From: Diadema setosum
Lineage: Eukaryota > Echinodermata > Echinoidea > Diadematoida > Diadematidae
Length of the DNA stretch: 64,000 bases
Assembly: GCF_964275005.1 (NCBI RefSeq)
Contig: NC_092692.1
Coordinates: 16,579,506-16,643,505 of the forward strand
Reading direction: 5' to 3'
Position numbers and translations under genes: made by a program
Notes under the pieces: generated by a model
Database searches by the model: none
Told to the model about the DNA's origin: nothing
Seen by the model: the letters and a program-made list of their open reading frames with translations, nothing else
Shown here: piece by piece, positions 1 through 64,000 of the stretch
Layout of the letters: every line of letters starts with the position of its first letter
How positions within the stretch are numbered: the stretch's first letter is position 1

Positions 1-589
1 GTGTGTTTGTGTATTTTTTTCCTTTATAGGTGAACATTGTTTGTATGACTGCTGTTAAATGCAAATACTCTTTAAGATAAAAAGTGATCTTGTCCAAGCC
101 AGTTCCCAATAAAGTCATACATTATTCTTGTTGGCTATCTGCACATAGTAATAGAATCAAGTATGGTGTGCAAAATCTTCAATCTCAGATCAGATTTTGA
201 TTTATCTACAGGTACGTTTTTGTCGTGTCTTGAATTCACCTTATGCATTCTTTACCAATCTTTAGTAATGCCACTGTTGAGAGAAGAAGTTTCTTGACAG
301 TCCTCTCAAAAATACTCTCTTAACTTTGTCACAGATGAGTGTATCCTTTGTTTTGCTTGCCAGGTTTATGCTGTTACATCATTGCACAACATTTTCCTCC
401 CTCTCACCCTTCTGCCCATTAGGGCAAGTGCCCATTTAATGCATAACTTGCTCATCAGGGAGCCATGACGTACCGGTAATAGATTTCCCAGTCCAGTGGG
501 CATGTGGTTCTGTGGTGCCCTAGCTGTGAAAGTACATGTATGACCTGTCCCTCGTGAAATTCATTCTGAAGCTTGTCATTTGTCGGCAG
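1..589. other. RRS1 intron sequence (5' side)
   Basis: This is AT-rich DNA ending in a good splice acceptor before position 590. I see no further RRS1 exon, such as the conserved PREKP block, so the preceding exon lies outside the window. No repeat was recognised. Confidence 0.6.
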
Positions 590-3500
590 GTGCCAAAGAA
601 GAGACCAGCCACAAAGTGGGAGCAGTATGCCAAGCTGAAGGGCATCCAGAAGAGGAGAAAGCCTGGAAAAGTCTGGGATGATGAAGAACAGGTTGGTACA
701 GTACAACCATGTAGGGCTACATGGTACAACTCTGGATGAGACAACAGCTCACCATTCATAATTTGAAATGTAGAGCATTAAAGAAAAAAAAAATCCCTCC
801 ACACAAAATGAAACATGGAAGGGTCCGGTCATATGCTGTGTGGCATACATTGCAGAAAGAGGAGCATGTGTCCAGTTGTATCAACATTACATTTGCAGTA
901 TTACTATTTTTCTTTTCTTCTTCTTTTGATATTTTTTTGTATTTTTATTGGCCACGGGCAGAATGTAAGGTACATGTACAGTACGCAAGTATTGTACAGT
1001 CACATGTTCATATTAAAGATGGATCATGTTACTATTGTCATTTCTTCAGTGTGGACTGACAAAGGCCAAATAGAAAATAATAAAACAGTAAACAACAACA
1101 AAAAAAGAAAGATAATTCATGTCTATACAATTGGAAGCTTGTCAAAGAGAATAAGAGATTATGTCTGTGTATACAGGATATCTGAGAGACTCCCTGTTTG
1201 TCTGTTATTTGTACACATCATGATTTTTCTTTGGTTTTGCATTGTCTTCCTTGTATAGAAATGGATCCCCCGCTATGGTTACAAGAGTAAGAATGACCTG
1301 AAACGTGACTGGATGCTAGAGGTGCCAGACAATGCAGGTAAATTTCACCGACCTTTAACCTCAACCTTTGGCGAATGAAAGCTCTGAAATAAAGTTCCTA
1401 ATTTTTTTAACTACTTGTAGCCAACATGTCAAATAATTGACATTGATTTACATTGTATCAGATGAAAATGTACCTATTGCATCATTAACTGCACCATATT
1501 CAATCTCTGTAGTGAAGAAGTTATCTTTTGAAAGTTTTTGTGGTTTGATAGGATGTCTGATACCCCCCCCCCCCCAAAAAAAAAGAAAAAGAAAAAAAAA
1601 AAGATAATATTAGGAAACACTTTTTTTTTTTCAAATTAAATCTACCTTTTCAAATACAAATAGGAATCGGAGCTCTGTTTTACTGTCTCAGTAAAAATCT
1701 GTGCCCTTTGCAAGCAAAACCTTTGCTAGCAGATCAGTTTTTGAAGCTGTCTCATTCATTTTGATCAATCAAGTTAGTCTATGTATCCATGTTCTTTCAT
1801 CAGGCCTATGTAGACCATGATGATTTACCAGTCTTGACATGTTTAACCCTTCTCGTCCTGTGTGTTGAAGATCCATATGAAGATCAGTTTGCCAAGAAGA
1901 AGAAAGCCAAGCAGGAGAGGGTTGCCAAAAATGAGCTTCAGAGACTCAGGAACATTGCGAGACAGAGGAAGGGGAAAGGTAATAATGACACACCCTGAGC
2001 GAAACATACTACAACATGTACAGAAGCTGCCTCCCTGCCTGCCCTGGGCAACTAAAACTCATTGGTTGGCAAGTGAAATAAATGACCTTGCATATTGCTC
2101 GGGCATGATTTGGCAAGCCAGCAAGTTTCACGTTATTACCTTTTTCAGATTTTTAGATTTTGGATGCATTCAGACATTCCTTTTCATCTGTCCAAATTTA
2201 AGCTTTTCAAGTGATCTAAATCTTAATTTCAGCATTATTTTTCCCATTTTGATTCAAATAATTTGACAATATGTCAACTACATTGTCACATTGTTTTGAA
2301 TACCAAATTACAGCTCAGCACAGATCATGCCCTTTAGAGTGTGCATAACAACTTACAGTACTTTGGTTTGTCAAATCCCAGCTTAGATACATGGATATTG
2401 TTTGACAAGATACATTGTTTTGCAAAATTTATGTCAGATATGCCATTTAGTTTGTTAGATAGTTAATATATTCAAAAACAAAACAAAACATTATTTCTTA
2501 CATAATTTTACCCTTGATAGTCGGAGAATGTTATCCACAATTTGTAGACAAGGTGTCATGGAAAATGATTCAAGTAGAGAGAAACAGGAAACAGTCAATC
2601 CTTTGGAACCGTAATATTGAAAATAGGTCAAAAGTACCAAAACAGACATGTTTTTTTTCTTGCCAATCAGGGCTGTGCTGGCATACATGTAAAAGCATGG
2701 TTTCATTGCCCCAAAGGGCAGTTTAGGTAAGAGGGAGAAATACACTGTACATTGTATATATGTGATGTTCGATCCTGTTCATAATGAAGGAAATTTCATT
2801 TTCATGTCATAGTTCAATATCATACAGAAACTACCTCACAACTGTAACTGGCAACAGTCAGAAACTTATCAGTACAGTTTAAGCCTTTATTGGTTATTGT
2901 TATATGATATACAGGTGTATAAGGGTCTGGACTAGAAATGACCAAATCCCCAGCTAAAGATGACAGCCCTAAAGTGATGAACATTTACCACAGTTCTTGT
3001 CACACATTTGTGGACTTGTGAAATTTCATTACTATAATAAATATTTTCTTTTATGATGTTTCGAAGATGAAAGTTTGTTTATTTGTTTGGTTGTCTGTAT
3101 TTGTGATTTTTATCCTTATTTTCACAGTTCCTGGAGTTGGGCTGACGCCAACAGAGAACCCCTCAAAGTCTCAAATTAACAAGGCAATTCATCTGTCTAA
3201 ACATTCAACAGCATCAATAGGCAAATTTGAAAACAAACTGGTAGGTACCTGAAGTCAAAACATTATATATGATTTTTCCCCTTACATTTTCTCATACTCC
3301 TGTGCCTTGTGTAATTTCAACCCTGAACTATAATATTTATTGTTGTTGGCATTAGAAGCCAGTGCATGCTGGCCAGTAATCTGGCTGAATTTTATCTATG
3401 GGTGATTTGAATGCTGAATTGAAGTGTCTGGCTCTGAAACTGAGATAATCTTTTTCAAGAAGTAAGGATGTCATACTTTCATGATTGCAAATGCAAATTG

Positions 3501-6500
3501 AGTGAAAACTAGCTGTCTGAGTCTGTTTTTTGCTTCAGAGCTGAAAGGATGTTTGTTGTGAAATACTTGATTGTTCTCCTTATAGTCAGTTCATATGGAT
3601 ACTCGAACTTATTATTAGGAAGGGATTTTAGACTTCTAGGCTACATAGAAAATAGAAATGTCAGTTAAGATGTAAGTTATTAAAACAATATGTAACGGTG
3701 TCCTGTAGCATCATGACGTGTCCATGTAGCATCGTGATAGTTAAAATCTGGTCCTAAAAGACAAATAAATGCAATTAGCTTGACCAAAATTTGATATAAT
3801 ATGCATAATTACTAGATTAGTCAGATAGCTAAATATCTTAACTCTCATTTCCACAGTTTTACTTTTAAAAGAAAATTACACAATGTGTCACTATGCTACG
3901 CGGTGTCCACCAAATGTAACAAAAAAGGACACCGCATAGCATCGTGATACATTTTGTAATTTTCTTTTAAAATTAAAACTCTGTACAGGAAATTTGAGAT
4001 ATTTAGCTATCTCATTCATATCTTGTAAATGCATATTGCATCAAATTTTGGTCAAGCTAATTGCCATAATTTGTCTCTCAGGACCAAATTTTAAAATATC
4101 ACGATGCTACATGGACACGTCACGATGCTACAGGACACTGTTACATATTGTTTAATAACTTCATCAAAATTGAGTCTGAATGGCACAAAATTTCCAGGAA
4201 AATGTGTGGCCTCAATGCAAATGTAAAGCCTACAAACAATAAATGTATAGCATAATTAATATTGAGTTATGCTGAAATGTATTTTTTAAATATCACGATG
4301 CTACATGGACACTGCCCCAACTTCATGGAATTACCCATGTATGTACAGTATAGAATGGTAGAAATATTGATGTGAATGTGCAATTTAGTATTCATGGAAG
4401 TGCCTTGATGATTTCTGTTCAAAAAGAAATGGAATGAGCAAGATTTATACAACGTCCAAGTAGATCCTTGTAATTTGATTGGAGGATTGTTGGTGACGTT
4501 ATATCAAATAAGTACTCCATTCAACGCGCCGTGCAATTTTGGTTCTATTTTTGCGTGCAACTTGGTTCGATTTTTTCGTTCTATTCCACGGTTCGAGAAA
4601 TTATTGTACGGTACTGCGTGTACTGTGTGTTGCATATTGAGGATCGCATGCAGCTAGCGCAGGTACGTGTGCGGTACATGCATGCGCGTACGTAGGCCTA
4701 CGTAGTGCTAGTGTACGTGTATGAGCGCTAGTATAGCTGTGACCTGTATCTACACTGATTGCACAAGCCAGAAAGAGAATAGCAGTGGATACACATGTAA
4801 GTATAGCTATATTTTTCATACATATATAGACTTCTAGGCCTACTTAGACCAAAAAGATCTACTTGGACGTTGTATAAATCAAATAGTGTATGGTCTTTAC
4901 TCGTGCAATGGAGCGAGATTTCGCACTCGGTGAAAGATGAGGCGCACTATTCAACTCGGCTTCGCCTCGTTGAATAGAGCGCCTCTATCTTTCACCTCGT
5001 GCGAAATCTCGTACCATTGCACTCGTGACCATTCACTATTTGTATACTATTCAATGGTTGTATTATGTCTGAGGATCTATCACACAATGAACAAGTTTTT
5101 ATACATTATTTTAACTTTCTTTATCAATAGCCTAAAGAACCTGATGTGAAAAATCTTGGAAAAAGAAGAAAGGTAAGCATATCGATAACATCTTTCGTTT
5201 ACCTTGGTGTACGTTTTTGTACACGCTGCTCCTCTAGCCCCTCCCACCCCTTCTAGGATACATTGTGCCCTTTTTTCACACAACTTGTCATCTATTATTT
5301 CTTAATAATTCATATTGACCGATTCGGGTTCGTTGAGGGCAGCAGACATTTTACGGCACAGGGCGCAGCCATAGTGGGTGTATCAGCCGACCCCCCCTGC
5401 TCTCCCCCACCCCCGGGCAACATGTTTATCATGCACTTGTAACAAAGGTCCGCGCACTAAGCAAGCATTTGCGCACTCAGTACGAGACGCCCATTGGCTA
5501 AAGCAGTTTTTCATTCTGCGCGCGTGCTAATGTAGGGAGAGGGGTGGGGGAGTGCGGAGGGGGGGTCGGCTGATACACCCACTACATTATGTATGGCTGC
5601 GCCCGTGCCAAAACTACACATAGCGCGTCACAGAATCGGTCAATACACGGACCTTCTGTTGTGTTTTTATTTTCTCCAGCTCTTGGATTAAAAACAACAA
5701 CAATAACAATAATAACAGTAGTATGACTGATGCTTTGTTCACAGCACTTTCTTACATAAAGACTTAAGCCAACCCTGCTTGGGCATTTGCCAGGATGGAT
5801 GCTTAAAGAAAGATATTGCTGAACATCTAAATGATATGAGTCTAATTAAAACTACTCTTTTAGTAGTGTCAGTGAAATATGAACCAGGGGGGCATTTCAT
5901 GAAGCATTTTGTCCGACAACTTGTCGGACATATTTGCTCTCAGCCAATCAGATGCAAGAATTTCAGTAGCTTTTAACATTTTGTCAGACGAAATATCTGA
6001 CAAAATGCTTTATGAAATGCCCCCCCCCCCCCCAGGAGTTTATATTTGAGCACTGGACATCATGTGTGTACAGTCCCGACTCACTGTAGCTTCTTTTCCT
6101 GATTCCGCCTTGTGGATACTAATGGTAGTATTTTTGTCAGCACCAAACTCTTTTATCTCTCAGCACTGTAATTCTATTGTTGACATGTATGAGGAGTTGT
6201 ATGACTGAGTCCGTATTTCTGTCTTGTGTGTCCATTTGTGACATCATGTGAAGCCAGTAATATGATTGCTAAAGGAAAGAATTCTCAAGATGACTTTAAG
6301 AGAGTGATGAATGTCTTATAGATAGTTTGTTATTGACTATTATATCCCTCATAAATTGCTTCTCGTCCTCTGATTGGTCGAGAGCATTGAAAACGACGAA
6401 ACATATTTCTACCATACAAATCCGCGTCTCGCTATTCTCCCTACTGAAATAGTAAAAAGAACTATATCACGCTGGTGAATTTCGCGCCTTTTTTGCTTTA

Positions 6501-9500
6501 CGTCGCGATGTGAAAGATTTCACGTGTTAATGAATGGGTATCGCAGCACTTTGCTTCGCGAGAGATTTCATGCACAAATGAATGGTATCGCAGCGCCTTC
6601 ACTTCGCGAGAACCACACAGTCAATTTTCATGCACAAATGAATGAGTATGACACACGGTAGACAATACACTCGATACGTGTTACGTTTAGAGAAAATAAC
6701 AGACTCACCCAGAGAGATTCTTATAAAGCTCTCTTTCTACCTAAAAGGATGCCCATGGCGTTGTGGAATAGAATATTACGTTACAACAGAGTAGGCGTTA
6801 TTGTAGATCTATAGCAAACATGGGCTCTAGATTCTAGAGATCTTTACGTACCGTAGATCTTGGCCTCATAAAGACCCCCTATAGAGATATTGGAAGGTCG
6901 TTCCAAAGTTTTGGAGCCATGTATGAGAAAGTATGATCCCCTAACTATGGTATGCTAGATTCGAGGTAAGTGTCTATGCCTGTCCCAGTGTAGGACTGCC
7001 TGTAAATTTGGGGAGTTCATGCTTCACCGCTTGAAATTTGGTCTTGCAGTTCATAAACTCGAGCGACCCACCCAAAAGATGTTGACAATAATGTAGTAGA
7101 CAGATTTAACAGGTTAGGCCTGCTTAACTATTTTTCGTGTAAGTTAAATCTAGCTAAGCCTATTTCTACCTGTCTAACCGTAGTTCCCGTAATCTGATCC
7201 TTTAGAAATCCTAGTAGAGTCTATCAGTTATTTGAGTAACGTTAGACTCGTCTAGGCTAGTAAGTAGGAGTCTGAGACGTGTTAGAACACGAATCACACA
7301 AATTTACGATGGCACTTAAGCCAGATCTAACGTTCGACTTGCCGTTACTGAATGTTCTACCCAAATTTACAATGTATACTTGCATTTTCCCGCAAAGGAT
7401 AGTCCATATTCATGTATAGACAGCTAGAAAACGCTAGAAAGACAATAGAAAACATAACAACAGCTGCAGCTCACATCGTTGATCAGCTCAAGCACGCCGA
7501 CGTACATGTCACCAGATAGGCGTATTGCATGCATGAAGCGCGTACTGAGTTTGCAGTTTGCGCATGTTTACCAGTACGTTGTACAGCAGTGCACTGCGCC
7601 TGAGTGCGCAGTTGTCTCTTCATAATACGCGTATGCGCTGCTGCTTTCCCAAGCATGATTGACCTGTGAACCTTCTCAAAAAGAGTGAGTCAGGGATGCT
7701 CTAAAAAGGGTAAATTACAGAATACCAGCAGTCAATTACTCTATTCATTGGGAGGGATATAAATTGGTATATATAATTGGTATCTATGATGATCTATAGG
7801 TGTAGTTATGCAAGACACTCCTTGTGTTTGTACTTGACAAAGCGTTGCCATGGTAACCGCATGTTTTCTTCGAAATCTTGTGGAGTGTACAACTTCCACA
7901 GTTTTGAAGCAATTGAAATCAAATTTGGTAGGCATTATGGCCTTGAGGCATAGATGTGGAACACATAACTTTTGTGTTTGTCGTGGCCATGGTAACCATA
8001 ATTTTACCAAAACCTTGTGGATTGAATAACTTCCACATCATTCAAGCAAGCAATTAAGGTCAAATTTAGTATGTATGATGATTGGGAGGTGTAGTTATGC
8101 AAGACACCAATGTGTTAATATAAGAAAAATGTGTTGCCATGGTAACCAATCATTTTAGTATCAAATTGAACCATTTGATCTATGAAGGTGAAATTTGATG
8201 TGTATGATGCTCTTTAAGTGTAGTTTTGCAAAATGTCCTTTGTATTTGTATCGGACAATGCGTTGCCATGGTAACCTCATTTTTTTTTTTTAAATCCTGT
8301 GGAGTGAACTTTTTCCACAGTTTTCAAGCAATTGAACCCAAATTTGGTAGGCATTATGGCCCTGAGGTATAGATGTGGAACACATAATTTTTGTGTTTGT
8401 CACACAAACCGTTGCCAAGGTAACCACAACTTTACCAAAACCTTGCAGATCGAATAACTTTTCCATCATTCAAGCAATAAAAGTCAAATTTAATATGTAT
8501 CATGATCTAGAAGTGTAGTTTTGCAAGACACCAATGTGTTAGTTTAAGGAAAATGTGTTGCCATGGTAACCACTCATTTTTGTATCAAAATAAACCATTC
8601 AAGCTATGAAGGTCATATTTGGCATGTATGATGGTCTTTAAGAGTAGTTATGCAAAATGTCCCTTGTGTTTGTATCAGACAATGCATTGCCATGGTACAT
8701 GTAACCACACTTTTTACCCAAACCTTGTGGAACTCAGTGTCAACTCTGTAATTGTACAGTAAACTAAAATTATTCTGTTTCCAATTTGACAAGTGCACAA
8801 ACTTTGTATTAACGTCATTTCCCTCATGACATCACATACTATAAAGCAACACTAGGGGCGGGGGTATTAATCACCTTCAGTGATAATTCTAGTTGGGGCC
8901 CAGATTCTATATTGTTTGCTTTTGATTTGTTTGTTAAGTTGTTGTGACCTTAAAGGACAAGTTCACCTTCATTAACATAAGGATTGAGAGAATGTAGCAA
9001 TACACTGTATTAGTAGAACACATCATTGAAAGTTTGAGGAAAATCGGACAATTCGTTCAAAAGTTATGAATTTTTTAAGTTTTTGTGCAGTCATCGCTGG
9101 ATGAGAAGACTACTACAGTGTATGATGTCACATGCGTACAACAATATAAGGAAAATAATAGAGAATTTTACAAAATTTCATCTTTTGAAAAAAGTACACA
9201 TTCCCTTGACTCGTTACTGACATATGTTATGGGTGATATTATTCCCATTGCCTTTAGAAAGAGGCAAGTCAAGTGCTCTTTTATTATGCGAAAAAAGTGA
9301 AAATATGTTGAATTTTCTTTACATTTTCTTTATACTGTTGTACTCATATGACATCACGAGCCTTAGTAGTCTCCTCATCCAGCGGTTCCAACACAAAAAT
9401 TTTAAAAATTCATAACTTTTGCATCGATTGTCCAATTTTCCTCAAACTTTCACTGATGTGTTCTACTAATATTGCTGCATTCTCTCAATCCTTATGTTTA

Positions 9501-11354
9501 TGAAGGTGAACTTGTCCTTTAAGGTTTGTGTGGTTGATTTTGCCAAAAAAGGAACATTTACATACTTTCTTTTTTTTTTAAACTTAGCAAGTTAGGGATA
9601 ATAGCCAGTGGGATGATGGTGAATTACTATTATATCCATTTTTTACTTTGTCTTTTCATGGCTTCAGTTTGACCCCGTGATGGGTTCACTGAAGAAGGAA
9701 CATGATCTCCAGAGGGATGTCATAGCTGGTCTGATGAGAGGCAAGCCAGAGATGAATGTAACCAAGGTGAGATTCTCATTCTGTTTTTCCCTTAACCCTA
9801 CTACGTACTGAATTCTAAAATCCCCACAGACTTAGTGCATAGACCACCTATAGTTCCCACAGGGAACAGGTTAATTTCCTTGCCAGTTGTGGATCTCTTT
9901 GGATCATTAACTCTCTATGTGCCATGGTGTAAACCCCCTGTGTGCCAAGTTATTCTGAGACAGCAATGTAGTCCTGCTTTGGGAAAACATCCTGTTTTTC
10001 CAAACTATGTAACTTTTATAGATTTCTGTTACGTACCCTCGACATGTAATGAGCCAAGTTGAAGGGAAAATACCAATCTTTGGTTTGATGTAAATTGTAT
10101 GAGAGATCTACAAGTATTATTCTTTCAAATGACCAGTAAATGCATTATTGTTGAGCCATTTCTTTTGCCTACAATACAGTTACAGAAAGTTAGAATTTGC
10201 TTGCAAATCAAGTAAGGAACACTGCCTGATAATCAATCACCACTTGAAATGCAAGCTACATGTACGTGTGATAGGAATGGAACCACAAGAAATGCTTTCA
10301 TTGTACCGTGGCATTTGGTGATTTATTGAATGGTTTGGGCGGATTTGTGCGTTCGAGCAGAATATGCGAAGTTGGCATGCCTTCAACTGAGTCAGGTGTG
10401 CGAATGTGACACATAGAGTTAATGGGGGAAATCCTCCTTTAATACATGACATAGCAGTAATACTTGTTAGATGCCTTTTTAACAAAGTGTTTGTCCCCGT
10501 GTTCAAAATCTTTGTGCAAGTAATGAATCTTCTGCATTTATTGCCTATTGCCATTGCCACACAAAAGTCTTTTTGTCAGCCTCTTTTCATGTCTCAGACA
10601 TGCAGCAAGTAGCATAGCAAGTCTGGGAACTTCTCCTTTCATAGATAGACTTTCTATTTATTGAGATTCCCACAAATTGGCTACCATCATGATACTGAAT
10701 TTCAAAGTTGATTTCTTTTCACATTCATCTGTCTATGTGCAGATATGCTGATATGTCAAGCCCTCAAATGCAATAATGTAGTAATTTCATAGAGCAAAGT
10801 TGCATTGCTTTGGGATACAGGTGATAAATGGAGACTCAAAAGATTTACCCTGGACTAATTTTGCATATTTTGAAGCAGTTCCCTGCTCAAAATGCAACAA
10901 ATTTGTACATGTAACATACATGTAAGTGTTGTTTGTTCTTTTGATTGCTTATGGATAAATCATATGCTGTTCAGACATCAGTTCTACACTATTATTGTGT
11001 TGATTTCATTTTAAACCAGCAGTTATTGATGAATATTGTGATAGGACACTCTCAAAAAGTGAGGTCCCTTGGCTTTAAAAATGACTAACTTGTCATGTTA
11101 TTGTAAATGTTTATAAAGGGGAAATGAATATTAAGTGAATAAACGACCTTGAATTGTGCCCACCTCTTCCTTCACTGCATACCCTCCAGGCGGTCAACAG
11201 ACAGATCCGGGAGGAGCAGGAAGGAGCTGCTGCGGAGAGGCAGACAGGCAAGAAAGGGGGCAAGCGTGGGAAGGAGAAGGGATCCCGGAAAGCCCTGCCG
11301 AAGACAGCCGGCAGGAAAAGGACCAAAGGAGGCAAACGGGGAAAGAAGCGGTGA
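590..11354 (+). CDS. RRS1: RRS1 ribosome biogenesis regulatory protein, 3' seven exons (5' end outside window)
   Basis: RRS1 is a nucleolar factor that, with RPF2, brings 5S RNP (5S rRNA, uL18, uL5) into the pre-60S subunit. Seven exons splice cleanly: 590-691, 1259-1337, 1871-1978, 3128-3240, 5131-5172, 9668-9766 and 11190-11354 (TGA at 11352). All introns are GT-AG and the phases agree. They give 235 residues that align in order with human RRS1: TKWEQYAKLKGI, KVWDDEEQKWIPRYGYK, LEVPDNADPYEDQFAKKKK, RVAKNELQRLRNIAR, STASIGKF, LPKEPDVKNLGKRRKF, and a Lys/Arg/Gly-rich tail like the human nucleolar tail. The human protein has 365 residues, so roughly the N-terminal third, with the promoter, is missing to the left. 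The human gene is intronless, whereas here there are at least six introns. Identification is by remembered family sequence; I consider it secure. Confidence 0.95.
692..3127. other. RRS1 introns, no recognised element
   Basis: Apart from exons 1259-1337 and 1871-1978, this stretch is AT-rich intron with short homopolymer tracts (poly-C then poly-A near 1563-1604). Open frames of up to 147 codons here lack any family resemblance and cross the splice sites, so they are chance. Confidence 0.6.
3691..4149. repeat. Fold-back (hairpin) element with repeated terminal motif
   Basis: The sequence is a long imperfect palindrome, with arms about 3691-3912 and 3926-4149 meeting at a short loop near 3915-3925. 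The ends carry the motif GTGTCCATGTAGCATCGTGA, preceded by GGTGTCCTGTAGCATCATGA, with inverted equivalents at the right end. A solitary copy of the motif (inverted) lies at about 4291-4312. The palindrome continues into the flanks (AACAATATGTAAC / GTTACATATTGTT). There is no coding capacity. It lies in the RRS1 intron between 3240 and 5131 and looks like a non-autonomous DNA transposon. Confidence 0.8.
4442..4880. mobile_element. Non-autonomous DNA element with perfect 25-bp terminal inverted repeats
   Basis: Positions 4442-4466 and 4856-4880 are perfect reverse complements over 25 bp (outer end GATTTATACAACGTCC). The 439-bp unit has no transposase. The interior is unrelated between arms and contains alternating purine/pyrimidine runs such as GTACGTGTGCGGTACATGC. 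No clear target-site duplication was seen. The right end directly abuts a separate hairpin element at 4881. Confidence 0.8.
4881..5041. repeat. 161-bp hairpin MITE
   Basis: The two halves are near-complete reverse complements: AAATAGTGTATGGTC at the left and its inverted match ending CACTATTT at the right, with TGCAATGGAGCGAGATTTCG mirrored in the right arm. The centre is AACTCGGCTTCGCCTCGTT. It is non-coding and lies in the RRS1 intron just upstream of exon 5131-5172. Confidence 0.8.
5314..5644. repeat. Inverted-repeat MITE, 331 bp
   Basis: The termini ATTGACCGATTC (5314-5325) and GAATCGGTCAAT (5633-5644) are perfect inverted repeats. A second inverted pair lies inside: GGGTGTATCAGCCGACCCCC near 5378-5397 and its inverse near 5564-5583. 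The core is C-rich. No coding capacity. Confidence 0.8.
5887..6024. repeat. Hairpin MITE with GGGGGCATTTCATGAAGC ends
   Basis: The left end GGCATTTCATGAAGCATTTT mirrors AAAATGCTTTATGAAATGCC at the right. A second, shorter inverted pair (TGTCCGACAACTTGTCGGACA) forms an inner hairpin. The core contains CAGCCAATCAGATGCAAGAA. A decayed relative lies at about 35515-35602. Confidence 0.8.
6030..7739. other. RRS1 intron, no clear element
   Basis: I see no gene here. A loosely repeated segment at about 6490-6655 contains three approximate copies of a block with ATGAATGGTATCGCAGC and TTCGCGAGA. The remainder is AT-rich unique-looking DNA with several TAGATCT-type short repeats. Confidence 0.5.
7741..8720. 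repeat. Tandem repeat (~140-bp units) with an X-box palindrome in each unit
   Basis: Seven diverged units each carry GTTGCCATGGTAACC or a close variant, at 7844-7858, 7983-7997, 8133-8147, 8262-8276, 8411-8425, 8557-8571 and about 8686-8704. The spacings (139, 150, 129, 149, 146, ~129) repeat in threes, so the array looks like a higher-order repeat of about 420 bp. Conserved flanks include TGTAGTTATGCAAGACAC and CAAATTTGGTAGGCATTATG. The palindrome matches the consensus X-box bound by RFX factors. It is intronic in RRS1. Confidence 0.8.
8948..9524. mobile_element. TTAA-flanked inverted-repeat MITE (family A)
   Basis: Long terminal inverted repeats run inward from TTAAAGGACAAGTTCACCTT at about 8950 and AAGGTGAACTTGTCCTTTAA ending at 9522. 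They are mirrored for about 150 bp, including AGGATTGAGAGAATG and TTCCTCAAACTTTCA. TTAA at both borders (8950-8953, 9519-9522) is consistent with a piggyBac-type target duplication (inference). Diverged partial copies occur at about 27104-27380 and 45165-45360. No transposase. Confidence 0.85.
9907..10422. mobile_element. TTAA-flanked MITE (family B), copy 1
   Basis: The ends are TTAACTCTCTATGTG (9907-) and CACATAGAGTTAA (ending 10422), again with TTAA borders. The interior includes GGTGTAAACCCCCTGTG and GCATATTCTGC (inverted). A second copy lies in the opposite orientation at 62174-62696, which supports a dispersed mobile family. This copy is intronic in RRS1, between exons 9668-9766 and 11190-11354. 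Confidence 0.85.
10423..11189. other. RRS1 last intron, nothing recognised
   Basis: AT-rich intron ending in the acceptor ACCCTCCAG before the final exon at 11190. No repeat or exon was recognised. Confidence 0.6.
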
Positions 11355-12807
11355 TCAAACCCATTGTTGCACCAGTCGAAACTTCTATTGCTGGCATCGT
11401 GACTGACTTTAATACACCATCTCCAAGAATCTCCGTCTGTTATACCTTAACTCTTCTGAGGCAACACCAGAAGTGCTTTTGCATATTGGACCTGCAGGTG
11501 GCGACCAAGAATGCCTGACTTTATGAATGACATCCATTCATCGACAAGACCCTACATGAAAGCTGTTTGAATGACATTTCTTCTCTTCCGATAGAGCTTC
11601 CACCGGATGACACAGATGGGACCCATCTTTAGTGAGAGAGTGGACATAGTCATCAGTTATCATGCTTATGATAACTTTTAGATTGAGATAATTATGGGAC
11701 ATCACTGTTGTTATGTAAAATTTTGCAAATTCATCGCCTGATTATGATTTTGTTGCATTTTCTTCTTTTTTTTTTTTTTTTGGGGGGGGGGGAGGATTTT
11801 GATGACTTTGTTTATTCTCTAAAATACCAGTGCTGATTTATAGGATGTGGAAGATAATCATGATAAATGTCCACATATACAGCTGTACACTGGTTTAAGT
11901 GGTAGGCATTTGTGATGTAAATGTCTTCATTGTAGGTAGTGAATCATGAGTACATCACACCTCAAAACTGTTTTAATGTCAGCATGCATACGAAGTTGGT
12001 GTGTATGGTGGCAACTTCCATGCTATTCTTACTGGCATCATCTAAATTTTCCCCCATATGCCCAAATATGATGTCTTCATGTTAAAGTCACTACTGAAAT
12101 TATGATCTATATTTATACATCTCTCCAAATTGCTCTCCTACAATGTACGTAATATGAAAAACCTTTGAAGGGATGGTATCGTATAGCATCGTATGAAAGT
12201 TGGCCCCAACTTTTATTAGGACCACTTTGTTTTTAGATATCCCGGCCATTTCAAACCTGATTTTCATGAAATAAATGTTGATTTCATTTTAGATAAGCTG
12301 TATGCCCTTTCATATTTCATAAGTAGATTTGTGTTCTTTCACCAGAGAGAGAGAGAGAGAGAGAGAAAGAAAAGAAAACTGAAGCTGTGTCTCACCAAGC
12401 TATGCCATTCATTTAATCCAAATATGTGTAGATTCATTGCCAACAAATGTAAAAGCCGAGAAAATATATTTTGTTAACAGTCGCCATATATCCAGTCTGA
12501 CACAGTTTGATCCTTATTCACTCCTAGATGTAAGAACATAATGACATCTTGTGCTTGGGGCTGAAATCCAATTGGAATATTAACAAAGATTGTACATGCT
12601 ACCTCTATTGCCCTTCCCCCCCCCCCCCCCCCCAAAAAAAAAAAAAAAAAAATCTACATTCAGGATTAACAGACAAGGAGCATGCTTTGAATGGGGGGGG
12701 GGGGGGATGGAGGGCTAGCTATTACTTGAAGTTACAGTACAATAAATACTGTAAAATATCCAAGATTACAGCAAATTCAGTTTAATGGGCAGTTATAAAA
12801 AGTGCTT

Positions 12808-12846
<39 letters not shown>

Positions 12847-13490
12847 TCAAATTGCATTGCCAGTGTGTTAAAGTTTTTTGATAATGAATGAATCTGTATA
12901 CTGACTGTGCACATCATTACGGATGGGGCCAAATTAAGACAGGAAAGAAGACTGCTGATAAAATGTGATATTTATATACTGAAGTAGTATGGATGGGCCT
13001 TGAGTCCCACTACTGAGAGGAATATGTCATTTATTGTCTGAACTAGAATTTTATTGCCCGAGTCAAAGACAAGGGCAATACGATTTTAGTGAGGGCAATT
13101 TATGTTGTATCTCTCTGAAGTATGGTTGTAGATTGCCCATTTCAGGCACCTTGAGCAGTAACAGAAATCATCATGATCTTAACTTTTGACTACTTTTAAT
13201 AGGCAAATCCCTTAGGCATTTGTGAAAGAGGAGGATACAATAAATTTACCCCTCTTTTCCCTGCTAGAAAGTAAGAATGAGGGGAATACGATTTCGTAGA
13301 ACCAAAGCTCAGATGTCTCAAATGGGTACGTACAAAGGTGTGTGTATAGTGTGCAACACACATACTGTACATGTACACGTATCCACATTTCAACTTCCTG
13401 TATGATCAGGTCAGAGGAAAACAATAATAGAAGACTAGGGACATTGTCTCATACACTTTTTTTTTTTTTTACCTACACTACACTGTACAT
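11355..13490. other. RRS1 3' UTR and downstream intergenic DNA
   Basis: Non-coding sequence follows the RRS1 stop codon. Candidate AATAAA signals occur near 12271 and 12741; which one is used cannot be told. Simple repeats are poly-T/poly-G near 11768-11793, (GA)n near 12346-12366, poly-C/poly-A near 12616-12650 and (GT)n at 12805-12846. I see no gene. Confidence 0.5.
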
Positions 13491-13491
13491 G

Positions 13492-14306
13492 TACTAGGTG
13501 TTACAAAAAACATGTCCCACTTTTGATCCGTAATAGTTAAAAAACTATAGATAATACTAACATTGATATGAGCAATATAGCTGAATAGTGTACAATTTTG
13601 TTGGAGTTAATTTGAAAATGAAAGCATTGCGCGGTTTCATTAAATTCAACATTAATTTTTCAGTTAGGTTTCAGATTCTGCTCTATTTTCAACCCTCTGT
13701 ACAAAACTTTAACTTTGCACGGAAGTCATTGGTGTGTATGGGAGTATGTAGTTGACACCCAGACAATGGTCCTGGACAATGGCCAGGATTGGAATGCTCT
13801 ATTACATATTCATGAGGAATTCCACAGTCACACCTAGTCTTTATTCATTCTGAAATGTGGTGTATGCAAGGGCACGGAAATATGTGCTTACTGTTTTCAT
13901 GGGCATGCATTTCATCCTTTGTCATGAATTCAGACTAGCAGTGCTCAGGGCAATCTGCATGAATAATTAATAAAGCATTCATGTGCCTTGGAGCAGAGCT
14001 CTGAACAGGTGTGAGCCATGTCCATTGTTCAGGGTCATTGTTAGCACACACTCACATACACATCATTGGTTCCTGTGTAAAGTTCAAGTGTTGTACAGAG
14101 GGTTAAAACTTGATCAACATCTAGAACTTAACATTGAAATAAATCGTGGATTTCATGAAACTATATAGGCATTCATATTCAAATCACCTCCAACTAAATT
14201 GTACACTATTCAGCTATTGCTGATATCAATGTCAGTTTTATCTGATGTATAGTATTTCAACTATTACGGATCAAAAGTGGGAAATGTGTTTTTGTAACAC
14301 CTAGTA
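13492..14306. mobile_element. Fold-back element, ~815 bp
   Basis: The termini TACTAGGTGTTACAAAAA and TTTTTGTAACACCTAGTA are inverted. The next ~200 bp of each arm also match (CCACTTTTGATCCGTAATAG with its inverse near 14262-14281, then TGTACACTATTCAGCT). Inner arms (CCCTCTGTACA / TTGTACAGAGGG) show that the palindrome spans most of the unit. No coding capacity. It is intergenic between RRS1 and sulfotransferase gene 1. Confidence 0.8.
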
Positions 14307-14329
14307 CATTGTCGTACTAAGTATCACCC

Positions 14330-15110
14330 AAGGCATTGAGTTTTCGGGTTGTCCGTCCTTCAGTCTGTCCTTCCGTCCACAATCAATTTTGTTGACAGTG
14401 TAGCTTAAAAACCATTTTGAGGTGTCCCAGTGAAACTTGGCATACATGTATGTATGTGTGAGTGGACGAAGTTGTGCCTATCAACTTATGAGTCACATAC
14501 TCAAGGTCAAAGGTCAATATCAAATTCTTAAAATTTCACTATTTCCCCCATATCTATGCAGCATTTGAAGTTTTTTTTTTTTTTTTTTATTACTAGATAA
14601 AACTTCTTTAAGGAATGTTTTGGGCCATGGGGGTCAATGGTCAAATGAAAATGCTAAAATTCTATTTTTTTCTCCATTTCTCAGAAATGACTCAAGATAT
14701 CTTCATGACACTTAGATTATATACAAGTAGGCTTGCTGCCCCTCCCCCCCCCCCCCAAAAAAAAAAAAAAGATTTCCATGGGAATTTAGGGTAATGGGGT
14801 TAAAGGTCAAGGGTCAAAGGTCAGGTTAAAATGCTAAAATTCTTCTATTTATTGCTGCAATTACACTGTTTTCTTCATACCTTAGAGATTACTCAATCCA
14901 TAAACTGAATCAAACTAGGTATTGTGCATTGATTTTGTAGGGAAAGATGTTTGCCATTATGTTACCAGTTAGTGATTATTTGAAGAATTGTGGGCCAATG
15001 GGTCAAAGGATAAGGATTAAAGGTCAGGTGAAAATGCTCAAATCCCCAAACACTTGCTCTCTTAAACAATATTGCCAAAGAATGGGTCCTTATTAAACAT
15101 GGGAAATTAA
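14330..15110. repeat. Minisatellite with GGTCAAAGGTCA motifs (DR1 family, reverse orientation)
   Basis: The stretch opens with GTTTTCGGGTTGTCCGTCC and then repeats phrases such as AGGTCAAAGGTC, GGTCAGGTGAAAATGCTAAA and AATGGGTCAAAGG. The opening is the inverse of the end of the block at 63050-63845 (GGACGGACGACCCGAAAAC), so both belong to one family in opposite orientations. Homopolymers interrupt it near 14573 and 14743. Confidence 0.7.
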
Positions 15111-15227
15111 TGCGGCATTAGTTCTAATGTCATTGTTGCATTCGGACATTATTTTTGTAATTCACAAACTGTATAGCTTCGATATGAACCTTTACTGGGA
15201 AGGCTGGCCTAGGTCGGATCATATACA

Positions 15228-16364
15228 TTGTATTTGAGAATCCTCAAAACGAATATTAACCAAAATGTCTCGACTGGAGTCGACCATTATAGATTTGCGC
15301 ATACTCTTCGCTGCATGTTTTTCACTGGCAGGCGCTTTTTGTGGTTTTCGAATATACCCCATGTGGGCAGCAAATGAAGATTTATTCAGTCGGGCCACCC
15401 GTGTTCCCCAGGTTTCTGGGCCTTTAATCGAAATTGATCAACATCTGAAAGTTCATAATCTTTACCATGTTATAGGCCTAGCCTATTTTGAGCAAACTTC
15501 TCGGCCACCGATCTGTATGACTGTAGAATGAATTTGAAACCCTACTATAAGCCTACAGTACTCTGTTTTTAGCTGCATTTGGGCGTATACGGCCTATGAT
15601 TTCCAGTCTAAATTGACAATTGAAGTCCAGCATCTTCGCTGAAGAGTCAAAATTTTGAAGGGCATTGTCTGTGGTCGTAAAAGCGGGCGTACTTGATAAT
15701 GTCTGAAGTTAGATTAAAACGACATCTCTATTACAAATGAACAATATGTATAATTTATAAACACATGCCTTAATAGCACTTTATAGACAGCAATAACACG
15801 ATTTTCTTCCTTGCGAACAAGATATAAATAGCGCCCTCAAAGGACCGATCAAACTTCATAGTGTGCACAACATCTCCATCTGTTGCGCGCCCTTTTATGC
15901 ATGCCTCGGCCGAATGAAAAGGCTCATACGGAGCATTGATATTGCCGCAGCACGATAAATTTAAAAGTAAATTCATTTGAATTCAAGTGAGAATATTTTC
16001 ACATTTTTGTGACCGAAAGGCAGAGAAATATAACAGCAAAACATCAAGGGCATTAACACGTGATGATTTGGAGAGGAGGGGCGGGGTGAGAATAAAAATG
16101 CTCTCCACAAAATATAGCTGTTATAGTGTAGGCACAATGTGCCATTCAGAGACATATCCCCGGGAATTGCTACTAGCGATCAGCCTAGTGACATCACATG
16201 ATTGTTAGCATTAGTTAATCATTAATGTTGTAAACAAGCCAAACATCTGCGACGATATAAAATAATATACATGATGGCAGTGTCTTATGTCATGTCCCAC
16301 CTGAACACGACATCACTTCGTAAGATGAGTTAATAAACACGACACCTTAATAATTCAGAGCAAT
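15228..16364 (+). promoter_or_regulatory. Upstream region of sulfotransferase gene 1, shared with gene 2
   Basis: About 1.1 kb is recognisably homologous to 37983-39589 upstream of gene 2. Shared blocks include GGCCACCCGTGTT, TAGCGCCCTCAAAGG, AACACGTGATGATT (E-box CACGTG) and CACCTGAACACGACATCACT next to the start codon. TATAAAAT at 16256-16263, about 100 bp before the ATG, is a candidate TATA box; gene 2 lacks it. The CRE-like site here reads TGACATCA. The open frame at 15265-15531 is not preserved in the duplicate and is not taken as a gene. Transcription start is inferred, not seen. Confidence 0.55.
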
Positions 16365-19300
16365 ATGGCCCCTCGTCTTCGATTCCGGTCCATAGCTGCT
16401 GGAGTTTGTGCAATTTGCACCATCCTGCTTGTGGGCTTTCTCAGTTACGATGGTGAGTATCAAAGCTATTTGCAAGGTATCGAGCAAACCATCCATTCAA
16501 TATTGACAACCGAAGTGGGTTGAACATGAGAACAAGCATTACAGTGCGTATCAAAGAAAAAAAAAATAGTAATCCATCTTTGGAGAGCTGCTGCACAGTG
16601 TATTTCATAATTGTTAGCTATGGAGAGCACAATGTTGGTTGTGGGGAATGAAGAACTCCACATGAAGGAAAAATGAGTGTCTTACTGAATGGATGAGATT
16701 TTCAATGAAAGTGGCCAAATGAATAGGCCAGCATGTACACATGCAGGTTTGTGTTTAGGTACATGTATTCTTTTAATATCTTATGGTCCATAACCTTTAA
16801 AAAAGGCTACCTGTCCGATAACTTGGTCACTCTCACAAAGGCCAACCCACACAGTCTATTCTTATCCATTCATACTCAACGCAGCTCGCAGCGACAAACC
16901 ATGTCTTGAATACGAATACAATGGATAATGGGTTACGTGTAGTTATCGTCAACATGGCCATGTTGAAGGTTATAGACCATTATTATATACAATGTTAGAA
17001 GAAACCCTAAACACAAACCTGCGGTCATGGAGGCTGGCTTGTTAATTTGACCACTACACCCTTCCATAGACAGATCTCTTCTATACGGTGAGATATTCAT
17101 TGTCCTTTCACCATAACACCCAAACTTGGAAAAAAGTGCACTTATATTGTCTCTGTTGTCTATAGTTCATGTGCTCAGTCATGCATGATGATAACAGTCC
17201 ACGTTGTTAGGTATCAATGGAAAGAGGAATAGTACCCTTTCCTCTCAAACAACATTGCGCTCTCCATGGCTGACAATTATGAAATAGTAGTCTTCCAAAA
17301 TAAGATCACCTTTCTTTATTAATACGTAATAGGGCATGATCCCTCGTGTTCTTTTTATAAATGAGAGACAAATATTTATATCGGATTATGTCTTCTCTCT
17401 GTCTGTTTTGTTGCGTAGGCCTACAACTGAAGCCGAAGTTCTTAGCGCAAACAATGAACCATAGACAAGGATAAAATGGGGGTGGAGAGGCATAAATTTA
17501 AGATGAAAGTGCAAGGTGCTTCAGGACTCCGAGCACAAACATAATAATTTTGCAAATTGGCTAGTAAAAATGCTGAATGAGGAGCAATGTTATACTTGTA
17601 CAGCGTTTATTTTGTTTGTTTTTGCTATTTTGGTCTGTTTATTTGTTTGGCCTTTTTTTCGAGGGGGTGTTTTTGCAGAAGTCAAACTGAGGTGAGGGAC
17701 TGCCATGAACGATTCTAATAATCCGTTAAATTTCGAGCCTCTCCCCGGGAAGTCAAATCGTTTGTTGGTAGTAAAGACAAATATTTTGGTGATAACATCA
17801 AGATTTGATATAACTTGGACATGTAAAAAGAAAAGACAAAATTAATGAAAAAAAAATGCATGTCCCATTATAAGACCAGCACCATTGGGCCTACATGACG
17901 TGTACTGCTGGTTAATGTTACATGAAGCAGAGAACACGTGATAGGGAAGAAAATAGTGAAACGTTACGTTATTATTATTCGATAATCAATACGTTCATTC
18001 TAACTGAGAAATTCATCGCAATGTTTATTGTAATCTCTGTATAGTAATTATGTGGAGAAGAACTTTATCAGCACTTGCACGAATATTTCTATGAACATTT
18101 CACACGATGAATTACTTAAACGCCACCTTTCCCTAAACACCAAAACGTGTACATGTATAACCTTGTGGGGAATAACGTACACGCCGTGTGTTGTCTATAC
18201 ACACCGCTTTTCAACCAGTGGGCCGCAATATTGGCCAAAAATGAAATAAAGATATTTATTCAGTCTTGGTCCTCAAGAAAACTTTTAGGAGACATAGTTC
18301 AATACAGGGACCGCAGACACGGGGGGGGGGGGGGGGTGGTGGTGGTGGTGGTTATATTAAATTAATCTTTGATCCCCATCGGTCTCAAGCCTCCCCCCCC
18401 CCCCACACACACACACACTAAAAATATTCCGTGGCCCCCGCAATACTACATCAGTTACCATAATATTCTCCTTTACAGATGCATATGGGACCTCGTTTGC
18501 AAGACACGTCTCCAGTGTTTGGACCACACCCAACATGCTCAAATCCGTCGTCCGGCCGCATACCAGGGTAATAAAGAGTAATTTTTCCCATAACAGCATA
18601 AGGTTCGTCCATAACCCTTTGTGTGCAATCGAGTCAGAATGTGCACAAATTTCACACAGGTACCACATAGGCAGTAAAAGAACGTTCGTACGCAGAGGGT
18701 TAAACGGTCCTAATTATTCGTGATATTGCACACGGTGCATATACGGTGACAGTATGTGTTAAGCAAGGGCACCTTTGAACATTGTTTTGGCTCAGTTTCA
18801 GAAATATTGTCTGGTTTATACTGACTCATGAGCTGTACAAGCGTGTAAACAACACTCCTGGATGCGGCACTAATTCGTAGTGACAAATAGATGTCTTCCT
18901 GACTTATTTCTTATTGTTTGTTTGTGTGTTTTTTTTTTTGCATGCGCAAAAGAAAAAAAAAACTACCCCTCAAAAAAGCAACAACTATGCTTAAAATCAA
19001 CGTCCAAAAGACTAAGCTTTTGCTTTTTTCATCAAAGTTCAATCCATCCACTTCGCCAATAGCTGCATTTGTTGATGGAATTAGAGTTAAATGAAACATG
19101 TACATGGAACGAAACCTGGTAGTTCACTGCTCAGGACTTCGAAAATTATATTTAAAAAGTTTGTTGTTCATCTATGTCTGCTCTCAAAAATGACACAAAT
19201 TCGTAATTTCGTAAGCACACAGTGCACATTCATTTGTTTCATCATAGATTTATCTATCATTCTTTATTATGGCCTCATTGACAGGGAGAAATAGAGGAAT

Positions 19301-22300
19301 TTCAGATAGCCCATAAAGCGCTAAGCGTAAGGATGCAATTTATTGCGCCAATGTTGAATCGCCTGCACTGGTTATCTGTTAAAAAAAAAAAAAAAAAATG
19401 TTGTACAAGATTGTTCTTCTATGTTACAGAGCTGTAATCAGTAATTCCCTTCTTATATGTATAGATATCACAGTCTGACGGTATTCTCAATAACTCTTCT
19501 GATTATAGCGTTTACTTGCTGTAACCTATACCAGTTTCATCCACCTTTTCATAATACAGCACTCTCCGCGTAATCGGGACAGTATCGCTTAAATGAGTAC
19601 TCCGTTTAATTGGGGAGTAATGTCAAAATCAGTTCCAATGCACATTAAAATTACCTGATAATCGGGTTGCCTCTCCGCATGTTAATGGGAAAGTAATGTT
19701 CTTCTTATCTAATTTCTACCCACATTTTATCGCAAACATTTTAAGAAATCATGAATGTCAAATTTTCCACGGCTAATCGCATTCTCTAGCTGTTTAGTTT
19801 GCAAAGAAGACCGATCAGAGGAGTGATTAAACATGAAAACACATGTACCAGTACCGACTTGCCACACGTAAACGAATAATATTACACATGTAGCTGGCAC
19901 TGCATTTAACAGAGAGGAGTTGAACACACTGTCTTGCGCTCCTCCCTTGCTCCGTAACAACATTCACAATACGAGAAGTTTGCAACGAAAACCAGGCCAT
20001 GCACCAGCTCCATAATTTTGCTTTTCCCCCAGTCACTTCTCGAAAAGTATCCCGACGTTCTTCGTAACTATGCACTCAAAGAGACGTGCTCATTTCGGAA
20101 AACGACTGCGTGTTAGCGAGGAGTCTATAGTCAAACGACAAATTTTTTGAAGACATATTTGTCCATAAGAAGAGTATAAATTATTGCTCGTAACTGACCA
20201 AGTGTAAGGTATGTATAATGTGCCGTGCAAATACGCGTGTTAAGCATACAGTGTAGGTGTTTGATGCAGTGTACAATGCATGTACATACACATTGTGTGT
20301 GTCAATTTTGAATGAGACGTGTTCTTCTGTTAATCGGGTACTCCACTTAATCGGGTAAGAAACGCTCTGCCCGAGCCTATACCCGATTATGCGGAGAGTA
20401 CTGTATATGGAGATCGTTCGACGTTTGCAGTTGCAGCACATTCTTTGAGAAATTTGCTGCCAGTCAAACGTAGGTATACGGCTGAGACAAATACTATAAG
20501 CAATATGTAAAATCCTTGAAAACTTGTTACTTTTTTTTTCTGACGTAGAGGAAGTTGTTCAGCGCATAAAAACTCTCCTTAATTATTGCGCGCTTTAACA
20601 TGTTCAAATTATCATTATTGATCTTATGTCTGAGTCATGAGAGCTAATGAAAAAAAAAAAGAAAAATATTTCCATGCTAATAAAACATAGGATTACTGAA
20701 TACTTCATTCATTCTAACACTATAGAAAATATTGAGTATGATTAATCCGGTCAACCCCAGATTTGCATTTTTTTTTTTTAAATTCAGCGTTAAATTATTT
20801 CAAGCCGCATTTCTCATATTAGCTTCATAATAAAATACCGTGGTACAAGGTAAAACCATGGAGCTCAGATCTTTCACACAGGAAACATGGTTGCAAGTGT
20901 GCCCTCAAGTGCACTAATTTCCAAGTCGAAGATCCTATATAGCAGCCCATAGAACATATCCCACCAAAAACACGTATTTTAAGACAATTGCTTTGCTGTA
21001 TTGAAAATGAGACACGAGAGCTATACGGCACCAACGGAGATACTGCATTGGTCTATCAGAGCTATGACCAACTTACCAACCAGCAGGCCCATGGCACAAA
21101 CAGGTTTTAAGACCAACCGGCCCAAGGGATCAACAACCTGTTGGTTTCTTTGAGTGACTTTGTACTTTTACTATAACCAACAGTGAAATTTGATGGCTTT
21201 TGCTTTGGGTGCACCTTTTTGATCTCTATTGAAATAAAATGATTTCGGGGTGACTCTATCAAATTATTCTCAAGACCAGTAGAAATCAATAGCAGTAAAA
21301 AAAAGAACCCCCAAAATCAATAGAGTGATCCAGTTTCTTTGCTATGTATTGTGTGGAGTCTTTGGCATTTTCGAATGTTACTAACAAGGCCCAAAGGTTG
21401 TTATTAAAGGTGGTCCGTGCAATAAATCCAGTTTTATATCGTCTGATCATTACAGCTTGCGAATGTGACACGTATAATTCAACTGCTGATATAATAATAC
21501 AAAGTGCATCGACAGACAAACTTTTTTGATAAACGCACCCTGAAGGGAAAGGTCGTCAAACTATCAAAGACTACGAGGCAACTTAAAACTCCATGTTCCA
21601 CGTGCTGAGTCCATTTTTGCCAAGCACTTTTGAAGAGTTCAAAACTCACAAAATCAGATTATACCCCAGCCCTATATCTATATAGGATAATGCTGGTTGG
21701 TCAAGACAGAAAACAGTCCACACAGGATCGTACGCTATTGGTCAGATCCGGATCTTCTTTTGTGTTCAAATGTTCATAGTATCATTGTATTTTGCTCAAA
21801 TTGCATCAACATCGAAAAGTTTTAGCCAAATTTCCTGAAAGAAATATAAAAGGCGTCAGTGGAAAAAAAGATATTTCAACTTAAATTTGCCAAGAAAAAA
21901 AGAACTTTATTGGTCTTTAGCAGTTTTCGAGATATGGGTATTTGTATCTATACTGCGTGAAACAGTTTTTACAATGTCATACATTAGTCACGCTTTTCAT
22001 TTAATTTATTTCTTTTTTTTGTAATATGAAATGATAACTATTCACATTATTCGCAACAAAATTACATAAATTTCATTGAATTTAGACGCTTCTCCTTGTG
22101 TACCTTTTCCCTCGTATAAATTCGTAGGATCTGACTCTAATGATTGTATCCAGATCCTCTCGTGATAAGTGTCGTCATCTAAGTGACAGCCTACCATAGA
22201 GCCTTTTCCTCTTGTGACAGTTTGTTTTTATGAAAACTTTTTTCTTTAATATATTGACTTTTTGCCTGATTTTGCCATTTTTATTTGACTGTATCATTTG

Positions 22301-25300
22301 CAAAATGACTATTGTCCCTTTCCCCATTTTCATCTATTTTCATCTTTCATAATACTAGACGGAATTCTACCTAATTCTTTGACATAATCAAAACTTGCCC
22401 TTCAGTCATTACATACACTTCGGCAACTCATTGGTTCTTTTTTTTTATTCTGTGCCTTTTTATTAACTTTTTTTTAAGGACCTTTCCATTTTTCAAGTCA
22501 TCAATTCTTTCTTTGATTAGCATTGTAGCTTTGCTTTACTCTAAAGAATATCAGTGCATTATTGCATATTCTATTACACGTTCCACGGACTGGAAAAATC
22601 AAATGTACTTAAGTTGTTTGTAAATTTACAACGACCTTTTACCGCTGGTTTAAAAACTCCATTATTTTTTTGCTTACGTTCTTATTCCATATTCATTTTA
22701 CTTATCACTAACCTATTTCACATGACCGTTCTTCTCAGCCCTACTTTTAACTTTTCCTTTCTTTTCTTATATTGAATTCAGAAAAAGGTGAATTTGAAAT
22801 AAGGAATGGGTATTTACCCCCCCCCCCCATTTCAATTATGAGTTGTGTGTGTGTGTGTGTGTGTGTGTGTTTGTGTGTTTGTGTGTGTGTGTGTGATGAA
22901 TTGGATTTTTATCTTCGTAAAATAGGAAATAAAATTAACCATAATATTTTTTTATTTCTGGTGATTTTGGCATCAATTTCGTCCCTCATTATAAACTCAT
23001 ACAATTACAATAGTTATGTCATATGGATTTTTTTTTTCGATTACAATAAACACAGCAGTATGAGTCCCTATTCATCAACTCATATTGATGATTTTTTTTT
23101 TCGAATGTATTATTATAATTGTAAAAAGAAAAGAAAAGAAATGGGGATAGGCCTATACTGTTTTGTGGTTTCTTATCACTTGTACACATTTTTAGCTTAT
23201 AAGTGTTTTCATAAATCATCCGACGAGTTTTTCTATCGTAAAGAAACCAGACGCAACATGGATTTGCTTAAACAGAATAATTTCTGGAGGGATTTTATGG
23301 AAAATGTATAAAAGGCAAATGATGTTAATACTGCATGTAGATATCCTAATGAATGATATATTATTGTATCATTATGACAATAATATCCCTTTACGTTGAA
23401 TGAAAACAAGAAAAATACAAAATAAAATCCTTGGATAACAAAGGGTATAATCAATTCAATACAAACTTCTATTGTTTACATAAGTTATAATTTACGTAAT
23501 TTGACTGATTGTCATTTAAACACATAAAAATTTATTCGTTTATCCCGTATAGATTATATTCTCCCGACAATAAAAAAGCTCAGTTCAAATGCGAATGCAA
23601 CTTGGGAAAAATTATCAGAGGCTTGCTTTTGGGAAAAGGTTAGATCCTCCAACAACGGATAGTATCACACTAAATGGCACCAAAATAAATGATCCCAGTT
23701 TATTTGCCAGTTCATTTAAATCATTTTTATTTACTAATATTGGTCCTTAACTAACCAGAAAAATTTATAATTCTCATGTTCATTTTACAGATTATCTTCA
23801 AGACCAAAATCGAGAGTCTTTTTTTTTTTTTAAATACAAACCCATCAAGTCTCTGTGAATCATTGATAATAGTATAGATTATCTTCAAGACCAAAATGGA
23901 GAGTCCTTTTTTTAATATAAAGCCATAAAATCTCTGTGAATCATTGATAATAGCCAATCTCTTAACAATTAAAAATCTCTTGATTTTGACAAAATAAGTG
24001 TGACCCTCTAGAAAGAAATAATTTCTCCGTTGATTTTGCAAAACCTTTAAATGATGTATTCAAACATTCGTTATCACAGGGTGTTTTTTTTTCCATATTT
24101 GTTGAAAATAGCTAAAGTTAAGTCTATTGTTTTTTTGAAGAAGATCCCCATGAAATAATCATATCGTCTAATTTCGTTACTATACCTACGACATCCAAAA
24201 TCTTCGAGAAATTACTTAGAATTGATTACTCAAATTTCCAAACATAACATACTCCCTTCAAATCAATGGTCTCTGGAAGAATTACCAACTAATTTAGCAT
24301 TTTGTTTAGTGTTTTTATTTTTTGACAAGATTACGAGTGTTATTGCTAACAAAAAAAAAACACACACACACACATTTCGAGGTTCATTCTGTGATTTGAG
24401 TAAAGCTTTTGATACTCTCAACCAAGTTATGTTACTCTGAAAACTCAGTCATTAAAGGGATGGTATAGAATTGGTGGAGATGAAAATATGGGTTTTTAAC
24501 TTTTTTAACTTTTAACTAGATACCAAGAAACTATATCCAGTATACAGAGCGTACCATTCTAAGAAGAATTCAAAATTTCATAGGTGAAAATCGGTTTTGG
24601 AATGGCCGAGACATGCAAAAACAAAGTAAAACAAAGCGATTCTAATTAGGATTGCTCTTTTTTGGATATCTCAGCCATTAAAAAACAATTTTCATCAAAT
24701 AAACGTTGAATCCCTCTTGAAATTACATACTCGTTCATATTCTATAACAGGTTTCTCATTATCTCAACAAAGATGTTAGAAACCTGAAGTTAGGTCTGAA
24801 CCAAAACTGTATTATGATCCCTTTAAGGAATTCGGTGTCAATCTTTTTCATGGTCTAAAAATCATTTAACCAAAAGAAGACAATAACATTCTTATTATGT
24901 TTCTTTGGATTGGATTATTTTATTTTTTTTTGTAGTGTCCTCAAGGCTAGATCTTTGGCCCGCTATTATCCCGTCACAATATCAATGATATTATCAACAC
25001 ACCCCATTCTTTCTCTTGGTTTATTTGCCAACGATACTAAAGTATATTCTCATAGAGATCAAAACTCTTGAAATAAGAAAGTGTCAAATTGGCTTAAGTC
25101 CAAGAAACGTTTTTTAGATACAGTGGGCTTCGTTATAACGAAGTCTGCGGGACCGGTAGTTTTCTTTCGTTATATCAAAATTTCGTTATAACCGAACAAG
25201 TGAATGATGAAAAACACGGAGCTGATATTGTAGCCTGAATTTCTATTTCGTTGTAATCAGAATTCCGTTATAACCATGTTTGTTATAACGGGAATGCACT

Positions 25301-28300
25301 GTAAAAAAAAAACCAAACAACTAATTTTATGCATTTCAAAATATTCGCATAATACAGAAACACCGATATATATTGATACATATTGAGATGTGGTTCTACA
25401 AAAATAAGTTCACAATAGAAAGCTACGTTATTGTAGGTCATAATGAATCTTTATTTTATGAGTTTAACGCATCAATATCATTAATTTGAACATTATTCTA
25501 GTAGCAGTCATGTTCAAGTGTGTTCAAGTACATTCATGATCAACTTCCACCATCTTTTGATATAACAGGTTCAGGTTTAACACTACTGTTACTCGCTCGT
25601 GTGGATAATATTCCATCTTGACGAAGTCCAAACCATTAGTAACGCACAAATTTATCACTCGTTCTGGTCCGGACATTTGGAATAATCTTCCAGACAACAT
25701 AGAGTCTTGTTCTATCTTTTACTTTTTAAAAGCTACACTTATGCTGTATTTAATAAAGCTATTATACTCCCCATTCTTGGAATGAATGCAATATATGCCT
25801 ATACCAGTTATTACTTTAACTGCATTCTGCACCCACACCTGCAACTGCACTGCACCCACTCAATTTCCTCCGTTCAAGAGAGTTGTGTCGCCGAATATGC
25901 TACCGAAAAACTAGGCTTGCAGTTCATCATGCTTACCTCACAAGACAAAGAGAGTCATTTCATGCACCTTCCACGTACTCGCACAGTCTTGATTGCTCTG
26001 TTTTCACCATGTTCACTGGACCCAAATTCTGAAATGATCTTCCCGCAGATTTAATCAATTATTCTCTGTTTATTTTCAAACAAAAACTCAAATTAATGCT
26101 ACTTTAATGAGTACAATTTGCCTGATTAGAATCATTTAACCTGTTATTTTACATTATCATCTTTCTTTGCACGGCGGATCAATTTTCAGTGTACGCTTGC
26201 TTTACCTCTGGTTTCAGCGTTTATGCTCCCATATAACCACTATACACTGGTACCCATACTTTGAACTCGTTATGACTTGATTGTAGATTATGCTCGTATC
26301 TCCTTGTGTATTGATGCCATTTTGTCACTCAGCTTTTTTCTTTTTTTTTCTTTTTTTTTCTTTCTCTTTTCTTTTACTTCTGCCCTTTGAAACCTCGCTA
26401 TTTTAGCTTTCATAATATAGTTTCGTTATTCATGTTATTAGTACTTTGTCTCCTCTCTCCATGGAAAAAAAAATCAATTGACATTAGTATTTTTTCCCCT
26501 TCAATCCGCGGTTACAAGCTTTGCTTTGCGGTTCCTTTATATTGCACATGTTATAGAGACATGGGAGAATTTTCTTTTGTGTACATATGCTGACACACTT
26601 TCTAGCCATGACCCATCTTTTGTTGTCATGATTATTATGTATCTTGCGTGTTTGTATTTTTGTATTTTGTATTTTTTGCTTAGTGTTGTAGATATCAAGT
26701 GAAATATGAAAATAAATGTGCTGGAACAGTTCACTCTATGTCGAGCGTGAGACCAGTCCAGTTTCCAGTAATTCAATTCAATATTCTTTTTATGAGGCCC
26801 CATCCATTTCCAATTTCACCGCTCATGGTGGCGGTCTCCTGCGTCAATACTCATATATACTGGAAGATACTTCCTATATAATTATCTCATTTATATGCTT
26901 CTATTATGTTTATGGCACAATACGTTTCCTTATGTTTATCTATTTGTGTGATATTTTGTTATTATCTTAATCATTTCATTTGATATTATTCTTTGTGTCT
27001 TACTTGAAATTTGTGTTGAATTCGTATTTATTTGATTGAATGCAGAAATTAACCAAACCAAACTAAACCAAACATGTATATGTTGAGGGATGGTATTGTC
27101 CCCCTGCCTTCTGAAAGAGGCAAGCCAAGTGCTCTTTCATTATCCTGTTGTATAGAAAGATGAAATCATGTGCAAATATCTGTTAGTGTTGTCCTCCTGT
27201 GACATTACGCATCGTTGTAATCTTCGAATCCAGCGATGACTGTACCGAAACGTCAAAAAAGCATAACAATAATACTCTTGAATGCAATGCCCGATTTTCC
27301 TCAAAGCACTTCACTACTGACATCAGGCGCTACTGCAAATACTCAATTTATATACATTAATTTTATATACACATGTAGGTTTCACTCCCCTCTATTTTAT
27401 CTTATTTCCACTCTGAGCCATGCGTCCGGAATTAATCAGTACGCATGGCTCAAGCCTTACAATTGATACAGCTGTACCGGATATAATGACTGGGGAAAGG
27501 GTTGAATTTCATGAATTTAGGGGCCCATTTTATAAATCGACTATTGCACAGGCCTTTTTTGTGGATCGTTGAGAATTGAGTGCTGTCGTTTATTGGTTTG
27601 GAACAGTCTAAAACTCACTCGCTGCGCTCGTGGGTGTAAACAAATCCAAAGTTAAACTCATGCATAAAAATGATTATTTTTATAATAATGGATATCGAAC
27701 AATTAACTTTTAATCAGAGACGTTGTACAGTGTACTTCATTTCATTTCGTTTATTTCCACTTACATCGTTGACTTTAAAGTTTGCATAAAAACAAACAAA
27801 CAAACAAGAATGCATGATATCAAATACAGTATTATAGTGGCGGAATCATGAGAAGCACAAGAATCGGCGCATTGAAAATGATCCCTAAACAAATACTATG
27901 ATGTACATATGTGTAATCATTTATAATCATATGTAATTGGATCAAATATGATTACAAACTATATATGCAATAAAATTCACAATGACTTTGAAATCAAGTC
28001 AAAGAACAAATCTGTACATTGTAAAAGAAAAGAAAACTCCATATTCAGCTATTCATCAAGTTGTAACTTAATTGTATAGAAAAAGGTGTTGTTTATAATA
28101 ATCTTCTAAATTGTCTTACGGTCTTACTGATCTCAAAAACTTAATTCAAATTATTCCATAAAACTGTACCTTTGTAAAATACCGACGCCTGCGTATAAGA
28201 TGTGCGATTTAATGGGAGATTGATGTTCTGCGCATTTCTGGTGTTATGATCACAGATTGAACTATTCAGGCTACAATAATTTGAGAATTCATTAGGAAGA

Positions 28301-29423
28301 AGGTTATTAAGTTCGTACATGAACTTTGCAGACTCTAATGAGATTACTCTACAGGGCCTACGAAAATACAGAGTAATTAAAGCACATAGTTATTTTTTTC
28401 TCTTCTCGTTCATAAAGAGGATTTCCTATTGCTCCTGTTCCAGAAAAGTGCGGTTCCAAAATTTCCTGCATGTACCCATGGTAACAATTTTTGGTACGAT
28501 TTTTTTTTTCTCATGACTCCCCTCAAACTTAACCGGTTTTCGTTTTCTTTGCCTAATATCTACAGAAGCCAGCCACGCTACCAGTAATTGTGGAAGATAC
28601 GCAGGCAGCTCGTCAGGAAACCTTGAGGCGTGAATGTTTACGGAGAAATATCAGCGCTTCCCCGCGACTCATCGAGGCTTGCGGCGAGTTCAGGGTGCTC
28701 CCGAGACACCGCACACTCCTTCTCCTCATTCCCAAGTGTGGCGGGACCAACTGGGCCAGACTTCTTCTCAGCATCTACGGATTTAAACGTCAAGACGCCA
28801 AAGTGAGCGCAATGGAAACTGTCAACTTGCTGAAGAGACGATTTAAGTTTCTGAAAAGCACGAGTGCACGCATGAAGAAATCGTATGCAGCAAAATATAG
28901 GAAAGTTATCTTCGTCCGGAATCCTTACACCCGTCTCCTGGCTGCGTTTAGAGATCGATTAGAAGCCTATCCGAATAGGAATCTAGTTCACCGTCGCACT
29001 CACAATAAGAAAATATACACAAAATATGGAAATCACTCTAAAGCAGAAATGCCCGGTCCGTCAGTAAAAAGTGAGATGTACAATGTCACCTTTAAAGAAT
29101 TCATCGACTATTTCCTAGCCGAGAATTACGATATTCACTGGGAAGATGTGTACAAGATCTGCAATCCTTGCCTCGGTTACGACTACATAGGAAGATTGGA
29201 GACGTACACCGAAGATGTTATTGAGGTGCTGAAGCTCATGGGTGTGGATTCTAAATTCTATCCGTACAATGCACTTGACGTTTCGAATAGCAGCGATGAC
29301 GCCATAATGAAAAAATACTATGACACGCTTTCTGATGAACAGTTTGAAAAAGTCAACCAAAGGCTTTTTGCTGACATGGCGTTTTTTGGCTACAAAATGC
29401 CCGAGAGCATACGGCGGCATTAA
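16365..29423 (+). CDS. Carbohydrate sulfotransferase (HNK-1/C4ST type), gene 1
   Basis: A Golgi enzyme by family, moving sulfate from PAPS to a glycan. Exons 16365-16452, 18479-18567 and 28566-29423 (stop TAA) give 344 aa, close to the 350-odd of human family members. Residues 11-26 are a hydrophobic signal-anchor after RLRFR, as in type II Golgi proteins. The catalytic domain (Sulfotransfer_2) shows the PAPS 5'-phosphosulfate loop IPKCGGTNW near residue 114, the 3'-phosphate motif FVRNPYTRLLAAFRDRL near 175, HWEDVYKICNPC near 250 and YDYIGRLE near 264. Asn-X-Ser/Thr sites occur at about 87, 215, 232 and 300. The loop reads CGG where vertebrate C4STs have VAC. The start is chosen because ATG and exon 1 are conserved in the duplicate. 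The acceptor sugar cannot be told. Intron 2 is 10 kb of transposons. Confidence 0.9.
16453..18478. other. Intron 1 of sulfotransferase gene 1
   Basis: The start and the part around 17480-18100 align with intron 1 of gene 2 (39678-41014). The middle (about 16700-17450) has no obvious counterpart. Poly-G followed by (GGT)n lies near 18320-18351, and poly-C with (CA)n near 18393-18418. The latter also occurs in gene 2, so it predates the duplication. No gene. Confidence 0.6.
18568..19300. other. Start of intron 2 of sulfotransferase gene 1
   Basis: The first part (to about 18960) resembles the start of intron 2 in gene 2 (41141-41400), for example the blocks around TTTTGGCTCAGTTTC and CTGACTTATTT/CTGACTTTTT. 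The remainder to 19300 shows nothing recognisable. Confidence 0.5.
19300..20520 (+). mobile_element. LINE 3' fragment (RT C-terminal region), split by a DNA element
   Basis: Forward translation near 19340-19450 gives LNRLHWLSVK followed by MLYKIVLLCYRAV, matching the LHWLPVxxRIxYKILLLxYKAL segment near the C-terminus of many non-LTR ORF2 proteins. Beyond the inserted element at 19557-20403, the segment from 20406 gives YGDRSF then FAVAAHSLRNLLP, matching the terminal YGDRAFSVAAPKLWNSLP motif. The reading frame is shifted and carries a poly-A expansion near 19380, so it is a dead, 5'-truncated copy. Clade is uncertain (CR1/L2/Rex-like). Confidence 0.75.
19557..20403. mobile_element. TA-flanked DNA element, 847 bp (pogo/mariner-like ends)
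   Basis: The ends CAGCACTCTCCGCGTAATCG (from 19557) and, inverted, CAGTACTCTCCGCATAATCG (ending 20403) match with two differences. They are flanked by TA on both sides (19555-19556, 20404-20405). A TA target and CAG ends are typical of Tc1/mariner-pogo relatives; family assignment is inference. Subterminal copies of AATCGGG(T/A) recur near both ends. No transposase was seen. It sits inside a LINE relic. Confidence 0.8.
20521..22550. other. Intron 2 of sulfotransferase gene 1, unidentified
   Basis: AT-rich sequence with many homopolymers. I see no exon, LINE motif or inverted repeat that I can support. The pyrimidine-rich character towards 22200-22550 could be the 5' part of the LINE that becomes recognisable further right. 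Confidence 0.4.
24452..24826. mobile_element. TTAA-flanked MITE (family C) inside LINE reverse transcriptase
   Basis: It runs from TTAAAGGGATGGTATAGAAT to TATGATCCCTTTAA. Joining the flanks at a single TTAA gives a continuous LINE reading ...KLSH-GIR...SFSWSKNHL, matching the family's KLEHYGIRG..LSWFKSYL, so the insertion duplicated TTAA. The interior has mirrored TCGGTTTTGGAATGGC and GGATATCTCAGCCATT. Relatives lie at 49995-50608 and 59943-61943. Confidence 0.85.
25121..25301. mobile_element. TA-flanked MITE, 181 bp
   Basis: It begins CAGTGGGCTTCGTTATAACG and ends CGTTATAACG-like sequence then GCACTG, flanked by TA on each side (25119-25120, 25302-25303). TTCGTTATA-type motifs recur inside. 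The ends suggest a pogo/mariner relative (inference). It lies inside the LINE relic after the KVSNWLKSKK block. Confidence 0.75.
25860..26110 (+). mobile_element. Second LINE C-terminal fragment
   Basis: Forward translation of about 25965-26107 gives HLPRTRT followed, in another frame, by TGPKF(stop)NDLPADLI and FKQKLKLMLL. This matches the terminal LPRTRTxxG...GPKFWNDLP motif of non-LTR ORF2 proteins with TGA in place of the TGG for Trp. As the preceding LINE already has its own GPDIWNNLP tail at 25670, this is a second copy or a partial duplication. Confidence 0.7.
26111..27090. other. Intron 2 continuation; probable LINE 3' tail
   Basis: Pyrimidine-rich DNA (26336-26380) followed by AT-rich sequence. 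The A-rich repeats ACCAAACCAAACTAAACCAAA near 27052-27073 look like a LINE 3' tail. No exon is supported. Confidence 0.45.
27091..27390. repeat. Partial copy of TTAA MITE family A
   Basis: AGAGGCAAGCCAAGTGCTCT, CCAGCGATGACTGTACC and GATTTTCCTCAAAGCA match parts of the element at 8948-9524. A corresponding segment sits in intron 2 of gene 2 at about 45165-45360, so the insertion predates the gene duplication. Confidence 0.65.
27720..28400 (-). mobile_element. LINE 3' fragment, minus strand
   Basis: Reverse translation of about 28330-28140 gives MYELNNLLPNEFSNY, then HNTRNAQNINLPLNRTSY and SVFYKGTVLWNNLN. This matches the C-terminal HNYNTRxxxxLHLPxxRTxxxxxSxxFxGxxxWNSLP block of non-LTR ORF2 proteins. 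The left part (27730-27800) is A/T-rich, as expected for the 3' UTR and tail. It ends about 165 bp before the catalytic exon of sulfotransferase gene 1. Confidence 0.75.
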
Positions 29424-29782
29424 TCAATTGTTAATAGTCTGTAAGGTATCCTGCAGGTTTTTGTTTAATCTTTCCTATCGTCATTAATTGAAGTATTACT
29501 CCACTTTGATAAAAACCATCCTTGCGAAGACCACAATTGTAGTTTACAATGAGTCAAAGTATGTATTGTTCTTCACATTATTTTGCTTTCAGTTTGAAGA
29601 ATGAAATTAAATCTGCCATGTGTGCCCGGTATATTCAGACTGATATAAGACTGGCCAGTATAAATACCATGTTTTACTTGAAATCAACAGGCATTATTAT
29701 ATAGAGTGTGCCACTTAATTCAATTTGTGTTAACCGAATTCAAATGGTAAATCAGTCGGTTGTGTTGAAGGGCTTCCAAGTG
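29424..29782. other. Downstream of sulfotransferase gene 1
   Basis: Presumed 3' UTR and intergenic DNA. It shows no convincing similarity to the sequence after gene 2, although the coding sequence right up to the stop is nearly identical. No clear AATAAA was seen. Confidence 0.5.
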
Positions 29783-31177
29783 CAGTGGCGTACCGTGGGT
29801 CAAGACATTGGGGGGGGGGCACCTCATGGCAGCAACATCAGAATTGCATAACGTAACAATTAAATGCGAGGGGCGAGCGGAGCGAGCGAGCTTGAAAATT
29901 TTGACATTATTTACAAACCCCAAACTGCCGTTTGTAGCTATATAATAATATATGTATATATATTGCTTTGGAAATTAAGGGGGTTGCACCGGGCGCAACT
30001 GCTGGCAGTTGCTGGCAGTAACATCGCGAGAATGGCATACCGATTAAATGCGAGTGAGCAAAGCGAGCGAGCTTGAAAATTTTGGCATTCTACAGTCCCA
30101 AAACTGCCGTTTGTAGCTATATTTTTTTCGCTTTGGAAATTAAGGGGAGGGGGCGCACCGGGCGCAACTGCTGGCAATTACTTACAGCAACATCAGGAGA
30201 CTTGCATAACGATTAAATGCGAGCGAGCGAGCTTGAAAATTTTGACATTTTGCAGTCCCCAAACTGCCGTTTGTAGCTATATTTTTTCGCTTTGGAAATT
30301 AAGGGGAGGGGACGCACCGGGCGCAACTACTGGCAATTACTGACAGCAGCATCAGGAGAATTGCATAACGATTAAATGCGAGCGAGCGAAGCGAGAGAGC
30401 TTGAAAATTTTGACATTTTACAGTCCAAAAACTGTCGTTTGTAGCTACATAATAATATTTTTTCGCTTTGGAGGGAGGGGGCGCCCGGTGCGCCCCCTGG
30501 ATCCGCCACTGGTAGTCAATGGTGTCGGTTTATGTTTATGATTGGGGGAGGTATGACCAGTGAGGGGGCGTCGAAGTGACCAAACGGGAGAAGGGTGTCC
30601 AAATCTGCACTTTATATAGAGCATCCCCTAATTTGTTTGTGTTTGTGAGTGTGTGGGTTTCATATAGATGGAAAAGTTAGGAAATAGCCAAGGTCAAGTC
30701 TTATTATTGGCAATGCAAGGCATTTTAATATAGACTAGCATGTAAAGCAACACTGCAAAATCAATGATCAAGCTTTGATAGCAAATGTGTACAACCTATC
30801 AAACATCACATTGCGCAACATTGCAGCGACTCTTTTTGCCATTCCGATGTTCTGAGTACACTGCTCACATCCTGCTTGTATTCAAAAAGCCAACCAGGAA
30901 TCACACTGAATCACAATCTTTTGTCGTCTCCGGGCTTTTTGAACAATGTTTCACTATAATACCTCTTTAATTATATGGTTAAAAGAAATCTTAGAAAAAA
31001 TATCTTTTTTCTTGATCATCCTTTCATGTCGATTTCAAAAGCAGTTTACTAACCCTTGAATTACCATTTTGGTAGGGTTTTTTCTTCTTTTTTTCTTCTT
31101 TTTTTTTAACCAGCGGATTGGGGGGCACGTGCCCCCCCCCCATGCCCCCCCCCCCCCCCCCCGTAGTTACGCCACTG
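29783..31177. mobile_element. Inverted-repeat element (CAGTGGCGTA ends) with internal ~170-bp tandem repeats
   Basis: The ends CAGTGGCGTA (29783-29792) and TACGCCACTG (31168-31177) are perfect inverse matches. Four tandem units (starting about 29844, 30032, 30202 and 30361) each contain a GATTAAATGCGAG phrase, CTTGAAAATTTTG and AAACTGCCGTTTGTAGCT. The subterminal DNA is extremely G- or C-rich. An internal end-like sequence GGATCCGCCACTGG at about 30499-30512 suggests a nested or composite copy. No coding capacity. Confidence 0.65.
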
Positions 31178-31738
31178 TGCAAGTGGTATGATTACTCAGT
31201 TTGTTCCATTCACATTTAGCTGGAATCGACTGGTATATTTCACAATTTGCCAGTTCATTCCAATGGTTTCATGGTATATACTGGAAAGAACTGGTCCAGA
31301 ATGTGAATCAGTAAGTTCCAGCTGAAACCAGTTGAAAAAAAAATGACACATTAGATATCAGTGTTGGGTCAAATGGATTCAAACTGTGACCCGTTAATTC
31401 CAGTTGATACCATTAAACATTCCAAGTGGCTTCAACTGTTTCTTGACCCTAATATCAATGTAACATAAAAGTTATGTCTTTTTTGAGAAAAGCATGGTCA
31501 ATAATAAAGTGGAGTAAAAGGGACCTAAAACACTTAAGCCTACACATCTTACTCTTACTCGTAGCTTACTGGTTTGATGATGTACGAAAATATACGTTGT
31601 ATGGTCGGGAACATCAATTCTTATAAATACACCATATTCACGCCGGCAGTAGCTTTTATGCGATTAATCTTTTTGAAAAGTTAATGACACCTTAGCTGAT
31701 GTCAGTCTGCTGGAAACATTGACTTAACTATGGCATAA
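31178..31738. other. Intergenic, nothing recognised
   Basis: AT-rich. Several approximate repeats of CCAGTTGATACCA / TTCCAGCTGAAACCAG occur at about 31200-31430. No gene. Confidence 0.45.
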
Positions 31739-31867
31739 CAGGCCCGTAGTCAGGATTTTTCAAGGGGGGGGGGGGTGCGGTCACTAAAAAAACGGACCTT
31801 TGGTACCAATACCAATGATGACACACACACACACACACACACACACACCCACACACACACACACAAT

Positions 31868-31908
<41 letters not shown>

Positions 31909-34574
31909 TTTGGACGACCGAACTACAAAAGTTGTATAAGAATTTGCGCGCATAGCGCGCCGCAAATTGTGAATTTTGACTGTTTTAATGACGTTTTAAA
32001 GTCTCGAGGAAATTTGTATTTTTGTCTGTTGCATGCAATCGCGTTACGGTATTTCATCTAGGAAATAGTAAAAACTCATTTTGCCAGGAAGTTGCAAAGT
32101 TTAATTGTGTTCGAGACTCTGCGCGCGTAGCGCGCCGCAAAATTGAGAATAGTGATTTTCCTGGTGTTGTTTTAACTTTTATTTTTTCTATTGTATACCC
32201 GCGTTAGCAGGCCTCAAGCCTGGTATGCGAGTTTGTCAAAAACGAAAATAAATAAGAAAAATTTTAAAACAAAATGAATTGTAAATGTGAACCATTTATA
32301 TTTTGCCTCCTTGTGGTAGGATATTTCCAGCATTTCCGAACTTTCAAATAATCATTTTAGATTTAATAATATTAAAGGTAGTAGATCCGATTCGCAAACA
32401 TCTCCAATATCAGTCAAATGTCATATTAACCATCATGCTAGGAAGGTTTTCTTTGTGAAATTTGGAGGTCAGTGAAATTCAAAAATTAAACATCCGTTAG
32501 CCATTGGAAGAAGTTGAGTGCAAATTCAGACCTCAGGCTTAATGCTCAGATGTTTTCCTATTTGATTTGATCTGTCTTACTGTGCACACTAAGATACATA
32601 CTGGAATGGTTATTTCTTATTTATTAAATTATAGTAGCATATTTGGTTACCAGCTGTCTCTAGGCATTTTCGAATTTGGGCTGCAAAGAGATCCACTACC
32701 TTTAAGTTAGAAGAGAGATAAGTAAATAATGATAAGATAAACAAACAAAAAAGAATGAGTTTCTTTTGTAATACTATCTGACAAACTTTTTACTTTACCA
32801 TTTTACTTCATAGCTCAGCACTTTCCATTCTCTCTCATACCCTCTTACCCATTACATTTAAATGAAATACAACTAAAATGAGTTTGCGTACCTGCATAAT
32901 TTGGAAATTATAAGTGAAAATGTTCTTAGGTTTTGGCTCACTTTAAAATGAGAACCAATAGAACTGTCACAATATGAGAAAATGTATAAGTAATAATCAA
33001 CACTACATTTCCGAATTTGGCCTGCAAGAAATCCGCTACCTGTAAGTTAGAAAAGAGATTAGTAAATAATGATAAAATAAACAACAAAAAAGAATGAGTT
33101 TCTACCGCCGTATCCAGAACAAAGCCTGAAACGGTGCAGGCTCAAGAAATCGTTTGTACTATAATACGTCTTGAAGTATTGTGTGATACTGTTGACTCAG
33201 ACTTCTACAAAGCTTTAAGTGAGAATTGTAATCCAATCCGACTCATTACCTGAGATATTTATGAAAATATATCAATAAAGAATGTAAATTAAATAACGTT
33301 GCGTCACAATGCAGTCTAACGCTCTCACAATGCTATCATACATAGGGTTTTTCACTGACTGTTTTTACTCCGGAGCTCTTGCAATATTCAGGCTTTTGTA
33401 ATACTATCTGACAAACTTTTTACTTTACCATTTTACTTCATAGCTCAGCATTCTCTCTCATACCCTTTTACCCATTACATTTAAATGAAATACAACTAAA
33501 TTTAGTTTGCGTGCCTGCATAATACTCTTTGGAAATTATAAGTGAGAATGTTCTTAGGTTTTGGCTCACTTCAAAATGAGAACCAATCGAACTGTCACAA
33601 CATGAGAAAATGTATAACTAATAATTTGTTGGAACCGTAAGCAAATGCCAGCTGAAGGCGAGTAGGCAAGTGTGTTTAAAAGCATTAGATTATGCACGGA
33701 GGTCGTACAGTTACTTGATAGATGATCTTTTCTCGAATATTGGTACTAGCAAAAGGGCTAGAAAAATCAGCTATTATGATTCGTTAGGCATGCATAATGG
33801 CCCAATGAGTGTTACAAGAGAACTGGAGTAAGACAGGTCTTTCATTTTGTTTTGTCTCTCCTGATCGTTCGTAAGAAATGCTAATTCATGACCACCTTTT
33901 CACAATTTGATTGGAGCATGCATTCATATAATGGAAAATAGTTGACATAACAATCTATCCCCAGGCTTATCATGCCAACATGTACTTATATATACATGTA
34001 CTATATCTTTGTGAGACGTAGATATAATATGTCTCAGGTTTTCGATTATAGTAATTTCGAGGAAATTTCTTTAATTTTTATCATATATGTAAACTTGAGG
34101 CTATTAGATTTTCAACCACTTACCTCTGTTCCTGTGAAAAAATGCAAGTGTCAACCTCAATGTCATCCACGAATCGCACGTACTCGGGCGGCCAGTGGGA
34201 AAAAAAAAACAACAACAACAACAACAAAACACCGGTCACACGCGCCAAGGGCCATGGCATGCAGTGCCAATATAATAATAGCTCGCACAAATTGATACAT
34301 AACATTTGTGTTTGTGTGCATGGGGACGATCCGATGGTTCATACAACAAAAGGGTTTCGTACAATTATTTTTAACATTGTTAAACGTACTCTTCCACATT
34401 TACGTAGCATAGGCCTATAATGTCTGGTGTCTTTATATTTATTTGGATTGTTATCTTGAGAATTGCTAAAAACAGTCATTATGAAAAAGTGGACCTTTCA
34501 GATTTTTTTTTTTTTGGGGGGGGGGGGGTGCGTACGCACCCGACGCACCCCCCCCCCCCCCGGCTACGGGCCTG
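31739..34574. mobile_element. 2.8-kb inverted-repeat element with 5-bp target duplication
   Basis: The ends CAGGCCCGTAG (31739-31749) and CTACGGGCCTG (34564-34574) are perfect inverse matches, flanked by CATAA on both sides (31734-31738, 34575-34579). Subterminal G-rich and GTGGACCTTT/CGGACCTTTGG sequences are shared by both ends. Inside are (CA)n and (TA)n at 31818-31906 and two copies of a GCGCGC(A/G)TAGCGCGCCGCAAA phrase at about 31948 and 32118. A ~320-bp tandem duplication (about 32660-32998 and 33005-33635) has its second unit interrupted by ~290 bp (33103-33393). No transposase was recognised. It landed in or beside a LINE relic. Confidence 0.75.
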
Positions 34575-34579
34575 CATAA

Positions 34580-34970
34580 GGAAATGATTGATATCCACAG
34601 AGCAACACTATTTTTATAGCTTTCGTAAAAGAGTACATGGACTTTAAACTTCATTCTCATTTACCTTGAGTGTTTTAATTCTGCTAATAAAGGATATGAA
34701 TGGTCCTGGTAACCAATAACCTAGGTTGATGCAAATACGTAAAGCTTTCTTATAGAAGTAATATACTCTCCATGTGACTTTTTGCAGTTGCCCAAACAAC
34801 GTTGCAATATAATATGAGATGTAAGATGATTATCAAGGAGTTATAAGGCGTAAATAAAATACTCTTAGAGACCTGATACTTAAGTTTATAGTGTATACTA
34901 ACGTTACGAGACACTTTATCATTCCATTTCATATTTTCACCTATGTATACTCCAAAAGTGTGATACTTTC
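34580..34970 (-). mobile_element. LINE reverse-transcriptase fragment, minus strand
   Basis: Reverse translation gives FGVYIGENMKWNDKVS, YKLKYQVSKSILFTPYNSLI, YCNVVWATAKSHME and KKALRICI. This is the classic FLGVYIDENLTWxxH...LYxLKxxLPxxxLLTLYNSLIxPxLxYCNxVWG...QKRAIR block after the RT catalytic region. It is broken by stop codons and truncated at both ends. The 31739-34574 element lies immediately on its 3' side. Confidence 0.8.
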
Positions 34971-36130
34971 ATAAAGTTTTCACCCTTACGATGAACTTAC
35001 CTGTCTGTTATGATGTATGTCATGATCAATGAATGTCACAATTTTCCCTCACATTTTGAAAAAAAAAAAAAGAGCTAAAAGTATTGTCATGAAAATGGAT
35101 GTTAAATCCACTCGAATGAAAGCTAATGCAAGGAAAGTAAACACTCAACAAATTTGTAGCAAACATGTCATTTCAATTTTTTTGCCAGTTATGTGAAACT
35201 GTTGTCTCACATTGTCCAGATGTTCTCTAGACCAGATGGGAGAACTGTGCAATATGGACGCGACATACCAGTCGCCAAAGCAACATTTCTACTTTTTCTT
35301 TTTAATGTTTGATGACAATTCCCCTCGCTCAGCCATCAGATTATCATTTCCGTAAGATTTAAAAATGTTAACAATCTTACATCCAACACACATACTCATT
35401 ATCCATTAATTGTGGTTAAATTCAGACCTCAAAAAATGAAAATTATTAACAACTGGCAGACACATAATGACAGCAAGTGTTTGGGGGAGGGACATGTCAT
35501 CTAGCCTTTTTTTCACTTCTTTTCTGACAAATGATATGCTCTCAGCTGATCAGATGCAAGGATTTTAGTAGCTCAAAAGAGTTTGTCAGGAAAAAAACTA
35601 AACAAAACAAAACTCACGCGTCCTTTTGATTTCTGTTTCGTGTTTGCCAACAGTGTAGAATGACAGTTTCCAGATTTTATAGGCACTAATTCATGCCGAC
35701 ATTCTTGCTTGCCCTCGCTGTTATCAGATAGCTGGTAATGTCTTGCTCATTATGGAGCACATCGTGTTACAAAAAACAACAACAACAATCAAAATGCATC
35801 TGCAGCTGCGTTAAATACGCTGTGTTTTCAGTACGGCTGCGTTGACTATGATGTACAGTTGTTTTGGGGTTTTTTTTTTAACAAAAACTTAACAAATTGC
35901 ACCTGTAACATTTCAACAAAAGACCCCACTTTGGGATTTGACCCAAAATAAATGACACAAAATAGTCAAGTTTACTAACATATTATTCAGATTTCATGCA
36001 CGTCTTCATAAAAAAAGACTTTCCATACAACCAGAAAACCTGCTTGAGATCTGCCTGAGGCCCAATAAAGCCACAACTGTAATTGCAGTGATCATGGTTG
36101 GTTTATTTTCAGTTTTTTTATTTATTTATT
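34971..36130. other. Intergenic; decayed hairpin MITE at about 35515-35602
   Basis: Most of the stretch is unremarkable. GATATGCTCTCAGCTGATCA and GCAAGGATTTTAGTAGCTC near 35531-35574 match the core of the hairpin MITE at 5887-6024, with TCTGACAAA and TTTGTCAGG on either side. No gene. Confidence 0.5.
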
Positions 36131-37460
36131 TATAGGTTTTCCCGGCCAATTTCGCACTTTTGTCAGTCCATTTGATAAAAAGTTCATTCAATTTAGCGAA
36201 AATCCTCGTCACTGCACATTCTGTCATTCAAAATTGCAACTTGTTCGTTCAATTTAGCATTTCGGTCAATGAAATTCGCACATGTGCCTTTCGAATTCGT
36301 AAAACGGGCATTCAAATTGGCACGTGCTCTTCAGTCATTCAAATTCGCCAGCACTGGCGGAAAATGGTATTTCAGTCATTCAATTTCGCGTATGAGCAGT
36401 CAAATTCCAAATAATTATGTTCATTCAAATTGGCGTAATGTTATTTCCATTTTGAAAAAGTGAGAACCGTGATTCTAATTTTCGCGGTGGTTTTATTTTC
36501 GCGAATTTCGCGAATTGCCTTCGAACCGCGAAAATAACAACATGCGAAAATAACAACACGCGATTAACTACGTTCAGTTAGACCCTCGTAACCGCGAAAT
36601 TAACAACACGCGAAAATGTCCTCCAAGTAGCAAATCGCGAAAATATCTGTACGCGAAAATTTCAGCTCGTACTAGTATGCGTATTTAAATGTGAATTTTT
36701 GTTTCATCCACACACTGTTAAGTATATAGTAAAGGTATCTTTGACCCTAAATAACTCAAATTTGTTGTTCTGTAACACCCCTCTTCTTCCATACATGTTA
36801 TCAGAACTATACATGCCATGCTTGCACCAGTACCATAGATTCACTTCACTTTCTTATGTCCAGTCATAGCAGCACGAGTTAGATACAGGCGTATCTCTCA
36901 AGAAAACAGGGAAAGAATCATATAAGCATTTGAGTGAGGGTAATAACCTTGACAAATTGATGGCTAGAGCTGATCCAAGAACTTTTATTTATTCCTAATG
37001 ATAATTAACGCAATCTAGCACCCACCAAATGAAAATAATGAAACATGCAGATGAAAGAAATAATCATGTAAATTGAAACCTCCTTCTCCCAATTATTGAC
37101 AAAACAAACTTAAGATCAATGTATCTGTGAATGAAATAATGCTATCGAACATTATAAACACATACACTTATTTTGAAAGTACTGTTGCAAAGGTTATATC
37201 AGAATAAAGGCATAAACGTGTCTGCTAAATTGCGATATGGGAAACGATTTGCGAAATGGTTCTTGTCTTACGAATTTGAAGCGAAAAAGTGCTGATTCGA
37301 ATGATGTAAAAGGTAATTTGAATGCTCCAAAATGAATTTGAATGAAAAGATTATAAAATTGAAATACCGAACATGCCGTCTAGGCTAAATTGTGCTAAAT
37401 TGAATGCAGCAATTAGGAATTGGACTGAAAAAAGTGCGAAATTGGCCGGGAAAACCTATA
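36131..37460. mobile_element. 1.3-kb DNA element with ~30-bp perfect inverted ends and subterminal repeats
   Basis: The ends from TATAGGTTTTCCCGGCCAAT (36131-) and to ATTGGCCGGGAAAACCTATA (ending 37460) are perfect inverse matches for about 31 bp, then continue with single differences. TA flanks are possible. Variants of ATTCAATTTAGC / ATTCAAATTGGC recur many times just inside the left end, with inverse forms (GCTAAATTGAATGC) inside the right end. These resemble clustered transposase-binding motifs. A second repeat (36470-36672) is nested in it. No transposase frame. Confidence 0.8.
36470..36672. repeat. Nested repeat of CGCGAAAATAACAACA motifs
   Basis: AACCGCGAAAATAACAACA and close variants recur at about 36524, 36552, 36592 and 36640. 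The opening TTCTAATTTTCGCGG and ATTTTCGCGAATTTCGCG lie in the opposite sense, giving an imperfect hairpin. It is inserted within the larger element at 36131-37460. Confidence 0.6.
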
Positions 37461-37982
37461 TTTATTTATTCTTCTTTTTTTTTTTGGAGGGGGAGGGGTG
37501 TTAATTTAAACATAACCAATGCATTATATCATCTTTATCTTTTTAGGATAAAAAATGTCAAAAACTTCACCACAAGTTCTCACCAGCTTGTTGAATTTTA
37601 ATGTAAATATGCAAAAGCTTCCTCGTGTGGCCACGTCTCCCATTGCACATTTACTGTGTTTTCTTATTAGATATTGAAACGATTTAATCGGTAAATGACT
37701 TGTATGCAAAATATGTTCATTCATAATGGATCCCAAAAGTGCTAAATCTTGGACAAACGGACCCATGACATGCATTACGAAGATCAACATTTCTCCACGA
37801 CCATGCACGGAACCAAATTCAATGGGGTTTTCTGCAACATTTAAGTTACAAGTTACAGTTTCATAGCCTGAAATAGCATCTAGATTGTTTCAATATTTTG
37901 AAAGGTATCAAAAAGTTATGAAAAAAAAAAATCAGATATTGTAATTTCTCTCTTTTTCTTGGGGGGAAGGGGGAGACTTCAC

Positions 37983-39589
37983 AGTATTCAAGAATCCGCG
38001 CAACGAATTTTGTACAGCTACTGAAAAATCTCGATTAGAGTCCACCGTTACCGATGTGTGGATTTTCGTGGTTTTCGAATATAGCCTAGTGGGCTGCGAA
38101 TGACGATTCAATCAGGCCACCCGTGTTTCCCCACTTTACTGGGCCTTTCAATAAATAAAGCAAAATCGTGCAAATGTAAAACATGCACGTCTTACATGTC
38201 ATAATTCGAATACAGAAAAAAAGAGCTTGCTTTTTTTAGGAATACAGTGTACACAGTATTTTTGAAAACGTTTATAATGTAATTTCCTTCATAAAACAGT
38301 GCAATATTATATAATAATTGTAGGCCTATAATATTGTGTCAATATTGCATAGGCCCTAGGTATGGTTAACTTGTGAAACTTATGTATCACTGATTCTTAT
38401 CAGATGAATTCATCGATAGGCTTACTCTCCTATCTAGGATGTATGTAGTCATCACATTTAATGTCGTGCGAAAAAAAAAAGAGAGATTCAGAATAAGAAG
38501 CACATGACAGGTAGAATACACGCTGACTTTTAATACACTTTCTATGTCATAGGTCCTGGTGGCAAGACTAATGGTTGTTAGCTGCAGGACGTGGCGTTGT
38601 GAGTAGAAAGTGAGGTTTTTAGCTCACGATATGATGCTTTTGCATGAGGCGCCTCCGGCCAGTATCACTGTTCTGCGAAAGATTTCAATGTCCATAACTT
38701 TACCATCATAATTACCCAATTTGGAGGAAACTTCTGGGCCACCGATGTGTGTGATCACATAGTGTTACTATTATGATGCTCTGTTCTGATCCAAATTGAC
38801 AAGTCCAGCATCTTGTCCAGAGTCAGAATGCTGAAGGGCATTTCGATCGACCTGAAAGTGGGCATACTTGATGAATGTTTGAAGTTACATTCAAAGCGCA
38901 TCACTATTAGAAATGATTATGCATTTACATGTATTCTACACAGTTTGCGTTGCTAACACTTTTTTTTTTCTAGACACCATTGCATACAACAGTTTTCTTC
39001 CTCGCGCACAGGAAATAAGTAGCGCCCTCAAAGGGCTGGTCGAACTTTAATCTGTACAGAGTGTGCTCCATCTGTTCTGTTGCACGTCTTTTCTCATGTC
39101 CATGACACCCTGTGCCTCCTTCATAACAATCATTAAGAAAAGAGTCACTAGAGCGGAGTACTCGGAGCATTGTCAGTGCTCGCAACACAATATATTTTAA
39201 GGGTCATGTGAACACAAGTGAGAATATTTCCCATTTGTCACCAAAACGCAGGAAAAAGAACAGGAAAACATCAAGGGCATTTTTAACACGTGATGATTGG
39301 GAGGGGAGGAGAGAGGAGGGGAGAGAGGAGAGAATGCTGCTCTCCACAAGTCGCGGTAAGTGTATACGTGCAATGTGCCATTAAAATTAGGCAGATCCCC
39401 GAATTGCTGTTAGCCATCAGGCAGCCTTGTGACGTCACCCTATCATCTGTTAGCATTGGTTAACCATTATTGGTGTTAACAGGCCAAACATTTGCGGCGA
39501 TAGCCGTGATGGCAGTTTCATAGATGTCCCACCTGAACACGACATCACTTCGTAGGATGAGTTAATGAACACGACACCTTCAGAACAGT
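37983..39589 (+). promoter_or_regulatory. Upstream region of sulfotransferase gene 2
   Basis: Homologous to 15228-16364 before gene 1, with extra sequence in the middle. Shared features are GGCCACCCGTGTT, TAGCGCCCTCAAAGG, AACACGTGATGATT with its E-box CACGTG, and CACCTGAACACGACATCACT at about 39530. A perfect CRE palindrome TGACGTCA occurs at 39430-39437 where gene 1 has TGACATCA. The TATAAAAT of gene 1 is missing: GCGATAGCCGTGATGG stands where gene 1 has GCGATATAAAATAA. Regulatory function is inferred from conservation only. Confidence 0.55.
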
Positions 39590-40886
39590 ATGGCCCCTCG
39601 TCTTCGATTCCGGTCCATAGCTGTTGGAGTTTGTGCAATTTGCGCCATCCTGTTTGTGGGATTTCTCAGTTGCGAGGGTGAGTATGAAAACTATTCTCAA
39701 GATTTCGGCCAAGCCATCCATGCAATATTGAACAACCGACGTTGTGTGAATAGGTTGGAAACAAGCAATATAGGGCACGATCTACATGTGTCTTCATGTT
39801 CTTTTTATAAGGCTTAAGAGAGAAATTGATATTGTCTGCTTGAAACTTTCTCGTTTCTGTCGGAGTTTATAGATTAAATTATATATCGAAGCGCTTTTTT
39901 TTTTTAGCACAAGCAGTAAACCACCGATAAGGAGATCATGTTTTTGTTGTTGTTGTTGTTGTTGTTGTTTTTTTTTTTTTTGGGGGGGGGGTGCATAGAT
40001 TTCAGATTTAAATGCAAGGTGCTTCAGTTGACAGAATTAACATGAACGTTTTCTTGATTTTCTCCTTTTTTTTTGGGGGGGGGGAGAGGGAGGGGGTATT
40101 TTTGCAGAAGTCCAACTCAAGTGAGGAAATGCCCTTAACGATTTAAGATAATGCGTTAAACTTAAAACATCTACCCGGGAACTCATGCAATTAGTTTGTT
40201 GGTAGTGGAGACAGAAATAAATATTTGGATGATAATGCCCAGATTTGACATAACTTCGGTCATCTAAAAAAGTCTTAAAGAGTGAAAAATGAATGTCCCA
40301 TGTATAAGACTTGCAACATTAGGCTTCTTATACAAATTGTGGGTGCATTAAGGTTTTTTGTTGTTGCTGTTTGTTGTTTTTTTTTGATCATTGGAAACAA
40401 ATAGGGAAGAACTCGTAAAACGTTACATTATCATATTTCGATAATCAATGATCATGTTCGTCATCAGTGAGTAATTTGTAGCAATGCTTATTGTAATCCC
40501 TCTATACATATTAGTATGTGAGGAAGAACCAATTGTTTAATCGAACGTTCTAAAAACAGTCTACCGCACGATGAGTTCACTTAAACCCAGTCATTTACTA
40601 TACAGTAGGACCTACAACTTGTATAACCTTTGAATAGCGTGTATGACCCCGCTTCTCAACCAGTGGGCCGCGATGTCGGCCAAAAATGAAATAGAAAAGA
40701 CTCATATTTAATGTTACTGGGCCTCAAAAAAAAAATTGTAGGCGCCAAAGATGGCCTCGGGTTGGAAAAGTTTGAGAAGCGCATGCATGGTCTGTGACAT
40801 AGTTCAATTCAGGGACCGCGAAACGGGGTGTGGAGGGGGGGGGGGGATGGGGCTATTATAGCAATCTTTGACGCCATCGGCCCAAT

Positions 40887-40934
<48 letters not shown>

Positions 40935-43900
40935 ACACACTGAAAACGTTCCGGGGCCCCTTCAATGCTACATCTATCAGGTATAATACTGTATTACATA
41001 ATTATCCTTTACAGATGCATATGGGACCTCGTTTGTAAGGCACGTCTCCAGTCATGCAACTGCCAGTGTTAATCGGACTACACCCAAACCTGTCATCCAG
41101 CCCTGTACCAAGGAAGTAAAGAACAATGTCACTTTTCCCGTAAGTGCATAAACATTGTGTTTCGTCCATTTAACGATCCTATAGTGATAATATCATGTTG
41201 CACATTGTGCGTGCTGTGACAGCATGTATAGCCCTAAAGATATACCTTTTAACATTTTTGGCTCAGTTTCCGAACATAACTGTCAAGTTTTTGTACTGAC
41301 ACATGAGCTGAGATGGGATGTGTAAACATGGACAACACTCAAGGACACGACAGTCTGTAATGACATTAAATACATGTTTCCTGACTTTTTTTTTTTTGCA
41401 TGGGAAAAAGTGCCTTATTATGATACCGAAAACACTTATAGAAGTAGTGTATTGTACGTCCATTTAGCACGGGAGAACACGTTACTAATGTTGGCATTCA
41501 TGTTCCAGATTAGTGTATTTAATTTAGCACTGTCTCATTTCATTTCATTTCATTTCATTCATTTATTTAAGCACGGCAACATACTTCATTTCGGAGACTG
41601 TTCTTTCGCAGGCCCGTGCGGATGAAATACAACATAAATATACATTATCAGAAATGAAAAACAAAACTCATACATACTTCATTTCGGAGATTGTTCTTCC
41701 GCAGGTCAGTGCGGATAAAATACAACATAGATGCACATGTATCAGAAATGAAAAACAAAAATTCATACAAAAGAAAAAACAACGAAACATAGAAAACAGA
41801 CTACCATGGTGATGAAACTATGGCACACATCTCGACAAAAACATGATCAATCAAAGATAACCATGTACAATTCCTTAAGTACATCGCGGTAGTTTAAAAT
41901 GAAAGAGACGAACACAAAGGAGAGTTCAGGAGAAAGAGAGAGAGACAGAACATAATACTATTTAACAAGTGAACAGTATCATATACAAATAAATTTCAGA
42001 TTTAAATGCAAGGTGCTTCAGGTGACAGAATTACACAAACGTTTTCTTGATTTTTCTCCTTTTTTTTTGGGGGGGGGGGGGGAGGGGGTATTTTTGCAGA
42101 AGTCCAACTCAAGTGAGGAAATGCCCTTAACGATTTAAGATAATGCGTTAAACTTAAAACATCTACCCGGGAACTCATTCAATTAGTTTGTTGGTAGTGG
42201 AGACAGAAATAAATATTTGGATGATAATGCCCAGATTTGATATGACTTCGGTCATCTAAAAAAAAGTCTTAAAGAATGAAAAAATGCATGTCCAATTTAC
42301 AAGACCTGCAAAATTAGGCTTATTATACAAATTGTGGGTGCATTAAGTTTTTTGTTTTGTTTTGATCATTGGAAACAAATAGGGAAGAACTCGTAAAATG
42401 TTGCATTATTGTATTTCGATAATCAATGATCATGTTCGTCATCAGTGAGATGCACATGTATCAGAAATGAAAAACAAAAATTCATACAAAAGAAAAAACA
42501 ACGAAACATAGAAAACAGACTAACATGGTGATGAAACTATGGCACACATCTCGACTAATACATGATCAATCAAAGATAACCATGTACAATTCCATAAGTA
42601 CATCGCGGTAGTTTAAAATGAAAGAGAGAGAGAGAGAGAGACAGAACATAATACTGTTTAACAAAATGAACAGTATCATATACAAATAAAATGATTTCAT
42701 TTTATATTACTGATTTAAAAATTCGTTTCTTTTATTGTTGTATTTTTTCATTATATTTCGCTTTTCTGGTTTCTTCACTTTTATGTTCGAAAGTTTTCTC
42801 TGATATGAGACAGCGCGGTGCTACGTTTTCCGAAGTGAGGGGCCGACTTTATGGAAGCAGGGACTTCGATTCGTTTTTTTATGATGGGAGTGGGGGGGGG
42901 GATTTGCTGTCACATCTCTTCTGCGAAAAAATAGAGGAGGCGGGCCCCCACCCCTCTTTCTCCGGTAAAGGTGGCCCTGTCAGATCCAACAATATTGTTA
43001 AAGTTCTCCTGTTTATTTTCGAGATTCCATTAAAAAATTGTGTTTACACGTTTATCCCAAACGGCAGAATATGTGATATTTCATTTATAGTCTCTCTCTC
43101 TCTCTCTCTCTCTGTAATAGTCAAAGAGCCTATTACAATCATATATTGTTTACATCCTATGACCTATCTCTTTGGTTTATATACTGTACATGTTGACACG
43201 CTTGAAATTGAAAAAGATTGTGTAAATGACATTGAAATGACCATACACGAAAATGCGTTATGAAAGAAAATGTATAAAGATAAAAGATTAAAAAAGATAT
43301 TTGAATTCAGCAGAAAGAAAGATTTATTTGACATACACATATCGAGTAGTAAAAAAACAAAAAGAAAAAAAAAACAAAAACAACAACAACCCGGAGAACC
43401 TCGCTCCTTCACCGGCAGTCGTTATTTCCTCATTTTTGCCCCATTCAACAACAACAACAACAACAACAGCAATGTTATGGTTATTTGGCCACTTTATAGA
43501 CCAATGAAATGAATGACCCCGTAAAAAGAAAACTAAATCATTACGTGGAAGAATGTAGAAGCATGAGATAGCTATAAAAACAATTATACCAATGCAGAGA
43601 CTCCAACCCAAAGCACCTTCTGATCTGGAGATTCTCCCGCCTGAAACCCCTAGCAAACGGGAGACTCGAACTTGATGTGTGCGAAGCGCGAAGTTCCTAG
43701 GGTTCTAGATGCTCTCTTGTGCTATCTAAGGCTTATTTTTTCAACATACGATAGAAATAAGTAAGAAATCCCTTCCAACGGGAGACAAACAGCCGGGGCG
43801 GGAGAAATTAGATCTCAAACGGGAGAACGGGAGATTTTGCAAAAATGGGTTTTCGGCGGGAGATCTCCCGTCGAAAACGGGAGAGTTGGAGTCTCTGCCA

Positions 43901-46766
43901 ATGGAACACCTGCCAACTTGGCCTAACTGAATGCAAAAGTTGTACTGCAGTACGGGCTTCAGAGCGACGTCGATGGTTGTATTCCACCTCCCTGGTTGCA
44001 CTTTGTGCGATCGAATTCGTATACGTCTATTGGCGACTGGCAACTTTAGCTGTCCTTTGATAAATTTCAATGACTATTTTTTGCTGACCTCTCCACGAAA
44101 TTGAATGACTTATTTATGCTCTTTCATGAACTGTGTGCAAAATTGAATGACCTATACAAAGTAGATACTTTTCATGCTTTTGCGCACAACAAAGCGCAGA
44201 ATTGAAACTAGACCTAGTTTCCAATGACATTGTTCTTCAAAATGTGAATTGAATTAGGAACAGAAGAAAACCGGAACAACAATTTTATTGCGAGTGGACT
44301 TTGGAACGCAAATACGAATACCAGAGCGACTGAAGCTGTAATAGGAATGGAATGGGTGTGTCGGGTTATTCATTATCTTGTGAACTTTAAAAATGAGTAT
44401 ATTTACAAATGTATTTCTGTTTATGATCATCATAACTATTGGTTTTTACCCCCCCCCCCCAAAAAAAAAAAAAAAAAAATAACTGATTCAAAAAAGATCT
44501 GAATTAATCAGCTGAAAGAACTTTCTCGGTCTCTCCAGCTCCTCAACAATTATTTTTGCATCGGCATTATCAAGCTGAATGTAAGGAGGCTTTGTATGAG
44601 AGACCTTGAGTACCTACTGAAATTTAGTTTTAGTGTCTATCACTGTACCAAGATATCTATACTCACAAACCTAATCAATGCGATTGCTTAAATGTAGAAT
44701 TAATGGTGCATACTTTATAGGTTCACTGTTTTATGATAATTTATGATGATTATCATACTGTAGATCGAATTTTTATTACACTACTGCTTCATTGACGTAA
44801 TCAAAAAAAAAAAAAAAAATGTCCTTCCATCATTTACACTCCAGGAACTAATTTGATATGCTTTGTCTTGTATATCTATGTTGTTATTTTTTCTGAAGAC
44901 AACTTTTTTTTTTCCAAATTACCATTTTTTTTTTTCTTTTCTGAGCATTTTAGCCTTGCTTCAATTTACTCTGACAAATCTTAAGGCGTAATCGTATGTT
45001 ATCTTATTATTTGTTCCAATCAGTAACGCACGAGTTGGAAAATTATATAAACTCTTGGAAAGTTGCTTATTAACCTATGATCAACCGATGGTTCAAATAT
45101 TACATAAAAGAAAAAGGAAAAGTACGGACTCTTCCACTTCTTTACTGACTTATCATGTTGAGGGATAATTGTCCTCCTGTGACAACATTCATTATCTCAA
45201 TTTCTAAATCCATCGATGGCTGTATTATACCGAAACTTCTAAAAATCTTAACTTTTGAACGCATGTACGCAATATATGATTTTCCTCTAACTCCACTTCT
45301 GTGCTCTCAGCAGATATTACTGCAAACACCCAATTCACATTATTCATGCAGGTTTAATTTTTTCTTGTCTGTTTCATTTTTTCCTAATAAAGAATGCTTT
45401 TTGGCATTATGTTTTAGGGGCCCCAAAAGTGGTCCGGCACGTTATGATTACGTGATACTTTTGTGGCCTTCGGTATTTGAAGTGTTTTAAAGGGCAATTC
45501 TATATTATAGATAGTGATCCTTAATATTTATTTAAAGCAAAATAAAATTCAACAACAACAAAATAGTATGAAAGTGGTTTTTATCTCAACCAATTCTAAA
45601 TTCAGACCGGTGTATGAATAATTTTCACGTGTTATTATCAATAGCATGCTATCTTTAACATTATTACATACTGTACAAGACTAGTCGAATAGATCTTAAC
45701 ATGAAAACTGTGCATAACTGCATTGCCACAATAATTCTGTGAACTCAAGATGGCCGCCGTTTCACTAAGGTTGATAGTCACGTAGCAGCGACCCCAGTTG
45801 CAAAAAAAAAAAAAAAAAAAAAATCAAAGAATGGTGATCTCATGCTGGCCTCACAAGCCTTAGTCCGTTAAAACTCCACTTTTATTTTTTTATCCTTCAT
45901 ATTAATAGAACCCAACCACGCTACCAGTGATTGTTGAAGATACTCAGGCAGCACGTCAGGAGACCCTGCGACGTGAATGTTTACGGAAAAACACCAGTGC
46001 TTCCCGGCGGCTTGTGGAGGCTTGCGGCGAGTTCAGAGTCCTTCCGAAACAACGAACACTCCTTCTCCTCATTCCTAAATGTGGGGGCACGAACTGGGGC
46101 AGACTTCTGCTCAGCATTTACGGATTTAAACGTCAAGACGCCAAAGTGAGCGCACAGGAAACTGTCAACCTGTTGAAGAAACGATTCAAGTTTCTGAAGA
46201 GCATCAGTGAACGCGTGAAGAAATCGTACGCAGCCCAGTATAAGAAAGTTATCTTCGTCCGGAATCCTTACACCCGTCTCCTGGCTGCGTTTAGAGATCG
46301 ATTAGAAGCCTATCCGAATAGGAATCTATATCACCGTCGCACTCACAATAAGAAAATATACACAAAATATGGAAATCATTCTAAAGCAGAAATGCCCGGT
46401 CCGTCAGTAAAAAGTGAGATGTACAATGTCACCTTTAAAGAATTCATCGACTATTTCCTAGCCAAGAATTACGACATTCATTGGGAAGATGTGTACAAGA
46501 TCTGCAATCCTTGCCTTGGTTACGACTACATAGGAAGATTGGAGATGTACACCGAAGATGTTATTGAGGTGCTGAAGCTCATGGGTGTGGATTCTAAATT
46601 CTATCCGTACAAGGCACTTGACGTTTCGAATAGCAGCGATGACGCCATAATGAAAAAATACTATGACACGCTTTCTGATGAACAGTTTGAAAAAGTCAAC
46701 CAAAGGCTTTCTGCGGACATGGCGTATTTTGGCTACAAAATGCCTGAGAGCATACGGCGGCATTAA
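39590..46766 (+). CDS. Carbohydrate sulfotransferase (HNK-1/C4ST type), gene 2
   Basis: Tandem paralogue of the gene at 16365-29423, with the same three-exon structure: 39590-39677, 41015-41139 (or a donor at 41115) and 45909-46766 (TAA). Both donors keep phase 0; CCC|GTAAGT at 41139 is the stronger and gives 356 aa, the other 348 aa. Exon 1 encodes the same RLRFR-led hydrophobic anchor. Exon 2 is longer than in gene 1, with possible N-glycosylation sites NRT and, for the long form, NVT. The catalytic exon keeps IPKCGGTNW, FVRNPYTRLLAAFRDRL, HWEDVYKICNPC and YDYIGRLE. No stop or frame break interrupts the three exons, so it looks functional. Intron 2 (4.8 kb) is half the length of gene 1's. 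The acceptor glycan is unknown. Confidence 0.9.
39678..41014. other. Intron 1 of sulfotransferase gene 2
   Basis: It aligns in parts with intron 1 of gene 1. It contains (GTT)n with poly-T/poly-G (39942-39991) and a long poly-C/(CA)n tract (40890-40940). The segment 39999-40471 is present a second time in intron 2 at 41993-42449. Confidence 0.7.
41510..41760. repeat. Tandem ~95-bp duplication after (TTTCA)n
   Basis: Repeats of CATTT (41518-41560) precede two copies of a unit beginning ATACTTCATTTCGGAGA, at about 41580 and 41673. Both contain CGCAGG(C/T)C(C/A)GTGCGGAT, TACAACATA and AATGAAAAACAAAA. It lies in intron 2 of gene 2. Confidence 0.65.
41730..42690. repeat. Intron-1 segment re-inserted into intron 2 between direct duplicates
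   Basis: A block R at 41730-41993 recurs as R' at 42450-42690 with few differences (GATGCACATGTATCAG ... CAGTATCATATACAAATAAA). Between them, 41993-42449 is a near-copy of intron-1 sequence 39999-40471, in the same orientation, from ATTTCAGATTTAAATGCAAG to CATGTTCGTCATCAGTGAG. It is non-coding. Confidence 0.85.
42691..43590. other. Intron 2 of gene 2, unidentified sequence
   Basis: A 190-codon open frame (42691-43263) lies here, but it has no recognisable domain. It spans a poly-G tract and a (TC)n microsatellite (43090-43113) and lies inside an intron, so I do not call it a gene. (CAA)n tracts occur near 43380 and 43448. Confidence 0.5.
43594..43898. mobile_element. Inverted-repeat MITE with GCAGAGACTCCAAC ends
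   Basis: GCAGAGACTCCAAC at 43594 is mirrored by GTTGGAGTCTCTGC ending at 43898, flanked by CAAT on both sides. The interior repeats the palindromic phrase CGGGAGA/TCTCCCG at least eight times. 305 bp, non-coding, in intron 2 of gene 2. Confidence 0.8.
43900..45908. other. Intron 2 of gene 2, remainder
   Basis: GAAATTGAATGAC-type motifs at 44098-44160 recall the subterminal motifs of the 36131-37460 element. A partial family A MITE lies at about 45165-45360. Homopolymers occur at 44450, 44803 and 45800. The acceptor TTAATAG precedes exon 3 at 45909. Confidence 0.5.
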
Positions 46767-49140
46767 CAGGCTGACAGATTTACCGCTGGTTTCTACAGAA
46801 AACACAGTGAAGTTTTAATCTTAACGAGCTGTTAACCCTATTCAATTTGTATTTCAAGCTGGCATTGGCAAAAAAAAAGCAAAATCGAAAGAGCAAGACT
46901 TCAAAAGTCTCAAAATATCAGACAAATAACAAAAAAATAACTTTGATCGGGCTTCGAAGTTTTCGCATGTTTTCATGAAACATGTAACCATTACAAGTGG
47001 CATCCACATAGGCAAGTTATTTGAGAATACAATGAAATTCCCACAAAATCTCCACTTGGTCTGCACACAAATCCTGTGCTAAATTTCCGTTGTCAAATAA
47101 GGTATGGAAGACAAAAGCTTGTATCCTCCACATTAATCACTATTTTGTATCTACAGAGCACTACGAAAGACCTTTAGGGGAAAGGTCTGGACTTGTATAA
47201 TTGCTATGATGAGAACATATCTTCGGTATTTTTTTTTTCTCTGTATGCAAAAATTAGGAGAAGTAATTGTGGCATCATGCCATCGTCTCCTTTAATAATC
47301 ATGTGATTGCTTGTAATGTCATCGTCCTGTGAAAAGAGTAAAATCTTCATTCTGTATAACTTTATGATCGCACGATCGTGCAATTAGTTCTGTTGATTGT
47401 ACTCGATCTTTTACGTCTGATTACAGTCATATTGCACAAAATAGTGGTATACAATTTTTATCACCCTCATACAGGAACCATCATTTTCAACTGCCTTCGT
47501 GATTATGAAGGCTGTGTATCAAGTGTGTAGATTTTTTTAAAACATTGCTGTGAACGTAGAACATGTTTTTGTGGACAAATCTTGAGCATCTACTAAAACC
47601 ACTTTGCGGCCATCGTCTTTTACTTTGATGGCCATTTTTAGCCAAGGGATATAGTCTTATGTTTGTGTACTTACTGTGGAATTTCCACAATCATGTAGAT
47701 TCAGAGAATGTAAAATATCAATAGAACTCTTGAGCAACGTTGGGGCGATATCATATATACAGGCACTATTATTAAGAAAACTGTGCTCAAAAGTGAACCG
47801 TTTTGAAAGTTTCGTACTGTGGGCATGATGGGCCAGCACATTAGAAAGGTTCTATTGATGACGTGGTAATTGCTAGATTAAAGGGATACAGGGAACAGTA
47901 AGTTTAATTTCTCTTACAATGCATTTCAGATATCAAACTAAAGCAACACAAAATTATGTGCACTAGCTATGCTTGCTCAAGGATTGGGAGTTATCGTCCC
48001 AGCAATTCACACTATGCCACAGAATACTTGGACTGAACCACAAGCACCTTATATTGTGTGCCATGCGTGGAAAAACTGATGCATTGCATGCGGTGAAAAT
48101 TGTAGGGATTCTTCTTGCTTTCATATTCATTATTTAATTTTGTTTGAGGATGACAAGTACCCTGTGGAAGAAATATGAAATGACAGTTTATATTTGCCAA
48201 CATGTTATGGCATCTTCAGCGAAGATATTTCAACAATATTGTTCATTGTATTGCATTGCAGTGTAATGGTACATAAGAGTTTAGCCCATCAAACCCTAAA
48301 TATCAGTTTAGTCTTTATCATGTGACCCTGCATTGCAAAACCAACAAAAAGTCGTCAGACAAGTATTTTTTTTAACAGTTAAGCAGAGATTCCGAAGGAA
48401 AAGACTTTAAGCTTTAAAAGATGTATAAATCAAATGGAATTCACTCTTCTAACCTTACTAAATATTGGAAAGAAAGCACATCGTCCTGGAAATGTGTACT
48501 GCGTAAAAAGGCTCTGAAGTAGGGTCTATTCGAGTGCTTGAATACCCAGCCGTGCTCTTTGCAATAAATGGGACAAAAAAAAAAAGATATCAAATTCCTT
48601 AACAACAACAACAACAACAAAAATACAATTTCTCTTTCGTTTATAGATGATCCTAAACTTTAGAGTAATGTAGAAGAAGAAGAATTTCTCTTTCAGAAAA
48701 CATGAAAAAGTAAGATTGACTACAGGTATACCCGTTTAACCTACTTTAAGTCCTCGCACAAAGTCAGTGCATGCGACTTTTTGTCGGTTTTGTGAAACAT
48801 AATAATTGTCTCATGAATCATATTTTGTAAAGGATGTTACAAGAGAAGAGGGTGAGGGCAGTGTGTGCTAGGGAATATTTTCTGGTTCTTATTTATCAGG
48901 TAAAATATAATGATCATGCCTGTCTGGCTATATCAGTATCTCCGTGAAATACCTCCCCCTCCCCCCCCCCCCCCATGCAGTGTTGAAACATTATTATGGT
49001 TATGTCTCACCGCTGACAGTTCCCTGTGGGACGTGAGGGTTGCAGTTGTAGTTTGGTGGTTTGTTTCGATTATTCTTTTCTTTTTGTAAATAATGGTGGA
49101 GTTTGGGGTTATATTTTAGCTCTTATCATAATGTAACTCA
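46767..49140. other. Intergenic, nothing recognised
   Basis: This follows sulfotransferase gene 2. AT-rich with short simple repeats: (AAC)n near 48601 and poly-C near 48960-48974. I see no gene, LINE motif or inverted repeat that I can support. Confidence 0.5.
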
Positions 49141-49157
49141 CTCAAACTGTTCAGATC

Positions 49158-49482
49158 GATATTGAGTGAATCTGATCTATTTCATGCATCGAGCTCTGTA
49201 CGATGCTCACCTGCAAAGTCAAATATAAATACAATGAACAGTCTTTGCCAACATCTCTTCATTTGTTTAGCAGAAAAAAGCAAAAAAAAGCAAATATATG
49301 TATATATATATATATATATATGTATATGTATATTGAGTGAATCTGATCTATTTCATGCATCGAGCTCTGTACGATGCTCACCTGCAAAGTCAAATATAAA
49401 TACAATGAACAGTCTTTGCCAACATCTCTTCAGTTGTTTAGCAGAAAAAAAGCAAAAAAAAAAGCAAAATATATATATATAT
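49158..49482. repeat. Two-copy tandem duplication (~171-bp unit)
   Basis: ATTGAGTGAATCTGATCTAT starts at about 49160 and again at about 49332. The two units are almost identical through CAACATCTCTTCA and then run into A-rich and (TA)n sequence. The open frame across them merely repeats the unit and is not a gene. Confidence 0.8.
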
Positions 49483-49994
49483 ATGTATATGTATATATAT
49501 ACATATACTGTATATACATATAATCATTATACACAAACACTCAAATACGTACTATTTATGTGAGATGATGAATAAAGTGTTTTCACCTTTTCATAGCTTC
49601 CTATCTCCTGTGCTGGATTTTGTCTTGACTGATGGTATACACCACTGAAATACAATGTGCGTCTACACAATATGGTATGGCCATGACTTGTGGTGAAAAT
49701 CAGAGACTGGACTTGCATAGATAGCAATAGTGTCTGAATGATTGTGGGTAAATGGATGAATGGAAAGACGCGAAAGATCAAAATGATTTAAGCAAGAGTG
49801 AACATATTGAATAATCACTATAAAATTACACGCCTGCATTCAAGTTTATGAGCTTATGAACGATACTACATGTAATAGGAAAATGCAAATGAAATAATTG
49901 ATGCCCTCATCCAAATACCCAATGAGAGTAAAAAGTTGTTCTTCTTGGCTGTAAGTTCCTACATGTAAAGTCAAATAAAGAAACTTCTTTAATC

Positions 49995-50608
49995 TTAATG
50001 GGATTGTATAGTATAAATTGGAGGAGATGAGATTGGGCTTTTTTGCAAGATACTTTTTTGCAAGATACCAAGAAACCGTTTCTGCATGGAATAGTACAGA
50101 ACATACTATTCTAAGAGGATTTCAAATCGGTTTTGGAATGGCTAAGACATCCAAAAACGAAGTTTTTCGGATCGCTCTGTTTTGGACATCTTAGCCATTT
50201 CAAAACCAATTTTCATTCAATAAACAGGGTGCTGTTCGTTATTCCGAAGGTTCGATATTCCGAAGGTTCGTTAATCCGAAACACGCAAATTCCCTATACC
50301 TAGAGGTTTGTTAATCCGAAAATGAAAAAGGGTTCGTTAATCCGAACATTTGTGGCGTTATTCCGAAGGTTCGTTTTTCCGAAGATTTGTTCATCCGAAA
50401 ATGAAATTCGGAAAAACTAACCTTCGGAATAAGGAATCTTCGGACTGAAGAGCCTTCGGAATAACGAACCTTCGGAATAACGACCTGTAACCCAATAAAC
50501 ATTGGATACCTCTTACAATTACATGTTCTTTCATATTTCTTAAAAGGTTTCTCATCTCACCAAAAAATCTGAAGTTAGGTCTCAACCAAAGCTATACGAT
50601 CCATTTAA
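49995..50608. mobile_element. TTAA MITE (family C), interrupted by another element
   Basis: It is bounded by TTAA at 49995-49998 and 50605-50608. It carries family C motifs such as TCGGTTTTGGAATGGCTAAG, CATCTTAGCCATTTCAAAAC and GAAGTTAGGTCTCAACCAAA, also seen at 24452-24826. A separate 267-bp element (50227-50493) splits the right half. Confidence 0.8.
50227..50493. mobile_element. 8-bp-TSD MITE (hAT-like) made of TTCGGAATAACGAA-type repeats
   Basis: AATAAACA occurs on both sides (50219-50226, 50494-50501). Joining the flanks recreates the intact family C sequence seen at 24452-24826 and 59943-61943, proving insertion. The ends are GGGTGCTGTTCGTTATTCCG and the inverse of CGGAATAACGACCTGTAACC. 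Inside, GTTATTCCGAAGGTTCG and GTTAATCCGAA recur about ten times in both orientations. An 8-bp duplication suits the hAT superfamily (inference). Confidence 0.85.
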
Positions 50609-51144
50609 ATAAGTTATGATATTCATGTGGATTCCTATACCTCGTCATTAATTCACCTTGTGGAACGGTACTTATCTTCAGAATCCCATGGTCAGAGAAC
50701 AAGTTTCTTTACAGTCCTTTCAAAAATATTCACGGATATTATTTAAAAAAAAATGATAAACAAAAACGTGTATTTGCATCTAGTTTTTTGTAGTTTCAAG
50801 TTTGTTCATAGCATATCCGTGAGTGTGCCCCGTGGGGGTCAGTTTTCACATTTTGATTTTCGTTTTGAAAACGCATGGTTAAACTTTCTCCAAACTATAC
50901 AGGTAGGCCCTAATTGCCATCCGCAGTGTGGTGAAATGTACAAAAGAGCACCATGCATTCCTGGAGGTCCCTAAACCTCCACAAGTGTTCTTTTTGGGTA
51001 ATATTCTGCAAGCATAATGGGAATTTGTATATTAGACGTATAGCAGTCATCTAAGTATAGGCCTATGCCCTTCTAGCTGCTTCGAAGCGCTCAGCACCTT
51101 AAATTTTGCCATCAGTATTTCTATCTGTAGCAAAGCTCTCCACA

Positions 51145-51192
<48 letters not shown>

Positions 51193-51765
51193 CTTTTCTT
51201 GACGTTTGTTCGATCTATAACTGTCATTTCAATTAACACTTGACCGAACCTCACAATCCCAAACTTCACTGTTTTGGCTATAAAGAAAAGGACTATAATG
51301 CCAGCCACTGTTTATAAACAGAATGATGCCGACCTCCACCCCCCCCCCCCCTAGACATTATGTATATGTATATACATACACATATATACTATGTACAATA
51401 TGTCCAATATATACACATATAATCATACTATGTACAATATGCCCAATGCGCCATGACATACACAAAAGGCAGAAAGAAGGAAACAATGGTCATTTCATTT
51501 TAGTTCTTGTATACGATTTTCGGTTGTTGTTGTTCAGTCTGGAAGATAATCAATATGTAAACGGGAAAGAGATAACAATATTTGGCTGCTATGTATCTTC
51601 GGGGCACACCGCTTTGATTACATAATAGTTAGTAATCAGCTGTTGTTGACCGCATTGACACTCCCTACGGCCATGTGAGATAACCTCACCCGTTCCATCG
51701 TTGAGATCGATGAGAATAGATTGAGCGAGGAAGTACTTGAATCTTATCCCCGTATTAGGGCAATT
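50609..51765. other. Intergenic with microsatellites
   Basis: (GT)n at 51148-51190, poly-C at 51341-51351 and loose TATATACA-rich sequence at 51360-51440. No gene recognised. Confidence 0.5.
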
Positions 51766-51767
51766 AC

Positions 51768-51955
51768 CCCCGAGGACAATTACCCCTTGGCTAAATACTA
51801 GTTAGTGGTAAGATTGGAGTAAAGTTTAGGGTTAAGGTTAGGTATGGGGTTAAAGTTTAGGTTAGGGTTAGGACTAGGTTCAGGATTACGATTAGGATTA
51901 GGGCCAGGGGAAGGGTCCGGGGGTAATTGCCCGGGGGGTGATTGCCTTTGACCCC
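51768..51955. repeat. Telomere-like (GGGTTA) tract bounded by inverted repeats
   Basis: GGGCAATTACCCCCG at about 51768 is mirrored by CGGGGGTAATTGCCC at about 51918-51932. Between them lies a degenerate tract of GGTTAGGGTTAGGA-type repeats (51825-51905). The outer arms also pair (ACAATTACCCC / GGGGTGATTG). Confidence 0.65.
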
Positions 51956-52711
51956 TTATCCCAACATGATCGTGTTACGTCTTCCCGAGGTTGACTTTCC
52001 GTTGTTTTCTTTTTTCTTCCTCTTTTGGACTTGAAATCACAGCAACGCTCACACAGTCGAGCCAGGCTCTCGTGAGTCTGCATATATGGCTCTTTGGGGA
52101 AAAAAAAGAAGAAGGAAAAAAAAAAAAGTCCTGATGGAATAGTTCAGTTCAGTTCAGTTTGAAGTTTTTTCTGCATTTACCATGAAAATCATCCAAGGTT
52201 TACGGTACATGTACTTTGAACAAAAATGAATATGTACATACGAAAAAAAAAAAAAATCACGATAATCTCTGAAATTTTAGAACAAATGAAACGAAATAAA
52301 AGAAAACAGCAACACACTTATTTTCAGTTTGAGAAAGCACACACACACACACACACAGACACATTCAAGAGTCTGTCATCTTGAGATGGTGCTTGATTGT
52401 TACTTGTAGAATGTCCATGTTCAAAGATGTGAATAAAGAGATAAAAATGAATAAATGGACTGACCCTATAGCATTCAGAGTTTTTGATAACAAACGAAAT
52501 CCCTCTCTTTCTTTCTTTCAAACTAACTGTACTTTCAACAGTCAGTAAGAAAAATTGTCATCATTAGGATCTCAAATTTAGAACAATTTACCAGATTTCA
52601 TTAATAACTCTCCACCTCTGCAAATTTGAATTCATCACAAAATGCGGATACTTTAATTGATAGTCTGCAGATAATAGTAAGTGTGTATGTGTGAGTGTGT
52701 GTGAGTATGCG

Positions 52712-52752
<41 letters not shown>

Positions 52753-53130
52753 GTGTGCGGGGGGGGTATACATTCTGCCGTGATTAAGGCTAAGAGATCG
52801 AACGAAATTCAGAGAATAAGGGCTGTAAATAAATACACAGGCAGGCAAAGCACTAAAAACAAACAAACAAATAAACAAAACAAAAATCCCAACTCCACAC
52901 CATGGCAGCAGGATCACCGTATTAGGACAAAAGGAAATACAAAAACATTCATTGTGCAGGCACAAATTTACAGGATCCACCACTGCCGAAATGTATATCA
53001 ACTCCTATAAACTGGCCACCTCCCCACAACCCATCGTAACAACAATTCAAACATCGGAACAGCAATTCAAGATAAAGCTTCACGCCCAATCCTACAGAAA
53101 GAAAGCTGCTTAATAAAAACCACCAACAAG

Positions 53131-53177
<47 letters not shown>

Positions 53178-53705
53178 CATCATTGTTATTGCTATTATTA
53201 CCACCGCCGCTGACCAGCTTTTACCCCTAGCTTTTCAAGGCACAAGCCAGCCATCACCGCCGCCCGCACTCATGCACCAATGGAAAGCGCATGTCATGCA
53301 AGCGCATGGGGATGAGCTGCATGGTGTACGTAGATTCTGAAAAAGATGAATTCATACAGAATACACATTGTATGGTATATATATATATAGGCCTAGACAA
53401 CACATATCCTAATATCCTTTTTTTTTTTTTTTTTTTTTTAAGAGACCAGGAACGCCAGTCATAGATATCGATAGGTTGTTTTGATAAATTTCATAATAAT
53501 GATACATTCACAATATTCGACTACGATTACCATAGCCTACCCATCTTTGACAACATTGTGAAGTGCAATTATTGATTGTTATACATGTATATTTAGACGA
53601 CTTTATTATTTCGGTAAATCAGTCATTATAATCCATGGAATGAATTATACGTAAAGAATTTGAATTCATTGCTCAGTAAAGGACATTACATAATATAGGC
53701 CCGAC
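51956..53705. other. Intergenic with several microsatellites
   Basis: (CA)n at 52337-52362, (GT)n at 52679-52757 with a poly-G end, (TTA)n at 53132-53177 and poly-T at 53420-53439. Open frames over these tracts are repeat-driven. No gene seen. Confidence 0.5.
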
Positions 53706-54101
53706 TTGTTGTTGTTGTTGTTGTTGTTGTTGTTCTTGTTGTTGTTGTTGTTGTTGTTGTTCATTTTCCATCTGTGAAGATGGCTGGATAGCCCATATTC
53801 AGCTACACTAAGCTGGTCTTCCATGGGGTCCAGTTGGATGTGGGTTGGGACCACTTCACCGGGTTAGACACCCTGCTCTTTGCGATGAATGAATGAAGCG
53901 GGATCTTTTACGTGCATGAGCTGTGACTCTCTCATACACGGGACCTCCATTTTATGTCCTATCCGAGGGACAGAGCGTTTTGCCTCTTGCTAGAGGGGAC
54001 GGTATGTTTACACACAACATTGCTCAGTCCAGACTCGGGTTCGAACCCGGGCCGCGTGATCGTGAGGCACACGCGCTACCGACTGAGCCAACTCACCGCC
54101 C
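53706..54101 (-). mobile_element. tRNA-derived SINE with (AAC)n tail
   Basis: On the minus strand the 5' end reads GGGCGGTGAGTTGGCTCAGT, containing a pol III A box TGGCTCAGTCGG, followed by the B box GGTTCGAACCC (54039-54049). A tRNA-like head of about 70 bp is followed by a ~270-bp body (GCACGTAAAAGATCCCGC, CTAACCCGGTGAAGTGGTCC) and a tail of AAC repeats (53708-53760 on the plus strand as GTT). The head lacks a clean tRNA 3' half, so it is not a functional tRNA gene. SINE family not named. Confidence 0.88.
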
Positions 54102-54492
54102 TTAAATCAATTGTTGTTGTTTTTTGTTTTTGTTTTTGAGATTTTTACTCACACACTCACACAAAAAGGCATTGGTTATTAATGGAAAAACCGTTGGCAT
54201 TGGCCACTCAACCTATATTGAATCGAAAACTTTCTCAAAAATTATGGTCATTCTCCATGACGGCTCTGGGGCTAGAATAGACTCACACGCTTACAAAACT
54301 ATCTCGCCTTGACTAACCTATTACCCCCCTGTCCTTACAAGTATATCAATGTTTATGGCAAATAACTGTCAATGGCACGTTTTAAGTCATACCATTTCTC
54401 CATTAAACCTTACTTTGCCAGGGACTTTGAACAGTATAGGCCTACATATGCTATGGATATTCCTGTGTCAATCAGCATTCAAAGCACATAAA

Positions 54493-54817
54493 GGCCCGAA
54501 TTCACGAATTAGGTGGTATATGACAACCGTGGTTTAAACCATGAACAAAAACCATGGAGCGCAAAGTGTTTACGAAATATTTCTTTACGAAATTGGTCAT
54601 TTCATCGACAAAATTACCGTTTCGTTAACGAAATTTTCGTGGACGAAATATTCATTTAGCTACAAAATGATGTCATTTCGTTACAAAATAATCATTTCAT
54701 CGACGAAATGACTGATTTCGCAACGAAATATTCCATGCGACACTTGGCGCTCCATGGTTTTTGTCCATGGTTTAAACCATGGTTTCATTAAATGTACCAC
54801 CTTCGTGAATTCGGGCC
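54493..54817. mobile_element. Hairpin MITE with GGCCCGAATTCACGAA ends
   Basis: GGCCCGAATTCACGAA at 54493 mirrors TTCGTGAATTCGGGCC ending at 54817. Inner pairs include GGTTTAAACCATG on both sides and ACCATGGAGCGC / GCGCTCCATGGT. The centre consists of repeated TTTCGT(T/A)ACGAAAT-type palindromes. 325 bp, non-coding. Confidence 0.8.
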
Positions 54818-55272
54818 ATAGGGTTTAGTGCATCTCGGGAACATTCAATGATTCATTATAGTGACGCAAGATACCATCCATAAGACTTGGTCTCTGAAGA
54901 ACATGAACTGGAACAATTTCGGGGAAAAAAATAGATAATTGAAAAACACGTTCAAACTCTTTATCTATAGGAACATAATCAGAGACACTCGGGCCTATAA
55001 CAGTCTGTTATATAGCTCTTCTTGATGAGTCATCTCCATAAGACACTCCAATGGAACTCGGTCTCGTCGTGGACGAAAGACTATAAAAAAGAATAAAATG
55101 AAGAAATGATAAAGAACAATAAAGTTGTTCAGGAAGTGGTTGTTCAAAGAAAATACTAAATGGTTACAGAAAAAACAGCAGAATTCAGACAGTCAAAACA
55201 AAAATATTGGCAGGACTATACAGCGCTAAATTAGATCGGTTCGTGCACGCCAATCTCACAAATTTGGCAAAC

Positions 55273-55321
<49 letters not shown>

Positions 55322-55530
55322 GGCTACCCTGGGAGAATATTATTATTATAAATTTGGCAAATTGTCAAAAGATTAAGTGGCACGCCAATAAAAGCACCAC
55401 TAACTTCCTGCCTTGTTTATGAATGATACGTTGATGATTGATGAAGGAAAAAAAAGAGAAAGGAATTTACCTCCACCATTACCACCACCATGCACCACCA
55501 ACAAAATTTAAAACGCATAGGTCTAATACC
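54818..55530. other. Intergenic
   Basis: Contains (AAT)n at 55271-55321. Nothing else recognised. Confidence 0.5.
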
Positions 55531-55846
55531 GCCATTCCACAGAAATTTTCTCTCATCGGTCATGTTCACTCATCTGAAACAAAGTGCTGTTTATCGCTTC
55601 CGGCCACCCACCGGTCTGATGAATCCGGCTTGAGTTAATAATCGACTTTCAGGTCAGTGTCAGACATGTCGGGTGGTGATCCGAGGAGGCAAGGTCGTCC
55701 GATGAGGATCATGCGCCACACACTCGCCTGATATATAGTCAACGAAGTCGGATTCATCAGACTGGGGAGCGATCCGATACACTTCGGAAGCAACATCCTT
55801 GCTTCCGACGAGTGATCGGTGAGAGAATATCTCTGTGGAATGATGG
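55531..55846. repeat. Fold-back element, ~316 bp
   Basis: CCATTCCACAGAAATTTTCT at the left mirrors the right end (AGAGAATATCTCTGTGGAAT) with a few differences. An inner pair (GGTCTGATGAATCCGGCTT, and its inverse AGTCGGATTCATCAGACT near 55747-55764) shows that the arms are long. The repeated core phrase CGCTTCCGGCC / GGAAGCAA is less regular. No coding capacity. Confidence 0.65.
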
Positions 55847-56579
55847 TATAACAGAATAGACGAAGAAATTGACCGAAGAAGTCAACACCCTCTCCTTTAT
55901 GGGGCAGTATAGACCTGTGACACTGGCAGTTAAAATACACATGCTTTCAAAAATAAAAGAAGTAGGAATTAATGAGAGAGTGTCCTGCTAATGTGAGCTT
56001 CTTCAAAACCTGGTGAAGACAGTATCGAGTATGTTAGTATCATAAATAATACAAAGTCAAATCTACGGATACGCATCGATTCCCAAATGTATAACATCTT
56101 GGTTTCAGCACTGAGCTATAAATTGTATAGTGGATTTATTGTTTCATTGATTTATCGTCATTTCACATCAGCCCTATTCTTGTGTAGACCTATACTGTAT
56201 AGTGCATGGATTGATTTATCAGATAGTAATCAAAATAACTATCAACGTCAAAATCTTTCTCTCTTAATGTTTAAAAAGAAAACCTTATATAGTTTACTCT
56301 GACTGAATTCAGTCCACAACTGTAATTCCCTCATGCCATCTTCTACACATAACTATGATACTGATGAACTGACCGTCTCTTTAATCTTATAGTACATGCT
56401 AGTTGATTAAATCTTGAATTGCACTGTTTCTTTTTTTTTTTATATTTTTCTTAACACTTATAATTTTGTCGTTGGTGTTAATTCTATAGCTGTCATACAC
56501 GTGTGTTTCTGTGTTATAACATTATGTTAGCTAGTGCATGCCCGATCCAAACTGCGTGGTGCCATGCCTTCTTCAATTT
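55847..56579. other. Intergenic, nothing recognised
   Basis: AT-rich DNA with no exon, inverted repeat or LINE motif that I can support. Confidence 0.45.
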
Positions 56580-58220
56580 CATCGCTTCAAATTTCAAGTT
56601 TCTTTATTGTTCAAAACCTTGTATCAAATAGGCACAAGAACATGGTATAACAATCTCAAAGTTTATAAACAGCATAACATGTTTCAATAACAAATTACTA
56701 CCATGAAACTTTGTTATTAATTGTTCAGAAAAAAAAAGAAATAAATGTTGACACCAAGGTGACCCTGTTGATTTAAACACTTTCTTTTCACATGCATTTT
56801 CTATTTGTTTTAGGCACCACAGGACAATTAACACAAGAAACGTGATTTCCATGCGCATGGTCCCATGGAAATCCGTACACAATGTATCATAATGAGGTTC
56901 CATTATATAACAATAATAACAATAACTATCATAACAACAACCAACAAGTATTAACAACAACAACAACCACAACGAAAAGGGGAAAATACACAAGTTCTGT
57001 TTGTCATGGGAAGATGAATTTATGAATTCCTATTGAGATACATAAAGCATTTAAAGTCTTTACAAATTAATCAATACTTTACCTCTTGCTTGAAAAAGTC
57101 TCTTAAATGTGAAGGTGGATAGATTCTCAAAATAATACCTTTTAATTAACAATTTCCTCTTTCCTTATGTATAATTTTAATAGTAAAATTCATCTCATAC
57201 AACATTTTTTCTTTTTGCATTTTACACAAGTTCTCACTTCAAGTGGAATGATCATTATTATATATAGGCTTAACTACCAGATATTGCCTCTTGTCTTCTT
57301 TGATCCGACAGAGCATGTGGTACTGTATGTTTTTGTTTTTTTTTTAACCATAAAAATCTATTCAGCACATCTATTAAGCCAAACATGCCCATGGCCTCAA
57401 TAAGGCTTCAACTGAATCCATCTAACTACACTCGTTTGATTTAATTAAATATAGAAAACAAACACAAGTTTTATACACTGTTAAGACAATCTGAAATCGT
57501 CTTGCGAGACTGATTCAAACCAAAAGTTAATCATTCTTCATTTAGCCAAACAAATACCCAGCTCACCATATACCATATTTTAAGCTTGTATTTTCTTTAT
57601 ACTCTTAAAATAATTTGACAAAATTTGAGATTCAATATTAACGGGTTCATCACAAGATTTAGGTTACAGTATCCCAAAATTTCACAGCCATAAAGGATAA
57701 TTGAAACTATACAACAGCATCAAAGAGTTTCAACTGTGTATCAATATCTAAAGGCATAGACCTACCTTTCTTCAATGTTTCAAACATTGCTCTTAATACA
57801 ACCAACATCATACAACCTTTTAATTGCAACAAAGTGATAAGAAAATTATATCTTGACCCCCGGGATGGTGAGTCAAGGATGCGTCGATCGTTCTCGATTG
57901 GTGATGCACAGTACCGTCATGACCCCTTGCCTTGGTATGCCCCTAGATATTTAAAGTTGAATACAACATTTAAGATTTGATCATCTAATTCAAGAACAAG
58001 CTTATTTCTTATTTTTCCTCTAAAAAGATTTTGTTTTTGTATACCATTTACTGAGACCCCATGCATCACAATATTCTTTCAAACCAGACATAGCTAATTA
58101 TACATGTAACTAATTTTTGCTTTTTGCTTTACTGGTGTCTTCAGCGTATAACATTGCAAATAATTTAGATACACTTTGTAACAGATCATGTCTCGAAGAG
58201 TACCCTCCAAGGTCACTTAA
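56580..58220 (-). mobile_element. 5'-truncated LINE, minus strand (RT C-terminal part)
   Basis: Reverse translation from about 58165 downwards gives LYAEDTSKAKSKN (FADDT-like catalytic box), then LSVNGIQKQNLFRGKIRNKL, FNFKYLGAYQGKG, ETLCCCIVSIILYGCEI-type text and KYGI..(G)YLFG. This follows the order LYADDT - WGLxVNxxKTK - FKYLGV - LFDSLVVPILLYGCEVWG - CMVYGELG of an RTE-like or CR1-like ORF2. Frames are broken repeatedly. The left end (56590-56640) is A-rich on the minus strand, as in a LINE tail. A ~70-bp GC-rich segment near 57856-57932 interrupts it. Confidence 0.75.
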
Positions 58221-58388
58221 AATTATTGCAAAAATGAAGAGGTGACAAGTTTTCTCCTTGGCTCGATTTGATCACACCAGCAAGACAACAAAACTTCAAT
58301 TTTTGGATTTTACACCATTAAGTTTCACATATGACGTACATTAAATTAAATGACACTCAAGAATTTGCCTATCATGCTATTACTCAAC

Positions 58389-58640
58389 GCCGGTACGCGT
58401 TTTTTTTTAAAGACGGCACAGATTGGGGCATGGCGCGTATTAAACCTATGGGAAAAACGTTGGGTTAGGGTTTATGGTTATGGTTAGGGTTAGGGTTAGG
58501 GATAGGGTTAGGGTTGGGGTTAGGGTTAGGGTTAGGGTTAGGGTTAGGGTTTGATGGTTAGGGTTAGGATTAGGATTAGGGTACGGTTTAGGGATAGGGT
58601 CCCCAATCTGTGCCGTCTAAAAAAAACACGCCGCCGGTAC
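58389..58640. repeat. Telomere-like (TTAGGG)n tract bounded by inverted repeats
   Basis: AAAGACGGCACAGATTGGGG (58409-58427) mirrors CCCCAATCTGTGCCGTCT (58601-58618), with GCCGGTAC-CGTTTTTTTT sequence outside both. The interior (58462-58600) is GGGTTAGGGTTAGGG with variant units; about seven uninterrupted or near-perfect TTAGGG copies run at 58513-58548. Its position between unique sequences and its terminal repeats suggest a transposon carrying a telomere-like core, not a chromosome end. Confidence 0.75.
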
Positions 58641-58928
58641 ATGCCTGCCTACCTGTATACGACTATTGGGCGTGTTGTTCGACTGGCGGTTATCACCAAA
58701 GAGAATCACCTCGTATCACGTAGTGCAAGTGGTGAAACAATCGCAGCTCAGCTAGCAACTTTTCTGCTGGGCGGCCGGCCCGCCCATCCCAGCCCCGGGG
58801 GCCGGACGGGGGGCTCAATACCTAGTACCTACCTGCTGCATGCTGGCTAAATTTTTAAAACTAGGCTGCGATGCTCTGGCATGACGTGGCGTCATAGGAG
58901 GAGCGCTCAGATTTAAACACCGATAAGA
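58641..58928 (+). promoter_or_regulatory. GC-rich candidate promoter
   Basis: This stretch is markedly richer in G+C and CpG than its surroundings (CGGCCGGCCCGCCC near 58771; GGGGGCCGGACGGGGGGC near 58797). It includes a CRE-like palindrome TGACGTGGCGTCA at about 58882-58894, about 35 bp before a well-placed ATG at 58929. No TATA box is seen. Promoter activity is inferred. Confidence 0.4.
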
Positions 58929-58956
58929 ATGGCGCAAGTTCAAGAACTAAAAGCAG
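58929..58956 (+). CDS. Possible first coding exon of an unidentified gene
   Basis: ATG at 58929 in the context AAGAATGGCG begins MAQVQELKA and reaches a consensus donor CAG|GTATGT at 58957. With the GC-rich, CRE-bearing sequence just upstream, this looks like a first exon with phase 1. A candidate second exon starts at 59901 after CTTCATTCAG and would continue in frame as EQQIYENEE, up to a weak donor near 59935-59937, just before a MITE at 59943. No further exons are recognised before the window ends. I cannot name the product. It could be chance. Confidence 0.35.
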
Positions 58957-59654
58957 GTATGTAAGATGCCCGTTGTTTGCACTGGTATTTGCTTTATTTG
59001 GAAGGGTAAGCGTCTCGTCGAGACTGTGTGTGTTTTGTACAAATTGTAGTTTCACAGCACAGTTGCAGTTCAATTCTACACTATACTGTAATATGCGCGC
59101 TGCGTTTGTCATAGTCCCAGTACCCCACATTCATGTTAGCTTTGTTTTCTCATTTTTATAATAATGCCAGTGGCAATGCCAATGGATTGCCAATTAAATT
59201 CAATCCAATTCAATTCAATTTATTGAAAACCACACATAATCACGGACACAGTAATGAATGAACATTAGGCAAATGTAGATCTATATGAATCCCTAGCTCT
59301 AGTTGGTGCTGTCGGAATCAAGACAAGATAATAAGAGGATGCATGCAATGCGTCTTGACTGTCTTTTTTAAATTTTGGTTTTAATTTTACATCACGGGGT
59401 CGTTATCAATATCAATTTATCAGTAGGAATAAAGCACTCTAACGTAATAGACTCTATGTCACTGACATTTCTGGGCTCTCCTGAATTTTAACGTTAGGGG
59501 TTGTGAACTCACACTCGGGTTTTTCTAACTGCATGTTGGCCTTTGCAGTAAAAATCAGACTTTGGTTTTGTGAAATTGAACTGAATGTTAATGTTTAAAA
59601 TCTCCCTGCTAGAAGGGTAGAAAACTTGAAGTTGATGTCGGCCAGTATTGTCAG
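58957..59654. other. Putative intron or intergenic DNA
   Basis: Contains A/T-rich sequence (CAATTCAATTCAATTTATTG near 59205) resembling LINE-tail sequences elsewhere in the window. No exon supported. Confidence 0.4.
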
Positions 59655-59823
59655 CAGTGGCGGATCCAGAGGGGGGCGCAACCAGCGCACGCCCCCCCCC
59701 CCCATTATTTTTTGTTAAAAATAAAAGAAATAACAATTTAAAAAATGAAATGAAACACAAAAGTGGCACTCAGAAATATTAGTTGCCCCCCCCCCCCTTT
59801 ACAGAATTCCTGGATCCACCCCT
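59655..59823. mobile_element. 169-bp MITE with 5-bp target duplication GTCAG
   Basis: CAGTGGCGGATCCAG at 59655 is mirrored by CTGGATCCACCCCTG ending at 59823, with GTCAG on both sides (59650-59654, 59824-59828). The subterminal sequence is G-rich at the left and C-rich at the right. Ends and target length are like those of 31739-34574 (CAG...CTG, 5 bp) and 29783-31177 (CAGTGGCG ends). Confidence 0.8.
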
Positions 59824-60258
59824 GGTCAGTATTCAGTTTTGACTCTCAGTTCAATTAGATTTGCAATTCAAGTAATTCGAGATTGTCTGTCTTCATTCAG
59901 AGCAACAGATCTATGAAAATGAGGAGTGTACAGAACCTTTGCTTAAAGGGACTGTTCAGTACTGGTTGAGATGGGGATTCATGTTTTGAATATTCCTAAG
60001 TGAGATAATGAAAACCTCTTAATCTTATGAAATATGAAAGAGCATGTAATTTCAAGAAGGATTCAACATTTATTTGATGAAAATTTGTTTTCAAATGACT
60101 GAGATATCCAAAAAAGTGATAATGAAAGGCGACACATGCCTTTTAATAGGATCTCTTTGTTTCACCTTGTTTTTGGATATCTCAGCCATTTCAAAACAGA
60201 TTTTCATCAAATAAACTTTTGATACCCCTTAGAATTGCATGCTCTTTCACATCTTATA

Positions 60259-61857
60259 GACCCCATTTACACATACGACTGACGCCGGTGTGAGGCCGGC
60301 CTCACGCCGCCTCGAACGTAAACACACAAGTGGACTGACGGCGGCTTGAGGCTGCCCCAGTTTCGGTCCACCTCTGGAGGTGGTTTGAGGTCGGCTTCAA
60401 GGCGGCCTCACGCCGCCTTCACGTATGTGTAAACACAAAGCGGACTGACGCCGGTTTTCAAGAGTCGAGAGTCACATGGGCTTGTGCAATACTGTAGTGC
60501 GGATATGTCATCATTCGTGATTTTGTTGACCTCTCGCGCGTCAGAAATGACCAACTTGTCGTTATTAGAAATAATCAAATAAGTGCTTTTGTTTTGTGAT
60601 TAATTTTGCTTCACTGGAGTCCTGCCGTACTGCCTCGATGAGTTTTCTGCTTATTCAGTCGTTCTGTATCCTTTTGTTGCTGTTTTGTTGCGTTTGTGTA
60701 ACTGTACTTGTAAGGTTTGTATTGTTTTTGTCCCCGCCGAACGAGTTCGAGCAGGGGACTATGAAACGGGCTCCGTACGTGTGTGTGTGTCCGTGTGTGA
60801 TCAAAATCTTCAATTTGCTACTTCTCTGTCATTTATGAGCCAATTTTGATTCTGTTTGCTTTATATGATAGCACTACAAGGGAGCTTTGAAACTTCTACA
60901 CAGAATTTCAGTCGTGACCTTTGACCTAGACCTTTGACCTATAGTGTACATTTTGCTACAAAATGCTACTCCTTCGCCATTTCTAACCCGATTTCGATTC
61001 CGTTTGCTTTATATGATGGCACTAGGTGAGGGCTTCAAAACTTCTACACAGAATTTTGAACTTTGACTTCTTTGACCTTTGACCTTGATTTTTTGACCTA
61101 TATTGTACATTTTGCTACAAAATGCTACTCCTTCGCCATTTCTAACCCGATTTCGATTCCGTTTGCTTTATGTGATGGCACTAGGTGAGGGCTTCAACAC
61201 TTCTACACAGAATTTTGACCTTTGACTTCTTTGACCTTTGACCTTGATTTTTTGACCTGTATTGTACATTTTGCTACAAAATGCTACTCCTTCGCCATTT
61301 CTAACCCAATTTCGATTCCGTTTGCTTTATGTGACGGCACTAGGTGAGGGCTTCAAAACTTCTACACAGAATTTTGACCTTTGACCTTTGACCTTGATTT
61401 TTGACCTACATTTTGTTGCACATTTTGCTACAAAATGCTACTCCTTCACCATTTCTAACCCGATTTCGATTCCGTTTGCTTTATGTGATGGCACTAGGTG
61501 AGCGCTTCAAAACTTCTACACAGAATTTTGACCTTTGACTTCTTTGACCTTTGACCTTGATTTTTGACCTTTATTGTACATTTTGCTACAAAATGCTACT
61601 TCCGGCGGGGACATATATATATTACGCACCGCGTAATTTCTACTTTTCCTTGTTTAATACTTCGTATAGTCCCACCCAGTCAGACTCATAAGTCTCACCA
61701 CGCAGACCAGCCAAGCCGCCGTATGTAAACGGGGGGTAGTCAAGGCGTCCAGCCAACCAATCTGCTATGTGTAAACACACTTTCGAAATTTTTGGGAGGC
61801 GGCTTGACGCCGGCGTGAGGCCGACTCAATAAAGCCGGCCCATGTGTAAATTGGGTC
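60259..61857. mobile_element. Inverted-repeat element (GACGCCGG arms), middle level of the nest
   Basis: GACCCCATTTACACAT at 60259 mirrors ATGTGTAAATTGGGTC ending at 61857, flanked by ATA. The arms are GC-rich, with repeated CTGACGCCGG(C/T)(G/T)TGAGGC phrases, inverted between ends. Arms are about 450 and 240 bp. The centre holds the minisatellite element 60730-61612. No transposase. Confidence 0.75.
60730..61612. repeat. Minisatellite with DR1 motifs, bounded by GTCCCCGCCG inverted ends; innermost
   Basis: GTCCCCGCCG (60730-60739) is mirrored by CGGCGGGGAC (61603-61612). Between them are about five tandem units of 165-180 bp, each with GCTACAAAATGCTACTCCTT, CGATTTCGATTCCGTTTGCT, GGCACTAGGTGAG and TGACCTTTGACCT. 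The last motif is the inverse of AGGTCAAAGGTCA, a perfect DR1 nuclear-receptor site. Adjacent units are nearly identical, implying recent homogenisation. Confidence 0.8.
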
Positions 61858-62173
61858 ATAGAGTGGTTTCTGAATATCTCGCAAAACGTTAAACTAATAA
61901 AAGCTAAATCCTCACCTCAACCAGAACTGTACACACCCTTTAACTACACATTGTGTAGGGCCTACATTTACAATGTCTGGCAAGCACATACATACATACA
62001 TTGTACTATGTGGGATCCCTAATTCTATTCTACAATTTATAAACATAAAAAAAAAAGGGGGGGAAGCTGAGGGATCATATAATATTACGGTACTTTATTA
62101 GCTAGACTTCTACACTGTTGTAGTCAGTAAGTTACTGTAGTCTATAGAGCCTGGTGTTTTCTTTACCCTGATA

Positions 62174-62696
62174 TTAACTCTTTATGTGCCACGTTTGCAC
62201 ATCTGACTCAGTCGATGGCGTGCCAACTTCGCATATTCTGCTCAAATGCATAAACCCGCCCAAACCTATCGATAAATCGCCAAATGCCGCTGTACAATGA
62301 AAGCATTTCTCATGCTTCCGTTCCTCTCACATATAGCGTGCATTTTATGTTGTGATTGACTAACAAGTGGCGTTCCCTACTGGATTTTTGTGTGAATTCC
62401 AAGTTTCTGTCACTGTTTTGCATGCAAAAGTCATGCCTTTACAGTACAGTAGTACTAGTTTAGCCCCAAGTCAATTGAAAGAAAGTAAAGAATGGATTTT
62501 GTCATTTTATTTACATCAAAGCAAAGCTTGGCATTTTCTCTGCAATTTAACTTATGACCACCCTAGCAGAAATCTATAGAAGTAACATAGATTTGAAAAA
62601 CAGAATGTTTCCCTAAGGCAGGACTACCTTGGTGTCTCAGAATCATGTGGCACACGGGGGTTTACACCATGTCACATAAAGAGTATTGTAAGACAG
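62174..62696. mobile_element. TTAA MITE (family B), copy 2, inverted
   Basis: It starts TTAACTCTTTATGTGCCACG and ends near CATGTCACATAAAGAG. The interior GCCAACTTCGCATATTCTGC and CACACGGGGGTTTACACCAT are the inverse of segments in 9907-10422. The left TTAA is present; the right one has decayed. Confidence 0.8.
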
Positions 62697-62699
62697 CAA

Positions 62700-63050
62700 A
62701 GCCTATCTCCTTCTTTCCAGTTTCTAACTTTGTTATGTACATGTACGTGTACCTCAGTTTGGTTAGGTTCTTAGGCTGTCCCACATCTAACCTGTATTCT
62801 ATTTCTGTCCCATTCTTGTATACTGTAAAATGACAACATTTTGCACGTAACAATCTGCATAATAAAAAAGATATATCGCTACGGCGACTGATATGCCTCT
62901 GCCATAATGCATGGTTCTCCTAATAGGTCTATAGTACAATGTCTTGACAATGTGTGATGACAGTTTCACACAATTGGCAAAATATTAAAATGACAGGTTT
63001 GCCACAAATGTGCTGAATGTTCACTTTCCTAGAACTAGGTTCAATTGGAG
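62700..63050. other. Unassigned
   Basis: AT-rich, no element or gene recognised. Confidence 0.4.
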
Positions 63051-63845
63051 GAATTATTCAAATGTCAGAGTGCAGGTATTTGGGGAACTGATGATTTTTA
63101 TTTGACTTTTGACCCTTTTATAAGTTTATGCATTGAGTAATTTTCAAGGTATTGAGAAAAAGTATAATTTCAGTATCAAATGGGAAAATGGCATTATCTA
63201 AACCTGGTCTTTGACCTTTGACCTCACATTTCCACAGAGAATCACTGTTAGGTAGAACATGCATAAATATGTAAGTTTCATTATGATACCTTGAGTTACT
63301 TTGGAGATATGGAGGAAAAAGTGCAATTTAGCACTTTCACTTGACCTTTTACCTTTTGACCTTTGACCTTTTGGCAAGAAATTTCCCCAAAAATATTGGG
63401 TAATACATGCCATACATCAAGTTAAAAAAAAAAAACAACCTTCAGGCATATTGCATTTTAAGGAAAGTAGTAATATTTTGAGGAGTTGACCTTGACCTTT
63501 GACCCCCCGACCTTTTACCCATGACCCCCCAACTTCCCTAGATAATCACTGCCCATCGGTACAAGCATATATATTAAGTTCCATGAAGATACCTTGAACC
63601 ATTTGCGAGATATGGAGAAAAACATGAAATTTCAATTTTTTTTTCACAAAATAAGCTGTGACCTTTGACCTTTGACCCTGTGACCCTAAAATCCACACAA
63701 AGTATTATCCCCCAAGGATATACCCCCATACCAAGTTTGATGTAAAACCACCACACGGTTCTTGAGATATCGACAAAAACAAAACGGGACGGACGGACGA
63801 CCCGAAAACATAATGCCTCCGGCCACTTCGTTGCGGAGGCATAAT
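63051..63845. repeat. DR1 minisatellite ending in GGGACGGACGGACGACCCG and a short palindrome
   Basis: Diverged units carry TTGACCTTTGACCT-type runs (near 63212, 63355, 63494, 63660) with CTTGAGTTACTTTGGAGATA / CTTGAACCATTTGCGAGATA. The right end is GACCCGAAAACATAATGCCT, then the imperfect palindrome ATGCCTCCGGCCACTTCG...CGGAGGCAT. The block at 14330-15110 is the same family inverted. Confidence 0.7.
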
Positions 63846-64000
63846 GATAGGATATTAGACTACCCTAATAGCATTGTGCAGTGGATCGGCTGTTTTTTAA
63901 CCCATGGCGTTGACTGTTTCCTAGAAAAAGCAAAAAAAAAAAAAAAGCCCACATCCCCCTTTTTTTTTTCAAAAAGTTGGGACCAGAAACTAATAATGCT
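63846..64000. other. Window end, nothing recognised
   Basis: Short A- and T-homopolymers only. Confidence 0.4.

What the first reader, a model, noticed from the sequence alone, without database searches (positions are those of the whole stretch)
28911..29423. Sharp identity step in the two sulfotransferase catalytic exons suggests gene conversion
Aligned by eye, the first ~335 bp of exon 3 (28572-28910 against 45915-46247) differ at roughly 47 sites (about 14%), many synonymous. The last ~513 bp (28911-29423 against 46248-46766) differ at only about 13 (about 2.5%). After the stop codon similarity vanishes. A tract that starts inside an exon and ends at the stop fits a recent conversion between paralogues. 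It homogenised the 3'-phosphate-binding and acceptor part while the PAPS 5'-loop part kept diverging.
Basis: partly seen in the sequence, partly recalled or inferred. Interest (0 to 1): 0.72.

Follow-up and report, generated by a model that had tools for sequence, protein, structure and literature searches.

The report
Partly homogenised tandem sulfotransferase gene pair
Two neighbouring copies of an old sulfotransferase gene differ a lot except in the last 60% of their main exon, which is almost identical, most simply because one copy's end was later overwritten by the other's (gene conversion), an ordinary process.

Summary
Exon 3 of two tandem three-exon Sulfotransfer_2 genes differs at 48 of 339 sites before 28911 and 13 of 513 after. 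The best step is at 28901 (28896-28916). Silent divergence falls from 31 of 81 sites (dS 0.54) to 6 of 102 (0.06), and amino-acid divergence falls too; 0 of 2000 shuffles match the step. Seven still-alignable noncoding blocks differ by 0.20-0.35 (middle gap setting), so the pair is old and the 3' part is the anomaly. Interlocus gene conversion is the best reading (0.8).

Corrections: "ends at the stop" is only where alignment ends; the last 56 bp (4 differences) may lie outside the tract. A second low-divergence island (leader plus exon 1, 8 of 148; exon 1 silent 1 of 23 but nonsynonymous 5 of 64) shows uneven divergence elsewhere and weakens a single-event story.

Donor, direction and species grouping are untested: no relative was found in the collections scanned and the own-genome search did not complete (8 tries). 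Assembly error and silent-site constraint remain possible. Interest is low.

The parts
28901..29423 (+). Low-divergence (homogenised) 3' part of exon 3, gene A; 13 differences in 523 bp; the 3' edge may lie near 29364
46244..46766 (+). The same tract in gene B
28566..28900 (+). Old-divergence 5' part of exon 3, gene A (49 of 335 differences; silent 31 of 81 counted over 28572-28910)
45909..46243 (+). Old-divergence 5' part of exon 3, gene B
28716..28754 (+). LLLLIPKCGGTNW, PAPS 5'-phosphosulfate-loop-like motif, upstream of the step (motif name recalled)
   Evidence: read from translation
28902..28949 (+). KVIFVRNPYTRLLAAF, 3'-phosphate-binding-like motif, starting at the step (motif name recalled)
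   Evidence: read from translation
16365..16452 (+). Gene A exon 1: start codon and hydrophobic N-terminal segment
18479..18567 (+). Gene A exon 2 (89 bp; donor GTAATA)
39590..39677 (+). Gene B exon 1
41015..41139 (+). Gene B exon 2 (125 bp; donor GTAAGT)
16292..16446 (+). Second low-divergence island between the copies: leader plus most of exon 1, 8 of 148 (two gap settings); 16292-16418, 5 of 120 with the loosest
27189..27384 (+). Alignable block of intron 2, p 0.23-0.30 by gap setting, a neutral yardstick near exon 3

Best explanation
An old tandem duplication made two same-strand, three-exon Sulfotransfer_2 genes (catalytic exons 17 kb apart, start codons 23 kb apart). Much later a nonallelic (interlocus) gene conversion copied about 465-525 bp of the 3' part of exon 3 from one copy, or from an unseen third copy, into the other. 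Shown: the step, its position, and the greater divergence of the surrounding DNA. Inferred: the conversion itself, that it was one event, and its mechanism. Not known: donor and direction.
For: An about nine-fold drop in dS and four-fold drop in dN at the same point. One-step fit at 28901 beyond all 2000 shuffles. Seven alignable noncoding blocks of the same pair at p 0.20-0.35 with the middle gap setting (0.17-0.35 with the loosest), against 0.059 at silent sites of the tract; chance of 6 or fewer of 102 is 6e-5 at p 0.20 and 1e-3 at p 0.165. No stop-free alternative frame across the tract (tested on copy A) and no unusual RNA folding (copy B, z -0.31), so no visible second function that would freeze silent sites. 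The tract ends at or before the loss of homology, as expected if homology limits the exchange. Tract length lies inside the range reported for C. elegans paralogues (12-2,958 bp, mean 117; PMC3966223 section 4.1, read).
Against: Only two sequences: no outgroup, so no phylogenetic test. Exon 1 (silent 1 of 23, nonsynonymous 5 of 64) is another exonic region with low silent divergence, which could mean constraint rather than conversion. About 14% divergence upstream of the step is high for efficient exchange (recalled general knowledge). The tract is longer than the 50-200 bp towards which surviving tracts cluster in that review.
Confidence: 0.8

Rival explanations
1. Assembly artefact: reads of one copy's 3' exon, perhaps from the other haplotype, were placed or polished into the other locus, so the tract is one locus seen twice.
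For: Two near-identical 0.5 kb stretches 17 kb apart are easy to mix; 2.5% residual differences could be allelic in a very polymorphic animal (inference, not measured; the host is not known).
Against: The flanks of the two tracts are quite different and the window holds no N. The 13 differences are spread along the tract; 7 are nonsynonymous and alter 6 residues.
Confidence: 0.08
2. Strong constraint on silent sites (splicing, RNA structure or another coded product) in the 3' part, without exchange.
For: Exon 1 has low silent divergence too (1 of 23) while its nonsynonymous divergence (5 of 64) is no lower than in the 5' part of exon 3; a leader and short exon may be constrained.
Against: In the tract nonsynonymous divergence falls as well; no open alternative frame spans it (copy A); folding z -0.31 (copy B); no Rfam match in the window; a step inside about 20 bp is abrupt for constraint.
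Confidence: 0.07
3. Reverse polarity: the pair is young (3' part and exon 1 show its true age) and the 5' part of exon 3 of one copy was imported from a more distant third paralogue.
For: Silent divergence of exon 1 and of the exon 3 3' part agree (1 of 23 and 6 of 102, p = 1.0), and the 5' part of exon 3 has the highest silent value of the three.
Against: Alignable introns and upstream DNA differ by 0.17-0.35 depending on gap setting, with many indels; intron 2 near exon 3 (46 of 160) agrees with the 5' part (31 of 81, p = 0.15), not with the 3' part.
Confidence: 0.04
4. Unequal crossing-over inside exon 3 rather than conversion.
For: Same-strand tandem copies allow it.
Against: Crossing-over would carry the downstream flank along; the two 3' flanks share no detectable homology over the 4 kb compared.
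Confidence: 0.01

Closest known systems
Interlocus gene conversion between GOT1 paralogues of Tigriopus californicus (PMC3728101, passages read)
   Same: Exchange largely confined to exons while a large intron became unalignable (its GOT1Sd/GOT1Sr pair); divergence peaks inside an exon of a tightly linked pair (its GOT1p1/GOT1p2 pair).
   Different: There several populations were sequenced and compared; here only one genome's two copies.
Caenorhabditis paralogue conversions such as fog-2/ftr-1 and col-12/col-13 (PMC3966223, passages, section 4.1)
   Same: High identity in coding parts with diverged flanks (col-12/col-13).
   Different: Surviving tracts are said there to aggregate towards 50-200 bp; this one is about 465-525 bp. 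Orthologues confirmed the col-12/col-13 case.
Sulfotransfer_2 (PF03567) carbohydrate sulfotransferases
   Same: Both catalytic exons match the profile over positions 2-252 of 252 (E 4.5e-35 and 1.3e-33).
   Different: Copy A finds only chance matches among sequences of solved structures (best E 0.41; copy B not searched); acceptor unknown.

Membership tests
Interlocus gene conversion | Abrupt change of silent divergence inside a homologous unit, beyond chance | tested here: met
Interlocus gene conversion | Surrounding DNA of the pair more diverged than the tract | tested here: met
   seven noncoding blocks 0.20-0.35 (middle gap setting), exon 2 12 of 80 aligned plus indels; 5' exon 3 silent 0.38 and tract 0.059. 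The exception is the leader/exon 1 island
Interlocus gene conversion | Flanking markers not exchanged on either side | tested here: inconclusive
   5' side: old divergence. 3' side: no homology to compare
Interlocus gene conversion | Paralogues group by species in the tract only | not testable with these tools
   no relatives found with copy B's exon 3 as query; own-genome search did not complete
Interlocus gene conversion | GENECONV-type test | not tested
   GENECONV was not run; with two sequences there are no third-sequence sites to condition on. Shuffle and breakpoint tests used instead
Sulfotransfer_2 (PF03567) | Full-length profile match above gathering score | tested here: met
   122.4 and 117.7 bits, cut-off 22, profile 2-252 of 252
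Sulfotransfer_2 (PF03567) | Sulfotransferase fold | not testable with these tools
   structure prediction not accepted

The most novel reading that the evidence does not exclude
Exchange between the copies was templated by a spliced transcript or its cDNA: the two low-divergence islands are the leader plus exon 1 (best right edge 6 bp before the end of exon 1) and the end of exon 3, the introns are untouched, and exon 2 and the old 5' part of exon 3 lie between as unconverted stretches.
Probability: 0.04. Interest if true: 0.5.

Novelty: new member of a known kind. Interest (0 to 1): 0.2.

Why it matters
It is a clean worked example of how one exon can hold two molecular clocks: a date from the 3' part would make this pair look several times younger than a date from the 5' part. 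For the enzyme, the half from the 3'-phosphate-binding-like motif onward was kept nearly the same in both copies, while the 5'-loop half drifted under purifying selection (dN/dS about 0.13). Nothing about the mechanism is new.

Tried and rejected
Third copy in the window: none seen; the best further protein match has E 0.77. Extra short conversion in the 5' part (36 bp identical run 28776-28811): not significant, 12% of 5000 shuffles. Overlapping reading frame across the tract (copy A): none free of stops apart from the gene's own. RNA structure (copy B): tract z -0.31, 5' part z 0.84. Rfam: no match at gathering scores in the window. Different mutation type: transitions to transversions 28:21 and 8:5 in the two parts, no contrast. 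Relatives of copy B's exon 3 in viral and prokaryote collections: 0 of 7 and 0 of 22 pattern matches confirmed. Solved structures (copy A): chance matches only, best E 0.41. Pfam on 10 of the 34 open frames of 100 aa or more (the two catalytic frames went into; the rest not scanned): nothing above a gathering score. Papers: seven searches ran. Judged from titles and abstract beginnings of the rows shown (15 of 47, 2 of 2, 1 of 1, 8 of 8, 5 of 5, 1 of 1, 8 of 27), none reports conversion in a Sulfotransfer_2 pair. The closest, PMC9526060 (passages), names gene conversion for sulfatase and nag genes and only counts sulfotransferases. PMC13228809 (passages) names carbohydrate sulfotransferases among expanded families of sea cucumbers and high heterozygosity there; not used, as the host is unknown. 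In one search gene A's exon 1 was started one base early, so its translation was out of frame; corrected.

Full report
What is there. The window holds no N and carries two same-strand copies of one gene. Gene A has exons 16365-16452, 18479-18567 and 28566-29423; gene B has exons 39590-39677, 41015-41139 and 45909-46766. Spliced, they read 344 and 356 codons without an internal stop, 88% identical. Splicing is read from the sequence and from conservation between the copies; no transcript was seen. Exon 1 encodes a hydrophobic N-terminal segment (from the sequence; no membrane predictor was run). The catalytic exon matches Pfam Sulfotransfer_2 over positions 2-252 of 252 in both copies. The host was not identified; gene structure and repeat content suggest an animal (inference).

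The observation. Over 852 ungapped positions of exon 3 there are 61 differences: 48 of 339 before 28911 and 13 of 513 from there on. Silent differences are 31 of 81.0 and 6 of 101.8 sites; nonsynonymous 17 of 258 and 7 of 408. Four-fold sites alone: 15 of 48 and 3 of 59 (p = 5e-4). A one-step model beats a uniform one by 22.0 log units (0 of 2000 shuffles; maximum 10.4), and by 18.9 for silent codons alone (maximum of 2000 shuffles 11.3).

The edges. The 5' edge lies directly before the codons for KVIFVRNPYTRLLAAF, which looks like the 3'-phosphate-binding motif; the 5'-loop-like LLLLIPKCGGTNW lies upstream (motif names recalled). The 3' edge is unresolved. No homology was found past the stop (29424-33500 against 46767-51000; 300 bp global alignment no better than shuffled), so the tract may simply run to the end of alignable sequence. 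A free scan prefers 28901-29364 (9 of 464 differences), and the last 56 bp hold 4 differences (post hoc p = 0.04), but a two-state model with preset rates keeps them in the low state at 0.92-0.94.

Which part is odd? A step alone does not say whether the 3' part is too similar or the 5' part too different. The noncoding DNA of the same pair answers this. Seven blocks that still align (upstream, both ends of intron 1, four places in intron 2) differ by 0.20-0.35 of aligned columns with a middle gap setting; with the loosest setting the lowest is 0.17, and indels are many. These blocks were chosen because they align, so they probably understate the age. Intron 2 near exon 3 (0.30 and 0.35 with the middle setting; the first falls to 0.23 with the loosest) agrees with the silent value of the 5' part: 31 of 81 versus 46 of 160 (the latter), p = 0.15. 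The tract's 6 of 102 would have probability 6e-5 at a rate of 0.20 and 1e-3 at 0.165. The 3' part is the anomaly.

The leader and exon 1 form a second low island. With the middle gap setting it is 16292-16446, 8 of 148 differences against 151 of 749 around it (1 of 1000 shuffles); with the strictest, the same island against 172 of 755 (0 of 1000); with the loosest, 16292-16418, 5 of 120 against 141 of 769 (8 of 1000). Exon 1 silent differences are 1 of 23, lower than the 5' part of exon 3 (p = 0.0016) and like the tract (p = 1.0). Its nonsynonymous differences, however, are 5 of 64, no lower than in the 5' part of exon 3, so unlike the tract it does not show both classes falling together. The 66 aligned leader columns of the island hold 4 differences. 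Constraint is a good explanation there; a second, older conversion is another. Exon 2 differs at 12 of 80 aligned columns plus indels. So silent divergence varies along this pair in more than one place, which lowers my confidence that a single event explains everything.

Mechanism. Conversion between the copies (or from a third copy) explains why silent and replacement differences fall together in the tract, why the change is abrupt inside an exon, and why it stops at or before the point where homology stops. Unequal crossing-over would have carried the downstream flank along, which is not seen. A frozen silent code has no visible cause: no second open frame (copy A), ordinary folding (copy B), no Rfam match. 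Misassembly cannot be excluded without reads; the different flanks and the 7 nonsynonymous differences (6 residues) spread along the tract speak against a simple double use of one locus. If silent sites keep time, the exchange is about one ninth as old as the divergence in the 5' part (0.061 against 0.535).

Known context. In C. elegans paralogues tracts range from 12 to 2,958 bp (mean 117 over 7,829 pairs), and surviving Caenorhabditis tracts tend towards 50-200 bp (PMC3966223, section 4.1 read). In a copepod, exchange between GOT1Sd and GOT1Sr is largely confined to exons while a large intron is unalignable, and in the linked GOT1p1/GOT1p2 pair divergence peaks stay inside an exon (PMC3728101, passages read). 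That paper quotes the view that such peaks can mark selection to differ; here the diverged part has dN/dS about 0.13, so nothing points to positive selection. The nematode review warns that high coding identity with diverged flanks can also reflect a young partial duplication (passages); here homology continues upstream through parts of intron 2, exon 2, intron 1 and the promoter side, which argues against a young partial copy.

Limits. No relative was found in the collections that could be scanned, which hold viruses and prokaryotes. The own-genome search was tried 8 times without an answer.

Verdict. It is most likely a plain case of interlocus gene conversion; interest is low to modest.

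Noticed in passing
16292-16446 (against gene B about 39524-39671): Second low-divergence island between the copies: leader plus exon 1, 8 of 148 differences, exon 1 silent 1 of 23 but nonsynonymous 5 of 64; constraint or a second conversion.
   Followed up: partly
18479-18567 and 41015-41139: Exon 2 differs in length (89 and 125 bp, both keeping the frame). Gene B's GTAAGT donor has no counterpart in A by eye; A seems to use an upstream GTAATA, shortening the stem of the protein.
   Followed up: partly
39995-40471 with 41989-42449, and 41729-41993 with 42448-42690: Local direct duplications inside gene B (90% and 88% identity); in the first, a stretch of intron 1 is repeated in intron 2.
   Followed up: no
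3661-4173, 8947-9525, 13489-14309: Long palindromic self-matches (71-83% identity), perhaps inverted-repeat mobile elements.
   Followed up: no
7785-8697, 29965-30447, 60915-61600: Tandem arrays with periods 424, 159 and 159 bp; the second begins about 540 bp after gene A's stop codon.
   Followed up: no
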